Positions 1 to 64,000 of a stretch of 64,000 nucleotides of DNA are shown piece by piece. Made by a program: the position numbers and the translations under genes. The notes below the pieces were generated by a model. The model made no database searches. It saw only the letters and a program-made list of their open reading frames with translations, and was not told the origin of the DNA. Position 1 is the stretch's first letter. Each line of letters begins with the position of its first letter. Origin of the DNA: Anastatus disparis (lineage: Eukaryota > Arthropoda > Insecta > Hymenoptera > Eupelmidae); assembly GCA_017163975.1 (NCBI GenBank), contig JAFFSR010000280.1, positions 992,001-1,056,000 on the forward strand. The letters are read 5' to 3'.

Positions 1-1730
1 TTTCTTGTTCAGCTATCGCTGTTACATCAGTAACCACGGTTGACCAACACTTACGTGTCTTGTAAACATCAAGCCGATGCATCGGAAATACGCTTATTTT
101 TTCCGTTACAGTCTCACGAAGTCCCCTTTTGAAAGCCTCGTCATTGCACCTGTCACCAATTAGAGAAGCTATTATGACACTAATGACGGATTTAGGCTGT
201 AAAATTCTTTTAACTAATAAGCTAACGTGAACAGTGCCATAGAAATAACCAGTGTTTGATGCGCAAGACTCCTTTTGTGCTTTTTTGATCATCCGGGTAA
301 TAGCTACTTTAAAGAGTACTATACTGGCATTGTATACCAATGCAGCGTTGGGTAGTCCATGGAAGATTTTTGCAGTATTACCTAAAATAAATATATATTT
401 TATAGCATTGTTATGATATTATAAATAGGAAATTTAAATACAAAATATAAAAATTACTTAATAATATTGAAATGAAATCTATAAATTCTGTAAGGGAAGG
501 CTCATCAAAAGTCCAGTGACGCTTTTTTTATAAGATCATTCTTAAATGAATGCTGTCAAAGAATGTCTCTAAAAACGGTGGTAACTTGTTATTTAAGCGC
601 TTGAATGATATGGAGGGTCAGTTGTCAAGAACATTTAGATTCACTTAAATATTAGATGTAAAATGTACCCAACCGTTGATAAGGGAGTTGGAAAAAGACT
701 TTGATTTTTTATTCAATATGGGTACAATCGTCGACAATGAAGTTTATAATAAGCCCCATAAATAAACATATTCAGCTTCGTTTCGGCGTTGTACACTTTT
801 TCTATCATAATGCGTGAAAGTTGCAATCCACCATTAGCAACCATTTTTTCTAATGCTTTCTCCAAAACTTCGATTTTTGGATCTATTGCATACGTCACAT
901 AATCGTTCCAGCCATTTTCAATAACACGGATGCATCCGGTTTCTAAGAATAATTTTGTTGCTAATTGGTTATCTTTTCCAGAGCTCCACGTTGATTTTGA
1001 ATCTTAGAAAATTGGTTTTTCCTTATACGATCGAACTTTTTCAAAACATAAACTAGTTCCAAGCTTAATAAAATTGATAAAACCTTTCATCTTCTCAAGA
1101 GAGCTTAGCACATCGTACGACATCTCCTCGAGACATTTGTATTCATTACATTTTAAATGACTGGAGAACAAAACAATTATTATAATTGATACAATTTAAA
1201 TATTCTGTAAATGTCATTAATATAAACATATTTAATACCTTAAACCACCGCAGGCAACATAAAAAGTGTACTATCCAAAGCGTTTACGTACAAGTGCATG
1301 TATTTGTGGGCAGTACACCTGTACGTGACTAACGTGTTTTAAATGTTTAAAAGTATCATACTTGTTTTATGACCTGTCAATAATAAAATGTTTTATTTAT
1401 ATGGAAAATATTGAGAAGAACAGAGATAAAAGGAGGAAAAAGTAAACAATCATAAATAATTATCGTTCAAGCAAGAAATAAAATAAATACGTACGTTAAA
1501 CGATCGTAGTTATAAAAGAAAAAGGGCCTTATTTGTTATCTTTTTCGGTAAGTTAAAATCAGGTAGGTCTCCTCGATCGATTTGAAATCAAGAATTAAAC
1601 GTCGTCCATCTTTACGTTTAAAAATTGTTCGTATATTAATTTGGAGGCAAGCAAACTCCTTGTAATCTATACATGGAGAGAAAATGCATGCCAATAGAGC
1701 ATTTAGTTTACGTATCCAAAGTTAGTAAGT
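1..1730 (-). pseudogene. Unrecognised multi-exon gene, decayed copy A
   Basis: I do not recognise this family. Read on the minus strand, three blocks align with the copy at 3836-6234. They are about 1700-1495 (motif EFACLQ, donor GTACGT), 1160-458 (motifs ETGCIRVIENGW and KVYNAETKLNMF) and 381 to the window edge (motif GNTAKI, then SLLVKRILQP). The 76-bp intron at 457-382 has GT/AG ends and the same phase as in copy B. The second block has no intron where copy B has one (5237-5361). In-frame stops and frame changes are present, for example near 1535 and across 480-720, so it is not translatable. It runs off the left window edge, and its 5' part is cut at about 1730 by unrelated repeat sequence. 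The name pseudogene is well supported; the original function is unknown. Confidence 0.6.
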
Positions 1731-1737
1731 AATATCC

Positions 1738-2085
1738 TACAGTGCCTTCCAAAAGTTCCGAGCCACTTGAATAACTTTAGACCGGATAGAGATATCGAAT
1801 TGAAATTTTCAGGGGTTCAATAGAGTTACAAAATCTATTATTTAACAAAAGTACCCACCCCCACCCCCAAAGGGAGGGGGCAGGGAGGGTCAAAAATCTT
1901 AAATGGCATGGGGGTTCGAGTGGGGGCTCTTTCGGAAGAGCTTTTTGAGACAAATAAAACGTAAGGTCGCAGAGGTCGCTACGATTTTTTTTTGCAGAGT
2001 TATGATTTTTTAAACATGTTTCTGTGAAAGCAAGGTCCATGATAACAACTGTGGTAAAGTCGGACATTAACATAGGCACTAGCGT
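1738..2085. repeat. Possible Tc1/mariner-type terminal sequence
   Basis: A sequence starting TACAGTGCCTTCCAAAAGT lies at 1738, a form typical of Tc1-like inverted-repeat ends, next to a TA. It abuts the point where copy A loses homology with copy B. A C-rich and G-rich patch follows at 1851-1891. I found no matching second terminus before the TG microsatellite, so the element is truncated or the call is wrong. Confidence 0.3.
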
Positions 2086-2089
2086 TCTT

Positions 2090-2168
2090 GTGTGTGTGTG
2101 TGTGTGTGTGTGTGTGAGTGTGTATGTATGTATGTGTGTAGCCTGTTGTATGTTGTGTGTGTGTGTAG
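2090..2168. repeat. TG/GTAT microsatellite
   Basis: An alternating TG run interrupted by GTAT units. ORFs drawn through it are low-complexity artefacts. Confidence 0.9.
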
Positions 2169-2197
2169 GCGCTCGTGTGTATTTGTATGAAGGCGTA

Positions 2198-2772
2198 TTT
2201 AGATTTATTCTTTACTCTTTTTTCTGTTTTTCTCCTTTTTTTATTTTTATTCTCTCTTTTTTTCCTTTTTCTTCCACTTTTTCCCTTTTTTCCCACTTTT
2301 TCCACTCTTTTTTCTGTTTTTCTCTTTTTTTCCCCTCTTCTTTTCCTTTTTCCCCCATTTTTCCACTTTTTTCCTTTTTTTTTGTGTTTTTTTCCTTTCT
2401 CTTCCACTTTTTCCCCTTTTTTCCACTCTATTTTCTGTTTTTCTCCTTTTTTTTCTATTTTTTTTCCTCTTTTTTCCCTTTTTCTTCGACTTTTTCCCCC
2501 TTTTATCCACTTTTTTTCATTATTTTTTCCTTTCTTATTTCTGTTTTTTTCCTTATTCTTCCACTTTTCCCTCCTTTTTTCCACTTTTTTCCACTGTTTT
2601 CATGTTTTTTTTCCTCTTTTTTCCCTCATTTTTTCCATTTTTTTCTCTTTTTTCTTATTTTTCCCTTTTTTTTAACTTCTTCTTCCCTTTTTTTTTCTTT
2701 TTTTTTCCTTTTTTTTCCCGCTTTTTCCCTTCTTTTTTTCCATTTTCCCCCTTTTTTTCACTATTTCCCTCG
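2198..2772. repeat. Polypyrimidine (T/C) tract
   Basis: About 570 bases consist almost only of T and C on the plus strand. They are built from loosely repeated units of the kind TTTTTCCACTTTTTCCC and TTTTTCTGTTTTTCTC. Long apparent ORFs on both strands (Phe/Ser/Pro-rich one way, Lys/Glu-rich the other) arise from this composition and are not genes. Confidence 0.85.
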
Positions 2773-3835
2773 TTCCATTTAATGCGATGAGAAGAGTGAT
2801 TATTTCTTTAGTTAAAAACTTGATTTGATTTTAATTTCAGTCGATTTGCAATTGAGTTAATTTTAATATTTTTTAAAAATTTATTTTCTCAATTATTTTT
2901 TTATTTAGTCCTCCATTTTTTGTTTTCACATCTATTTTTCCTTTTATTTTATCATATTTCAGGCCTTTTTTCTATTTATTATTCATATTTTTTTAACTCA
3001 TTCTTTTTTGTTTAAATTTTCACATTTTGTTTTCATTGTTTCACCATATTTTCAACTTTTCCTTATGAAAATTAAAGATCCCATATTTTGAGATTTAAAA
3101 AATATTTTTTTCTCTCATTTTGTTTGAATTTTTTTATATTTAACATGTGTAAGCTTTTTCGAAAGCTATGGATGATATGAGAGGTAGCTGTGGTTGGGGA
3201 GGAGGACGGGGTCCAGGGGGCAAAGCCACCGCCGGGGGGCCTCTAAAAGAATTAATAATATTTCTAACATAAAAATACAATTAGTAAAATAATTAAATTA
3301 AAATTCCAAAAAAAATCTAATTTTACTGTTATCCAATAAAGATAAATAATATATTTTTCATAGCTGTTGTATCTATATCATTTAACTAAAAAAATTATTA
3401 CCAATTTGACAATGTTTTTCATTCATATATATAGTTAAAATGTTTTTTCACAAGTGTAACACTCTCAAGGCTACAGTAATAAGATCGGTTTTTGTGTCTA
3501 AAGTATCAGGAATTGCGCAATACGTCAAATCGTTAATCGTAAGTTTATATACTTTTATATTACAATTCAGGCAAAATAATGGACACATGATTAAAAAAAT
3601 TTTTTTTTAAATATAAGTACAATCAAATTTTTCAGATTCATTTAATTTTATGACTCGCCCGGATAGTGAATAAACGATAATAGTTATATATAATAAGTTT
3701 GTTTATTTAAATTAATTCATTACTCAAAATATACTTGAAAAAATTTTTTTAAACTAGGCTGAGAAAAACTTAAATTTTCATACTATTATGCTCTCAAGTA
3801 TAGATGATTATGTTGAGAGACCTTTCTCCTTAGAA
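2773..3835. other. T-rich intergenic DNA with one GC-rich patch
   Basis: No gene seen. A T-rich stretch runs on from the pyrimidine tract. A short, sharply G-rich patch lies at about 3186-3243, in contrast to its surroundings. It could be an edge of a mobile element, but no terminal repeats were found. Confidence 0.5.
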
Positions 3836-6234
3836 AGATTTGGACAGTTTCGTATTTGCGGCGAAATCTTTGGATGCCTTCTTGATATCTACAGTTTTCA
3901 AAATGGGAATAGCGAATTCCGATATCCATCTATGCACGCAAACCAAACTGACAAAATATCTAGATAAAATTGCTGAAAATTTGTATGAATTTGTGTTGAG
4001 TACCAGTGGTACACATATGACAAACGTTGTAATTCGTACCAAATCTGGTAAGCCAGTTGGAGAGTAAAGAAAACTTTTTATACGTGAAATAATGCGCGAA
4101 TGTGCTGAGTATTTGGACAAACATAGTCGTAGCGCATCCGGATTAAAAAATTTTGTGTTTGGAGATCACTTGGGTAAGGCGACTATATTTCCTGAGGACT
4201 GTCCCATCGTTTCTAATGCTGTGGATGATCTGTTGTTATAATGGGCACTAAATTATTTTGTAGAGAATGTTTATTTTATCCGTTATGTCCACGGCATACA
4301 ACTACGTTTGATAAATCAGACTTGGAAAGACATTTTACATAATTTTCAAATAAACGATAAATACCAAGAATTTGCCTGTATTCAACTGCATGTTGGATGC
4401 ATTTTGCTGCCATATGCTGGTAGATGCATAGTATTGGATTTCAATACCGTACATGAAGTTTTTCCCGAATTAAAGTCAGTTCGAAAGTCAATACAATATC
4501 GACCGTTTTATTTTTATGACTATGGTCATATAACGTATGTCTATCACCTTATCTATACCTATATGAAATAATCTATTAAAATTAAATTATTTATAATAAA
4601 AAAATTATAGTTTTAGAGAAAAATGTATGGAATGGCGTAATTTCAACAATTTAACGTACATTCAAGTGTACTGTCCACATTCCCGTGCGTTATTAAGCCG
4701 ACGCTTTCATTCATTTACTATGTACATGGCATGCGGCGGTTACAAAAGTTTATAATATTATTATTATTTTAATAAAAAAGTAGAAGCCTACTATGAAATA
4801 ATGAACAATTTATTTTTTTAAATATTTTAGAGATGCAAAATGTAAAGAATACATTACATTGAAAAATATGGCTGCCGATGCCAAAATTTCATTGAATGAA
4901 ATGACAACTTTTATAAATCTGATAAAGCAAGGAGGTAGTTTACGTTTTGAGGAAGTAAGATCGTACAAAGGGGAAGGATTATTTAATAAACTACTAACAC
5001 TTGGAAGTTGGGCACGGAAGATTTAACGTTTGTTGACAAGATTTTGATTGAGACTGGATGTGTTAAAGTCATTCAAAATGGTTGGATTCAGTATGTCGAA
5101 TCGTCTGTTGGTGCTGATTTACAATTTATCAATAGTGCGTTCAACAGCATTGATGCTGCTCTTGGGATGGTTTTGACTCGAACATTAATTAAATCTGTCT
5201 ATAATGCGGAAATGAAGTTGCGAATGTTTGTTTCAGGTACTTGCAAATCTTTACAAAATATTTTATAAAACTATTGTGTTTAACTTATCTTTTAAGAACT
5301 ATTTTTATCTGTTTGAAATTTTATTAGAATAAAAGCTTAAAATATTAATTTTGTTGAACAGGTGCATTTCATAAAGTTCATTGCCAGCGTTTGTATGAAT
5401 TGCTGGAAATTTCAAATGTTCGATTTCGTTCATCTTTAAGAAATGGCTGCATAATCTTTGCAGATTCTACCAACGATGTCCTAAACCATTTGCAAACATG
5501 GCCAGAGATGTCATTGAAAAATGAATTACCATTTGCCTCCACAAATTTGTCAATTTTTGGAGAGAGTTTTATTCAATGCTTTTTGTGGAGGGAAAAAAAG
5601 TGGACGAACGCACTGGAAATCGAACAATTTGTTGAGTTGATTATCATAATTTTAGGTAAAATCTATTTTAGTAATGAGTGAGGTTTTACTTTACTATTGA
5701 ATAATGATAATTAATATAAAATATTTATTTTATTTTCAGGTAACACTGCGAAAATATCCAATGGATTTCCAGCGAGTGCAGTTGAAGCTTTAATTGTATC
5801 TAAAAAACGTGGATCTGATACCCGTTCCCGTGCTAATATTGATGGTCCAATTCACGTGAGCGCTTTAATTAAGAGAATATTACATCCCTCTTCTGCCATA
5901 GGATCTATAATATCATCTTTAATAGGCAATATGTGAGATAATGAAGTTTTCACTACATCATTTTTTCGAATTGTTGCTGAAAAAGTACAAGTTTTTCCAA
6001 TGTACACGTTGGATACAAGTCATATGATATACAAATGGTCAAAAGTCGTAACAGAGATAACTTCAGACGTAAATGTTAATCAAGCTACTGGTAAATTGAG
6101 ATCAATACTGAATTTGCGTCAGTATTCAAAAAAACCAAGCACCAAATTTACGGCGAAATCCGCCAAAATAAATTGTTTTTATTTTTTAGTTTATTTTAGT
6201 AAAGTTTTATATATATATATTATTACGAAAAAAT
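3836..6234 (+). pseudogene. Unrecognised multi-exon gene, decayed copy B
   Basis: This is the plus-strand counterpart of copy A. Exons inferred from conserved phase are about 3836-4535, 4831-5236, 5362-5655 and 5740-6234, with introns 4536-4830 (GTATGT...TTTTAG), 5237-5361 (GTACTT...AACAG) and 5656-5739 (GTAAAA...TTTCAG). The first exon is one open frame broken by TAA at 4065 and another near 4239. The second exon has a one-base frame change near 5005. The last has a TGA (5934-5936) where copy A has a cysteine codon. Conserved motifs shared with copy A include EFACIQ, ETGCVKVIQNGW, VYNAEMKLRMF and GNTAKI. I see no domain I can name. Preservation of splice sites suggests it was once a normal spliced gene or a spliced mobile-element gene. 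Confidence 0.65.
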
Positions 6235-6602
6235 AATAGGTTATTTTCAAAAATTATTTTTTTTTTATTTTATTATGATTAATTAATAAAATAAAGTTAT
6301 ATTTTTGTTTTAAAATTTAAATTTTATTTTTTATAAACATAATTTGTACAGGATAGGTTGGAGAAAGGTAAAAAAAATATAAACTACAATAGTATTAAGT
6401 TTGAAAAAATCAAAGTGCAAAGATACAAATGCAATTTTTGCTCTTAGTCTGAACGACTCAAGATTCACTGAGAGACTGACTCGAATTTTCTTACCGATAT
6501 GATGAAACGAAGGACAATTCTCCTAAGCCACGCCTTCATATTACAAATTTGTCACAAAGTGAACCTTTTTCGGTAAACACTAATTTTCTGTTAATAGGGA
6601 CC
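6235..6602. other. AT-rich spacer
   Basis: No gene seen. A short motif near 6522 (CTCCTAAGCCA) recurs near 34200 and, inverted, near 34443, so part of this spacer may be old repeat sequence. Confidence 0.4.
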
Positions 6603-7007
6603 TTAAGGGGAATCCTCATACCGACATAGACTTCTACCTTATCTACATTGAAATTATGAATTTTAATAATAATTTAATTAGTCATGACTGAAATTCGTAG
6701 GAGAGGCACATTCTTAACATGCCAAAGAATTTATTGCAACGTTGAAAGACAATATAAGGGTAAAAACAAAGGCGAAAACTGCTTAATACGATTAACTTTT
6801 TAATGTGGTTATGAATAATCGTATTATGCAGTTTTTGTCTTTATTTTCACTTTTATTCTGTCTTTTAACGTTGCAATACATTCTTTAGAACGTTAAGAAT
6901 GTGTCTCTTCTATGAATTTTAGTCAAAAATAGTTAAATTTTTATTAAAATGCATAATTCAAATGTAGATAAGGTAGATCTCTGTGCCGGTATGAGAACAC
7001 CCCTTAA
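6603..7007. mobile_element. TTAA-flanked foldback MITE (397 bp)
   Basis: Two imperfect inverted arms of about 195 bp (6607-6800 and 6812-7003) fold onto each other almost completely. The arms begin GGGGAATCCTCATACCG and, reversed, GGGGTGTTCTCATACCGG. TTAA lies directly outside both ends (6603-6606 and 7004-7007), the target duplication used by piggyBac and Kolobok elements. It has no coding capacity. Its right-hand TTAA is also the left TTAA of the neighbouring Kolobok-like element. Confidence 0.75.
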
Positions 7008-9713
7008 GGGGGGATAGGGTTTTGAGGGTTCAAAAAAAGTGATTTTTTTTTATTGCATATTATGAAAGTATAGCAACTCAAGAATTTTGTCTGTTAATAG
7101 GAAGTCAATCGGAGCAAAACTCACAAAGATATAGCTTTGGAAGTAGGCGTGTCTCAAACGACTACCTGAGCTGTAACCGCTCAGCGGGAAGGCAGCTGTT
7201 TCTCAATCTCTTTTGTTATTGTCCCTAAGCAGTTTACAGAAAGAGCTTAGACAGGTTCGTTGTAACGGTACCTGGTGTTGCTTCATTTTCGAAGCAGACG
7301 CGAAGTGTAACAGTCGTGTTGTATTTTCTTACTCTATTTCGTTGTGATATTTTTGTTGTTCGCAAAATGCCGAGAAAAGTTTCCAGAGAGTGTAGAAAGG
7401 AGACTGGTAAAAAGTTGTATCAAGTTAAAAAAATAGTTCCTCCGCATAAACGAAGAAACGATGACGATATTGAGGCAAGGAGTACGTCAACGAAAAAAAT
7501 CAGACTAAGTTTTAGCCAAAATGTTGCTGAAGATACAAATAACCATTTCAAAATCATTGATTTTCTGTTAGTTTTTTCAACAATTTCTACGTTAGTGAAG
7601 TGTGCAGTTTGTGATAGTACAGTATCATTTCAGTGTTGTGGCAAAATAGGTCTTGGTTTCAAGATAAAAATAAAATGTGAAAAATGCAAAGAACCTCGTT
7701 ACGTTCCGTCTAGTGAACGAGTAAATAATCATATGTATGAAGTGAACTACCGATTTGCTTTCGTGATGCGAGTTTTAGGGTTGGGATTAGCTGGTTGTGA
7801 CAAATTCTGCGGACTGATGGATTTATCCAGTAATTTTGTATCAAAATCGGTATACAACAATTACTTGAATAAAATGTGCTCCAGTGTGATGAATGCCGCA
7901 AAAAGATTTTTTGTTTCTGCGATTGAGGAAGAAAAAGCAGCTATGTGTAGAGAAAAAAATATTGAATCTTCATCAGAATTAACCGTATCAGGCGATGGAA
8001 CTTGGAAAAAGCGTGGATTTTCTTCTTTGTATGGCGTGGCTTCCTTGATTGGATATTACACCGGAAAAGTCATCGATGTTCTCGTAAAAAGTTCATACTG
8101 TCACATGTGCGTTACTTGGAAGAATAAGCTTGATTCTGCAGAGTTCGAAGAATGGCAAGAGAACCATATAAATGAAGATCAATGTTCTGCAAATGACAAA
8201 GGAGCATCCGGTAACATGGAAGTCGACGCAATTGTCACAATGTTCAAAAGATCGCAAGAGAATAACGTGAAGATTCGCAACTATATTGGAGATGGTGACT
8301 CGAAAACATATAGTGGTGTTATCAATGCTGAACCTTATGGTGAAATATCAGTGAACTATGACTGATAGTGAAACCAAAACTGGAAAAAAAATCCAAAAAA
8401 AAACTCTCTCAGGTAAAGGGAAACTGACTGCAAAAATGATTGATAAGCTCATCCAGTACTATGATCGTGCAATTCGTTTCAATTCTAATTCTGTAGAAGA
8501 AATGAAAAAAGCCATTTGGGCTACTTACTATCATTATGACTCAACCGATGCAAAACCACAACACGAAAACTGCCCTAGCGGAGAAGACTCATGGTGTGAA
8601 TGGCAGAAAGCTGCAGCTTCAAACAAGCTGAATAATTTCAAACACTCATATTCTGCTCTACCAACTGATGTTTTACAAGGAATCAAGCCAATTTATGAAA
8701 ATTTAAGCAAAGATGCTCTCCTAGAGCGATGTATTGGCGGATTCACACAAAATAATAATGAGAGTTTGAACTAGCTTATTTGGAAGATTGCGCCGAAAGT
8801 TGAGAGTGGTTCAGCAATTATCGTCGAATTTGCATCTTCAGTGGCTGCTTGTGTTTTCAATGAAGGCTGTAAAGCTTATTTAATCTTCCTAGAAGAGATG
8901 GGAATCAGTACTGGTCCAAGTTGTCATAAATGGGCGCTTCTAACCGACGATATTCGAATGAACAGAGCAGATGAGCGAGCAGCTGAAACCGCTAAAAATG
9001 ATAGAATTCGCCGCAGACTTGATCAAAAAGATGCTTTGGACATTCTTGACGAAAGTTCTATACTCTATGGTCCCGGCATTGATGATTCTATGTGAGTAAA
9101 ATAAAAAATAAATAGCTTACTAAGTTTTATCATGGTCTTTTCGCTACGAAAAACTTTAAACGCGTTTTTCTCAAATCGATGTTTTTTGAGTCGGTGCACT
9201 CTGTATCTCAAAATCTATTCAACCGATCGTTCTCAAATTTTTTACAGTATTTCCTTACATAATTTATGAGGTAACCCTGTTGAGATTTTTTTCGTTTTTG
9301 ATTTTATTTTTTTATTATTAACAACAATAGTCATGAATTTAGGCCAAAAATCGGTATTTTCACTTTCAAGTCTTGTAAAAAGTTCAAAAATTTAAAAAAA
9401 ATGGAAAAACTCGACAGAGATACCTAGAGGGACATAAAAATTAAAGGAAAAACTTTGGTTATTTCATTTCAGATGATCCAGTGCTGAGGTATGACGTGCA
9501 CCGCAAAATGTATTTTTTCTGAGGCGCCTGCGAAGAATTGCTGCCATTCGGTCAATTTTCAATATTTTTCAACCAATATTTCACAGAATATAGTTCAATT
9601 ACTACTCTTTAATGTACAATAATCAGAAATAAATTTACTTTCACCGTACGCCCAAAAAAAAATCTGTAAAAACCTGTTTTTTTCTGCCTTCAAAACCCTA
9701 CCCCCCCCCCCCC
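7008..9713 (+). mobile_element. Kolobok-like DNA transposon (TTAA target)
   Basis: A 2.7-kb element bounded by TTAA at 7004-7007 and 9714-9717. Its ends are imperfect inverted repeats: left GGGGGGATAGGGTTTTGAGG, right reversed G(n)TAGGGTTTTGAAGG. It holds one transposase reading frame (7367-9095) followed by a roughly 600-bp AT-rich 3' tail. TTAA duplication is known for the piggyBac and Kolobok superfamilies, and the protein is not piggyBac-like. Databases often label this protein family a Mutator-like transposase domain, but the TTAA target argues for Kolobok. Confidence 0.7.
7367..9095 (+). pseudogene. Kolobok-type (Mutator-like domain) transposase, broken
   Basis: I chose the start at MPRKVSREC rather than the longer reading from 7316, which has no ATG. 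A basic N-terminus is followed by Cys pairs (VKCAVC, CEKCKEP) that probably bind zinc. Then come VSGDGTWKKRG (first catalytic Asp), CHMCVTWK, GNMEVDAIV and YIGDGDSKTYSG, the signature blocks of this transposase family. The frame breaks at about 8350-8400, where it shifts and a conserved stretch seems deleted. It resumes in another frame (8358-8774), meets an in-frame TAG at 8772-8774, and continues in the same frame as FNEGC...MGISTG to 9095. It is therefore inactive. In a living copy it would cut and paste the element at TTAA. Confidence 0.75.
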
Positions 9714-9717
9714 TTAA

Positions 9718-10248
9718 TAAGAAACAGTTCTGTAAAACTTTAAATGCGAGCAAGATCTTACAAATCATATACTTTAATGTTATGCCCATGTGTTCACATC
9801 ATTCTACCGCTTTACTCTCTATACCTCCTTTTATACACTGAGAAAAATTTTACTTGGCTTAAGAGGATTATCCTTTTTCCGTAATTCGGGAGCATTACTG
9901 AAATTGCATATATAAACAGATAAATAATAACAATAGTAATTTCTAAATACAAAGAATTAGACTAAAAACTTCTTGTCATATTAAATAAATAGATTTTAAC
10001 ATTATATTGCTACGGAACATCCTTTTTGTTCCGTGCTTCATAAAGACTCTTACCAACTCGAACTATTTATTGCTAGTTTCGAGCCCGGTTAACAGCCTTC
10101 ATTGCCAGCGCGTGTGGACCTTTCTGACCTCACCTGTAGCCTAGGCGCTCCGAGAAAAACTTGGTTTTTCCCAAGCAACGATATTACGTGAAAATCGATC
10201 AAAGAATATACGCGTCTTATCTTCCTTGAACATATGATAAGTATTTAC
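9718..10248. other. Non-coding spacer
   Basis: No gene seen. A sequence at 9836-9890 starting ACTGAGAAAAATTTTACTTGG resembles MITE termini seen elsewhere in the window (25222), but no partner end was found. The 10020-10200 stretch is more GC-rich, with no long frame. Confidence 0.4.
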
Positions 10249-10389
10249 TCATCTTTTCACGTAACCAGATGGGCATTTTCCGACAATGGCTTTGCTTTTA
10301 GGCTTCACCATGCACGCAACAGTGCAGCCAAAGAGGTCCTCACAATCTTGCGCGTGCAATCCATTTTCATTCGCCAACTGATTATTCAT
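10249..10389 (-). CDS. Small Cys-containing ORF (46 aa), speculative
   Basis: A minus-strand ATG at 10389 opens 46 codons. The product is MNNQLANENG at the start, then a segment with four Cys in the pattern C-x5-C-x3-C-x12-C and a KCPSGY ending. Composition is balanced and unlike the AT-rich surroundings, and a GTGAAA donor-like site sits just after PSGY. No signal peptide is visible, so if real this may be one exon of a spliced secreted peptide gene. I do not recognise a family; it may be chance. Confidence 0.25.
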   Translation of the reverse strand: MNNQLANENGLHAQDCEDLFGCTVACMVKPKSKAIVGKCPSGYVKR

Positions 10390-12700
10390 TGTGAATATTT
10401 AATCACTTAATGACTTAAATTAACTTTAAAAAATGACATTTCTGTTAATTTCTTATATTTTATAAATTATGTTTTGGAATTACCACTATTACTCTTCACT
10501 GCTATAATATTACGTAATTAACTTTAAATTTTAATAATTAAATAATTTGATTGCATTTGTACATTGCACCTTGATTAGTTTATTTAAATGAATTATTCAG
10601 CTTTACCTTATTTTCTAATTTAATAACATTTTAGTCTAATACAATGATCGTAGTAGCTTTTTAACAATATTTCGCATCGCCATACATTATTTTTGCTAAC
10701 AAACATTAATAAGTTTCTGAACTTTATATATTTAATTTTACATTGATCTTATTTACAACTTATATATTACTAACAATTTATATCAAATATTATTCCATCC
10801 GTAACATAATTATTTATTTACATTATTGAGTATCGTACTCACTTTACTAATATAGGTGTGCTATTTTATAATATACAATGAATTAATATTTAATATAATA
10901 TATTTAACTGAATATTTTACTTATACATGTGGGTTATTTTATAATTTACAGACATAAGCTGAAATAATATGGGCGTTTATGCACTTTCTACTCAACTGTA
11001 GTTACTTAAGGTATCAGGCCTGAGTTTCAGCCTGAAAAAAATCAGATTTAAATGTAATGATATAGTACTTGTACAGTGAAGATTTTTTAAAAGAATAAAA
11101 AGAAAGTAACTACTAAGAAATTAGACACTTCCTAGTAATATCGAACAGAACGATATAGTGCAATTAACAACGAATAATTGCAAGCGGGGCCATATTTATG
11201 ATATACTTACGAAATCCTTAGTGTTAAAAATAAAAAAAAGGTTCGTCTTATCATTGAATATATTAATTTTTATGTGATTTTTTATTCAGACCTCTATTCA
11301 TGACTTTCGCAACGATTTGCAAAAGTCATATTAATTATTTAATATTTGTTAATTCTTACATATCTCTGAAATAAAATAATGTTTATCAGCATATCATTTG
11401 GAAGTATAGAAAATTATTTAAAATTTCATTTAATTTTCTATTTCTATTATGAAATTTGTAAAAATATAAAACTTCATACCATATATATTTGCAAAACAAG
11501 GTTGAATTTTTCAATATTATATGTAAAATTTTAAATAGCTTTTTTAATATTTGACATCATTTTTTATTGTAAATATATTTTATGAATTCTTTAAAGATTA
11601 GAAATGTTTATATCTTTTTTGAATACGTGTATTAACTCTGGGGTACTTCAGGAATAAAAAGAGATTTATATTTATGCAACGAATAACTTTTATTAACTTA
11701 ATTTGCTTCTGATTTGATCAGAAATGTATAGCGGATTATCTTAAAAATCTGAAATGAGTAGAGATTTTTTCATAACACTTTTATATGTAAAAATTTAGTG
11801 TTTGTATGCATGAAAGTGGCATAATATATAGCACATGAAAATATATTTAAGAATTCAAAATGAATATTTCATAAACAATATTCAAATTCAAATATATTTA
11901 TAAGCAAGTTTAGTGCCAATGCAGTTACGAGAGATTTTATAAAAAATTTCAAAACAATAAAACGCGTTTTCGTCTGATCAACTCACCATTTCTCATCTGT
12001 TGCCCAAACCGCATACAAATGATTTTAGTTACATTAATAAACAAGTATCAAACTTTAAAAAAGTCCTTGTATTTATGTGGTCTCCATAATTTACAGGTAA
12101 CTAATCAAATTTAAAACAATAATTTTTTAAATAAAAATCTGAATAAAATCTCGTAAACATTTTTTCAATTGATCGGGAGAATATATCAATAATCTGCAAG
12201 GATATATATTTTATGATTTTATTGAAATTAATTAAATAATCCCACAAAACAGAATCCGTATTACATTGCATTATCCATTTTCCATGATTGTCCCACTGTT
12301 GTTTTATGCAGTTTTGATATCATGCTCTGCAGCGCATCTACACTTGTTTAATCATAGAATAGGAATAAAATAAATCTAGAAAAAAGTTTTGATTAAATTT
12401 AAGCTATTTTTAATATTTTATGGTCAACAATTATATTATACATTGCAAAGTATAATATTAATTTCATATTTATAGTCGTTACTATAATTTCATAGAATAC
12501 TATTTAAAATGTAATATATTATTGTTGAAAAAGGTAATATTTTTTAATGTTTTATATTCTATAAGTTTTTAATTTTATAAAAGAAGTATTAAGGATTGTA
12601 ATTTTTAATGATCTTAAATGAAAAGAATTCAAATAAAAAAAATAACATAAACGTTCTACGTAAATTTTAAAGTTAAGGTTGTAATTTAATAGTTATTTAT
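10390..12700. other. AT-rich intergenic DNA
   Basis: About 2.3 kb of very AT-rich sequence. I see no supportable gene, no clear terminal repeats and no RNA gene. Confidence 0.6.
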
Positions 12701-12850
12701 GTACCTTGGGCGAGCCTTGCGCGATTACGACCTGAGGACGATATTTACATCGTGGAATAATAAAGCCGAGGCGCGCGAGCGGCCGAGGCTTTATCCCACG
12801 ATGTAAATATCGTCCTCAGGTCGTAATCGCGCAAGGCTCGCCCAGGGTGC
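12701..12850. repeat. GC-rich near-perfect palindrome
   Basis: Arms of about 70 bp (12701-12770 and 12781-12850) are almost exact inverse copies around a roughly 10-bp loop of GCGCGCGAGC. Shared blocks include GGGCGAGCCTTGCGCG, ACGACCTGAGGACG and ATTTACATCGTGG. The GC content is far above the flanks. This is either a small foldback element or a hairpin-forming RNA or DNA unit. Confidence 0.8.
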
Positions 12851-13005
12851 TTAAAAAATTTTTCATCCCAGGCAAGGACGCATGAGGGTTTTTTGGCGCA
12901 GATGTTTTTTTACAAATAATTTTATATTTATATAATAAAATTAAAATTATATAGTACTCTTTTTTATTAGAATTTATTTATTTTTGACATTAAATAAAAA
13001 AAAAC

Positions 13006-14775
13006 GCTGCCAAGTGCTTTGGCGGAATGCTTTCTCATAGAGTTCTTTGAGTTTCATTAATTTTTTTATATTTATTTAAATGTGATTTTAATATTAAAAA
13101 ATTGTCTAACATTAATATTTACTCATATTGTACTTTATAAATTTCGAACATATATGCTAGCTGTTTGCTTTTTCAACATTTATAATTTATTTTAAATCAT
13201 CAAGTAATACAAAAAATTTGTTCTATTGAAAAAATGATATAATGTAGTAATAAAAAGAATGATGACAACAAAATTTCTAATCTTTATAAAATGCAATCAT
13301 ATTTATATATAAATACAGTTCATGTTTATGGCTCTATAAAAAAACTACTCTATGAATACCAATTTTCAATAGCTTCCCGTCTAGTTATACAAAAACATAG
13401 ATGGTATACAAAATTTGAAGCAAATCCATCGAGTAATTTTCGAGATCTAACTGGTTAAATAAATGACATTTTCTTTTCAAAATTTCTTTTTCAAAATTTT
13501 AAAAATGCTCTAAAATTAAAACTACGCTATGAAAATCAATTTTTGAAAATTTCCCTTCTTTTGGCAGTCGCAAATAATTTCACTGCAATTTTTAGAGCAA
13601 ATCTATCGAGTACTTTACGTAGAATAAAAAAAAATAAGAAAAGAAAAATCGAAATTTTTTTTAAATCTTTAAAATTCTTTAAAATTGCAACCACGCTAAG
13701 AAAATTAGTTTTCAAAAGCTTATTTTTTTCAGACAATAGCGAATTAATTGTATAAAAATTTTGGAGAAAATTTATAGTATGGTTTACGCAAAATAGAAAA
13801 TAAATGAAAAATAAAAATTTTTTTGAAAATTTTCAAAGTGCTCTAAAATTAAAACTGCACTGAGAAAATTAGTTTTCCAAAGCTTGTTTTCTTCAGACAG
13901 TAGCGAATAAATTGCATGCAAATTTTGGAGCAAATCTATCGAATGGTTTTCGTAAAATAGAAAAAAAATTAAAAATAAAAATTTTTTAAAAAATTTTAAA
14001 AATGCTCTAAAATTAAAAGTGCGCTAAGAAAATTGGTTTACAAAATTTTTTATACTTTTGGCAGTCGAAATTAAGTTTCATACAAATTTTTGAACAAATT
14101 CTTCGAGTAGTTTACGTAAAATACAAAAAAAATGAAAAATCGAAATTTTTTTAAAATTCTTAAAATGATTCTAAAAAAAAACTACGCTAAGAAAACCAAT
14201 TCTCAATAGCTTCCGCACCAGTTCATCAAAAAATTGAATTGTATGGAAAATTTAAAGTAAATCCATCGAGTAGTTTTTAAGATTTTATTGGCTTAATAAA
14301 TAGAAACATTTTTTTTTAAATTTCAAAATGCTCTAAAATTAAAACTAAACTAAGAGAATCAGTTTTTAAAAATTTATTTTATCCGGACAATCACAAATAA
14401 ATTCCGTGCAAATTTTGAAGCAAATTCATCGAGTAGTAAACAAAAAAAAACGAAAAATCAAATTTTTTTTTTTTTTTATAAAACCTTCAAAATGAAAACT
14501 ACGCTAGAAGAACCAATTATCAATAGCTTCCCAGCAAGTTAGTCACAAAACTAAATTCCATGCAAAATTAGAAGCAAATTTATCGAGTAGCTCTCGAGAT
14601 ACAGTTTACTAACTGAATTCATACATCCACACACACACACACACACACACACATACATACAGACATTTTCTGGAAACCACTTTTTTCGACTCATCGAGTT
14701 CAAATATGTATAAATTAATGAAAAAATAGAAAAAAATTTTTTTTATCGATACAATGCTTTCTCTATGAGAAAGCA
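13006..14775 (+). repeat. Family A repeat, copy 1 (degenerate tandem array)
   Basis: It begins with ACGCTGCCAAGTGCTTTGGC and GAATGCTTTCTCATAGAG and ends with the inverted form CTTTCTCTATGAGAAAGCA at 14757-14775. The body is a run of diverged units of roughly 140-250 bp. Each carries CTCTAAAATTAAAACT, then CTAAGAAAAT.AGTTTTC, TCAGACAGTAGC, AAATCTATCGA and TTTACGTAAAATA. A CA microsatellite followed by CATACAGACATTTTCTGGAAACC lies before the right end. Related copies lie at 31660-33640, 51178-51977 and 63745-64000. No protein is encoded; apparent ORFs such as 13543-13755 are repeat artefacts. Confidence 0.75.
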
Positions 14776-15339
14776 ATTAACAAGAAATAATAAAATTAAA
14801 AAGAAATAATAACATCGACAATAAATAATAAAATTAACATTATTAAAATTATTCATAGTCAATAATATTATTGCAAGTTTAGAATTTTATTTTTTCTTAT
14901 AAATATCCATTTTTTAAGTAATAAAATTCTGTAGCACAAGCTGTAGCTTGAATACCGAATACAACTGAACTTGCAGTTTTGCACTATTGAATCTTTTGTT
15001 TTTGATTTAAGTCGAAATATGATAGAGAAAAGTTGCTGCTGGGCTATAATGAACTCAATGCAACCCAGGAGCTTTATACTCCTAGGCAGTAATGACTGCT
15101 ATTGCAGCCTAGGAGCTCCTAGCGTGCATCTAACCTATTTATCAATTGAGGACTCTCTGCACGTAAAAACTCAAATGCGTCCGCCTGGGATGAAAATACA
15201 TTTTATTGGTATCAAATATGACAAATTTTTAAATAATAAGTTTTTCATCCATTGTATACAAGGAATCTGCAAGAATCTTAATCATTCCACAGTACATCAA
15301 TTAACCGAAGTAAATCGGAGCTCATACACCCTAAAATCA
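14776..15339. other. Spacer with inverted short repeat
   Basis: No convincing gene. The sequence at 15160-15200 (GCGTCCGCCTGGGATGAAAA) is an inverted match to 12866-12888 (TTTTTCATCCCAGGC...GGACGCAT), so the two bracket family A copy 1. The open frame at 14971-15348 has no recognisable protein features. Confidence 0.4.
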
Positions 15340-15723
15340 AAAGAGTAAAAATTGGAAACAAAAAGTAGAAAAGTATAGTTTTTTACTTTTAAAAGAGTAA
15401 AAGTATAGTTTTTTACTTATAAAAGAGTAAAAGTATAGTTTTTTACTTGTAAAAGAGTGAATTTAGAGTTTCACCATTATAAAAGGTAAATTAGACGAGT
15501 TTATAATTTATAAAGATAAATTCAAGCAGTTTCCTCTTTTACTAAAAGTAAAAACGTATGTTTTTTACTTTATGAAAATAAAATGATTTTAAAAAGGTAA
15601 ATATGATGTTTTCACTCTTTTCATAAAGATTAGTATCAAATTTTTTATTTTGCAAAGAGTAAAAGGTTATCTTACCTTTTCTAAAGAGTAACTTGATGTG
15701 TTCAATCTCCAGGGGAATTATTC

Positions 15724-16121
15724 TTAAGAGGAGGCCGTATCATTCTGTCCTTGTCTAATCTAAATTTTCGTTCTTATAAATAAATAAAATATTTTCATAG
15801 AAAAGTAAGACAACCGCCCAATAGAGCAAAAGACAAGCAAACAATTCTTTTCTATGAAAAAATATGAAATTTTTATAATTTTTCGAGTGAAGTCTGAAAC
15901 GAAAAAACAGTCAAATCAACTCAATCAAGTTTGATTGTTTTTCCGTTTCAGACTTCACTCGAAAAATAATAAAAATTTCATATTTTTTCATAGAAAAGAA
16001 TCGTTTGCTTGTCTTTTGCTCTATTGGGCGGTTGTCTTACTTTTCTATGAAAATATTTTATTTATTTATAATAACGAAAATTTAGATTAGACAAGGACAG
16101 AATGATACGGCCGCCTCTTAA
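15724..16121. mobile_element. TTAA-flanked perfect-arm foldback MITE (390 bp)
   Basis: Arms of about 185 bp meet around CAACTCAATCAAG. They begin GAGGAGGCCGTATCATTCTG and end, inverted, CAGAATGATACGGCCGCCTC. TTAA lies at 15724-15727 and 16118-16121. The arms are nearly identical, so this copy looks young. Its end sequence differs from the 6607-7003 MITE. Confidence 0.8.
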
Positions 16122-16279
16122 ACGATAAATCATATGTTGTTGTCTTTGTCCGACATATTAATTTTCTATCTTCTATTCTTGTGATAAAATGTTATATCGG
16201 TTGTCAGAATAAGAGCCCTGTCAAAGGGTAGAGGGTACATTTGCAATTTCGTAAAAAGTAAAATAATACCTTAAGAGGA

Positions 16280-17120
16280 TGACGAAGCTGCGCCCCTTCA
16301 TAATATTTCCATTCCAAGTTTATGAGTAAACGCTGCGTTTAATCAACTTTTTTGTTGAAATGAAAAAATTTTTAAGACTAAATTTAAGTGTGGACAACTC
16401 ATGAAATCTACCAAAATACTATACATAAAAAGTTATATACAAACTTTCAATAATAGTATTTTGAGGTTAGGTTTATCAAGTTTGATATGTAATTTCCATT
16501 CCAAGTTTATAAAAAAATAACAAATCCAAATGATTTGTTATTTTAACAAAAATTGTTGTATTAACATCCCTGTTGAAAATAATCAGCTGGATATCCAGGT
16601 GGATATCACTCTGATATTCACTTAGATGCAGCTAAAATCATATTTTTTACGATAGTTTTTACGAAAAGTAATAATAAGGCATTATCAGCATTTATATAAA
16701 ATAAAAATACTAAAAATAAAAGCAATTAAAAAATTTTATATAAATTAAAAATTTTATATGAAATTTTTTATTTGCTTTTATTTTTATATAAATTAAAGAT
16801 TGATACAAAATTTTTAATTTTCTTTTATTTTTAGTATTATTATTTATATAAATGCTGACAATGCCTAATTATTACTTTTCGCAAAAAATATCCAAATGGA
16901 TTTTAGCTGCATCCAGATGAATGAAGATCAGAGTGATATCCACCTGAATATCCAAGTGAATAACCTACCTGGACATCCAGCTGATTATTTTCAACAGGGA
17001 TAGCTTTAGTGCGGACAAGTTATCATATTAGTTTAAACAATGAATTTAAATAGATATTATTAAAATGAAAAAAGCAAAAATTGATACCAGCAGATCCGAC
17101 TTCCTATTATAACAATAAAA
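16280..17120 (+). repeat. Interspersed repeat B, copy 1, carrying an insertion
   Basis: It aligns in reverse orientation with 54600-54960. Shared stretches include CATAAAAAGTTATATACAAAC, GAGGTTAGGTTT and AATGAATTTAAA.AGAT. The alignment is interrupted only by the 432-bp foldback at 16568-16999. No coding potential. Confidence 0.7.
16568..16999. mobile_element. CCCTGTTGAAAA foldback MITE with 2-bp AT duplication
   Basis: It starts CCCTGTTGAAAATAATCAGC and ends with its inverse. Internal arms pair over about 200 bp. AT flanks both sides (16566-16567 and 17000-17001), and the homologous site at about 54718 has a single AT and no insert. That defines the boundaries directly. Confidence 0.8.
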
Positions 17121-17705
17121 AAATTAGCAAGTTATCTCGCATGTGAGATAATTTGGTAATTTTTTTATATTTTTCATTTTAAGATTTCTTTACAAATCTA
17201 AGAGCTTAAAAAATTTTATTTTTTTGTAAAACAACATCAAAATATTACAAAAAATGAGGGATTCAAGAATTTAATTTAGTCACGTGACTTTATTATCCCG
17301 AAAATAGTAAACTGATAAATTTAATCTTTGGAGGAATATCGTAAAAGTGAATATTGATCAAATTCCTTTTTTCGGTTATTGAGGTATTATTTCACTTTTT
17401 ACAAAATTACAAATGTGCTTTTTACTCTTTGGCAAAAGAGTGAACACATCAAGTTACTCTTTAGAAAAGGTAAGATAATCTTTTACTCTTTGCAAAATAA
17501 AAAATTTGATACTAATCTTTATGAAAAGAGTGAAAACATCATATTTACATTTTTAAAATCATTTTATTTTCATAAAGTAAAAAACATACGTTTTTACTTT
17601 TAGTAAAAGAGGAAACTGCTTGAATTTATCTTTATAAATTATAAACTCGTCTAATTTACCTTTTATAGTGGTAAAGCTCTTAATTTACTCTTTTACAAGT
17701 ACTAG

Positions 17706-18080
17706 AAGTTCATTAACGCGCGTACCGCGCGTGTGGATTCACATGCGATGACATAATAAATTAATTCGTGTAATTTATATATGCATAATATTTTTAAAAA
17801 TTATTTTATTTAAAAAACACTACCGAATTTTGCAAACTTGAGCTATGAATTTATAATATTAAAATTACTTAATGATTTTATTAAAGACAGGGGCCGTATT
17901 CAGTAACTGTCTCGCGAACGAAATAGACCTAAAGAAGCTCTCTGATTGGTCAATACCGCTCGTGTGACACATACAGAATAATTCCCCAGGTAATGAGTTA
18001 AGTAACAAATATTTAAGGCTGTGTTTTCATAGAATCAAAATATGTAGTATACTTTCTCGTGCATATAATGTACGAAAATA
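17706..18080. other. Non-coding spacer
   Basis: No gene seen. GGGGCCGTATTCAGTAAC at 17891 resembles one end of a MITE, but no second end was located. Confidence 0.35.
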
Positions 18081-19234
18081 CAGTACCGCTCAAAAGTTCG
18101 TAAAAATTTTTTTTTATTTAACTCAACTTCAAACTGCAATATTTCGGAAACGGCTCGATGAATTTGAAAAATCCGGACAGCGTTTGAAAGATCAGACAAA
18201 ATACTATCTTTTTGTGTCCTGCCAAATATTTTTATCTCTTTTTTTAACTCTATTTCTAATGATAGAAAAATTTTTTATTTTTACGAATTTTTAAATTTCA
18301 ATCAATCAAATGTAACTTTTTAAGAAATTGTTAAAATTAAAAAATTCGAAAACGACTGAAAAGTAGAGTGAATTTCCTAAATCTTTATATTTTATGATTT
18401 TTTTGTATCTATTTCCTGCGTGTAGCTAAAAATGCGCAAAAATGGAAAGTACAAGAAAATCAGTTTTAAATATGATAATATTTTTCAATGTCGCGAGTCA
18501 ATTTTGGTTTACATTAGCAAGATACAAAAAGATAGTATTTTGTCTAATCTTTTAAACGCCATCCAGATTTTTTAAATTTATCGAGTCATTTTCGAAATAT
18601 CGCAGTTTGAAGTTGAGTTTCTAAAAAAAAATTTTTTTACGAACTAATGAACGGTATTGTATACTTTTAACAAAATTATCACCAATTTTATCACAATTAT
18701 TATAAATGATAGTGTCCTTTTTTTGAATAAATTAAAGTTATTTACAAATTTAATTCTTCGTATGTACATACGAACTACAGATTTGAACACATGCTGAAAT
18801 GTAAACAAAAATAGACCCGCGATATTGGAAAATATTATCATATCTAAAACTGATTTTCTTGTACTTTCCATTTTTGCGCATTTTTAGCTACACGCAGGAA
18901 ATAGATACAAAAAAATCATAGAACATAAAGATTTAGGAAATTCACTCTACTTTTCAGTCGTGTTCGAATTTTTTAATTTTAACAATTTCTTAAAAAGTTA
19001 CATTTGATTGATTGAAATTTAAAAATTCGTAAAAATAAAAAATTTTTCTATCATTAGAAATAGAGTTAAAAAAAGAGATAAAAATATTTGGCAGGACGCA
19101 AAAAGATAGTATTTTGTCTGATCTTTCAAACGCTGTCCGGATTTTTCAAATTCATCGAGCCGTTTCCGAAATATTGCAGTTTGAAGTTGAGTTAAAAAAA
19201 AAAAAATTTTTACGAACTTTTGAGCGGTACTGTA
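18079..19234. mobile_element. Mariner/Tc1-like long foldback element
   Basis: It starts CAGTACCGCTCAAAAGTTCG at 18081 and ends with the inverse at 19232, with TA at 18079-18080 and 19233-19234. Arms of about 420 bp (18081-18510 and 18815-19232) match closely. The middle holds a further, more diverged right-end copy (18530-18660, ending TGAACGGTATTG). It has no transposase, so it is a non-autonomous element. TA duplication and this terminal motif fit the Tc1/mariner superfamily. Confidence 0.7.
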
Positions 19235-19634
19235 TATACTACTTTTATCTATAAATTTCAATTTTTCAGCTTATTTATGGAAAATAATATTCTCAATTTT
19301 AATCTTTTATTTTTTCTTTTCTTATAAATTCAACATCCTTTATATATGTTTATGTATGCAAGGTCTAAATTTATAGTCGAGATTCGATTTTACAAACACC
19401 ATTCTATCCTCCGATTTTCATACTCTGCGTTCCTTGCTCGTACCGTTTTAGTTCCACTTTTCAACACTGCATTTAATTTTACATGTATTTATTGGAGCTC
19501 GTGTCGCTTAACGTGATAAACATAATTATACAAAAGCGAGAAGCACATCTACGTTATTGAGATGAAGATCAAGTCTAAATACAAATTTAAAAGTTACTTC
19601 CTCTGCTTTTTCCTTTATACAATAAAAGAAAATT

Positions 19635-19755
19635 CGTCATTGTTTAAACACGCGTAATTAAAGGTGCTGTAGTTCTGTGCTCTTTCATTAATAATCGTCA
19701 TTGTTTAAACACGCGTAGTTAAAGGTGCTGTAGTTCTTTGCTCTTTCATTGCTAA
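19635..19755. repeat. 61-bp tandem duplication upstream of the OB-fold gene
   Basis: Two units, 19635-19695 and 19696-19755, both start CGTCATTGTTTAAACACGCG and contain TTAAAGGTGCTGTAGTTCT. They end 33 bp before the ATG at 19788, so they probably span the core promoter or transcription start region. Confidence 0.7.
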
Positions 19756-19787
19756 TATTTAAATTGAATTTATTGTTAGCAATTACT

Positions 19788-19972
19788 ATGGAGGACGAAT
19801 ATTTAAATATATCTGATGAAGAAATAGATGGTGTTTTGTTTAGTGGAGAATTGTTAGATAATTTAGTCATTTATGAAAAGACTGTGTAAGTTTTATTTTA
19901 ATCATTTCTTTAGACATCTTGTATATAATAAATAGTAATCTGTTCTATTTTAATATAATAAATACATCAAAT

Positions 19973-20009
<37 letters not shown>

Positions 20010-20032
20010 ATATAATAAAGATATATCGCCTA

Positions 20033-20065
<33 letters not shown>

Positions 20066-20413
20066 TGCCGTGTATAAGAATTTTATGTGCCCTCAGTTAG
20101 CTGAAATTCAGCTAAAATTTAGCTGAAAGTTAGCTAAAAGTTAGCTGAAATTCAGATAAAATTTAGCTGAAAGTTAGCTGAGAGATAGCTGAAATTCAGA
20201 TAAAATTTAGCTGAAAGTTAGCTAAAAGTTGGCTGAAATTCAGATAAAATTCAGCTGAAAGTTAGCTGAGAGATAGCTGAAAGGTAGTTAATTGTTAGCT
20301 AATTTAATTAATTGTTATCTAATTTAAGAACGTTCTCTTGGAAATTGATATTGATTTGATAATTGATATTGACAATGGGGGTTGGAGCAGAAGCGAGCAG
20401 GGAGGAACCCCTA

Positions 20414-20473
<60 letters not shown>

Positions 20474-21397
20474 TTTACTTTTAGTGAGTTAATTGGTATC
20501 ATAGGTGACTCAGAAATTAGGTATAATTTGATGAAATTCACATTGAACAACAAAAGTGATCATAGTATTCAAGTCCTTATATGGGATAAAGATATTGCTG
20601 ATAACGTAAGAAGCATAATAATGCCAGGAAATGTATGTTTTAAACTTAATTTTAAATATATTAAATATTTATTTAATTAATATAGTAAATCATACTTTAT
20701 TTACAGATCATTCATATTCATGGGGCCATTGCTAGGCCACATCATGATACTTTAAGTCAGGGTAATGCCAAATTTGACTTAAATATTATGTCGAATAGTA
20801 CAATTAGATTGGTAAAATCAACACCTAATTATGTTATGACTCCAAATAACAAAAATATTACCTCAGTAAGCATACAAGATGCAGTTAAAATGTCTGAAAC
20901 TATTCGTAAGTATTGTATTGAAAAGATCTTAACTTATATTATAATTTTTGAATTGATGAAATCATTATATTTATTTTAAAATTTCTAGAAATTGTTGGAT
21001 ACATAAAAAACATGATAAAAACAATAACCCTTCCTACTGGAAAAATAAATCAGGGTTGCCTAACTGACTGTGTCCAATATAAATTAGAGATAAGATCTCC
21101 AGATATATCTGACATGTCGGAGTATAAATTAGGTTCGCAGGTTAGGATCATAGGAATAGTTAAACATTCTACGTACCCATATTTATGGGTTTTAAGTAAA
21201 TCACACATTACTTTAGAAAGTGATACAGTCAAAAAAATCTCAGAATTACTCAAAGGTACCAAAATGCCTAAGAGAGTAAATTCTGAAAATGTATACAGTT
21301 TCAAAAATGTAAGATTCAATACTTATAATTTGATAAAAGCTTAACAAAATTAATATTTATCAATAAAAATTTTAATGTTTATTTTCAGAAAAAGTAA
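19788..21397 (+). CDS. RPA70-like OB-fold protein, copy 1 (four or five exons)
   Basis: Proposed exons are 19788-19885, 20485-20632, 20707-20905, 20989-21308 and 21389-21397, all with GT/AG junctions and consistent phase, giving about 257 aa. If the last intron is not used, the frame ends at 21344. An acidic N-terminus (MEDEYLNISDEE) leads into two or three OB-fold-like segments: ELIGIIGD...QVLIWDKD, then IIHIHGAIARP...STIRLVKS, then IVGYIKNM...LGSQVRIIGIVKH. This order resembles the ssDNA-binding folds of the large RPA subunit, including the strand with VLIW. No zinc finger is seen. It converges with a clear homologue on the minus strand at 23180-24014. No frameshifts or stops are seen, so it may be functional. 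Whether it is a host gene or a mobile-element gene is open. Confidence 0.6.
19977..20469. repeat. Simple repeats in intron 1 of the OB gene
   Basis: (TA)n at 19977-20004, (GCC)n at 20033-20066, a minisatellite of AGCTGAAAGTTAGCTGA-type units at 20097-20330, and (TA)n at 20414-20469. Four different repeat types lie within 500 bp. Confidence 0.85.
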
Positions 21398-23179
21398 GTC
21401 AACATTAAGCGAAATGCATGATTGTTTTTTTATGGATACGTATATCATTCCATAAAGAATGATTATATTTTTTATTGTTCAATTTATTTCTTAACATAAG
21501 TGTTCATTAAAAGTAGATTAAAATCTATTTGTGTAATAAAATACTCAAATAGTCCTATAATAAGGTAAACTTATAAAATACTATATTATCGAGTAAATAA
21601 TATATGACATATTACACAAATCTAATTTCTTATTTTTTATTTATAGGGACGATAAAGACTGATCAACATATAAATAAAGTTCTAATTTTATTTTTGTATT
21701 TGAGAAAAAAAATATTTTTTCATAAGATATAAATTATTATCTATTAATGTAAAAAAAGAAATAGATAATGATGTATAATAAGGTAAGCTTATTAAATAAA
21801 TTCATATATCAAACTACATAAATTATTACCCATGTCTAATATTTTTTTATTAATTTACAGGAATATAGAAGTCAGTCATAGAGAATCTAAAAGAAGAAAA
21901 AATTTATTTAAATTATTTAAAAAAAAAATAATATTACTTTAGTGATTTAAATAATTATTTTGATTAGTTTGATAAGATTACATAAATGTGTGAAACTTAA
22001 AATCATAAAAACACAGTTTGGTTTTTCTTTGATCTAATGAAGTTTTTATATTGCATCATTGAAGGAAAAATATGAATATCAATATACTTCTTAAGTTTCA
22101 CAAGTAGTACTGAAAATATTTTTTAATATTTTTCAGAAACATTTATTATTTTTATATTACACTATTATAATTGTATCATTTTTTACACGTTAACTACAGA
22201 GATTTTTTTCAACTTCATTAAGTGTTTTTTATATAATTGAAATAAGTTAATAAAATTATTATACTTAGATACAATTATAATACAAAGTTCTTTCATGTTT
22301 ATAAAATTTACTTTAGGAGAAAATCAAGTTTTTAAAAAAATGTTTCATGGTATTTTCCTACATACTTTATATCATTGTACAATTGACCATATTAAAATGC
22401 ACACACAAAGTGCTGTGATTGTACTATGCAAATTTACTTTAATATTATAAAACAGTATTTATAGTTGATAATACAATAAATATTTTTTGTATAAATAAAG
22501 TTTAAATAAAAATAAAAAATGAACAAAAAATTTAATTATTTTGATCTATCCTAATGTTATTGATTATGTTGTTGTATTGGTATTAGATAACCATTAACAA
22601 AAATTTATTATTAAATGTTCTAATTAAATTAAATGTATTTTTGGATGTAATTTCATGACTCATGACATTTCAAAATCTCTTCTACGTCTTAACACACGTA
22701 AAGTTGAAAATCATTCTTAATTTTTTTAAATACTAAGGTTATAATGATTTTGGTTGTTTTGCAAATAATTTTCTATTGTTTTTGAATAATTCAATCGTTT
22801 ATTTTTTATTACAAAGATAATAAATTTTAAACATAAAAATAAGCATCACACAAACAGGCACACACATGCATACATAAAAACATGTATATATCTAGAGAGG
22901 AGTAAAATAAATACTTATTATTCTGATAATAAACTTTAATATTTTCATTAAATTGACAAATTATGATTTATATCTAGTAGAAAAGACAGTTTCATTATGT
23001 CTAACAATATTATATATAACTTTTACAGATAATCATATTTTTTATTAATACATTAATAATGATTAAACTTCAGTAATCGAATAAACCTTTTTAATAAAAA
23101 TGAAATAAGCATATTAAATAGAAAAATTAATAAAAGAAAAGAATCTTATATTTTAATGTAATATTAATTATTAATTTCC
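21398..23179. other. AT-rich spacer between convergent OB genes
   Basis: No gene seen in about 1.8 kb. It presumably holds the 3' untranslated regions of both flanking genes; AATAAA motifs are present in both directions but are not informative in such AT-rich DNA. Confidence 0.5.
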
Positions 23180-24014
23180 TTAATCTTTATTTTCTTTGTT
23201 ATGATAGCCTTGTAAAAGTTCTACAAAAGGCACTCTCTCTCTGTCGATTAGCTCTGTATCTATTATGTTGTCAACTCTTAGTGTAGGTGGTCCTGGAGAA
23301 AATCTTTCTACGATTCCTGTAACGAAGACAGACTGCTCTTTTTCTAAAGTCAAATTAGTGGAATCAAAATATAATTTTAATTCTATTTTATTCACACAAT
23401 CTGTAAGTGAACCAATAGTACATTCGTAGTCACAATTTTTATGTTTTTTGGGGACAGACTTGATAATTCCTTCTATCTCTGAAATAATAAATAGAACAAA
23501 TATTAGTTAAATTATATCATACAAAAGTAAATAAAACACTTATAAAAAATTATGTAAAAATTGGTATTTACTAATTTTTTTATTGATTTTAGAATAGGCT
23601 TCTGTTATAGTGACTTCTTCTGCAACTTGAGTATCGTGTGTTTCTTTAAAGGATCCTACTACCTCGATTGTGGAATTTTCTTTAATTAGTAGTTCAAACT
23701 CTACATTTCCACTGTTATATACTTTATTTTTAATTGCTGAGGCTTTCGCAGAACCAATATAAACAATCTGCAATTTATAATAAATATGAAATATTCATAT
23801 AAATGTATATTTTAATTTTCATAATGATGTATAGATTTCATAATTATTTACATTGCCCATTTCTTTGACGTTTTTTAGTAAATGAGTTTTTTCGTTCCAT
23901 CCTATAACTTGAACCTCTCGTCCTTGGTTGTTATTGATGACGAATTTCAAAAACATCGATGATTTGGGCGAATGAAAATTATTATTGATTTTCGTGACAT
24001 AACCTACGATATCA
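23180..24014 (-). CDS. RPA70-like OB-fold protein, copy 2 (5' part missing)
   Basis: Minus-strand exons 24014-23852, 23767-23572 and 23478-23180 have GT/AG ends. They encode an OB-like block (DIVGYVTKI...EVQVIGWNEK), a second (IVYIGSAKAS...STIEVVGSF) and a third (EGIIKSVPKK...KEQSVFVTGIVERF), ending KENKD. The blocks align one to one with copy 1, for example VQVIGW with VQVLIW and NSTIEVV with NSTIRLV. The TLTDCV/SLTDCV element is also shared. The exons are intact. The acidic first exon of copy 1 has no counterpart here. Upstream of 24014 the sequence is a fragment of a different gene family, so this copy is either 5'-truncated or starts elsewhere. Predicted role: ssDNA binding, inferred from fold only. 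Confidence 0.55.
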
Positions 24015-24019
24015 CTAAA

Positions 24020-25158
24020 AATAAAAGTATTAACAGCAGGTCGGAGTAGAACCTGATACCGGCAATTACATTATTTTGCTTGTGCTGTAAAATTTATCGG
24101 CTGTGCATTTTTCCATGAACAAATTCTAACCCAGATATTCTTGTTTAGATATATTTTTTCCAAACAGCCAAAGTAATTTTAGTGGTTGAGTCACAATATC
24201 CATTGAAGTAGGATTAATTTTTGCCAAATCAGTCACTATAATTTTATCTAATCCTGCACAAGCTTTGTGGTAATGAAGTACGTCGATTTTTCCGAAATCA
24301 CCAATCAGATAAGAAGGAGGTATTTTTTTCAACCACGGTATTTTGTTCTTTATAGAAACCGATTCCTTTGGCGTCACAACTTGTAAACCACCCATAGCAT
24401 GAAACGTATTGAGTCTATCAATGGTGCTAGTATTGTGTTCCGCATTGTCAAATATAAACTGTAGATATGTGTTCAAATTCAGCCTCTTGTGAGTTTAAAA
24501 CAACAGATGCTTCGAATAATAATGATTCTTCATACGAAGCACAAAATCCTAAGGAACGAAGAATTTGAATCAAATTTTTCGATGCGAATTTTTTCATTAA
24601 TACTGCAGATAAGCCTATTTGTAATGCAGAATTAAATTATCTTGTGTAAACACGATATAATTGCATGTGCAATAGCAGCTACCTTTATCGACCATTTATT
24701 CAAATCGCCCTTTTTATTAGAAAATATTAATTCTTCTAAAAAGAATTTTAATGTTGGTGGAATATCGTTAAACACGTTATCAAAGAAAGAGTCAGGAGAT
24801 GGATACTCATTTAATTCATATAGTTTACTTCTAATCTCTTCTTTAATTACTGCTGCAAAATCTTTAGCTTTTTCTCTTTTAATTTCTTCATCAGTAAAAT
24901 TTTTTTTTCTCAAATATCAGATAAAAATTTTTTTGCGCCCCGCAAAAGTGATATGATTGGACCATTTTTAGAACGATGTATTATAATATTTCCTTCGCCA
25001 AAAATTTCTGTTAATTTCTTCTCTAGTGTTCTAATATCAGGCCATTCGTCACAATCTATATCATTTAATATATCAGATATTGAAAACTGACATTCATCTG
25101 TATTCGAAGCAATGTAGCTGCTAATTTGAGAAATAACTTTAGCAGTATTGCCATGCAA
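24020..25158 (-). pseudogene. Fragment of a repetitive ORF family (FDNA/NTFH.MGG type)
   Basis: Minus-strand blocks in successive frames: 25158-24914 (starts MHGNTAKVIS), 24913-24632 (RSKLYELNEYPSPDSF...AHAIISCL), 24625-24480 (ALQIGLSAVL...LRSLGFCASYEE) and 24476-24020 (QFIFDNAEHN, NTFHAMGG, then a degraded end). The order matches a protein family that I recall as highly repeated in cnidarians, molluscs and arthropods and probably carried by mobile elements. I cannot name it securely. Frame changes occur at an A9 run near 24907 and near 24475, and the 3' end stops abruptly at about 24020, next to the OB gene. Not functional. Confidence 0.5.
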
Positions 25159-25221
25159 ACCTTCATCAATTTTATTCTTGCTTCGGTAATTTCTAAATTT
25201 ACTATTACAATCTTCATGATG

Positions 25222-26216
25222 ACTGAGAAAAAAATTTCATCAGATCAACCAAAATATTATTGATTCAACAGATCTGCTGTTAATCTGACAGAATTCTTTT
25301 GATTTAACAGAATTTGTGCAGTTGAAATAGCCCGAATACGATCGTGCTGCCAATTTAACAGCACGGCTGTTGATATAATTGAATAACAGTTAACATAAAA
25401 AAACTTAAGTCAAAATAAAAGTATGACTTACATTTCAACAAAATTTTATGAATTGAATCAATAAAATGTGCATGCTTAAAATAACTGATGAATTATTTCA
25501 ATACAAATGTTTCAATTCAATTATATCAACAGCCCTACTGTTGATATAATTGAATAACAGTTAACATAAAAAAACATAAGTCAAAATAAAATATTTATTA
25601 TTTATGTCGTTGATAAATTTATTTTATAAAGATTTTTGTTATTCAATAAGTATTTTTAAATCTCCCACTTTTCAAAACAGCTACGTTTCGATAGTACAAT
25701 AATAGATGGCGTATTTCTTCTAACCCGCAAGTGGTGAGATTGCACGTTAGTTAGTATATAACAACGAACGAATTTATCCACTGTATGTATAAATGCGATG
25801 CGATGCATATCGATTATTAGCGAGCGATGTTAGATTTTATTTGTAAATATCAATAGTGTAGTATGATATATTTAAGAAAATGTTAAAAAATTTCACTTAA
25901 GAATTTGTACATAATGATCATTGTTTATAGTATGGATTATGTGTTAATTAATATCTAGAAATTGGAACACTGTGTGAGCTGTGAGTTTCTACTAAATAAA
26001 AAAGTTTTTATCATCTTTAAAACTTATTTGATTGACACAATAAAATGTAACAGCTATTTTGACTTACTTTGCTGTTAAATTAAAGTTAATTTTAAATTGA
26101 ATCAATATTACGATATCCATCAAATTAACAGAACTCGTCTGTTAGATGAATAGAATATTTCATCGTGGTATATTAACAGAAGGATTCAGTTGATACAATC
26201 ATATTTTTTTCTTAGT
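25222..26216. mobile_element. MITE with ACTGAGAAAAAAAT termini
   Basis: The left end ACTGAGAAAAAAATTTCATC and the inverted right end ACTAAGAAAAAAATATGATTG bound about 1 kb rich in TTAACAGAA and CTGTTAAT motifs. A direct repeat lies inside: TGTTGATATAATTGAATAAC at 25368 and again at 25549. No ORF. Target duplication not resolved. Confidence 0.5.
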
Positions 26217-26219
26217 GTG

Positions 26220-28150
26220 CATTTTCAAATATTATTTCCAAAAACTATTGACACATTATTAATTCTAAACATAACTGATTGATGTATTGTAAAAAAGGTA
26301 GTGATATCCAAACATTCACAAAATTATCTATTCACTTTGTGATATTGAAATATAATCATTAATTATACTATCTAACAAAGATGCTAAACTTTATTAGTTA
26401 AAATGCAAATATTGAACTATTTGTACTTAATGTTTACCAAATTGAGAAATAATTCAATAATCTTTTAACATTATATGAAATTAAATTTAATCACATACGT
26501 ATGAAAAATAATATAAAAAGAATACTTACAATTAAAAAATATTATTATACTACTTCTAAGGACAGTCTTGAAAAATCTACTAATTTTAATTCTTAATTTA
26601 TCACAGTCCCAAATATTAACTGCGAATTATTATAAAAGAAGGGAATTTATAATGAATTAACATTTTTTAACAAAGAACGGTATAAAAATCAAAAAATAAA
26701 ATACTTGCGAATTTTCCAATATTAATGTGTTATTCTTGATGATGGCAATCCAACGTATTCTTACGCATTTAATTAGTACCCTCAATAAAAGTCAATCAAT
26801 TTATTAATTAAGTTTTATAATCAGAAAGGCAAATAAAGATTTGCTTGATAAATGATTATTAATTTTAAAGTATTATAATATTCTTCATTTCATTTCTAAA
26901 TAACAGAAAGATATAAAATTGATATAACTATTGATTTCTAGTATAATAAGATATTGGATAATAATTACATAAAAAAGACAAACACAATACTCACAAATTT
27001 TTAAATATTTGTATAAATCATCAATTATTTAACACAACAAAGTTAATTAATTTAAAACAAATTAAATAATTTAATAATCTTTTAACATTTTATGAAATTA
27101 GATTTAATCACACACATATGTAAAATGAAATCAAAAGAGTACTTACAGTTATTAAGCGTTAATAAACTATTTCTAATGACAATTAAAAAATCTATTGGTT
27201 TTTATTTTTAATTTGATTGCAGCCCCGAATAATATCTATCTATCATAAAAAATAAACAATAAATAACAGATAAAACTTTTTTGGACGAGTAGGTGTATAA
27301 AAATTAGAATATGCTTACAAATAATCTAATATTAATGTTATATTAATACTGATGCCAAGCCAAATTTTTTTTTCGTATTAAATTATTACCTTCAAAAAAG
27401 TTAACCTTTTTTATCAAGAATATTAATTCATTAATTAATCCAAGTTATGTTATCAAAAAGGCAAATAAAGATTTGCTCAATAAATGCTTATTAATTTTGA
27501 AGTATTATATTCTTTATTTTGTTTCTAAATAACAAATATATTTTCAATTTAATGATAGATGGAAATATCATCTACACGTTGTTTAAAGGACATAAAATTA
27601 ATTTATCTATTATTAATATCTATTATTAATTCATCTATGATACGAAAAGATATTAGAAAATATTCAAATAAAAAAAGGCAAACACAATACTCACTAATTT
27701 GTTTATAATTGTTTAAAATCATTAATTATTGTAGATAAGAAAGATGTTAGTCTTTATTCATTCAAATGTAAATATTGAAAAATCTTTACTTGTTTTTTAT
27801 CCAACTGAAAAATAATTCATTTATCTTTGAACTTTATAAGAAATTAGATTTAATCACATGCATATGTAAAATGAAATTAAAAGATATATATAATATAAAA
27901 TTATTTAAATTATTAGGTATGTAAAAAAGCACATAATAATACTTATCAATTTACAAAAATTCTTATGATATTCTGAATGACCTTCAAGAAAAGCTCTTTA
28001 CTTTTATTGTATATTAATTGTGTCTTCAGATACTATATCTATATTTTGCGCAATAAGAAAATTATTATTTAATAAGTATATTTGTTTTGTATAAACATGA
28101 CGTAAAATTACTCATATAAAAATACTTACAAACTTTTTAACAATAATCAT
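26220..28150. repeat. AT-rich degenerate tandem array, about 690-bp period
   Basis: At least three units align, anchored by GAAATTAGATTTAATCACA near 26480, 27098 and 27840 and by GGCAAATAAAGATTTGCT near 26827 and 27460. Each unit contains several minus-strand GTAAGTA or GTGAGTA motifs (plus strand TACTTAC or TACTCAC). No gene. Confidence 0.55.
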
Positions 28151-28460
28151 AAATGATTCGAAAAATCAAATATACTGATCTTTTTTTATGTTGCGTGAAT
28201 CACAAACAATATGCACTCGTTATTTAATTTAAAAATATATAAATATTAGATATTATTTATCGAAGTACACGATAATTGTAGTATTATTATAAAATACAAT
28301 TTAAAAAAAATATTTAAATTTATATAATCTTACCGAATTCAATACGATTTATTAAATTTCTTGTTTACTTATTTAAGATAGTACACAGTTTATATTCGCG
28401 AATAACTTAGCGGTTATACACACTCGACAAAGTCATTTTCTTTCGAAGGACAATTGAGCT

Positions 28461-28532
28461 ACTGTTTGAATATCTTTTTTTTTTTTTAATTTTTTTTATT
28501 TTTTTTTTATTTTTTTTTACTGTTTGAATATC
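28461..28532 (-). mobile_element. Poly(A)-only retroposon insertion with 14-bp target duplication
   Basis: The 14-mer ACTGTTTGAATATC occurs at 28461-28474 and again at 28519-28532, exactly flanking a 44-bp T-rich tract (28475-28518). A poly(A) tail on the minus strand with exact target duplications is the signature of target-primed reverse transcription, here with essentially all other sequence lost. Confidence 0.7.
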
Positions 28533-28945
28533 ATAAGCTACACCTAAAACTCTAGATAATACAAATTGAAAAATACTTACTTATTTTATAATAGTAATAT
28601 ACTGTTTCATATTGTAATATATTTCATTGATGACACGTATTAAATCCAATGAATTTTGTTTTGAAATAATAATATCTTAACTTCGGTGTAAAAAAAATAT
28701 TAAATATAAATAAATACATTAAAAAAATAAACAAAATAATTACATACTTCTTAAAATATTACTATATTTATCATTCTTATTATCATTATAAATTTCTTTA
28801 TTCTAAAAATACATCTTCATATAAAATAAATTGTCAAAATTAATAAGGTATTATAATTATATTTGTATACTTACCTAATATTTAGATTTATGAAGCAATG
28901 ATTATAATATATTAATAATTTATAACTTTTTTTTTAATTTTTACA

Positions 28946-29679
28946 TAAGGGGTCGTACCCAAATGCCGTTGATAGTTTTTTGGGGGGGAGGGGTCGATCA
29001 AAATCTACGAAAAGTAACGCTATGGGAGGGGGGTTAGTTATTTACTCCTACGTTGGCTATTTTTTTTTTATCAAAAAGATCATTGCATAATATTAGCAAT
29101 TTGGAGCAGATTTTTCATCCGAAAACTGCAAAGTCAAGCAGTTCCGCAGTCTGTCCACTAAAACACAGTATATTACTTTCTTTTACATGTACGCGGGTGC
29201 CGCCATACGGTGCAAAGCATAATCCGTTTCTTTTAGCGAGTAAGCTGTCAAAACAAACGAAAAATTTTCAAGCCGATTGCAGCATTTATATTTGTGCCTG
29301 TTGAATCGTGTTCTATTTTTATAACGTATTTTAAAAGGTTCATAGTTTTATGATCTTTTTCGATAAAATTGAAGTGAAAAAGTTTATCGACGATTAATAT
29401 ATTTAATATCTTATAAATATTTATTATATGCAATGTTTAGAATTCTGTTGTTTTGTGAAAATGCTATTTTAATAAAATAAAAAACATAGAAATATGTTCA
29501 ATATTTAAAAAGTAATTAATATAATTAAAATTTTTTTTAAAAGTTTAATAAAAAATAAAAAAGTTAGTTTACGTTACAGGGGGGGAAGGGTACTTTGATA
29601 GTTTACACATGTCACGGAAAGGGGACCGGGGGTCGAAATATCGAAAAAATTGTCAACGGCATTTGGGTACGACCCCTAA
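28946..29679. mobile_element. Harbinger-like non-autonomous element (TAA duplication)
   Basis: Inverted ends GGGGTCGTACCCAAATGCCG and its inverse, over about 25 bp, bound 28949-29676, with TAA on both sides (28946-28948 and 29677-29679). A 3-bp TWA duplication is typical of PIF/Harbinger. G-rich subterminal runs lie on both sides. The interior has no transposase. Confidence 0.7.
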
Positions 29680-31654
29680 TAGGTACTTAATTGTATGAAC
29701 TTAATGCTGGTTTGTTTAAAACAATAAAAAGTTACCCTAAGAGATATAATTTATAATAAAATACATTATGGGGATCATTATATATATGTTTAATTAAACT
29801 TATAACCCCAGAGTTGGTAAAAAACTATTAATATTATATTATAAATATTTTTACAATATAATTTTGTTTTTATTAAAAAACCTATTTAATAAAAATTGAT
29901 CGTTTTTTTTTAATAAAAATAAAATTCTTCTTCAAATTTCTTTACCAAAACTTATAATTATGCAAATAAATATAAAAGATTTTTTATTTATAATTATCAT
30001 TATTTATAAAAAATGTATACAGAATTTTCCAAAAATTGATATGAAAATTATTATTATTTTCACGCGCTACCCTAGATTAAAAAAAGAAACATGTAAATCG
30101 GATCATAATTACCAGAGATATTGTTAATTTTCATGTGCAATATCAATTTTAACTTTTGAAAATTTTTTCGTTTCTTGCGTGAAGAAAAAGATGCCACCGT
30201 GCGCATGCGCGCTGGCCGTTTATATACTCTGATATCTGATTCTCGCGCTCAATGTAATGCGTAAAAAAATTTGCAAACGATAATATATACAAGAACTACT
30301 TTGTATACATTAATGAAGTTTTACCAATAAATAATTTATATCATGAACTGGCTATTAAACTTCGAAACGAGTCAAAATGTTTAAAAACAATGGCGCAATT
30401 GTAAGTCAAAGTAAAAGCTTTGTTACTTTTTTGATTTTTACGATAAAAAAATTTTAAAAAATTCGAAACAAAGGTCTTGAAAAGACCTTTCTTTTCCATT
30501 TTATAAAATTAATAAATATCAAAAATTGGCTGAAATATATGCATTTATTTATAAGAATTAAAATTGTAAAATCGAAAAAACGCTAAAAAATAAAAAATTA
30601 AAATTTTTATAATCGTTTATGATAAAGGTATCCTACCTTCATATGCACAAGAAGTTTGAAGTATTTGCATTAATTATTGTTAACTTGGCATCAATTTGAA
30701 TTTTCGATATTTTTTTTAATAAACAAATTAATTGTTGATCTACTTATGGGCCGATACAGATCGGCTTGGAAGAGGATTAAAGTAAATAGAAAATCTATCT
30801 TTTCTCAAAGTTTCATCGAATTTAGAATAAAATATCTCTTTAACTTTAATTTAAAAAATTACACATTTTTTCGAAATAACTCCATTTTTCGAGAAAATTT
30901 GAAAATTTTAGAAAATCGCAAACTCATAGTCTTAAAGGAAATTTAATTCTGAACAACTTTTATTAAAAAAATTTTCCTCTAAAGTCAAAAGCAGCGCAGT
31001 TACAGGGAAAAAAAGAAAAAAAAGCTGATTTCTCTATTTTAATTTGTTTATAAATATTTTTCCACAAGTTTTTGAGATGGCGCACATCGATATTCTTATT
31101 GTACATATTATCTACAATATATTTCTGCAAAAAACAGCCCTGTAGCACGTTTTGCAAAAAAATCGATGAAATTGAACTTATTTGACTGGACTAGATGTAC
31201 TTCGGTCAGATCGCAGTTTCTTTGATCATTTTTTATAATACTTCGATGAAATCGAAATTCATTTTTGATATTATTTGATAAAATCCGAATTCCTTTGATT
31301 GTTTGCAGCACATTTTGGTTAGATGGTTGTTCCTTAGACGTGCATCAAAGGACTCCGGAGTGATGGATGATATTTTGATACACAGAATTGCATCGAAGGT
31401 TGACGGAATAATTGAAATTCTTCAGGATTCTTTGTATTCGATGGATTAGAATATTTTATTTTTGAAAATTAAAATAATATTCCTAATGAGCCCGGATTTA
31501 CTTCGGTTGATCTATGTATATCTATGATTTCTTGTACGCAATGGATGAAAAATTTATTATTTGAAAATTTGTCATATTTGATGCCTATAAAGTGTATTTA
31601 AAGTATTGTATCAACTAATATTTTTTAAATATTTTTTCATTAATTTGTACACAT
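29680..31654. other. Non-coding region with a candidate promoter motif
   Basis: No supportable gene. It contains a GC-rich island at about 30190-30260 in AT-rich sequence. A hairpin lies at 30473-30489 (AAAGGTCTTGAAAAGACCTTT). Confidence 0.4.
30199..30212. promoter_or_regulatory. Candidate NRF-1/Ewg-type site
   Basis: GTGCGCATGCGCGC contains the palindrome GCGCATGCGC, the known core for NRF-1-family factors, isolated in AT-rich DNA and followed by TATATACTC. No gene downstream could be confirmed. Confidence 0.3.
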
Positions 31655-33037
31655 TTAGACTCGAGAGTCGAAAAAAGTAGTTTCCAGAGAATGTCTATAT
31701 GTATGTATGTGTATGTGTGTGTATATGTATTCATTACGTCAATTAGATCTCGAAAAGTACTCGACAGATTCCCTTCAAATTTTGCATACAATTTATTTTT
31801 TTAGCTAACTGATGCGGAAGCTATTGAAAACTGGTTTTCTTGGAGTAGTTTTAATCCTAGAACAATTAAAAAAATTTTTTTTTTATTTTTATTTTTACTT
31901 TATTTTGTATTTTATGTTAAGTACTCGATGGGTTTGCTCTAAAATTTGCATGAAAATTATTTGCGACTACCAAAAGAAGAAAAACTTCTGAATACTGATT
32001 TTCTTAGTGTAGTTTTAAACTTACCAGGAGAGGCTATGAGCTTCGGGTCACAGATCTTGGTGAAACTTTGAGATATGTTTTTAGGTACCAAAATATGAGT
32101 AAAGCCAGAGCGGTACGGTCTAACGCTTCGAAAAACTGAAATTATAGACGTTTTCAGTCTTATTTGAAGAAAAATGTAAAAAAAAGCTCCTAATTGAAGT
32201 GTGAATAATCCAGTCTAGAAATGTCTTTAATAAATCAACAGAAACTAAAATAAAAGTGCAGAAAGCAAGCTTCAATTTGCCGTTTTTAGAATTGAAAAAT
32301 AATAATTAGAACTAGAGATATGTTCGTTCAAAGTTAAGAAGCAAGAAAGTACCAAAAATCACAAAATCACTGTCCTTTAGAATTTAGGACTTTTAGAATC
32401 GAAATTATTTTCAAAATTTTTTAAATTTTCTAAAATTGTAACTACGCTAAGAAGATTAGTTTTCAAAAGTTTGTTTTCTTCAGACAATAGCGAATTGATT
32501 GTATACAAATTTTGGAGAAAATTTATCGAATGATTTACGCAAAATAAAAGATAAATGAAAAATGAAAATTTTTTGAAAATTCGCAAACGACTCTAAAATT
32601 ATAATTGCGCTGAGAAAATTAGTTTTTAAAAGCTTGTTTTTTAGACAGTAGTAAATAACTTGCATACAAATTTTGAAGCAAATCCATCGAATAGTTTACG
32701 TAAAAAAAAAGAAAAATGAAAAAGGGAAATTTTTTTGAAAATTTTAAAAATGCTCTAGAATTAAAACTAAGCTAAAAAAATCAGTTTTCAAAAGTTTTTC
32801 TTTTTATGGCAATTGCAAAGAATTTTCATGCGAATTTTTAAGCAAATTCATCGAGTAGTTTGCGACAAATACAAAAAAAAATTTTTTTTTTTAATGGCTC
32901 TAGAAAAAACTACGCTAAGAAAACCAATTTTCAGTAGCTTCCTTCCCCCCAGTTAGACAAAAAAATAAATTGTATGCAAAACTGGAAGCAAATCCATCGA
33001 GTAGTACTCAAGATAAAATTGGCGTAACGAACACACA

Positions 33038-33079
<42 letters not shown>

Positions 33080-33640
33080 TACAGACATTTTCTGGAAACT
33101 ACTTTTTTCGGGTGGGGCTCGAACATTAGAATGTTTTTTATTAAATTAACATTTATTTAGAAGTTTATATAAATTATGTGCAAATCGAGACTGTTCATTT
33201 ATTCATTTTAGAATTTTCATTTTTTCAGCGAATGAAGTAACGAAAATAACCAATGCGAGTAAAGCATTTTAGAATATTCACTTTATCGAAATAAGAAGTA
33301 GCAAAATAAATGTACTTCTAAATTTAGAATAAACTATATCAAGATTTCGAAAGAATTCTAAATATTTTAATCGAATAATTTGAGATTATCACTACTGCTT
33401 TTTGAAATCATGAAAATTCATTATTACTTTATTCTAAATTATGGAATACGCTATTCGTAATTGTGGCACTCTAAATAAATATTCATTAAATAAAAAACAT
33501 TCTAATGTTCGAGCTCCACCCCTTTTTCGACTCCCTGAGTCTAAATATGTACAAATTAATGAAAAAATTGCGCCAGAAGTATTGCGTATTAAGAAAGTAT
33601 TGCGCCAAAGCACTTGGCAGCGTTTTTGTAAATGCTTAGG
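31655..33640. repeat. Family A repeat, copy 2 (two arrays head to head)
   Basis: 31655-32030 reads in reverse (GACTCGAGAGTCGAAAAAAG, then TTTCCAGAGAATGTC and the TGTATG run). 32400-33110 reads forward, with the same units as copy 1, a CA microsatellite (33033-33075) and the TTTTCTGGAAAC motif. The array resumes after the nested MITE as TTTTTCGACTCCCTGAGTC and ends with GCGCCAAAGCACTTGGCAGCG at 33602-33635, the inverse of the left terminus of copy 1. The middle (32040-32380) is unrelated. No gene. Confidence 0.7.
33111..33521. mobile_element. MITE nested in family A, about 8-bp duplication
   Basis: Inverted ends GGTGGGGCTCGAACATTAGA and the inverse of GGTGGAGCTCGAACATTAGA bound about 410 bp. 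The interrupted host motif, known uninterrupted at 14684 and 51884, is split with TTTTTTCG on the left (33103-33110) and CTTTTTCG on the right (33522-33529). That is a duplication of about 8 bp, as made by hAT or MULE-type elements. Confidence 0.75.
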
Positions 33641-33641
33641 T

Positions 33642-34765
33642 TCAAATAAATGTGATAGATATATTTATTATTACCTATAATGCGGTTATGAAGTAGCTAA
33701 GTCATTTATTAAATATTAATTAAATATATAAAGATGAAAAAGATGCTTTTGTAATTTTAAATAATGAGGGATTTTTAAACTCTTATTACCAATAATCGTA
33801 TCTAAAAATTCCAGAATATTTAAATTCTTTCAATCCTTCCAGTTAATTACATTTGAGAAAATTTTATTGTAATGTTTATAAGAAACATAAGTATAATGAA
33901 GGTTCATGCAGTAGTGCGAGATTGCAAATTTTAGATTTTTCTAATCATTTATTAAAATGTAAAATTTTGACGGGTGGTAAGGCAAAAGATAAAATTTTTC
34001 TAAACCGAAAATTAATATTAAATTATTGTAACGTAGTAATACTGGGATAAGGTAGTAAAAGGTTAAAAATTATAAGGAAACAAATTTTCTTAAAATAAAA
34101 CTCTATTCAATATTCTAATTCAAGATTTGTACAAGTGAGCGTGTTGAGCTCCGAATACAGACTGACTAAAGGTAGTTCTTACAATTATCATGAAGAGAAG
34201 AATACGTCTCCTAAGCCAGGCCCTCTTTTTCTCGAATTTTGTAAAACATTTTCTAATTGGTGGAAAAATTTCAGTTAATAATTGAACTAAATAAATGCTG
34301 GGTTTTCCCAAATCTTAAAATTCTTTATTATTGCATCATAAACAACCCGAGCGGCAAGTCATAAGCAACATATGCATGACCGTCAATAAATGTCTTAGTT
34401 TTATTACGGTTTTCTAAATTGTTACTTTTTCAAATAATTTACCTGGCTTAGGAGATTATCCTTTAACAGAAAATTATGAATTTTCCGTAAATTGTAAACG
34501 TAAAATAAAATTGGTAGCAATTTTTAAGTGTAAGATTTTAACCAAGAACACGTTTCTTAATTATAGGCGACCAGCATAAAAATGGCTTACTGTACTTATA
34601 CGTCTTTTCCTTTTTATAAATAAAAATATCAAATGTTCTCAATGTTTTTACTATAATTTCTTTATAGCATTATTTTATTTACTTTTTTCCTTCTTTGACT
34701 GTGCTTAATTTATATAGCTTTGTAGCGACTCGAACTGACGATGTCTGTCAATTCGTGCCGCTTAC
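33642..34765. other. AT-rich non-coding DNA
   Basis: No gene supported. CTCCTAAGCCAGG at 34199 is found inverted at 34443-34456 (CCTGGCTTAGGAG), suggesting an old foldback remnant at about 34120-34490. Confidence 0.4.
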
Positions 34766-34977
34766 CTCGACACCCGGAGTCTTATAACCAGGGCTTACCC
34801 CGGCGAGGCTGTAACCATTTACCTCGACACTCGGAGTCTTGTAATCAAGACTCGCCCCTGCGAGGTTCTCATAAATTGCCTCGACACTCGGAACCCTGAA
34901 GACTCACCTCGGTGAGGCTGTTATTATTTACCTCGACACTCGGAATCTTGTGATCAAGATTCACCCCGGCGAGGGCG
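34766..34977. repeat. Minisatellite, about 4 units of 50-65 bp
   Basis: Units begin CCTCGACACTCGGA and end CGAGG, so each can fold into a hairpin with CCTCG and CGAGG ends. GC-rich, starting about 440 bp left of the Polinton. Confidence 0.8.
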
Positions 34978-35207
34978 CTATTTCCAGGCCATGGGCGCAC
35001 CCATGCACAGAAGCACTGCTCCAATTTCAATTTCTTTTTGTTATTTTTCTAATTTTTATTTGGTACTATTTTGTTCAAATTAAATTATTAAATTTCAGTC
35101 GATTATTGATTTTATTCAATAATTCATTCATTTATTTTCTTTGAATTATTCATTTTTCATTGTCCTTCATTTTATTATATATAATAATATAATAATTTTT
35201 ATATAAA

Positions 35208-35275
35208 AGTAGATAAGCTATAGGCATACTGGATCATGTTCCTTCTGGATCACCCCCTCTCTCCTCAAAGTGATC
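35208..35275 (+). repeat. Polinton left terminal inverted repeat
   Basis: 68 bp identical to the reverse complement of 49384-49451. Preceded by the TATAAA duplication. Confidence 0.95.
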
Positions 35276-35640
35276 TAGAATGTAATGTGTGTATAAGCCC
35301 ATAAGAGTATCCCCTTCTTCGAGTGATTTTTTGAATTTTGGTTTTTATTTACGCCCATCCTTCCCTACTCCATGTGATCGAGAATGTAATGTGTGTATAA
35401 GCCCATAAGAGTATCCCCTTCTTCGAGTGATTTTTTGAATTTTGGTTTTTATTTACGCCCACCCTTCCCTACTCCATGTGATCGAGAATCCGATGTGTGT
35501 ATAAGCACATAAGAGTATCCCCTTCTCCGTGTGATTTTTTGAATTTCAGTATTTTGTTCACGCCCACCCTTCCCTACTCCATGTGATTTAGAATCCAATA
35601 TGTGTATAAACCCATAAGAGTTACCTTTTTTTGTTTGATT
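35270..35640 (+). repeat. 104-bp tandem repeats inside the Polinton left end
   Basis: GTGATC(T/G)AGAAT starts at 35270, 35374 and 35478, with a diverged start at 35582. Each unit carries TGTGTATAAGCCCATAAGAG and ACGCCCACCCTTCCCTACTC. The first unit overlaps the end of the inverted repeat. Confidence 0.9.
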
Positions 35641-37325
35641 TGTAGGTGGCCCCATACGGTAGGGAGTCCCAAGATGTTTTTTTCTTTTGAAAGATTAATG
35701 TTTACGATTGCATGTTTTCCTTTTTTTCATCTCTATGACTTTTTTTCTTTAAGCCACCTTCTTTTGATCGATAGATATTTTTCCTTTGGTCAAGGAATAT
35801 TTTTCCTTATCTTTTACAAATAAGAGTTCTCTTTTTTTTTTTTTAAACAGGATGAAAAAAGATAGCTGACCCTTATAATAAATTTTTTTCTCAAAAAAGA
35901 TTTTCTTTCAAAAAGATAAAGACAGTATTATATCTTAAAGATTGCATGATTCATTATTTTCATGCACCTGTGACTTAAAAAAGAACACACACACAGTGTA
36001 CTGCATTAAGAGAAAGGACATTCTTTTCCTTCTCTCCTAAAAGCTGGTAAATTTTTTGTGCAACGTTCAAGAAAATGCATAGTGGGCAGCGCTATAAAAA
36101 AAGACTCTCCATCCGCCGAAAAAACTTTATGTTTGCTAGTGACCCTTTCGCTTCCTCGCAGCGCCACTTAGTCGGCGCAATCAGTGTGCTGAAAACGGAC
36201 TCTGATTACTCCGATAATCTTAATGCAAAGACTCTCCATCCACAGAAAAATTTTACGTTTGCTAGTGACCCTTTCTCTTTCGCTTTCCCGCAGCGCCACT
36301 TAGTCGGTACAGTCAGTGTGCCAAAAAACGGACTCTGATTGCTCCGATAATCTTAATGCAATCGGCGCTTTACGCAATGCTGAAGGATACATGCGGCGCC
36401 TAATGTCTTTGGGTGCAGGTATACACAGAAAACCCTCGGTCTCGTCATTGTTTTACCACTGCATGTTTTTTTCTTTTTCATCTTTATGACAGCTTCTTTA
36501 ACCCACATGCTTCTGATCGATAGATATTTTCCCTTTGGTCACTTTCACATTACTTTACTATTTAAAGTCACTTGTTTTCATTTTGTTGGAAAGAGATCTT
36601 TTTTTTTTCCTTTTCGTAAAAATATGTTTTCTTTTACTGAGAAAAGAAACCTTTTTTTTTGGTTTTCATGTTTATAATCTTACAATCTTTTTTCTTTCAA
36701 AATTGAAACTCTTATTGTGCCCATTCTATATCCATGTATTAAGTTAAAAAAAAAATAAGGTTATTGGTGAATTTTTTTCTTTTCAGAAAAGGTTTTCTTG
36801 ACAGGTTTATATTTTTGAAAGTCACTTGTTATCTTATTTTATCTTTTTTTTTGAGAAAAAAGGTCTTTTACTCTTTTCCTAAAACGATATATTTTATGTC
36901 AAGCAATTCCCCTCTTACTTTTTTAAGATTGGACGATGGAAAATAGCTCAGTTTTCACTGGTTAAACTAAAAGATGATAGTAACTCCGCCTCTAACTTTT
37001 TTAAGATTGGACGATGGAAAATCGCTCAATCCTCATTGGTTAAAACTAAGAAATGATTCTGATAGGTTAAAAAAGGTAAAAAATTCATCCCTATCCGAGA
37101 AAACCTCTCTTTTTTCTGAAAAACTTGCACTCCGTTTTACTATTGGTTAGTTAATTGAATTTTCCATTTCCCCTTATGTTAACTTTACCTTTAAAAAGGT
37201 CTGAAGTTTTCTGGATGAGCATACTTCGTCAGAGGAGTCGTGAGTGTACATAGTCATCGGGACTAAACTTTACTAATCGTGAAAGTTTGTGTTTGTGAAA
37301 GGTTATTTTAAATAAAAGAAAAAAA
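35641..37325 (+). other. Polinton left non-coding region with duplications; polymerase promoter
   Basis: No gene. Direct duplications are 35707-35800 with 36462-36545 (TTGATCGATAGATATTTT.CC core), 36102-36225 with 36226-36362 (GACTCTCCATCC...TTTGCTAGTGACCC), and 36903-36975 with 36987-37060 (TTTTTTAAGATTGGACGATG). CTTTAAAAAGG at 37190-37200 could serve as the TATA element for the polymerase gene, with the start of transcription roughly 30 bp later. Confidence 0.7.
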
Positions 37326-40300
37326 ATGTCTTCAATTAATTTCTTTGAACGTCTTGTGCAACTACTCCGTGTTACTTTACAAAATGTAAATGAACTGAAC
37401 AATACCGATCTCCATTATTGGATAGATATGTGCAATGGTAGTTTAGAGAAATTAAATGAAAAAATTGTCAATTCTGATCTTACAAGAGGAGAAAAGCAGA
37501 GATGTCAAACTTGTGTGTTACATCTTTCGGGTATTCAAGTTCAATTTGAACATCATCTTCAACGAGGAGGTAGTCTGCAATCTGAAGAAACAGAAGCTTC
37601 TGTTGAATGGCGAGATGTGCAGTCAGCTTTCGAAAACAGAATTAGAACTGGCGTAGTGATAAATATAAATCATGTGGATATTTTAAGTTTTTTAAACGAC
37701 GCCCAAGAAGTCTTTAAAGTACATGTACAGTCATGCTTAGAAGAATATAGTGCTCTGAAAGTGAATTCGGATTTCACCGCAGAATTTTCCATACAGAAAA
37801 GTAGTGAAGAATTGACAGATATTAAATATTTTACAACCACAAGTACTTCAATTTTCATGTCAACGAATCTAGAAGAATGGTTCAAAATAAATATCAAAGA
37901 TTCTATTTTGACACAGATAGAAGAATTTCAGGAAAAAGATTCTGGCTGGGCTCTAAAAAGTATTATAAGTCTGAGTATAAATATGAAAAAATATTCTCCG
38001 ATCAAGGGCAGTTCGTACATTCCTCTACCACCTTTTATACAAAAGAAAAAAGCATGTGTCAATGTTCGTAACAATGACAATCAATGTTTCAAGTATGCTA
38101 TCCTCTCAGCAATATATCCAAGTGAAACTAATACTAATAGAGTTAATCAATATAGCATGCATGAGAACAAGTTGAAATTTAATAACATAGAATTTCCAGT
38201 GATACTTAAAAATGTTCCAAAATTTGAAGAACTGAATAATATTTCAGTAAATGTGTACATGTTGAAGAAGTTTGGACAAAAGTTTGAAGTATCACCTTGC
38301 CACATTACATCGGATAAAAAGGAAAAGCATGTCAATCTACTCATCATCCAAGACTTTTACATCGATGAGTATGAAAAAGATAATCATTCTGATGATATTA
38401 GTTTACCCAAATACCACTACGTTTGGATAAAAAATATGTCTCGTTTTCTGAAATCTCAACTATCTAAGACACATGTAAAATCATTCCATCGTGAAAGATG
38501 TTTACAAGTCTTTTATAATGAAGAAAGATTGCAAGTTCATGAAAATGATTGTAAGAATTTGAATTATTGTCGAATTAATCTACCTGACTCGCAGAACAAT
38601 ATTCTGAAATTTGAAGATTATTATAAAAGCGAAAAAGTTCCTTTTATTATTTATGCTGATTTTGAATGTTTACTGAAGCCTACAATGAATGAGATTGCCT
38701 TCCAACTTCATGAAGCATATAGCATAGGATATTATATAAAATGTAGCTTTGATGACAGCTTATCTTTTTATAAGTCATATAGAAAAAATATCGAAGATGG
38801 ACAGACTCCTGCACAATGGTTTGTTCAAGAATTAAAATCAATCAGTGAGGAAATTGATAAACTCTACAAGAATCCGAAACCATTAAAACTTACGGATTTA
38901 GAAGAATTATCTTTCCAGAGGTCAACCATTTGTCACAAATGCCGAAAACTAATCCGTGATGAAGAACTCGCAGTACGAGATCACTGTCATCTCACAGGAC
39001 GGTAAGATATTAATTATAGTTATATTTCAATGAAAAAAAAATTTACTTTATCATGCAAATTTTTTTAAAATATCTATTTTTCTTACATTAGTTTCAGAGG
39101 TACAGCACATAATTCATGTAATTTGAATTACAAGTATTCAAAATTTATTCCTGTGGTTTTTCATAACCTCAATTACGATACACACTTCATTTTGAAAGAG
39201 ATAGCCACATCTTCATTGATGGGAGGACGAGTTACGCTATTGCCACATAATAAGGAAAAATATATTTCTTTTACAAAATACATAGATGGCAGTGACCTAA
39301 GTTTTAGATTCATAGATTCTTGGCGTTTTCTTCCTTCGTCATTAGAAAAACTTGCATCATACTTGGAAAATGTGCCGATATTGATAAAAGAGTTTCGAAC
39401 TGATGGATTTACAGATGAGAAAATTGATTTTCTCAAACGTAAAGGTATATTTCCATATGATTTTGTAGATGGATTGGATAAATTATTAGTTACGAAATTG
39501 CCAGAGAAAAATCAGTTTTATAACCAACTCACCGATTCTCATATTGCTGATGAAGACTATAAGCATGCTATTCAAGTCTGGAGTAAGTTCAATATAAGGA
39601 CATTAGGCGAGTATTCGGATTTATACTTAAAAACAGATGTTTTACTATTGGCGGATGTATTTGAAAGTTTTCGAGAAACATCTTTCAAAGCTTACGGTTT
39701 ATGTCCAGCTCACTTTTATACGTCTCCAGGCTTGACATTTTCAGCAGCGCTAAAAATGACGAAGGTAGAACTGGAGCTTCTTACAGATATAGGTTGATGT
39801 TCATTGAAGCAGGTATTCGGGGAGGAATAAGTCAATGCTGTAATCGCTATGCCAAGGCGAACAATCCATATATGGGCTCTCCGTATGATGAAAAACAGAA
39901 AATGAAAACACTTATGTACTTTGATATTAATAATCTTTATGGATGGGCAATGGTTCAATATTTGCCAGTCGGAAAATTCAAATGGGTAGAATATGAGACG
40001 AATTCAAACTTTTACAACGCACCGCCAGATTCAGTTATTGGATATATTGCTGAAGTAGATTTGGAGTATCCTGAGGAAATACACGATGCACATCGAGATT
40101 TTCCATTCTGCGCAGAGCATAGTGCGCCACATGGCTCGAAACAAAAGAAACTTCTCACTACTTTGAAGAACAAGGAGAGATATGTTATTTACTATCGAAC
40201 ACTCAGACAAGTGTTGGAAAATGGACTTCGACTGAAAAAAGTGCATAGAATTTTAAGTTTTGAGCAAAAGGCATGGCTTAAACCTTATGTGGAATTGAAT

Positions 40301-41596
40301 ACTCAAAAAAGAATGCAGGCTAAGAACGAATTGGAAAAACTTTTTTATAAATTGTTAATCAATGCTGTCTATGGAAAGTGCATTGAGCGAGAGCGGTCTC
40401 GAGTTGATGTCCGATTGGTAAATAAATTTACTGGTAGATATGGAGCAGAAGCACGCATAGCTCTACCAAATTTTCAGAGCTGTGCTATTTTTGATGAGAA
40501 TTTAGTTGCCATTCAAATGAAGAGAACGAGCATCACAATCAAGAAACCAATTTATGTTGGATTTTGCATTTTAGAATTATCAAAAACATTAGTTTATGAT
40601 TTTCATTATTCGTATATGAAAAAGCGAGTTGGAGACAAATGCAAACTTTTGTATACTGATACTGATAGTCTCATATACGAAGTTGAGGATGTTGACATGT
40701 ACAAAATAATGAAAGAGGACATACATAAATTTGATACTTCCGATTATGAAGAAAATAATCCGTTCGAAATTCCTCGAGTTAATAAGAAAGTTCCGGGTTT
40801 GATGAAAGACGAATGTAATGGTAAGATAATGACAGAATTTATAGGATTACGAAGCAAAATGTATAGTATTTCAATCGATGGAGGAGAAGTTATAAAGAAA
40901 GCCAAAGGTATAAAGTCCAGTGTTGTTAAAAAATCAATTACTTTTGAGGATTACCGAAGCTGTCTTCAGGATCTCACTATTATATACCATGAACAGTGCA
41001 ATATCCGTTCAAAATTGCATACTGTGCATACTGAAAAACAGAGAAAAATTGCTCTAAGTCCTCATGATGATAAGAGATTTTTATTGCCTGATAGTACAGA
41101 TACTTTACCTTGGGGACATTATAAAATTGAAGAGATACAGATGGCGCAAGCTGTACTTGAAGTAGAGAGGGAATATGCAAGAAAAATGGCTGCTGAAAAA
41201 AAAGAAAAAGAGCGGGAGGTAGAAATGAGGAGGGGAGATACACGAGTGGAAATTGATGCTACAGAGAATGAAAGAGAGAGGGAAATCGAGAGAAGGGATA
41301 AAGCAACCAATGAAAATAGTGCAGAGCGAGTGGGGATGTCACTTTATGAAGGCGAGCAAATTATCATTGAGTATGATGTGTTAGAGGAGTTCATGAATGA
41401 CTGGCATCCATCAATGGAGGGGGCAAGTTCCCAGGAAGGAGAAAAAAAGGATATATTACGAGTAGCAATGGAAAGGGCAGACATCGAAGTGGGGAATGGG
41501 CTATATCAACCAATGGACCACAATGAGGAGCGCATTCAAGTAATTGAAGAGCTTGAGGACGATCAACCTTGCACAAAGAAATCTAAAATCGACTAA
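37326..41596 (+). pseudogene. pPolB: Protein-primed type B DNA polymerase (pPolB), frameshifted
   Basis: Replicates the element by protein priming. The first exon (37326-39001) has the long Polinton N-terminal region (ACVNVRNNDNQCFKYAI), a Cys/His cluster (RERCLQVF...HENDC), exonuclease motif I (YADFEC, near residue 444) and a DHCHLTGR zinc-type motif. Exon 2, from 39092, carries Exo II (FHNLNYDT) and Exo III (YLKTDVLLLAD). After a frame change near 39790 the last part has motif A (YFDINNLYG, 39919), motif B (LLINAVYGK, about 40350) and motif C (YTDTDSL, 40654). Catalytic residues are kept. A single-base-type frameshift between 39780 and 39800 breaks the protein. The last roughly 150 residues form a charged, coiled-coil-like tail (KKEKEREVEMRRGD), unusual for the family. 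Calling it broken assumes no sequencing error. Confidence 0.9.
39002..39091 (+). other. Spliceosomal intron in pPolB
   Basis: A 90-bp AT-rich segment starts GTAAGATA and ends TTACATTAG. It sits within the codon for Arg of the conserved DHCHLTGR motif. Both flanks continue the polymerase in phase once it is removed, and it contains in-frame stops. Confidence 0.8.
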
Positions 41597-41711
41597 CTTT
41601 TTAAGTAAGTTACAATTTATTTTTTTACCAAAAAAAAAACATTATTTTTTTTCCATCAAAATTTTTCTCTAACAGAAATTTTAATTTTTTTTACTTTTTC
41701 TTGCTTTCAGA

Positions 41712-42011
41712 ATGGATTTATCTGCACTAAACAAGATTGCTGGAAGCGACTTCCTGCCAAGGAAGAAAGTCACAGACTTAGAAAAAGACCAGCAGTACAT
41801 GGTGACTGCACTGAAACAAGTCAAGACAAGATTTGGAACCAAGGTCGTAGCAGATTTCGACCAAAGCTTCCAAGTCTTTTTACCAGAGAAGATTTCATCT
41901 GCAATTCTAAAAGATGAAGAATTTTTCTACAATCTCTGTAATAATGCAAATAAACTGCGTTTGATTGCAATATACCTGGGAGGATCTTCTTTTAAATTCG
42001 ATCGGGCTTAA
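41712..42011 (+). CDS. 99-aa OB-like Polinton protein
   Basis: Short protein of the pattern KDQQYMVTALKQVKTRFGTKVV...FQVFLPEKI...IAIYLGG, with alternating beta strands that suggest an OB fold. Similar small proteins occur in insect Mavericks as I recall them, and an ssDNA-binding role beside the polymerase is plausible but inferred. The ATG follows directly after a TTTCTTGCTTTCAG acceptor-like site, and a GTAAGTTA donor-like site lies at about 41604, just past the polymerase stop. It could therefore be expressed from a spliced polymerase transcript. The frame is intact. Confidence 0.6.
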   Translation: MDLSALNKIAGSDFLPRKKVTDLEKDQQYMVTALKQVKTRFGTKVVADFDQSFQVFLPEKISSAILKDEEFFYNLCNNANKLRLIAIYLGGSSFKFDRA

Positions 42012-42294
42012 AATAAATAAAAATATAGTCGTCAAATTATTTTTCAAACTATTTATTGTAAATTGTACATAATAAGAATACATGAATAAATGAAAATTAT
42101 TAAACATTATATAATTGTTTTTATTTATCACCACCACTTATAATTATTATATTTATATTGAATCATAAAAAGAAAATTTTCAATAATAAAAATATTTTAT
42201 ACATAACTTAAATTAATGAACATAATAAAATTAAATTTTTTTTTCTTTTTTATTTATTACACTGAAATACGTTGTAAAATACATCTTAGCTTAT
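42012..42294. other. AT-rich convergent 3' spacer
   Basis: Separates the plus-strand polymerase block from the minus-strand integrase block; it must hold 3' ends for both. No gene. Confidence 0.5.
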
Positions 42295-43233
42295 TCAAAT
42301 AATCTCATTTTTATCCATCCAACTATTATGCTTGCTATTTAGACCTAACCACTTAACATATACACGTTTACCACTTTTCTTTAAAACTTTTTCTACCAAA
42401 TAAATTTCTGGATACATAGTTTTTTGAATTTCCGTTTCATAAAAGCCGCCAGAGACGGGTTCATCATAATAATCTTTTACGTGGTAAGTTATGGGATTGG
42501 TTTTTACAACTCTTGTTATTGTGCAAATTTCAGTTGACCAATTTGGTGTATAACCTTTTTCAAAAACTTGTTTTATCTTACTTATTCGCACTTTATCTCC
42601 TACTTTGAATTTTGGTTTTTTCACAGGTCTTTTTTCAGTTGGGTAATTTTTCTTGATTTCTTTTTCATTTACCTTCGTAACGTTTTCAGGCTCGATTCCT
42701 ATTGTCCGATGTTTTCTTGAATTGTATGCTTTCACTAACTCAGGCAGAATATCCAACCATTTATAACTTCCTTGTTTGCTGAATTCTAACCACATTGCAT
42801 TTTTTAAAGTTCTATTAAAGCGTTCACATATGCTTGCATGAAGATTACTATGTGAAGAGTAGTGATTTATCTTGTACTTTTTTATAAGATTCTGAAAGTT
42901 TGAATTGTAGAATTCTTTTCCTTGGTCAGTTTGTAAATTCGATGGCACCCGTTCTTGTTTTAATATTGACTTCATAGCTAGAGTAACATCATTGCCACTC
43001 TTAGATTTGACTGGTACAGCCCATGCATACTTTGAAAATATATCTATGACAGTTAGTAAGTAGCGAAAACCTTTGTTTTCCTTAAAATAAGGTATCATTT
43101 CTACAAGGTCAGCTTGCCAAGTCTCATCTAATCCGCGTATGTCATATTTTCTTCGCTTGTACCTTCGACGTGCTGGCTTGTGTAGCTCTTCAACTACTCT
43201 TTGACGTTCCATCTTAAACTTCAACTTTAGCAA
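42295..43233 (-). CDS. pINT: Polinton integrase (retroviral type, with chromodomain)
   Basis: 312 aa. An rve core holds Asp42 (TWQADLV), Asp103 (QTDQGKEF) and Glu138 (CERFNRTLK), the DDE triad of retroviral-type integrases that insert the element and make the 6-bp duplication. Upstream is the basic segment ELHKPARRRYKRRK. Downstream is an SH3-like segment (KFKVGDKVRI), then a C-terminal chromodomain (IYLVEKVLKK...YVKWLGL...NSWM, residues about 270-312), which may direct insertion to marked chromatin. The start overlaps the next ORF upstream by 20 bp, as in a compact viral operon-like array. The frame is intact and the triad complete, so activity is plausible. Confidence 0.93.
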   Translation of the reverse strand: MLKLKFKMERQRVVEELHKPARRRYKRRKYDIRGLDETWQADLVEMIPYFKENKGFRYLLTVIDIFSKYAWAVPVKSKSGNDVTLAMKSILKQERVPSNLQTDQGKEFYNSNFQNLIKKYKINHYSSHSNLHASICERFNRTLKNAMWLEFSKQGSYKWLDILPELVKAYNSRKHRTIGIEPENVTKVNEKEIKKNYPTEKRPVKKPKFKVGDKVRISKIKQVFEKGYTPNWSTEICTITRVVKTNPITYHVKDYYDEPVSGGFYETEIQKTMYPEIYLVEKVLKKSGKRVYVKWLGLNSKHNSWMDKNEII

Positions 43234-43657
43234 TATCCGATTGTCTATTCATTTCTTTAATTATATATTCAATACTTGCAAAATTTCGTTGAGTCATATC
43301 ATAGACATAAGTTAATTTTTCGTCTATTTCTGCTTTATATATTTCAACTTTGTTCTCATATTCTTGTATAGCTTTAGCAACTTCTATAATTTTAGAAGAT
43401 AAGTAATCAACTTCTTTCTGTAGGATATTATTTAGTGAATTCAAACTAATGGCATCATTTGGACCATTAGCCTCTCCAATATTGCACAGCCGCTTATTTT
43501 CTAAATCAAAATCACCATCTGATGTAACATTGAATCCAATACCTCGAGGACCACGACTCACTTGCGAGCCCTCAAGTTTTCTTCCAAACACATCGAGACT
43601 CATGATACTACTATTGATTTGAAAATTGTGTACGTCAATATATATGCCCAGCTTCAC
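43214..43657 (-). CDS. Polinton protein with fiber-like repeat motif
   Basis: 147 aa. Contains GPRGIGFNVTSDGDFDL, then NKRLCNIGEANGPNDAISL, followed by a helical, coiled-coil C-terminal half (SLNNILQKEVDYLSSKI...MNRQSDIAKVEV). The N-K-R-x-x-N-I/V...D-A-x-x-L pattern is the one seen in tail-fiber and spike proteins of phages and adenovirus-like elements, so a trimeric attachment role is possible. This is inference from motif pattern. It overlaps integrase (20 bp) and the next upstream ORF (23 bp). Confidence 0.6.
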   Translation of the reverse strand: MKLGIYIDVHNFQINSSIMSLDVFGRKLEGSQVSRGPRGIGFNVTSDGDFDLENKRLCNIGEANGPNDAISLNSLNNILQKEVDYLSSKIIEVAKAIQEYENKVEIYKAEIDEKLTYVYDMTQRNFASIEYIIKEMNRQSDIAKVEV

Positions 43658-44390
43658 GTAGTTCCTCTATGATTGATTGGATTTCATTGTTGTGATTATT
43701 ATTTCCAGCAGATCTTTCGGCTATTAATAATCGCAGTCTTTCGACAAGCTCATTCGGATCATCCCAGTAGACTAGATCTATGGAAGTATTCTTTTTTGCT
43801 ATTTTATATTTAGGTATGAGACCCCCTCCGCTGGTAGACATTCTACTACGATCACTGTGGAACATTGGTGCTATGATTTTTGAATATTTTCTACTCTTCG
43901 AAGAGCGTATATTCTCACTTTTGCTATGTCTTTTTCTATGGGCATTTGTTGCTTCCAGGATAATGCGATAGTTCTTGCGATCTGTTGTACTCAAAAGATT
44001 ATCATTTGGTTCTTTTTTGAAAAGCAATTCCATTAGACCACTGCTTTTAGGAAAACTTAAATCTTTCACTTTTATCATTTTATCATCAAATTGAATTTGT
44101 GAATCACCCATCATGTATACCCCACTGACTTTTCTCACTCCGTATATGTTATCGATTTTGCTGCGGCTTCCATTTAGCATTGATAAAAAGTCTGTCGGTT
44201 CAGTTTCTTTATGCGCAGATACAAATGGTGAATATATAGATTTGAATGATGAATTTGCAGAATTGAATGATGAATTCATCATTGTGCTATTTATCGGAGA
44301 AAAATCATCGCCATTAGAAGCATCATTATCAAACGCCGAACCCGAGTTATTAATATCGTTTACAATATAACTTGATTCATCAAATCTCAA
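43635..44390 (-). CDS. Conserved Polinton protein, C-terminal part (YWDDPNEL family)
   Basis: 251 aa. A low-complexity Ser/Asn-rich N-terminus is followed by IDNIYGVRKV, IQFDDKMIKV, RKNYRIILEATNA and the conserved end LVYWDDPNELVERLRLLIAE...IIEELREAG. I know this family from insect Maverick-associated loci, where it normally continues in one frame from the segment encoded at 44380-44649. The two ORFs overlap by 11 bp in different frames at an A9 run (minus strand, 44394-44402). Function unknown; position among capsid genes suggests a structural role. Confidence 0.65.
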   Translation of the reverse strand: MRFDESSYIVNDINNSGSAFDNDASNGDDFSPINSTMMNSSFNSANSSFKSIYSPFVSAHKETEPTDFLSMLNGSRSKIDNIYGVRKVSGVYMMGDSQIQFDDKMIKVKDLSFPKSSGLMELLFKKEPNDNLLSTTDRKNYRIILEATNAHRKRHSKSENIRSSKSRKYSKIIAPMFHSDRSRMSTSGGGLIPKYKIAKKNTSIDLVYWDDPNELVERLRLLIAERSAGNNNHNNEIQSIIEELREAGHIY

Positions 44391-44649
44391 TCTTTTTTTT
44401 TGCCGATTTTCTGTTACTGTCTATGGCCGAAATGTGATTAGAACGTGACACACTTTCAGTTGTCGAATCGACAAGCTTTTCAAGTGGTGTAATAACTGGT
44501 TTTAAAGTATCACCAATAACCTTTTCAAAATCATCTCTCTCCTTTTTTAACAAAGAGTATTTTTTTTTAATAGCCTCGCGTGCTCGTAAGAGCTCGCTAA
44601 GAACATTTTTTTCTTTCTTAAAGTCTGACAAGATGTTGTCTACAATCAA
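44380..44649 (-). CDS. Conserved Polinton protein, N-terminal part
   Basis: 89 aa. Coiled-coil-like: LSELLRAREAIKKKYSLLKK, then VIGDTLKPVITPLEKLV. Ends in a Lys run coded by the A9 tract, where the frame passes to the ORF at 43635-44390. Most likely the first part of the same protein, separated by a one-base change, programmed slippage or a sequencing error. It lies 17 bp downstream of the ATPase stop. Confidence 0.6.
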   Translation of the reverse strand: MIVDNILSDFKKEKNVLSELLRAREAIKKKYSLLKKERDDFEKVIGDTLKPVITPLEKLVDSTTESVSRSNHISAIDSNRKSAKKKIEI

Positions 44650-44666
44650 ACTGCAAAGATTAAGAT

Positions 44667-45362
44667 TTATACTTCCTTTTTAATGGCAAAACAGTCAAAT
44701 CCTTTTCTATATCTACCATCATTCATTGCTCTATCTTTGTCAATAACAACAAATCCATACTTGTCATTCTTCCAGCATTCTGTACAAAGATTTCGAAATT
44801 CATTTAAAGTTAAGTCAGTATTCACATGGTCTTCATAGATATGTTTAAGATTAACATCATCTTGACGATAAATTACCATCAAATTAATATTGTCCCTGAT
44901 GAGATGTTTCGGTATATGAGCATATGACTGACATAGATAAAAGCTATCTACACTTTTGTGTCTCCCCATACAGAAAAAAGCTCTGACGTTATCCTGCTTC
45001 TCACAAGCCACATCATCAAAAATCATAATTGAATTAGGTAGGGCTTCATCTGGAGACACTACAGATGCATGTTCACTGAACGGTAGATATGATATACCTT
45101 CAATTGGTTCTAAAACTTTTTGAAGAAATTGGTATTTCAGTTGATTTAAGGATTTAGAGTATACATACAAATTTTCAAATCTAAGACCATTAGGGTGTGT
45201 AATTAGAGCTAATAAACTATTAGTTTTTCCACAGTTCGATGGGCCACAAAATACTGCTCGTATATTATCTGGAAGTAACTCTCCATGTCGCTTTTTTCTT
45301 TTCGTTTTCTCAAAATCAAAGTTGCCGACGGGAAGTTTGACGTTCTGCTCAGTAAAATCCAT
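44667..45362 (-). CDS. pATP: Polinton packaging ATPase (FtsK/HerA, A32-like)
   Basis: 231 aa. Walker A is FCGPSNCGKTNSLLALI (residues about 36-52) and Walker B is SIMIFDDVACE (about 108-118). It belongs to the genome-packaging ATPase family shared by Polintons, virophages and poxvirus A32. The product would pump element DNA into capsids. The frame is intact. It starts 99 bp from the divergent plus-strand ORF at 45462, so this interval is probably a bidirectional promoter. Confidence 0.93.
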   Translation of the reverse strand: MDFTEQNVKLPVGNFDFEKTKRKKRHGELLPDNIRAVFCGPSNCGKTNSLLALITHPNGLRFENLYVYSKSLNQLKYQFLQKVLEPIEGISYLPFSEHASVVSPDEALPNSIMIFDDVACEKQDNVRAFFCMGRHKSVDSFYLCQSYAHIPKHLIRDNINLMVIYRQDDVNLKHIYEDHVNTDLTLNEFRNLCTECWKNDKYGFVVIDKDRAMNDGRYRKGFDCFAIKKEV

Positions 45363-45461
45363 GTTTACGTAACAAAGTCAAATCTAAGATTGACCTTTTC
45401 TAAATACAAACGCTTGTTTTATATTTTTGATCATCAGTTGTAAATCAACACTCGAAGAGAG

Positions 45462-45716
45462 ATGCTCGTACACAAATCACAGAAGCACCCTAAGGGTAAA
45501 GGGTTACTTGATAAAGTAATCAATAACTTACCTATTGAAATGCATATTCCTGGATATCAATATTGTGGTCCCGGAACAAAACTGAAAAAGCGTCTAAAAA
45601 GAGGTGATACAGGTATCAATCCACTTGATCAAGCATGCAAAGAACATGACATATCTTATTCTGATAAAAATGCTGATCGAAAAGTCGCTGACATGAAGCT
45701 CGCTGATAAAGCTTAG
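45462..45716 (+). pseudogene. PLA2-like (parvovirus VP1-type) module, ended by TAG
   Basis: 84 codons. Residues about 25-65 carry the calcium-loop pattern YQYCGPGT and the catalytic pair ACKEHDISYS of secreted and viral phospholipase A2 domains, which help virions leave endosomes in other viruses. The frame ends at TAG (45714-45716), but the same frame continues with protein-like sequence (QRVRAKNASL). It meets a TGA near 45789 and continues again into the protease ORF at 45807 (345 bp downstream, same phase). So an ancestral single gene 45462-46607 has two nonsense changes. Confidence 0.8.
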
Positions 45717-45806
45717 CAGCGTGTTAGAGCCAAAAATGCAAGTCTTAGCGAAAAAGCAACTGCTTTTGCTGTTGCAAATGCTATGAAATGAAAAGGAAAG
45801 ACAGGA

Positions 45807-46607
45807 ATGGGTGTAAAATGGAGTAAATTAGTAACTGCAAGTAAAAAATCATTAAAACCAAGTAAACATTCTCGCAAAGTTATTCAGTCGGCTTTAAAAG
45901 GTGCACGTGAAGCTCTCAAGATCGTTGGCGGTAAGAAAAAAATTATCATTCCACGTATTCTACCTGTTCCATCAAAAATAGGTGGCGCTCTGCCTTTTCT
46001 CATACGATTGTTCGCAGCACTAAGTGCAACTGGTGCTCTGGCTGGAGGAGCTGCTGGAATAGCTAATGCAGTAAATGAGGCTAAAGCTGCACAGAAAAAT
46101 TATGAAGAAAGTAAGAGACATAATAAAACTATGGAAGCTATTGCTCTAGGAAAAGGTCTCCATCTTAAACCATATAAAACTGGAATGGGATTATTTATGA
46201 AACCTCATATCGGTCATGGTCAAGTTAAAAAAAAAAACTTCGATTTAACTTTGCCAAATCGTGCACTGACTGACTATGATCTTATAAAGTATGCTCGTAT
46301 GATGCAAATCCCATATTTTCGAGGTGTTTTCATGAGAAATAATCTACCTTCTGATGGCCCATGGCATAACGAATCTGATATAGTTAACTTAGATGATTTT
46401 CAAAACAAAGGCACTCACTGGGTATGTTATCGAAAACGAGGTTCTGAAGTGATTCATTTTGATAGTTTTGGTGATCTTAAATCCCCTATAGATCTCATGT
46501 TATATTTTAACGTGGAAGAAGTGAAATACAACTATAAAAGATATCAAAATTTTGACTCATTTATTTGTGGACATCTTTGTCTTCAATTCTTGTGTGAAAG
46601 ACTATAA
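45807..46607 (+). CDS. pPRO: Adenain-like cysteine protease with hydrophobic N-terminal region
   Basis: 266 aa as read from this ATG. A hydrophobic Gly/Ala segment (LIRLFAALSATGALAGGAAG, about residues 65-90) could insert in membrane. Then follow a linker (MEAIALGKGL) and the protease core: His204 (GTHWVCY), Asp219 (HFDSFG) and Cys254 (FICGHLCL), the order His-Asp-Cys of adenovirus-type maturation proteases. It would process capsid proteins. It is the C-terminal half of the broken PLA2-protease frame starting at 45462. Whether it is translated alone from this ATG is unknown. Confidence 0.88.
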   Translation: MGVKWSKLVTASKKSLKPSKHSRKVIQSALKGAREALKIVGGKKKIIIPRILPVPSKIGGALPFLIRLFAALSATGALAGGAAGIANAVNEAKAAQKNYEESKRHNKTMEAIALGKGLHLKPYKTGMGLFMKPHIGHGQVKKKNFDLTLPNRALTDYDLIKYARMMQIPYFRGVFMRNNLPSDGPWHNESDIVNLDDFQNKGTHWVCYRKRGSEVIHFDSFGDLKSPIDLMLYFNVEEVKYNYKRYQNFDSFICGHLCLQFLCERL

Positions 46608-46652
46608 AAGAAGAGTTTTCAAACAAGCAGGATCATTCTTTTTCAAACAGTC

Positions 46653-47342
46653 ATGGAAGATAGCTTCACTTTGAGTCTTTCAGGCAAATCTTCTATCTTA
46701 GAAGCGCAATATTTTCCTTCAATAGAACTACCACAGCATAAGAATTTTGTTTTGGGTTTAGTTGAACTTTTAACATTCAACTCGATTCCCAATGTTGACG
46801 ATTCGAATAATAAACTTCATATAAACGGAGAGAAGATTATTACTATTCCTACTGGCAGTTATGAAATTGATGCTATTAATCAATTTTTGCAAAAAGATTT
46901 GAAATCTAAAGACATCGAGTTTTCCTTGAAAGCTAACAACAATACTCTCAGAAGTGAAATTTATTGCAGCCATCAGATAGATCTTAGACCTCGCGATTCA
47001 ATAGGCAGTCTTCTCGGTTTCACTCGTCGCGTTCTTCATGAAGACATTCATCACAGCTCTGATTTACCTGTGAAGATATTGAAAATAAACGCACTCAGAG
47101 TAGAGTGTAATATTACTACAGGTGCTTACATCAACGACAAAAAAGTTCACACGATCCATGAATTTTTCCCAAAAGTTCCTCCAGGATATAAAATCATAGA
47201 AGTTCCATCGCATGTCATATATTTACCACTCAATGTTAAGAGTATAGATCATCTTCAAATCCGAATCGTTGATCAAGACGGAAATTTAGTGAATTTCCGA
47301 GGAAAGGAAATTACTGTTAGACTTCACATAAAATCTGTATAA
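46653..47342 (+). CDS. mCP: Minor capsid protein (penton-like)
   Basis: 229 aa, intact. Beta-rich with no signal peptide; begins MEDSFTLSLSGKSS. The conserved RPRDSIGSLLGF and QIRIVDQDG patterns fit the single jelly-roll minor capsid protein of Polintons. Position directly before the major capsid gene (stop and next ATG overlap by one base at 47342) supports this. Role: capsid vertices. Confidence 0.8.
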   Translation: MEDSFTLSLSGKSSILEAQYFPSIELPQHKNFVLGLVELLTFNSIPNVDDSNNKLHINGEKIITIPTGSYEIDAINQFLQKDLKSKDIEFSLKANNNTLRSEIYCSHQIDLRPRDSIGSLLGFTRRVLHEDIHHSSDLPVKILKINALRVECNITTGAYINDKKVHTIHEFFPKVPPGYKIIEVPSHVIYLPLNVKSIDHLQIRIVDQDGNLVNFRGKEITVRLHIKSV

Positions 47343-48760
47343 TGGGAATCGTTTATAATTCAAGTGTGCATATAAGTCAGCCATCATGTCAACCCACCAT
47401 CAGTCGTCCAAAGGTACTCAAACCGTTAACACGGAAGAGCATCCAGTTTCTCAAAAGCATAGGTCTCAAAGTACGTGGAAAAAGATTAATTGTATCATTC
47501 TCTGCTGCTTTCAGAAAAATGGACGAAATTCTAAGCATTCAATCAGGTGTCGCATTCGATGAGTCTATTGCTCATTATGAGGTTCACGCACATCAACCAT
47601 ACTCCACATTAAGTTTCAATAACAGTGATGAAATCCGTATTTCTATTCAGCATCAAGATTTATGCCTCTTACCATCATGTAGTTACATCCATGTATGTGG
47701 AAAATTACAAAAACCGGATGGACAAGCACTAACTAAAACTAATTTCGTTAACAATGGCATTTGTCATCTGTTTGATGAAATTCGATATGAACTTAATGCT
47801 GTAGAGGTAGATAAAAGTAAAAATGTTGGTTTGAGTAGTCTCATGAAGGGATGCACTTCATTTAATCCAAATCAGACTCTAACATTAGAAAATGCAGGCT
47901 GGCTTGGTGTTGAAGAAGCAAACGAAACAATTGTAGATGATCATGGAAATTTTGACGTTTCTATCCCTCTAAGTATGATTTTAGGCTTCGCAGAAGATTA
48001 CAAGAAAATTGTTGTTAATATGAAGCATGAACTCATTCTCACAAGATCAAGAAATGACCTGAATGCTATAATACAGGAAGGTACTGTAGCCAACAATGCA
48101 ACCACATATGAACCTTATCAAATAAAAATATCAAAGATAGAGTGGTTAATGACATATGTTATTGCATCAGATAAACAAAAAATCCAGCTGTTAAATTTCA
48201 TTGGCAAAGATAATCCTATTTCTATGAGTTTTCGTTCATGGGAGTTATTTGAATATCCTCTTCTTCCAACAACAAATAAACACGTCTGGACGGTAAAAAC
48301 TTCAAATCAATTGGAGAAACCACGTTTCGTGATTCTTGGATTACAATCGGGAAAAAAAGGTTCAAGATCTAAAAATGCCAGTCGCTTCGACCACTGTAAT
48401 ATTAGTAATGTGAGACTTTTCTTGAATTCGCAATATTATCCGTACAACAATCTCAATCTTGACATATCTAAGAATCAATTTGCTATTCTATATGATATGT
48501 ATGCTAATTTTCAGAAAAGCTATTACAGAAGAGATTCACTGCCATTGTTGACAAAGTCTCAGTTTATCAACTTTGAACCACTCATAGTTATTGACTGCTC
48601 ACGACAAAACGAATCTTTAAAGAGCGCTCCTGTCGATGTACGTCTAGAATTTGAGTCTCAAACTGACTTTCCAGCTAATACTTCAGCTTATTGCATGATC
48701 TTACACGATCGCATCGTTCAGTATAATCCTATTAGTGGAGATGTTCGGAAGCTTGTCTGA
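47342..48760 (+). CDS. MCP: Major capsid protein (double jelly-roll)
   Basis: 472 codons from the ATG at 47342. The conserved protein seems to start at the in-frame MDEILSIQSG (47519), preceded by an acceptor-like CTGCTTTCAG, so the first 59 residues may be a leader or non-coding. The body has DLCLLPSCSY, FDEIRYELNAVEVD, NVRLFLNSQYYPYNNLN and a C-terminal beta strand DVRLEFES, in the order seen in Polinton hexon-like proteins. No breaks. Trimers would build the icosahedral shell. Confidence 0.88.
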   Translation: MGIVYNSSVHISQPSCQPTISRPKVLKPLTRKSIQFLKSIGLKVRGKRLIVSFSAAFRKMDEILSIQSGVAFDESIAHYEVHAHQPYSTLSFNNSDEIRISIQHQDLCLLPSCSYIHVCGKLQKPDGQALTKTNFVNNGICHLFDEIRYELNAVEVDKSKNVGLSSLMKGCTSFNPNQTLTLENAGWLGVEEANETIVDDHGNFDVSIPLSMILGFAEDYKKIVVNMKHELILTRSRNDLNAIIQEGTVANNATTYEPYQIKISKIEWLMTYVIASDKQKIQLLNFIGKDNPISMSFRSWELFEYPLLPTTNKHVWTVKTSNQLEKPRFVILGLQSGKKGSRSKNASRFDHCNISNVRLFLNSQYYPYNNLNLDISKNQFAILYDMYANFQKSYYRRDSLPLLTKSQFINFEPLIVIDCSRQNESLKSAPVDVRLEFESQTDFPANTSAYCMILHDRIVQYNPISGDVRKLV

Positions 48761-48798
48761 ATTATCTTCACTTTACGTAAAAAAATTTATATTTCAAA

Positions 48799-49272
48799 AT
48801 GGAATATGCGGTAGACATGATTGGTTTTAAGCAAATGGGTGGTGAATATGTTCTAAAGGAAATAGCAATCATTCCTCTCAACGACAGTGGTGATCCCATT
48901 GTTCATCTGTTCAAAAAACCTTTTTCATGGAAAAGGCTTTCTGACGAATTACAAGAAGAAAACATTCGCCTCAAACATAATCACGGAATAGCTTGGAATA
49001 CTGATGGGCTTGACTACTCTCAAATTGCAAACTTACTCCGTGAACATTTACATAATGCTACAAAAATTTTGGTTCTGAATGAATTCAAACGTAAATGGCT
49101 GTTACGATTCAAGTTTCCTGCTTATAATATCAATCAATACGGCTATCCATCAAAACCATCTTTCAAGTGTGTTACTATATGCACAAACCATAATCCAATT
49201 TATAAAACTGTCTGTGCACTACACAATGTCAAACTCATGAAATTATTCTATCTCTCAGAAAATCATTTGTAA
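48799..49272 (+). CDS. Conserved Polinton terminal protein
   Basis: 157 aa, intact. Pattern: AVDMIGFKQMGGEYVLKEIAIIPL, then FKKPFSWKRL, KHNHGIAWNTDG and ILVLNEFKRKWL. The first block (D.xGF...KEIA) and the later (I)LVLNEFKRKWL and CALHN segments look like an exonuclease-type RNase H fold, but catalytic residues are not obvious. I recall similar proteins near capsid genes of insect Mavericks and adintovirus-like elements. Function unproven. Confidence 0.6.
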   Translation: MEYAVDMIGFKQMGGEYVLKEIAIIPLNDSGDPIVHLFKKPFSWKRLSDELQEENIRLKHNHGIAWNTDGLDYSQIANLLREHLHNATKILVLNEFKRKWLLRFKFPAYNINQYGYPSKPSFKCVTICTNHNPIYKTVCALHNVKLMKLFYLSENHL

Positions 49273-49311
49273 GAAAAAAAGACAAAAAAAAAAGAAAAAA
49301 AAAAGTAGTAG

Positions 49312-49383
49312 AAAACGCTATAGGCGTTCTGGATCACTTTCGGATTCTAGATCACTGAGGTGATCTACAATGCGTACTTTCTG
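49312..49383. repeat. Polinton right subterminal repeats
   Basis: Contains several GGATCACTTT and GATCACTGAGGTGATC motifs next to the inverted repeat, related to the GTGATC motif of the left 104-bp units. Confidence 0.6.
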
Positions 49384-49451
49384 GATCACTTTGAGGAGAG
49401 AGGGGGTGATCCAGAAGGAACATGATCCAGTATGCCTATAGCTTATCTACT
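49384..49451 (-). repeat. Polinton right terminal inverted repeat
   Basis: 68 bp, exact inverse of the left end, followed by the TATAAA duplication at 49452-49457. Confidence 0.95.
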
Positions 49452-49457
49452 TATAAA

Positions 49458-50104
49458 TTATCTAAGCAATTTTTGTACCGTATGCCATGTTTATGTCGAT
49501 CCCTTTACAGGTCTCTCTTTCTGAGCTAATGTATTTTCTCGCATATAATCTCAAACTTAAATTCAACATTTATTATAATGGCATTATTTTCAAGCACTCT
49601 CGATTTTAATCGTAATACGCAATACAACTTAATATTATAATGACTTAAATAACTAAATAAAACAAAATCTTTCGTTGGTTAAATTTTCCTATTAATTCAA
49701 ATTAAAATAATATAATTTAATCCATTTTATTATTTTTTTAACGAAACTTTGCCAAAAATTTTAACTATTAGACTGAAGCGAAATACAAATATACTCTTAA
49801 AAACTATAATATATAATCTTATAACTAAAATTATTAATTCTATCCGTAACAATTATTAACATTAATTTACAGCTATATGTATACTAATTTTGAAATTTCC
49901 AAAATTTGGTACTGTATTGTCGATTACTTAAAAATGTGTGTTACATAAAAAAACCCCAAAACGTTTAAAAAAAGTAATAATAAATAAATATTGCTCAAAT
50001 AATCTAAGAGGGGTGTTAATGTTAATTTATTGGTATCCTTAATTTATTTGATAATCCAAAATTCATATAAAATGATTATGAAAAATTTAATTAATTTATA
50101 AATA
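49458..50104. other. AT-rich host DNA right of the Polinton
   Basis: No gene seen. Confidence 0.5.
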
Positions 50105-50510
50105 TTAGTTATCAGTATCTTTAGTGAAACTCTCCGAATTAAGTGTAACATTTTCATTCCTATCACCTGACATAAAATCTGAATCACAGTTCCAATCGCC
50201 TTGTAAATGATCATTCGCCATCGTGCGTGAGTGCTATAATAATCATTGATGATACTAAGAATTATTTTAAGAAATAAAATGTTTAAAATTATTTAAAAAT
50301 GTTTTATCTTTATTGATTATATATTTTTTTTATAAATTTTTAACAATTCAATATGTACTTTGTACTTACAATTAATTCTGCGACATTTGAGTCTTCGCCA
50401 GCTACAGTTTCTTCTCCAACAAGTTTTGTTCCCTTATGAACGAATAATTTTTTCGAACGTTTTTTAAAATAATCACTATAATTGTTATATCTAATAGGTC
50501 GCTTAGGCAT
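50105..50510 (-). CDS. Small two-exon ORF (89 aa), unknown
   Basis: Exon 1 50510-50370 (MPKRPIRYNNYSDYFKKRSK...AELI) ends at GTAAGT in phase 0. Exon 2 50233-50105 begins after TATAATAG... acceptor AG and encodes HSRTMANDHLQGDWNCDSD...TKDTDN. The basic N-terminus and acidic C-terminus resemble the first exon of insect transposon proteins. It is divergent from the ORF starting at 50704, with about 190 bp between them. It might be the 5' fragment of a longer gene. Moderate to low confidence. Confidence 0.4.
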
Positions 50511-50703
50511 TTTGGTTATGATCTAAGTTAATAGCAAGCTTCTAAGTTTTAACTTTTATCTCGAATGACAGTCGATATATGCTATGATGTGACGTTGTTT
50601 TTTTATCGCGACTCTAACCAAACATCAATTTGTTGATGAACAAATAAAAAAGGTTAGCTTCGGTTGCTAAAATATTTGTGTCGAAGAAATATTAAATAAA
50701 AAA

Positions 50704-51797
50704 ATGTTTAATTTAGTGTTGTGGATTGAGGATAAAACTATAAGTTTAGTTAATGAAGAAGATCTTGATGAAAATGTAGAGAAGGGAAAAATCACATTCA
50801 TGCGATACACTGATAATAAGAGGTATCAAGCAAAAATTATTAAAAAAAGCAGTAAGTTTATAAATCACTTGAATAATATATAACTGACAATTTCTATGCC
50901 AAATACTAATTATTCTTTACTAAAAAAAATTAACAAACAAAATAATTTTAGATGATGAAGAATATTTGAAAAGACTTCTTACTGCTACAGAAGGCGATAT
51001 TATTGTGAGAAAGAGAGAAGAAAAAAAACAAGACGTATTATTGAAAAAATCTAATGCACTAAAAAAAGGAAAAATTATTTAAAAAATGTAGGCTGAAGGA
51101 TCTAAAAAAATGAATTTTCAATTAATGAAATCGCGCACGATTTTCTCAGAATCAAGTTCAGATGACGAAGATGAAAAAACGCTGCCAAGTGCTTTGGCGG
51201 AATGCTTTCTCATAGAGCTCTTTGAGTTTCATTAATTTTTTTATGTTTATTTAAATGTGATTTTAATATAAAAAATTGTCTAATATTAATATTTATTTAT
51301 AAATTTGTACTTTAAAAGAACGATGACAACGAAATTTCTAATCGTAACCACGCTAAGAAAGAAGATGAATGAAAAATAAAAATTTGTATGAAAATTTTCA
51401 AAATTTTCTTAAATTGAAACTGCACTGAGAAAATTAGTTTTCCCAAACTTGTTTTCTTCAGACAGTAGCAAATAACTTGCATACAAATTTTCGAGCAAAT
51501 CTATCAAATGGTTTTCGTAAAATAGAAAAATAATAAAAAATAACAACTTTTTTAAAAATTTTCAAAATGCTCTAAAATTAATAGTATGCCAAGAAAATCA
51601 GTTTTCAAATGTTTTTATTATTTTAACAGTAGCAAATAATTACTATACAAATTTTTAAACAAATTATTAGAGTAGTTTACGTAAGACCCAAAAGAAATGA
51701 AAAATTTTTTTAAAAAATTTTCAAAATTCTCTTAAATTAAAAGTGCGCTAAGAAAATAAGTTTTCCAAAGCTTGTTTTATTAAGGCAATAACGAATA

Positions 51798-51867
<70 letters not shown>

Positions 51868-52341
51868 TTTTCTGGAAACCACTTTTTTCGACTCCTTGAG
51901 TCTAAATATGTACAAATTAATGAAAAAATAGAAAAAAAAATTTTTTATCGATACAATGCTTTCTCTATGAAAAAGCAAAATGAAAATGTAAAAAGAAAAA
52001 GCCGAAGAAAAATGAAGACGTAAAATAGCGCAATTAGACCAAGAAGAAGAAGAACGAGAAAGCGCGCGATTAGATGAAGAAGAATGAGAAAGAGCACGAG
52101 AAGCCGAAGAAAAAGAAAGACGTAAAAGAGCGGGATTAGACAAGAGCGAATGTATGCATCACTTTTATTTATTTAAATATCATAATCTAAAAAAAATTGA
52201 ATATAATTAATTTTTTCAAATTAATTTCAGATTACTTCAACAAGAAGTGTACCTCCAGACTCAAACCGGCAGACTTCACCAATATCATCAATATGATGTG
52301 TGCGACCCTTCGAAATTCGAAGATTTTATAATAAACATATA
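50704..52341 (+). pseudogene. Broken BEN-associated-type ORF, split by a family A repeat
   Basis: Exon 1 50704-50851 (MFNLVLWIEDKTISLV...KRYQAKIIKKS) has a GTAAGT donor. Exon 2, from 50953, encodes NDEEYLKRLLTATEGDI..., meets TAA and TAG near 51079-51090 but continues in frame to SSSDDEDE at 51177. There the family A repeat (51178-51977) is inserted. Beyond it, Glu/Arg-rich coiled-coil coding (QLDQEEEERESARLDEEE, one stop) and a last exon at about 52231-52341 follow. The first exon resembles the N-terminal part of insect transposon-associated BEN proteins as I recall them. Not functional. Confidence 0.45.
51178..51977 (+). repeat. Family A repeat, copy 3, within a coding remnant
   Basis: Starts ACGCTGCCAAGTGCTTTGGC and ends TGCTTTCTCTATGAAAAAGC, with two to three internal units and a long CA microsatellite (51800-51861). 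GATGAAAA on the left and AATGAAAA on the right may be an 8-bp target duplication. Confidence 0.75.
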
Positions 52342-52652
52342 AATAATATGTTATTATTAATTTAATAATTCAATGTTACTTTTTTTCTATGTTAATAAAG
52401 TTATCTTAAAAATATTTAACATTTGTTTAAACATATATTTTATATAAGATAATAAATTTTAAATTTAATGTGTTTATTTAATTTTAAATTTGATGTGTTT
52501 TAAGTAGTAATAAAAGAATTTATTATTGTCTTAAGTTATAAATACTTTTTTAAAGAGCGCCTTATTGTGCATGCCTGTTACTACTTAAATAAATTCTAAA
52601 GTAATCATTATTATTTTTAATTATTAATGATATTAGAGCACTGCGCAAAAAT

Positions 52653-52942
52653 CGTAAATATAGGCAATATATTGTCAATATATTGATAGTAATAAATAAA
52701 AAATATTTTCGAAAACATTGGCAATATATTGGCGATATATTGTTAATACATTGATAATGACATATAAAAAACATTTTAGGAAACATTGGCAATATATTCG
52801 AAGAACAAAGATCGTGTTGTCTTGCAGAGATATTGCTCATATATTGGATGCTTGTAAATCCAATACAATATCAATGTATTGACAATATATTGCAAATAGA
52901 AATATCCAATATGTTGACAATATCTTGCCCATATTTATAATT
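52653..52942. repeat. Inverted-repeat element rich in CAATATATTG
   Basis: Left CGTAAATATAGGCAATATAT and inverted right ATAAATATGGGCAAGATATT bound about 290 bp with internal duplicates of AAACATTGGCAATATATT. No coding capacity. Confidence 0.5.
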
Positions 52943-53520
52943 GGTAATAAGGTGTAATCAGTGGTAAAACTGCAAACGATTCTAATGTTTATTGTTTGAT
53001 AGAAATATGCATTTTTTATGATTTCTTGCTAAAAAATCATAATTTTCAATATTGCGAAAGAATTAAGCAATCCGCAATATTTTAAAAGGCAATTGTAAAT
53101 TATTTGAAGAATTTGCAATTTTAGGTATATTTTTTATTATAACTATTTGAATTTATTTCAATCTCCTAGTGTGCTGATGAAGAGGGAAATCTATCATTAT
53201 ATTCTAATTTATAATTAAATAAATATTGCATACATCTTAACATAAAAAATAAACAATTCGTAATTTTTTAGAGTCTAATGTTTGTTATTTGTTTGCAAAA
53301 TGTAATTCTTTTATTCATCGCTACAAAATCTAATTTTTCAATATTGCAAAAAAGTAATAAATACACAATTTTTTAAAATTCAATTGCAAAATCTTTAAAA
53401 AAATCCGCAATTAATGGTATATTTTTCATATCCATTTTTTAAAATTCATCGCTGAAGTCGTGGAGTTGAGCGGACTTATCTCAACGCGCTCACAAATGTT
53501 CATTTTCTTAAGGCATAAGT
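52943..53520. other. AT-rich DNA
   Basis: No gene seen; motifs of the kind CAATATTGC(G/A)AAA are repeated at about 53045 and 53337. Confidence 0.4.
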
Positions 53521-54249
53521 TACATCATTAAGAACAGATGAAGATTTTACAAATCAAAAGTATGATATTCCAAAATTCAACGAGCTTCAACCAGGCAAAA
53601 CAATTTTTAAAAACATTCCAAACTTTAATTAAAGTAGGTCCGATTGATTACATGCATTTAGTTTGTCACAGAGCTACGTTAAAATTAATTGAATTATGGA
53701 TAAATGATTCTAAACATATATTGTTTGATTTTCAACGCATAAAAGTATCAGAAAAATTACTTAATTTTAAAAAATTTATGCCATCAAATTTTGGTAGAAA
53801 TTTAAGGCAATTCAAAAATATTCGACGTTTGTAGAAAGCGTATGAATTATGGCTAATATATTATGTTTTAATATACACAGGTTCTGTTATTTTATACTAT
53901 ATTTTACCAGAGCATTTATATCTTCATTTTCTATATTTAGATGTTGCTATATCTATATTCGTCAACCTAATTTTATGTAAAAGCGAAAGATATTTAAATT
54001 ATGCCAATTATTCGTTGAAGCAGTTCATCAAAGATTTTGAAATGTATTTGGAAAGAATATGATTTTCAATATTCATAATTTAGACGCTTTGGAGTATTCG
54101 ATAATTTTAGTTCCTTTCATTTTGAAAATCATATTAGATAAATAAAGCAATCATTAAGAAAAGGTGATGAACTTCTACAATAAATAGCTCATAGGTTAAT
54201 AAAAATCAAATTATCGTTAAACTCTTATGAAAAAAGTAATGAAGAAATT

Positions 54250-55352
54250 CACGGAAAAAGGTAAATACCATTAAAATCAATACTACACGTAGTATGTATT
54301 ATTTCTGTGATGAAGTATTGAAAAAAAATGTAATAGTATAATTTTAATCAATACTATACTTCAAATTTTAACTACTAATGCTGGCATAACTATATTACGA
54401 ACTGAGTGCATAAATTTCCGCTACGTAGTACCTATTTTTTCGGTACTAGGACTGATATTTCACCTATTCGATCCAGGGGTAAAATTTTGCAGAGAATATA
54501 ATTGCTATATATAGAACTGATTTTCCCATACTAGAATTAAAAATTGATGATTCTAAAATCATTTTTATAATATACAACCCTTTTAAATTACTAATAATTA
54601 ATTGTCAACTTAACAGGATGTCAGAGCTGTTAGAATCGATTTTTGCTTTTTTTATTTTGTTGACATCTTTTTAAATTCATTAATCAAACAAATATTCTAA
54701 CTTATCCGCACTATAGCTATGTTAGTACAATCATTTTTGTTAAAATAAAAAATCATTTGAATTTATTTCTTTTATAAACTTAGATTGAAAGTTAGATCAA
54801 GCTTGACAAACCTAACCTCGAAATACTATACATCGTAAGTTTGTATATAACTTTTTATGTATAGCATCCCGGTGGATTTCATGAGTTGTCCGCACTCAAG
54901 CTTAATCTTACAAATTTCTTTATTGTAGCAAAAAAATTCATCTGCTTTTTCCCGTTTATAATAATCAACTCAAGTTTAAAATTAATAATTAGTAATTTGA
55001 AATTTTTACATATTATATGATCGATATTATATTTATTGATTGCTAAAAATTTTTATACAATTTAATGGTTTTTACATTATGATAAATTAGCTCTGTATTG
55101 AAGTTTGATATTCGACAGCGCCACAGTAAATATTGTATAGGTACTATGTTAGTAAAAGATAATGTAGTCCCGTAGTACGGAAAAATTCGGTACTATACCA
55201 CACAATTCTTGGGACAAGTCGCGTTAAAAAATGTACTTATATAGGTCTTTTTAAAATATATACTGAGTATCAATTAAAAAACGACTGGTAATATCCTTTC
55301 TAGTACTGAATCAAATTAGTACATTCTTTTCAGGTATTTTCCTTTTTCCGTG
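54250..55352. mobile_element. 1.1-kb element with CACGGAAAAAGG ends
   Basis: CACGGAAAAAGGTAAATACC at 54250 and its near-exact inverse ending at 55352 bracket the insertion that separates the two transposase fragments. It contains interspersed repeat B, copy 2 (54600-54960). No ORF. The flanking duplication is not clear. Confidence 0.5.
54600..54960 (-). repeat. Interspersed repeat B, copy 2 (empty site for the CCCTG foldback)
   Basis: Reverse complement aligns with 16330-16567 plus 17000-17120; the insertion point reads AACATAGCTATAGTGCGG without the foldback. Confidence 0.7.
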
Positions 55353-55767
55353 TTGACTTATAGGAATGCAGCTTAAAAAATAGCATTTAAAATTTTGAAA
55401 AAAGGTTCTATATATTTGGATTGTCGTAGTGAAAAAAATTATTAAACGATGGCATTTATTTTATTAAAGATGATGACAAAATTTACATTATAGGAAAATC
55501 ATTAGAAATTACTGGAAATTTCTATAACAAACCGATTATTTATCCTGGTAGAAATTTACTCTTGATCTGTCTAGATCTGTCTACTTGTTAAATAATAATA
55601 ATAAAACTAGACAAATTTCTACCAGGGTAAATGTAAAAATTATTGAGTTAATAAAGAAAGTTCAGAATATTTACCGATATGAATCTATTTTCACGAAAGT
55701 GTGCAAACTACCTATAAAAGATTATTTTGTTGCTATTCCTATTCATCATATATATAAGCGTAATTAA

Positions 55768-56587
55768 TTGAAAGTTTTCATAAAATAAATAAAAAAATGT
55801 CACCAAAATTTATTCACTCTGTAAATAATTCTGTATAAAAAATAAAACATAAAAACATTTTGTATAATTTTACATTTATTGGGAATACAGGATATCCAGA
55901 AGACTTTGGACATGAAGAGTACCACTTGATAGACAATTAAATTTTAAATAAGAAATCCTAATAAAATTTTTTTGTATCTGTAGTTGTTACCAAGATAATT
56001 ACAAAAATTGAAATTCGTGTATCCTGGTAAAAAATATCTTTAATAAAATAAATTTTTATGACAATTTTTACAAATATAATTTAATACACATATTATATAT
56101 TCACATTACACGTTGATTTATGTAATTTCTGAGTGACAGAAATGTAAAATCAAATGTAGTTGAACCTAAGTTATTGATATCAATACTCTTAGATATTTTA
56201 AATCTGTTTGATTTCACTAATAATATAACAATAAATAATTGGACATAAAATAATACATTTTTACTTTACCTTGATATCTAAGAAAATTATTTAGGTAGTA
56301 AACAGTTAAACATTTTATGTTCTCTGTAGTTGGATAACAAACTACACAAAATGAAAATTTATTCTATTAAGATGTTTTAGAAATTATTTATGTATTAAAT
56401 TTTATATTATTATCTAAAATATCTTATTATGAAAAATGACGTAATACTTTCATTTGATTTTTATATTAAAAATAATGATAAGTTGTGTTAAACTAGAAAA
56501 TAAATTGTGATATATCGCATTTAAAATCGCTAGTGTTATCAAAAGAATAAATAGTTTAACTAATAACTGCTAGATGGCAATATGCTT
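55768..56587. other. AT-rich intergenic DNA
   Basis: No gene seen. Confidence 0.5.
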
Positions 56588-56778
56588 CTATATATATAGT
56601 GGCTCTGTCATCACTAACAACGAATTCTATAAAAACTAATACGCGATTCACAGCTCGTTTTTCTGTAGTTCATTTTTGCATTGCGAGCACAGTGGTAATA
56701 ACACGTACATCAAAGTCGAAGAAATTATTATTACTTAATTAATTTGGAAGTATTATACATTTTTAAATATTAGTAAAG
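56588..56778 (+). promoter_or_regulatory. Likely GST promoter and 5' noncoding exon
   Basis: CTATATATATAGTGG at 56588-56602 is a good TATA element. About 25 bp later begins a less AT-rich stretch (AACGAATTC...GTTCATTTTTGCATTGCGAGC) that ends at a strong donor, AGTAAAG|GTAAGG (56778/56779). The next strong acceptor before the GST ATG is TTTTTTCAG at 61249. Inferred first exon of the GST gene; no transcript evidence. Confidence 0.45.
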
Positions 56779-58247
56779 GTAAGGTATTTATTATTTTTAA
56801 ATTATATAAAAGTATTAAATAATTAATAATTAATTAAGTTCCAATCCTGTTGAAAAATGCCGGCATCCGTAATTTAATTTCGAGCTTTCAATTAATATAT
56901 CATGGTAATGAAGTTTATCTAAAAATATTAATCAAAGTTGATAGCTCTAAAATATTGAATGTTATAAAGATTTATAAGCATCACACAAAATGTTGCAACA
57001 ATTGAATCATTAAAATGTTTTTGAAACATAAAAGCTGGATATTAAGTGTTATCTATTGAAAAATTTTAGAATGTGAAAAAATTATAGTACATATTTCATT
57101 CCATGGAATTTTTTATATTCTTTTTCATTGTAGTTTTAACTTTTTATTCGTATCCAAGTTTTATCTTATTTAAACAGTATAAAGTAAAATCATTTTATAA
57201 TATTACCCTTTTTCCTTACAAATCGGCATTTTAAAATCAAAACATTTTGTTCGTTTGTCACTGTTATTGCATAACTCCTAAAAATAAAATAATTATTGGT
57301 TACATGTTGTAATATGTAATTACAAACTACCGGATAGTTTTTAAAGTAGGAAGTAGTATGCACTAAAATGAATAAAACTTTGTTTAAATCCTAATATGAA
57401 AAGAGATTATTAAGATAAAAATTATATACGTCCAATATTACTATTTAATAATGACAAAATATTTAATATCGTTAAATAAATTATAAAAATAAAAATAATA
57501 ATCAACTTTTCAAAAAATTTGAAAGGAATAAGGTAATGAAAACGAATCTTTTAAGCCTTGTATTTTCAGTATAAATATTGCTTATATCAAACAATCAAGA
57601 GACTTCTATTTGCTTTTTTATCTAGTCAACATACAACTTTATCAGTATTAGTAGCACACATAATTTTATATATAGATATATAGAATATATCTCTATTTTT
57701 TAAATGTTAACTTATTTATACATAAGAATTTAATAATTTAATAATATAATGATCTTTGTGTGCATTAAATATCTAATTAATAAAAAAATTTACTCACTAG
57801 AACTGAATGATCAAATGATTTACAAAGATTTTACAATTTGTATTTCATTTTGAAATATTTCTATTTTTCAGAAAGTTAACGATGATAATAAAGTTTTGAC
57901 TACTAATCATGAAATTCAATTAGTTTTGATTAAACACTCAATACGATATTGCATAATATTGAAACATATTCGATAATATTAAGAAATAATTATGTAAGTT
58001 TTTTTTTAAAGTATTTCAAATTGAAATGATTAAAACTAAAATAACTCAATCAGATATTAATTTAATTTTAACCAAACAAAATTTTAATCTATTTCATTAT
58101 TTAATAATCGTTTACACGATACTGCGGAATTTGAATTATGATAAAATATGAAAATAAGAACAAATCATAATTTTTTTAGTAAATATTCTAGAAAATTGTA
58201 GATAAGACGTTTTATCAGGTTTAATATGGTAATCTTACTAGAATAAA

Positions 58248-58489
58248 ATAAAAATAATTCAGTGGATGTTCAGGTTACATAATAAGCACAAAGATGTTAG
58301 CCAGTGCATTTTTATTGATTGAACAACGTTTCGTGACTAATTAGTCACCTCTTCAGGCAAAAATTATTTACATGGAACATGTAAAAATATATATATTATA
58401 TATAACTAATTGTTCAATCAATAAAAATGCACTGACTAATATCTTTGTGCTTATTACCTAACCTGGACATCCACTGAATCATTTTTATC
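58248..58489. mobile_element. Foldback MITE with 80-bp arms
   Basis: Arms 58248-58330 and 58410-58489 are near-identical inverses (ATTCAGTGGATGT.CAGGTTA, TAATAAGCACAAAGAT). The loop carries TTAGTCACCTCTTCAGGC. Confidence 0.8.
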
Positions 58490-59931
58490 AAATTCTGTCG
58501 CCAGGTTCTAAATTCATTGCTGTATAGTAACGTGATTGTTCACATTATGTATATTTACTTTTTTTTATCACAATCCTCATAGAATAAACATTTATTGATT
58601 AACTGCATTTACTAATGTATAATTTTAACTTTATTGAATATTTTCTTATAACGACACTTCAGCAGAGTTATAGAAATAAAAGTAAAATCATTTTGTTTCT
58701 TAAAATAATAATTTTTTAAAATTTTATTATTTATGTGGGTATGGATGTTCTTGCAAAGAGAATAAATTGCATTTGAGTTTTGAATATTTAAATATTTTTA
58801 CTTATGTAAAATATTTAAAAAAAAACGCGTTCATTTTATTCAAGATTCAATGTTTTTAAAATTATAAGCAACATTGTTTAAATTTTGAAACTTCAAAAAA
58901 AAATTTGCATCTGTTTTATGATTGTACAGTTTTAAAACCAATTATTCTAGAAGATTTCTTCAATACATATTATATTTTAACGCGATTTCTTTTTCATTTA
59001 TTTTCGAACGATTTCATGATGGATTAATTGAGATCTAAACTTCGATTAAGGAGGTTCCTTATATATTAATTTACCTACATTCAAATGATGCAGTTTTCGT
59101 ATTAATTAATAAATAAAATAATCTAAAATTTTTACACAAGGTAAAAAAGGAAAAGAGTATCTTGTTTTTATCTTAAATTTTTTATCGAATTGTACTACAA
59201 CTTGTTATTAATAAAATTAATTTAGATAAAATATTTCAATCAAAATTTTAATATAAGGCAGGGTTTGCGTAATTTGTGATATTCAATTGACGACGGGTAT
59301 TTTAAAAAGTTGCATATATTGTGCTTTATTTGAATGTATATTTGAAATCATAATAACTCTACTTATTAGAATATTTTTTTTAAAGTTTTTTATCATATTT
59401 TTTTTATTGCGTTATTTCTCGTCTGTAAGAATGTTACGGAGGATATCATTTTTCTGTCAGAGTTTCATCATAATATGTATTTACATCATGGCATTGCGAT
59501 CATCATAGTCATCGCTATCATCATTATTTCATTATAATTGATTTCTGAAATGAAATTTTATTTTAAAGAGTGGGCGTGAGTTTATACTTATCTATATATC
59601 TGTAACAAACACAATTTATTTTCTCAAATAAATTTTCTTATTATTTAGGATTTGATAGAATAAAATAATGTAAAAACAACAAAAATAAAATATTCAATAA
59701 GAAATGTATGTTTTAAAAAATAAAATTTAGTGGTTTACATAGTAAATATTTTAGATGCTTAAAACAAATTTGGTAATAAATAATATTTCAATTACCAAGC
59801 ACTTTTCAGACAACTAGCCGATTGAGATTGTTCTCGTAGCATGTATAATATACTGATAGAACATTTTTCAATGGTACTTGAAATTTTGGTAAATAGACAC
59901 CAACTTGTTGTAATTGATTAACTGGTTCACT

Positions 59932-60213
59932 ACACTGTAAAAAATTTTGTGTAATTCGTCAAATTTTATTTTGTACAAATATTTTTGTTTTAAAATTTTA
60001 CAAACATGTTTGAAAATCAACAAAAAAAATTTTGTAATTTAAAAATGTATGTGTACTTTTAAAATTAACACAAAAATTTTTGTAGAATTAACACACGGAG
60101 TTTGTAAATTTTACAAACATGAGCGTACTTATTAATTTTAACACAAAAAAAAATTTGTATTTCATCTCTAACACTTATGTGTGTTAAGATTACAAATTTT
60201 TTTTCACAGTGCA
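59932..60213. mobile_element. MITE with ACACTGTAAAAAAT-type ends
   Basis: ACACTGTAAAAAATTTTGTG on the left and the inverse of GCACTGTGAAAAAAAATTTG on the right. The interior is rich in AACACAAAAATTT and TTACAAACATG. No ORF. Confidence 0.6.
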
Positions 60214-61214
60214 GTTGCATCACAATTGTGTATTAGACGTGTTATATGTGCCACTTCTTCCTCAATTCCATATGCAGGGAGGTGTGCTACAGTATTAACA
60301 TTTTCTAATATATTTATAATCGAGTTGAATATTGAGTTTTGACCATTTTTTTGATAATCCTAAAATTAAAAATGTTTTTTATGATTTTAATTTTTGTGTT
60401 ACATATAATAATAATAACATTATAAAAACCATTATAATTTTGGATATATTAAAATTAATTATAATAATAGTTATATTTTTTTCTATATATATATTCAAAG
60501 TTAAATTATTGTTCATATATATTTGACTTATTTTCTAATGATTTATGAAATGCTGATATAGTTTTGCAATTATTTATAGCTATGTAACTATAAAAAACTC
60601 AAGGAATGCTGTTTTCCCTAAAGTATTTGTTTAAACAATTATTGTGATGATAGTAATGTTAAATAACTGATAACTATACTATAAACGAGCTCTAATATGC
60701 ATATCATTATCGTTATTCAAGTGATTTTTCATTAATAATAAAAATAATAATAACAATAATAAAATTTACCTGTTTGAAATGAAATAAGCAGCCAGATATT
60801 CTAGGATCTGAAAAATTCTCTTTTAAGCTTTTTGTAAAAGCTTTCTCAAAGTCACTTGTTACACTAACAATATTTCTTGTCAATGTTGAAACGATCTCTT
60901 TTATTTTTTATCAGATTACAAACAAAGTCAAAAAAGTATTCGAAAAATTTTGCGTTTAAATACTTCCTCAGCTCTGGTTGCTAGCAATTACAAAAATTGT
61001 AAGAAAACCCAGTAAAATTATCAGAAATGAAAAAACATTTTGCATGAAGTGCAGAATATAGCAGAATTCAAGTGTATTTTATTAGATTTTAAGTTTAAAC
61101 TATTTTCTACTTAATTAATGTTTAAGTTTTTTTGTTTGCAACATTTATTATTGATATTTAATGTAGATTATTATAAACTAATACGTAAATTATTATAAAT
61201 TTATATTTAGATAA

Positions 61215-63003
<1,789 letters not shown>

Positions 63004-63044
63004 ATTTTTTATTTTATTGTATAAAATTATATATTTATGTTTTA

Positions 63045-63050
63045 AATAAA
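63045..63050 (+). terminator. GST polyadenylation signal
   Basis: AATAAA about 42 bp after the stop codon. Confidence 0.6.
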
Positions 63051-63744
63051 GATTTTTATATTAATATTATAAATCTAATGATTCTTGAATAAATTAGAGT
63101 TTTACAATAAATTTACTGCTTAATACTTATTATATACAAATTTCAATATAAACTTGCACACAATGTAAGTAAATAAAATTTTTTTCATTTTTGATTTTAG
63201 TTATACGATTGAATTCTGAAAGAGAAAAGTACTTTTTTAATTAAATTATATTTTACTTAAAGAATTTATTATATTTATTAGATAAGTAAAAAAATGTTGA
63301 CACAAATTTACGTTATACTGTCGCGAATTAAATTCAAACATTCGCGCTTAAATGTAAGTTAGAGATTTGACAGTCTTGAGCATATAAGCATAGTGCAAGT
63401 CACTGCTATAATCGAATTGTCTCATATTCTGCATTTTTTGGATGAAAGAAAAAATAGAAAACCAAATTAGAGAAAAGAAAACAAATACCATTTCTAATTC
63501 CGTTTTTAATGTTGCGGTGGTGAAAATTTTGATTTTAATATTCACTTTATTGTTTTAATTTTAAATGAAACATATACTATAATTTTTTTAATACGTTATT
63601 TTTTTTATTTAAATAAATATTATTCTTTTAAGTAAGTCATTATTAAAAAAATGAAATCACAGATCGATAAAATAATAAAATATACGCAATAAGACTAATA
63701 ACAGTTATTTCAAAATTTATCTTGAAATTTATATATAATTAATT
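63051..63744. other. AT-rich DNA after the GST gene
   Basis: No gene supported. Confidence 0.5.
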
Positions 63745-64000
63745 CGTAACTGTCTGAAAAAAACAAGCTTTCGAAAACTAATTTTCTTAGTGTGATTACA
63801 GTTTTAGAGAATTTTAAATATTTTAAAAATAATTTTTATTCTTCTTGTTTTATTTTTTTTTCACGTAAATTTTTCGATAGATTTGTTTCAAAATTTGCAA
63901 GGAAATTATTTGCGTCTGCTAAAAGAAGGGGAATTTTTGAAAACTGATTTTTCTAGCGTAGTTTTAATTTTTGAGCATTTTAGTTTTGAAAAAGAAATTT
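63745..64000 (-). repeat. Family A repeat, copy 4, cut by the window end
   Basis: Reverse-oriented units: CTGTCTGAAAAAAACAAGC, AAAACTAATTTTCTTAGTG, ACGTAAATTTTTCGATAG, ATTTGCGTCTGCTAAAAGAA. Same unit order as copy 1 read backwards. Confidence 0.7.

Follow-up and report, generated by a model that had tools for sequence, protein, structure and literature searches.

The 14-kb element that extends from 35202 to 49457 of the window, by which we mean the whole 64,000-nucleotide stretch of Anastatus disparis DNA that was analysed, is a structurally whole Polinton/Maverick, at least two of whose genes are broken. With a probability of about 0.85, it is a Polinton/Maverick of the adintovirus type and belongs to a large family that has multiplied recently. 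Alignment of the two ends bore out the perfect inverted ends of the original prediction, with a 68-bp run starting from the outer ends of the left (35208..35284, + strand) and right (49375..49451, - strand) terminal inverted repeats. The identity was 75/77 over the longer arm and 95% over 84-nt arms with the duplications included. The exact 6-bp TATAAA target-site duplication was equally present at 35202..35207 on the left and at 49452..49457 on the right. A 104-bp tandem array of 3.4 copies (35270..35621, + strand) adjoins the left end. Together with the Polinton/adintovirus genes, the perfect inverted ends and the duplication confirm a whole Polinton.

The polymerase gene (PolB) starts with an exon of a 559-residue ORF (37326..39001, + strand), which had no Pfam match and in which exonuclease and OTU-like motifs were read by eye. 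The D-N-x-C-F and the late H of its N-terminal part, a region where Pfam finds nothing, may form an OTU-like pattern. Damage was rejected as the cause of the following gap, since it is a canonical GT-AG intron of 90 bp (39002..39091, + strand). Exon 2 (39092..41596, + strand) matched DNA_pol_B_2 above the Pfam cut-off in both of its pieces (6.9e-12 and 1.9e-12). Its frame is broken near 39.79 kb: of 69 other copies scored, 67 match the last PolB frame of the window only from residue 27-52 on, the two others aligning throughout. Exon 2 is open over at least 843 codons, with no stop, in 18 of these 69 copies.

The integrase (42295..43212, - strand) has an open frame with an rve core (Pfam, 4.6e-15) and, at residues 282-311 of 312, a weak C-terminal chromodomain match of 20.9 bits, below the 25.1-bit cut-off. 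It is followed on the same strand by a small, possibly fibre-like protein of a narrow family with 4 relatives found (43214..43603), by a gene read as ORFs in two overlapping frames and possibly broken (43635..44679), and by a packaging-type ATPase (44667..45362; Pox_A32, 4.8e-08, Pfam). On the + strand, an in-frame stop (45714-45716) interrupts a gene with a PLA2 domain identified by Pfam, a PX-like part and a protease-like part (45462..46607); in the single further copy that was read, this gene is one uninterrupted frame of 381 residues. Neither Pfam nor PDB gave a protease match for the protease-like part; from the pattern of H, D and C seen by eye, we take it to be a candidate adenain-like cysteine protease. 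The penton, or minor capsid protein (46653..47342, + strand), was assigned by homology, and the major capsid protein of 413 aa (47519..48760, + strand) by its DJR capsid domain (Pfam, 4.1e-117). Its start is codon 60 of a longer ORF; the 472-aa version was rejected because relatives begin at codon 60 and a stop occurs at codon 49 in 29/30 copies. The last gene codes for a 157-aa protein (48799..49272, + strand) for which Pfam scans found no family. The full gene set that had been announced was thus upheld for PolB, integrase, ATPase, PLA2 and DJR capsid, all above the Pfam cut-offs, and for the penton by its identity of 69%, the protease being a reading by eye. The expected "few breaks" did not hold for PolB or for the PLA2-PX-protease gene, and because these two genes are interrupted, the window copy is not the intact source element that it had been thought likely to be. 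No match was found in Rfam, tRNA and phage scans. PHROGs gave nothing beyond PolB and transposase-type integrase matches, and PDB sequence searches no convincing match (parvovirus VP1, E=0.011; penton profile to "structural protein VP2", E=0.01).

The definition of adintoviruses, in the accessible part of PMC11071296, includes a hexon recognisable by BLASTP, an integrase with a C-terminal chromodomain and a PolB with an N-terminal OTU-like domain. The hexon of the element was recognisable by BLASTP, with 67% identity to that of the Megastigmus wasp adintovirus over 88% of the long ORF. On the two genes compared with this virus (nr TPA_asm; P0012 hexon, P0194 penton), the identities were 67% and 69%, respectively. 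Compared as capsid proteins, those of Nasonia vitripennis Polintons (P0005, P0009 and others) are up to 68% identical and carry the same Pfam domain, and the nearest relative overall is a contig protein at 80%. The nearest named capsids, together with a flanking gene read by eye, point to an insect host, probably a chalcidoid wasp.

The family has spread recently and the sampled copies are young. A capsid 30-mer was found at 540 sites and a PolB 30-mer at 235 sites of the 939-Mb genome, with 0 sites for the backward-read control 30-mers. Perfect 6-bp duplications of differing sequences flanked all seven of the further copies for which both ends were available. Among 20 ends, 17 right ends were picked by likeness of the terminal inverted repeat, L047, L052 and L053 being left ends and L046 and L047 the two ends of one copy. 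Private substitutions were counted in 14 right ends plus the window, after dropping these left ends and the rearranged L046, L057 and L058, and amounted to 0.18-0.92% (mean 0.52%) across the 15 right ends. The capsid frame was open in 10/17 end-selected copies and in 27 of the 30 copies top-ranked by likeness to the capsid of the window, the latter proportion being biased upward because of that choice. The recent activity that had been proposed is therefore supported by the hundreds of near-identical capsid sites, the duplications, the low private divergence and the many open capsid and PolB frames; the other copies did not prove to be all old and broken.

We then compared private and shared changes. 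By pN/pS, the private substitutions of the 15 right ends were neutral, which at the level of sequence shows neutral decay after insertion. The private changes (139 N:36 S) differed from the shared ones (18 N:17 S; Fisher p=0.0011), a contrast that depends on 35 shared changes not independent of each other and that weakens to p=0.056 for capsid and penton alone. The shared changes in the penton, the capsid and the 157-aa gene thus look constrained.

A second lineage (B) was found beside that of the window (A), with a different right end and a PolB about 80% identical to that of A in the two B copies read into PolB, L060 and L061, which are 99.5% identical to each other. The two lineages share a cassette of about 6.6 kb, from integrase to capsid, about 98% identical (42300..48900, limits approximate). 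The switch between A and B lies near 42.3 kb, at the same place in 6/6 B-ended copies and in 0/4 A-ended ones; of the eight B-ended capsid loci, six were read across the switch, L012 only via L060 and with no fine profile, and L029 was left out. Among 100 listed capsid sites, an exact A-type PolB 30-mer occurred within 14 kb upstream in 41 and was absent in 59, some of which may be A copies changed within the 30-mer. PolB-less "capsid-only" derivatives were rejected as the main cause of the excess of capsid over PolB sites, both examined copies carrying a divergent PolB. A recent cassette exchange between co-resident Polintons is the simplest reading of these sequences, and is what a virus-like cycle would allow.

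Under the main explanation, that of a recently amplified Polinton of the adintovirus type, the element would be copied as linear protein-primed DNA, as its family suggests, and its integrase would join it to host DNA with a 6-bp stagger. Since packaging would belong to the cycle, the lineage that spread would have retained working capsid genes, and the cassette would have been exchanged between A and B during their replication in the same cell. A bolder reading, at less than even odds, is that the two lineages behave as a living, recombining virus population in one germ line, in which a virion-plus-integrase cassette would have moved as a unit between different replication modules and packaging would have carried both resulting forms to high copy number. 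It is somewhat unlikely that the family is a pure transposon with capsid genes as passengers, for whose spread inside the genome PolB and integrase would suffice, with help in trans. The neutrality of private capsid-gene changes would fit such a transposon, as would the 5.9-kb copy C225, which has both ends and a perfect duplication and suggests that short forms may move in trans, unless C225 lost its missing part only once it had inserted; however, the shared changes in the penton, the capsid and the 157-aa gene look constrained, and the block passed between A and B includes virion genes. That a free, infectious adintovirus entered the germ line again and again, instead of copying from resident elements, appears improbable. 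In its favour, the copies are of recent age and resemble one another closely, and the records of close named relatives bear the name Megastigmus wasp adintovirus, but hundreds of sites and near-identical sub-lineages such as L060/L061 could as easily come from resident copying, and no free genome was found in the IMG/VR scan (2 pattern matches, 0 confirmed). Descent of A and B from one element without exchange, with a faster PolB and a cassette held by selection, would agree with the conserved cassette proteins but is very improbable: at third codon positions, the identity of A and B is 63% for PolB but 94.8-97.8% for four genes of the cassette, L012 shows an identity of about 99-100% over the stretch that includes the penton-capsid spacer, and the identity changes as a step at the switch. 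A long-dead fossil family with a window copy kept by chance, for which its at least two broken genes might speak, is hardly credible against the mean private divergence and the open capsid (even with the bias of the top-ranked set) and PolB frames.

Compared with Sf Maverick 1 and 2 of Spodoptera, which in the available text of PMC5803895 have ATP, INT, PRO, POLB and a PLA2-bearing CAP ORF, PLA2 and protease are separate ORFs there and joined in the 381-residue frame here. Vertebrate Mavericks, as far as the portion consulted of PMC8097293 describes them, have 6-bp duplications, inverted ends, purifying selection on core genes and some intact copies, at most 38 per genome, whereas the 540 sites here are a different measure; their ORFs are intronless, unlike PolB here. 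The Mavericks of Curculio weevils are likewise young and proliferating in insects, but according to the excerpt of PMC13419823 they enclose bacterial genes, and Pfam scans of the ORFs of our element showed no bacterial-type cargo.

The open question of whether Polintons of animals continue to move as viruses is directly testable here, because of the hundreds of capsid sites, the divergence of the sampled copies by about half a percent from their sources, the many open capsids, the selection contrast and the recent block sharing. The family illustrates at close range the shuffling of modules that PMC11071296, in its accessible part, reports from deep comparisons. If the bolder reading is true, Polintons would be seen here to have traded "bodies" and "engines" in recent times.

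The element under study, a Polinton/Maverick of adintovirus type located at 35202..49457, was flanked by the target-site duplication TATAAA (35202-35207 and 49452-49457), and its inverted ends were perfectly identical over 68 bp from the outer edges and at 75 of 77 bp over the whole arm. From left to right, the family-B DNA polymerase gene (PolB, 37326-41596, plus strand) was followed by a minus-strand group and then a plus-strand group. The minus-strand group comprised an integrase (rve 4.6e-15, with a chromodomain score below cut-off), a small protein (43214-43603), a gene of no assigned family spread over two frames and an A32-like ATPase, and the plus-strand group a PLA2-PX-protease gene, the penton, the major capsid (PF21738, 4.1e-117) and a 157-aa protein of no assigned family. 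The small protein, for which four relatives were found, showed a sub-threshold resemblance to the T7 tail-fibre N-terminal domain (0.028) and is a possible candidate for a Polinton fibre. Since PolB contains a canonical GT-AG intron of 90 bp (39002-39091), nuclear transcription and splicing are suggested. The left end is adjoined by a tandem array with a 104-bp unit, and directly outside it, at 34762-34974, a 57-bp unit is repeated 3.8 times in tandem.

Around the element, three separate tandem arrays (13487-14201, 32429-32882 and 51368-51802), whose 161-164 bp units look alike in consensus, read as a dispersed satellite. Exon-like frames at 61215-63003 (plus strand) were taken by eye to be an insect-type sigma-class glutathione S-transferase, and those on both strands at 20363-25236, presumably parts of replication protein A on the same kind of reading, perhaps form two related genes. 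Two similar frames on opposite strands, 713-1003 (minus) and 4990-5268 (plus), are perhaps a duplicated host gene.

The structure of the window copy is whole; its coding capacity is not. PolB was compared in 70 copies scored out of 4722 first-look candidates. Because 67 of the 69 copies other than the window align with the window's last PolB frame from residue 27-52 onward only (the other two over its full length), the window frame is evidently broken near 39.79 kb, and in 18 of these 69 copies the frame stays open, free of stops, for 843 codons or more. For the protease-bearing ORF, the commonest listed open frame among 144 copies scored out of 4256 candidates was 387 codons, compared to 271 in the window, where an in-frame stop (45714-45716) divides the PLA2-PX-protease gene. 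In one copy with such an open frame, this gene encodes a single 381-residue protein with an N-terminal PLA2 (Pfam 2.8e-11; E=0.011 for a weak parvovirus VP1 likeness), a middle part resembling adenovirus core protein X at a score far under cut-off, and a C-terminal H, D, C protease-like pattern read by eye.

In the 939-Mb genome (399 contigs), one capsid 30-mer, allowing up to 2 mismatches, found 540 sites and one PolB 30-mer 235, which are sites and not whole elements, and none with the reversed control patterns; an element-end 26-mer gave 33 exact sites (control 0). Twenty ends picked by TIR likeness had 20 different flanks, two of them being both ends of one copy, and the three bases directly outside were A in 16/20, 15/20 and 17/20. 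All seven other copies with both ends available showed perfect, mutually different 6-bp duplications, with lengths of 5.9 to 18.6 kb. The 5.9-kb copy (G000:C225:8077969-8083827, ends L070 and L071), itself bounded by both ends and a perfect duplication, is a short and perhaps non-autonomous form. Over 46100-49374, private substitutions in 14 TIR-selected ends and the window were 0.18-0.92% (mean 0.52%; window 0.46%). Taking an insect mutation rate of several 1e-9 per site per generation, the mean private divergence corresponds, as an order of magnitude, to an age of one to two million generations for the sampled copies. The original prediction of a source element still active, or active recently, was borne out for recent family activity and failed for the window copy as an intact source, with its broken PolB and split PLA2-PX-protease gene.

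Among 17 TIR-selected right ends, frames were open in 10 for the capsid, 9 for the penton and 14 for the 157-aa gene; the capsid was open in 27 of the 30 highest-ranking capsid copies, which are a biased sample. Private changes were near neutral (pN/pS 0.92 for capsid, 1.47 for penton and 0.79 for the 157-aa gene), whereas shared changes gave lower values (0.43, 0.36 and 0.13, respectively). Pooled, the contrast was 139 N : 36 S private versus 18 N : 17 S shared (Fisher p=0.0011), and p=0.056 with capsid and penton only. Copies thus seem to decay freely after insertion, with these genes retained in the spreading lineage, a reading for which the contrast is support rather than proof because few changes are shared and these are not independent of one another.

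The excess of capsid over PolB sites was addressed with two capsid copies, L060 and L061, that lack the window-type PolB: 8 kb of upstream sequence was read from each, and the two were 99.5% identical to each other across 7.7 kb. Compared with the window, L061 showed 77.5-91.8% identity per 200 bp (mostly 78-84%) from PolB to ~42.3 kb, and 96-100% from the integrase onward. Protein constraint does not account for this step, because third codon positions of the window and L061, obtained by frame arithmetic, were 63.1% identical in PolB but far closer in the other genes (integrase 95.7%, ATPase 94.8%, PX-protease 97.8%, penton 96.5%), and because the stretch containing the penton-capsid spacer was ~99-100% identical between the window and another copy, L012. 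The right end of 30 capsid loci was of the window kind (lineage A) in 22 and of another kind (lineage B) in 8; the latter diverge from ~48.9 kb onward, L012 departing earlier, with the outermost 25 bp still common at 96% in five of the eight. Capsid distance was 0.75% inside lineage A and 0.71% inside lineage B, compared with 1.51% from one lineage to the other, where 3 differences were fixed. Ten more copies were read over 41.4-43.0 kb: all six B-ended copies switch at ~42.3 kb, matching L061 at 97.5-99.5%, whereas the four A-ended copies hold 91-100% to the window. This difference indicates that the outer parts are linked, and a single ~6.6 kb block is common to A and B. In two B-ended copies, L075 and L081, the sequence before 42.0 kb was unrelated to that of the window, which may reflect a third arrangement or a deletion. 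The simplest history would be that the integrase-to-capsid cassette passed once, and recently, between two Polinton lineages, after which both spread.

The closest capsid relatives, among the best 120 of 2447 matches, were a contig protein (80%), a Nasonia protein (68%) and a Megastigmus wasp adintovirus hexon (67%). In the capsid tree the window joined the 80% protein with support 1.0, the named members of the surrounding set being hymenopteran. Membership in the known Polinton/Maverick kind, as an additional member, is well confirmed. In the sections of the published work consulted, vertebrate genomes hold at most 38 intact Mavericks each, defective ones being more numerous, with 287 in one (PMC8097293); young Mavericks are described in weevils (PMC13419823), many Mavericks in braconid wasps (PMC6035795), and a PLA2-bearing CAP with a separate PRO in Spodoptera (PMC5803895). 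Nothing that the literature searches listed was recognised as the present case, and no claim is made that it is unpublished. PMC11071296 takes PolB, a hexon and a chromodomain-bearing integrase as the defining features of adintoviruses and describes deep alpha/beta re-pairings between PolB and hexon; the re-pairing in Anastatus disparis would be recent and within one genome. The shared cassette is the part most worth following.
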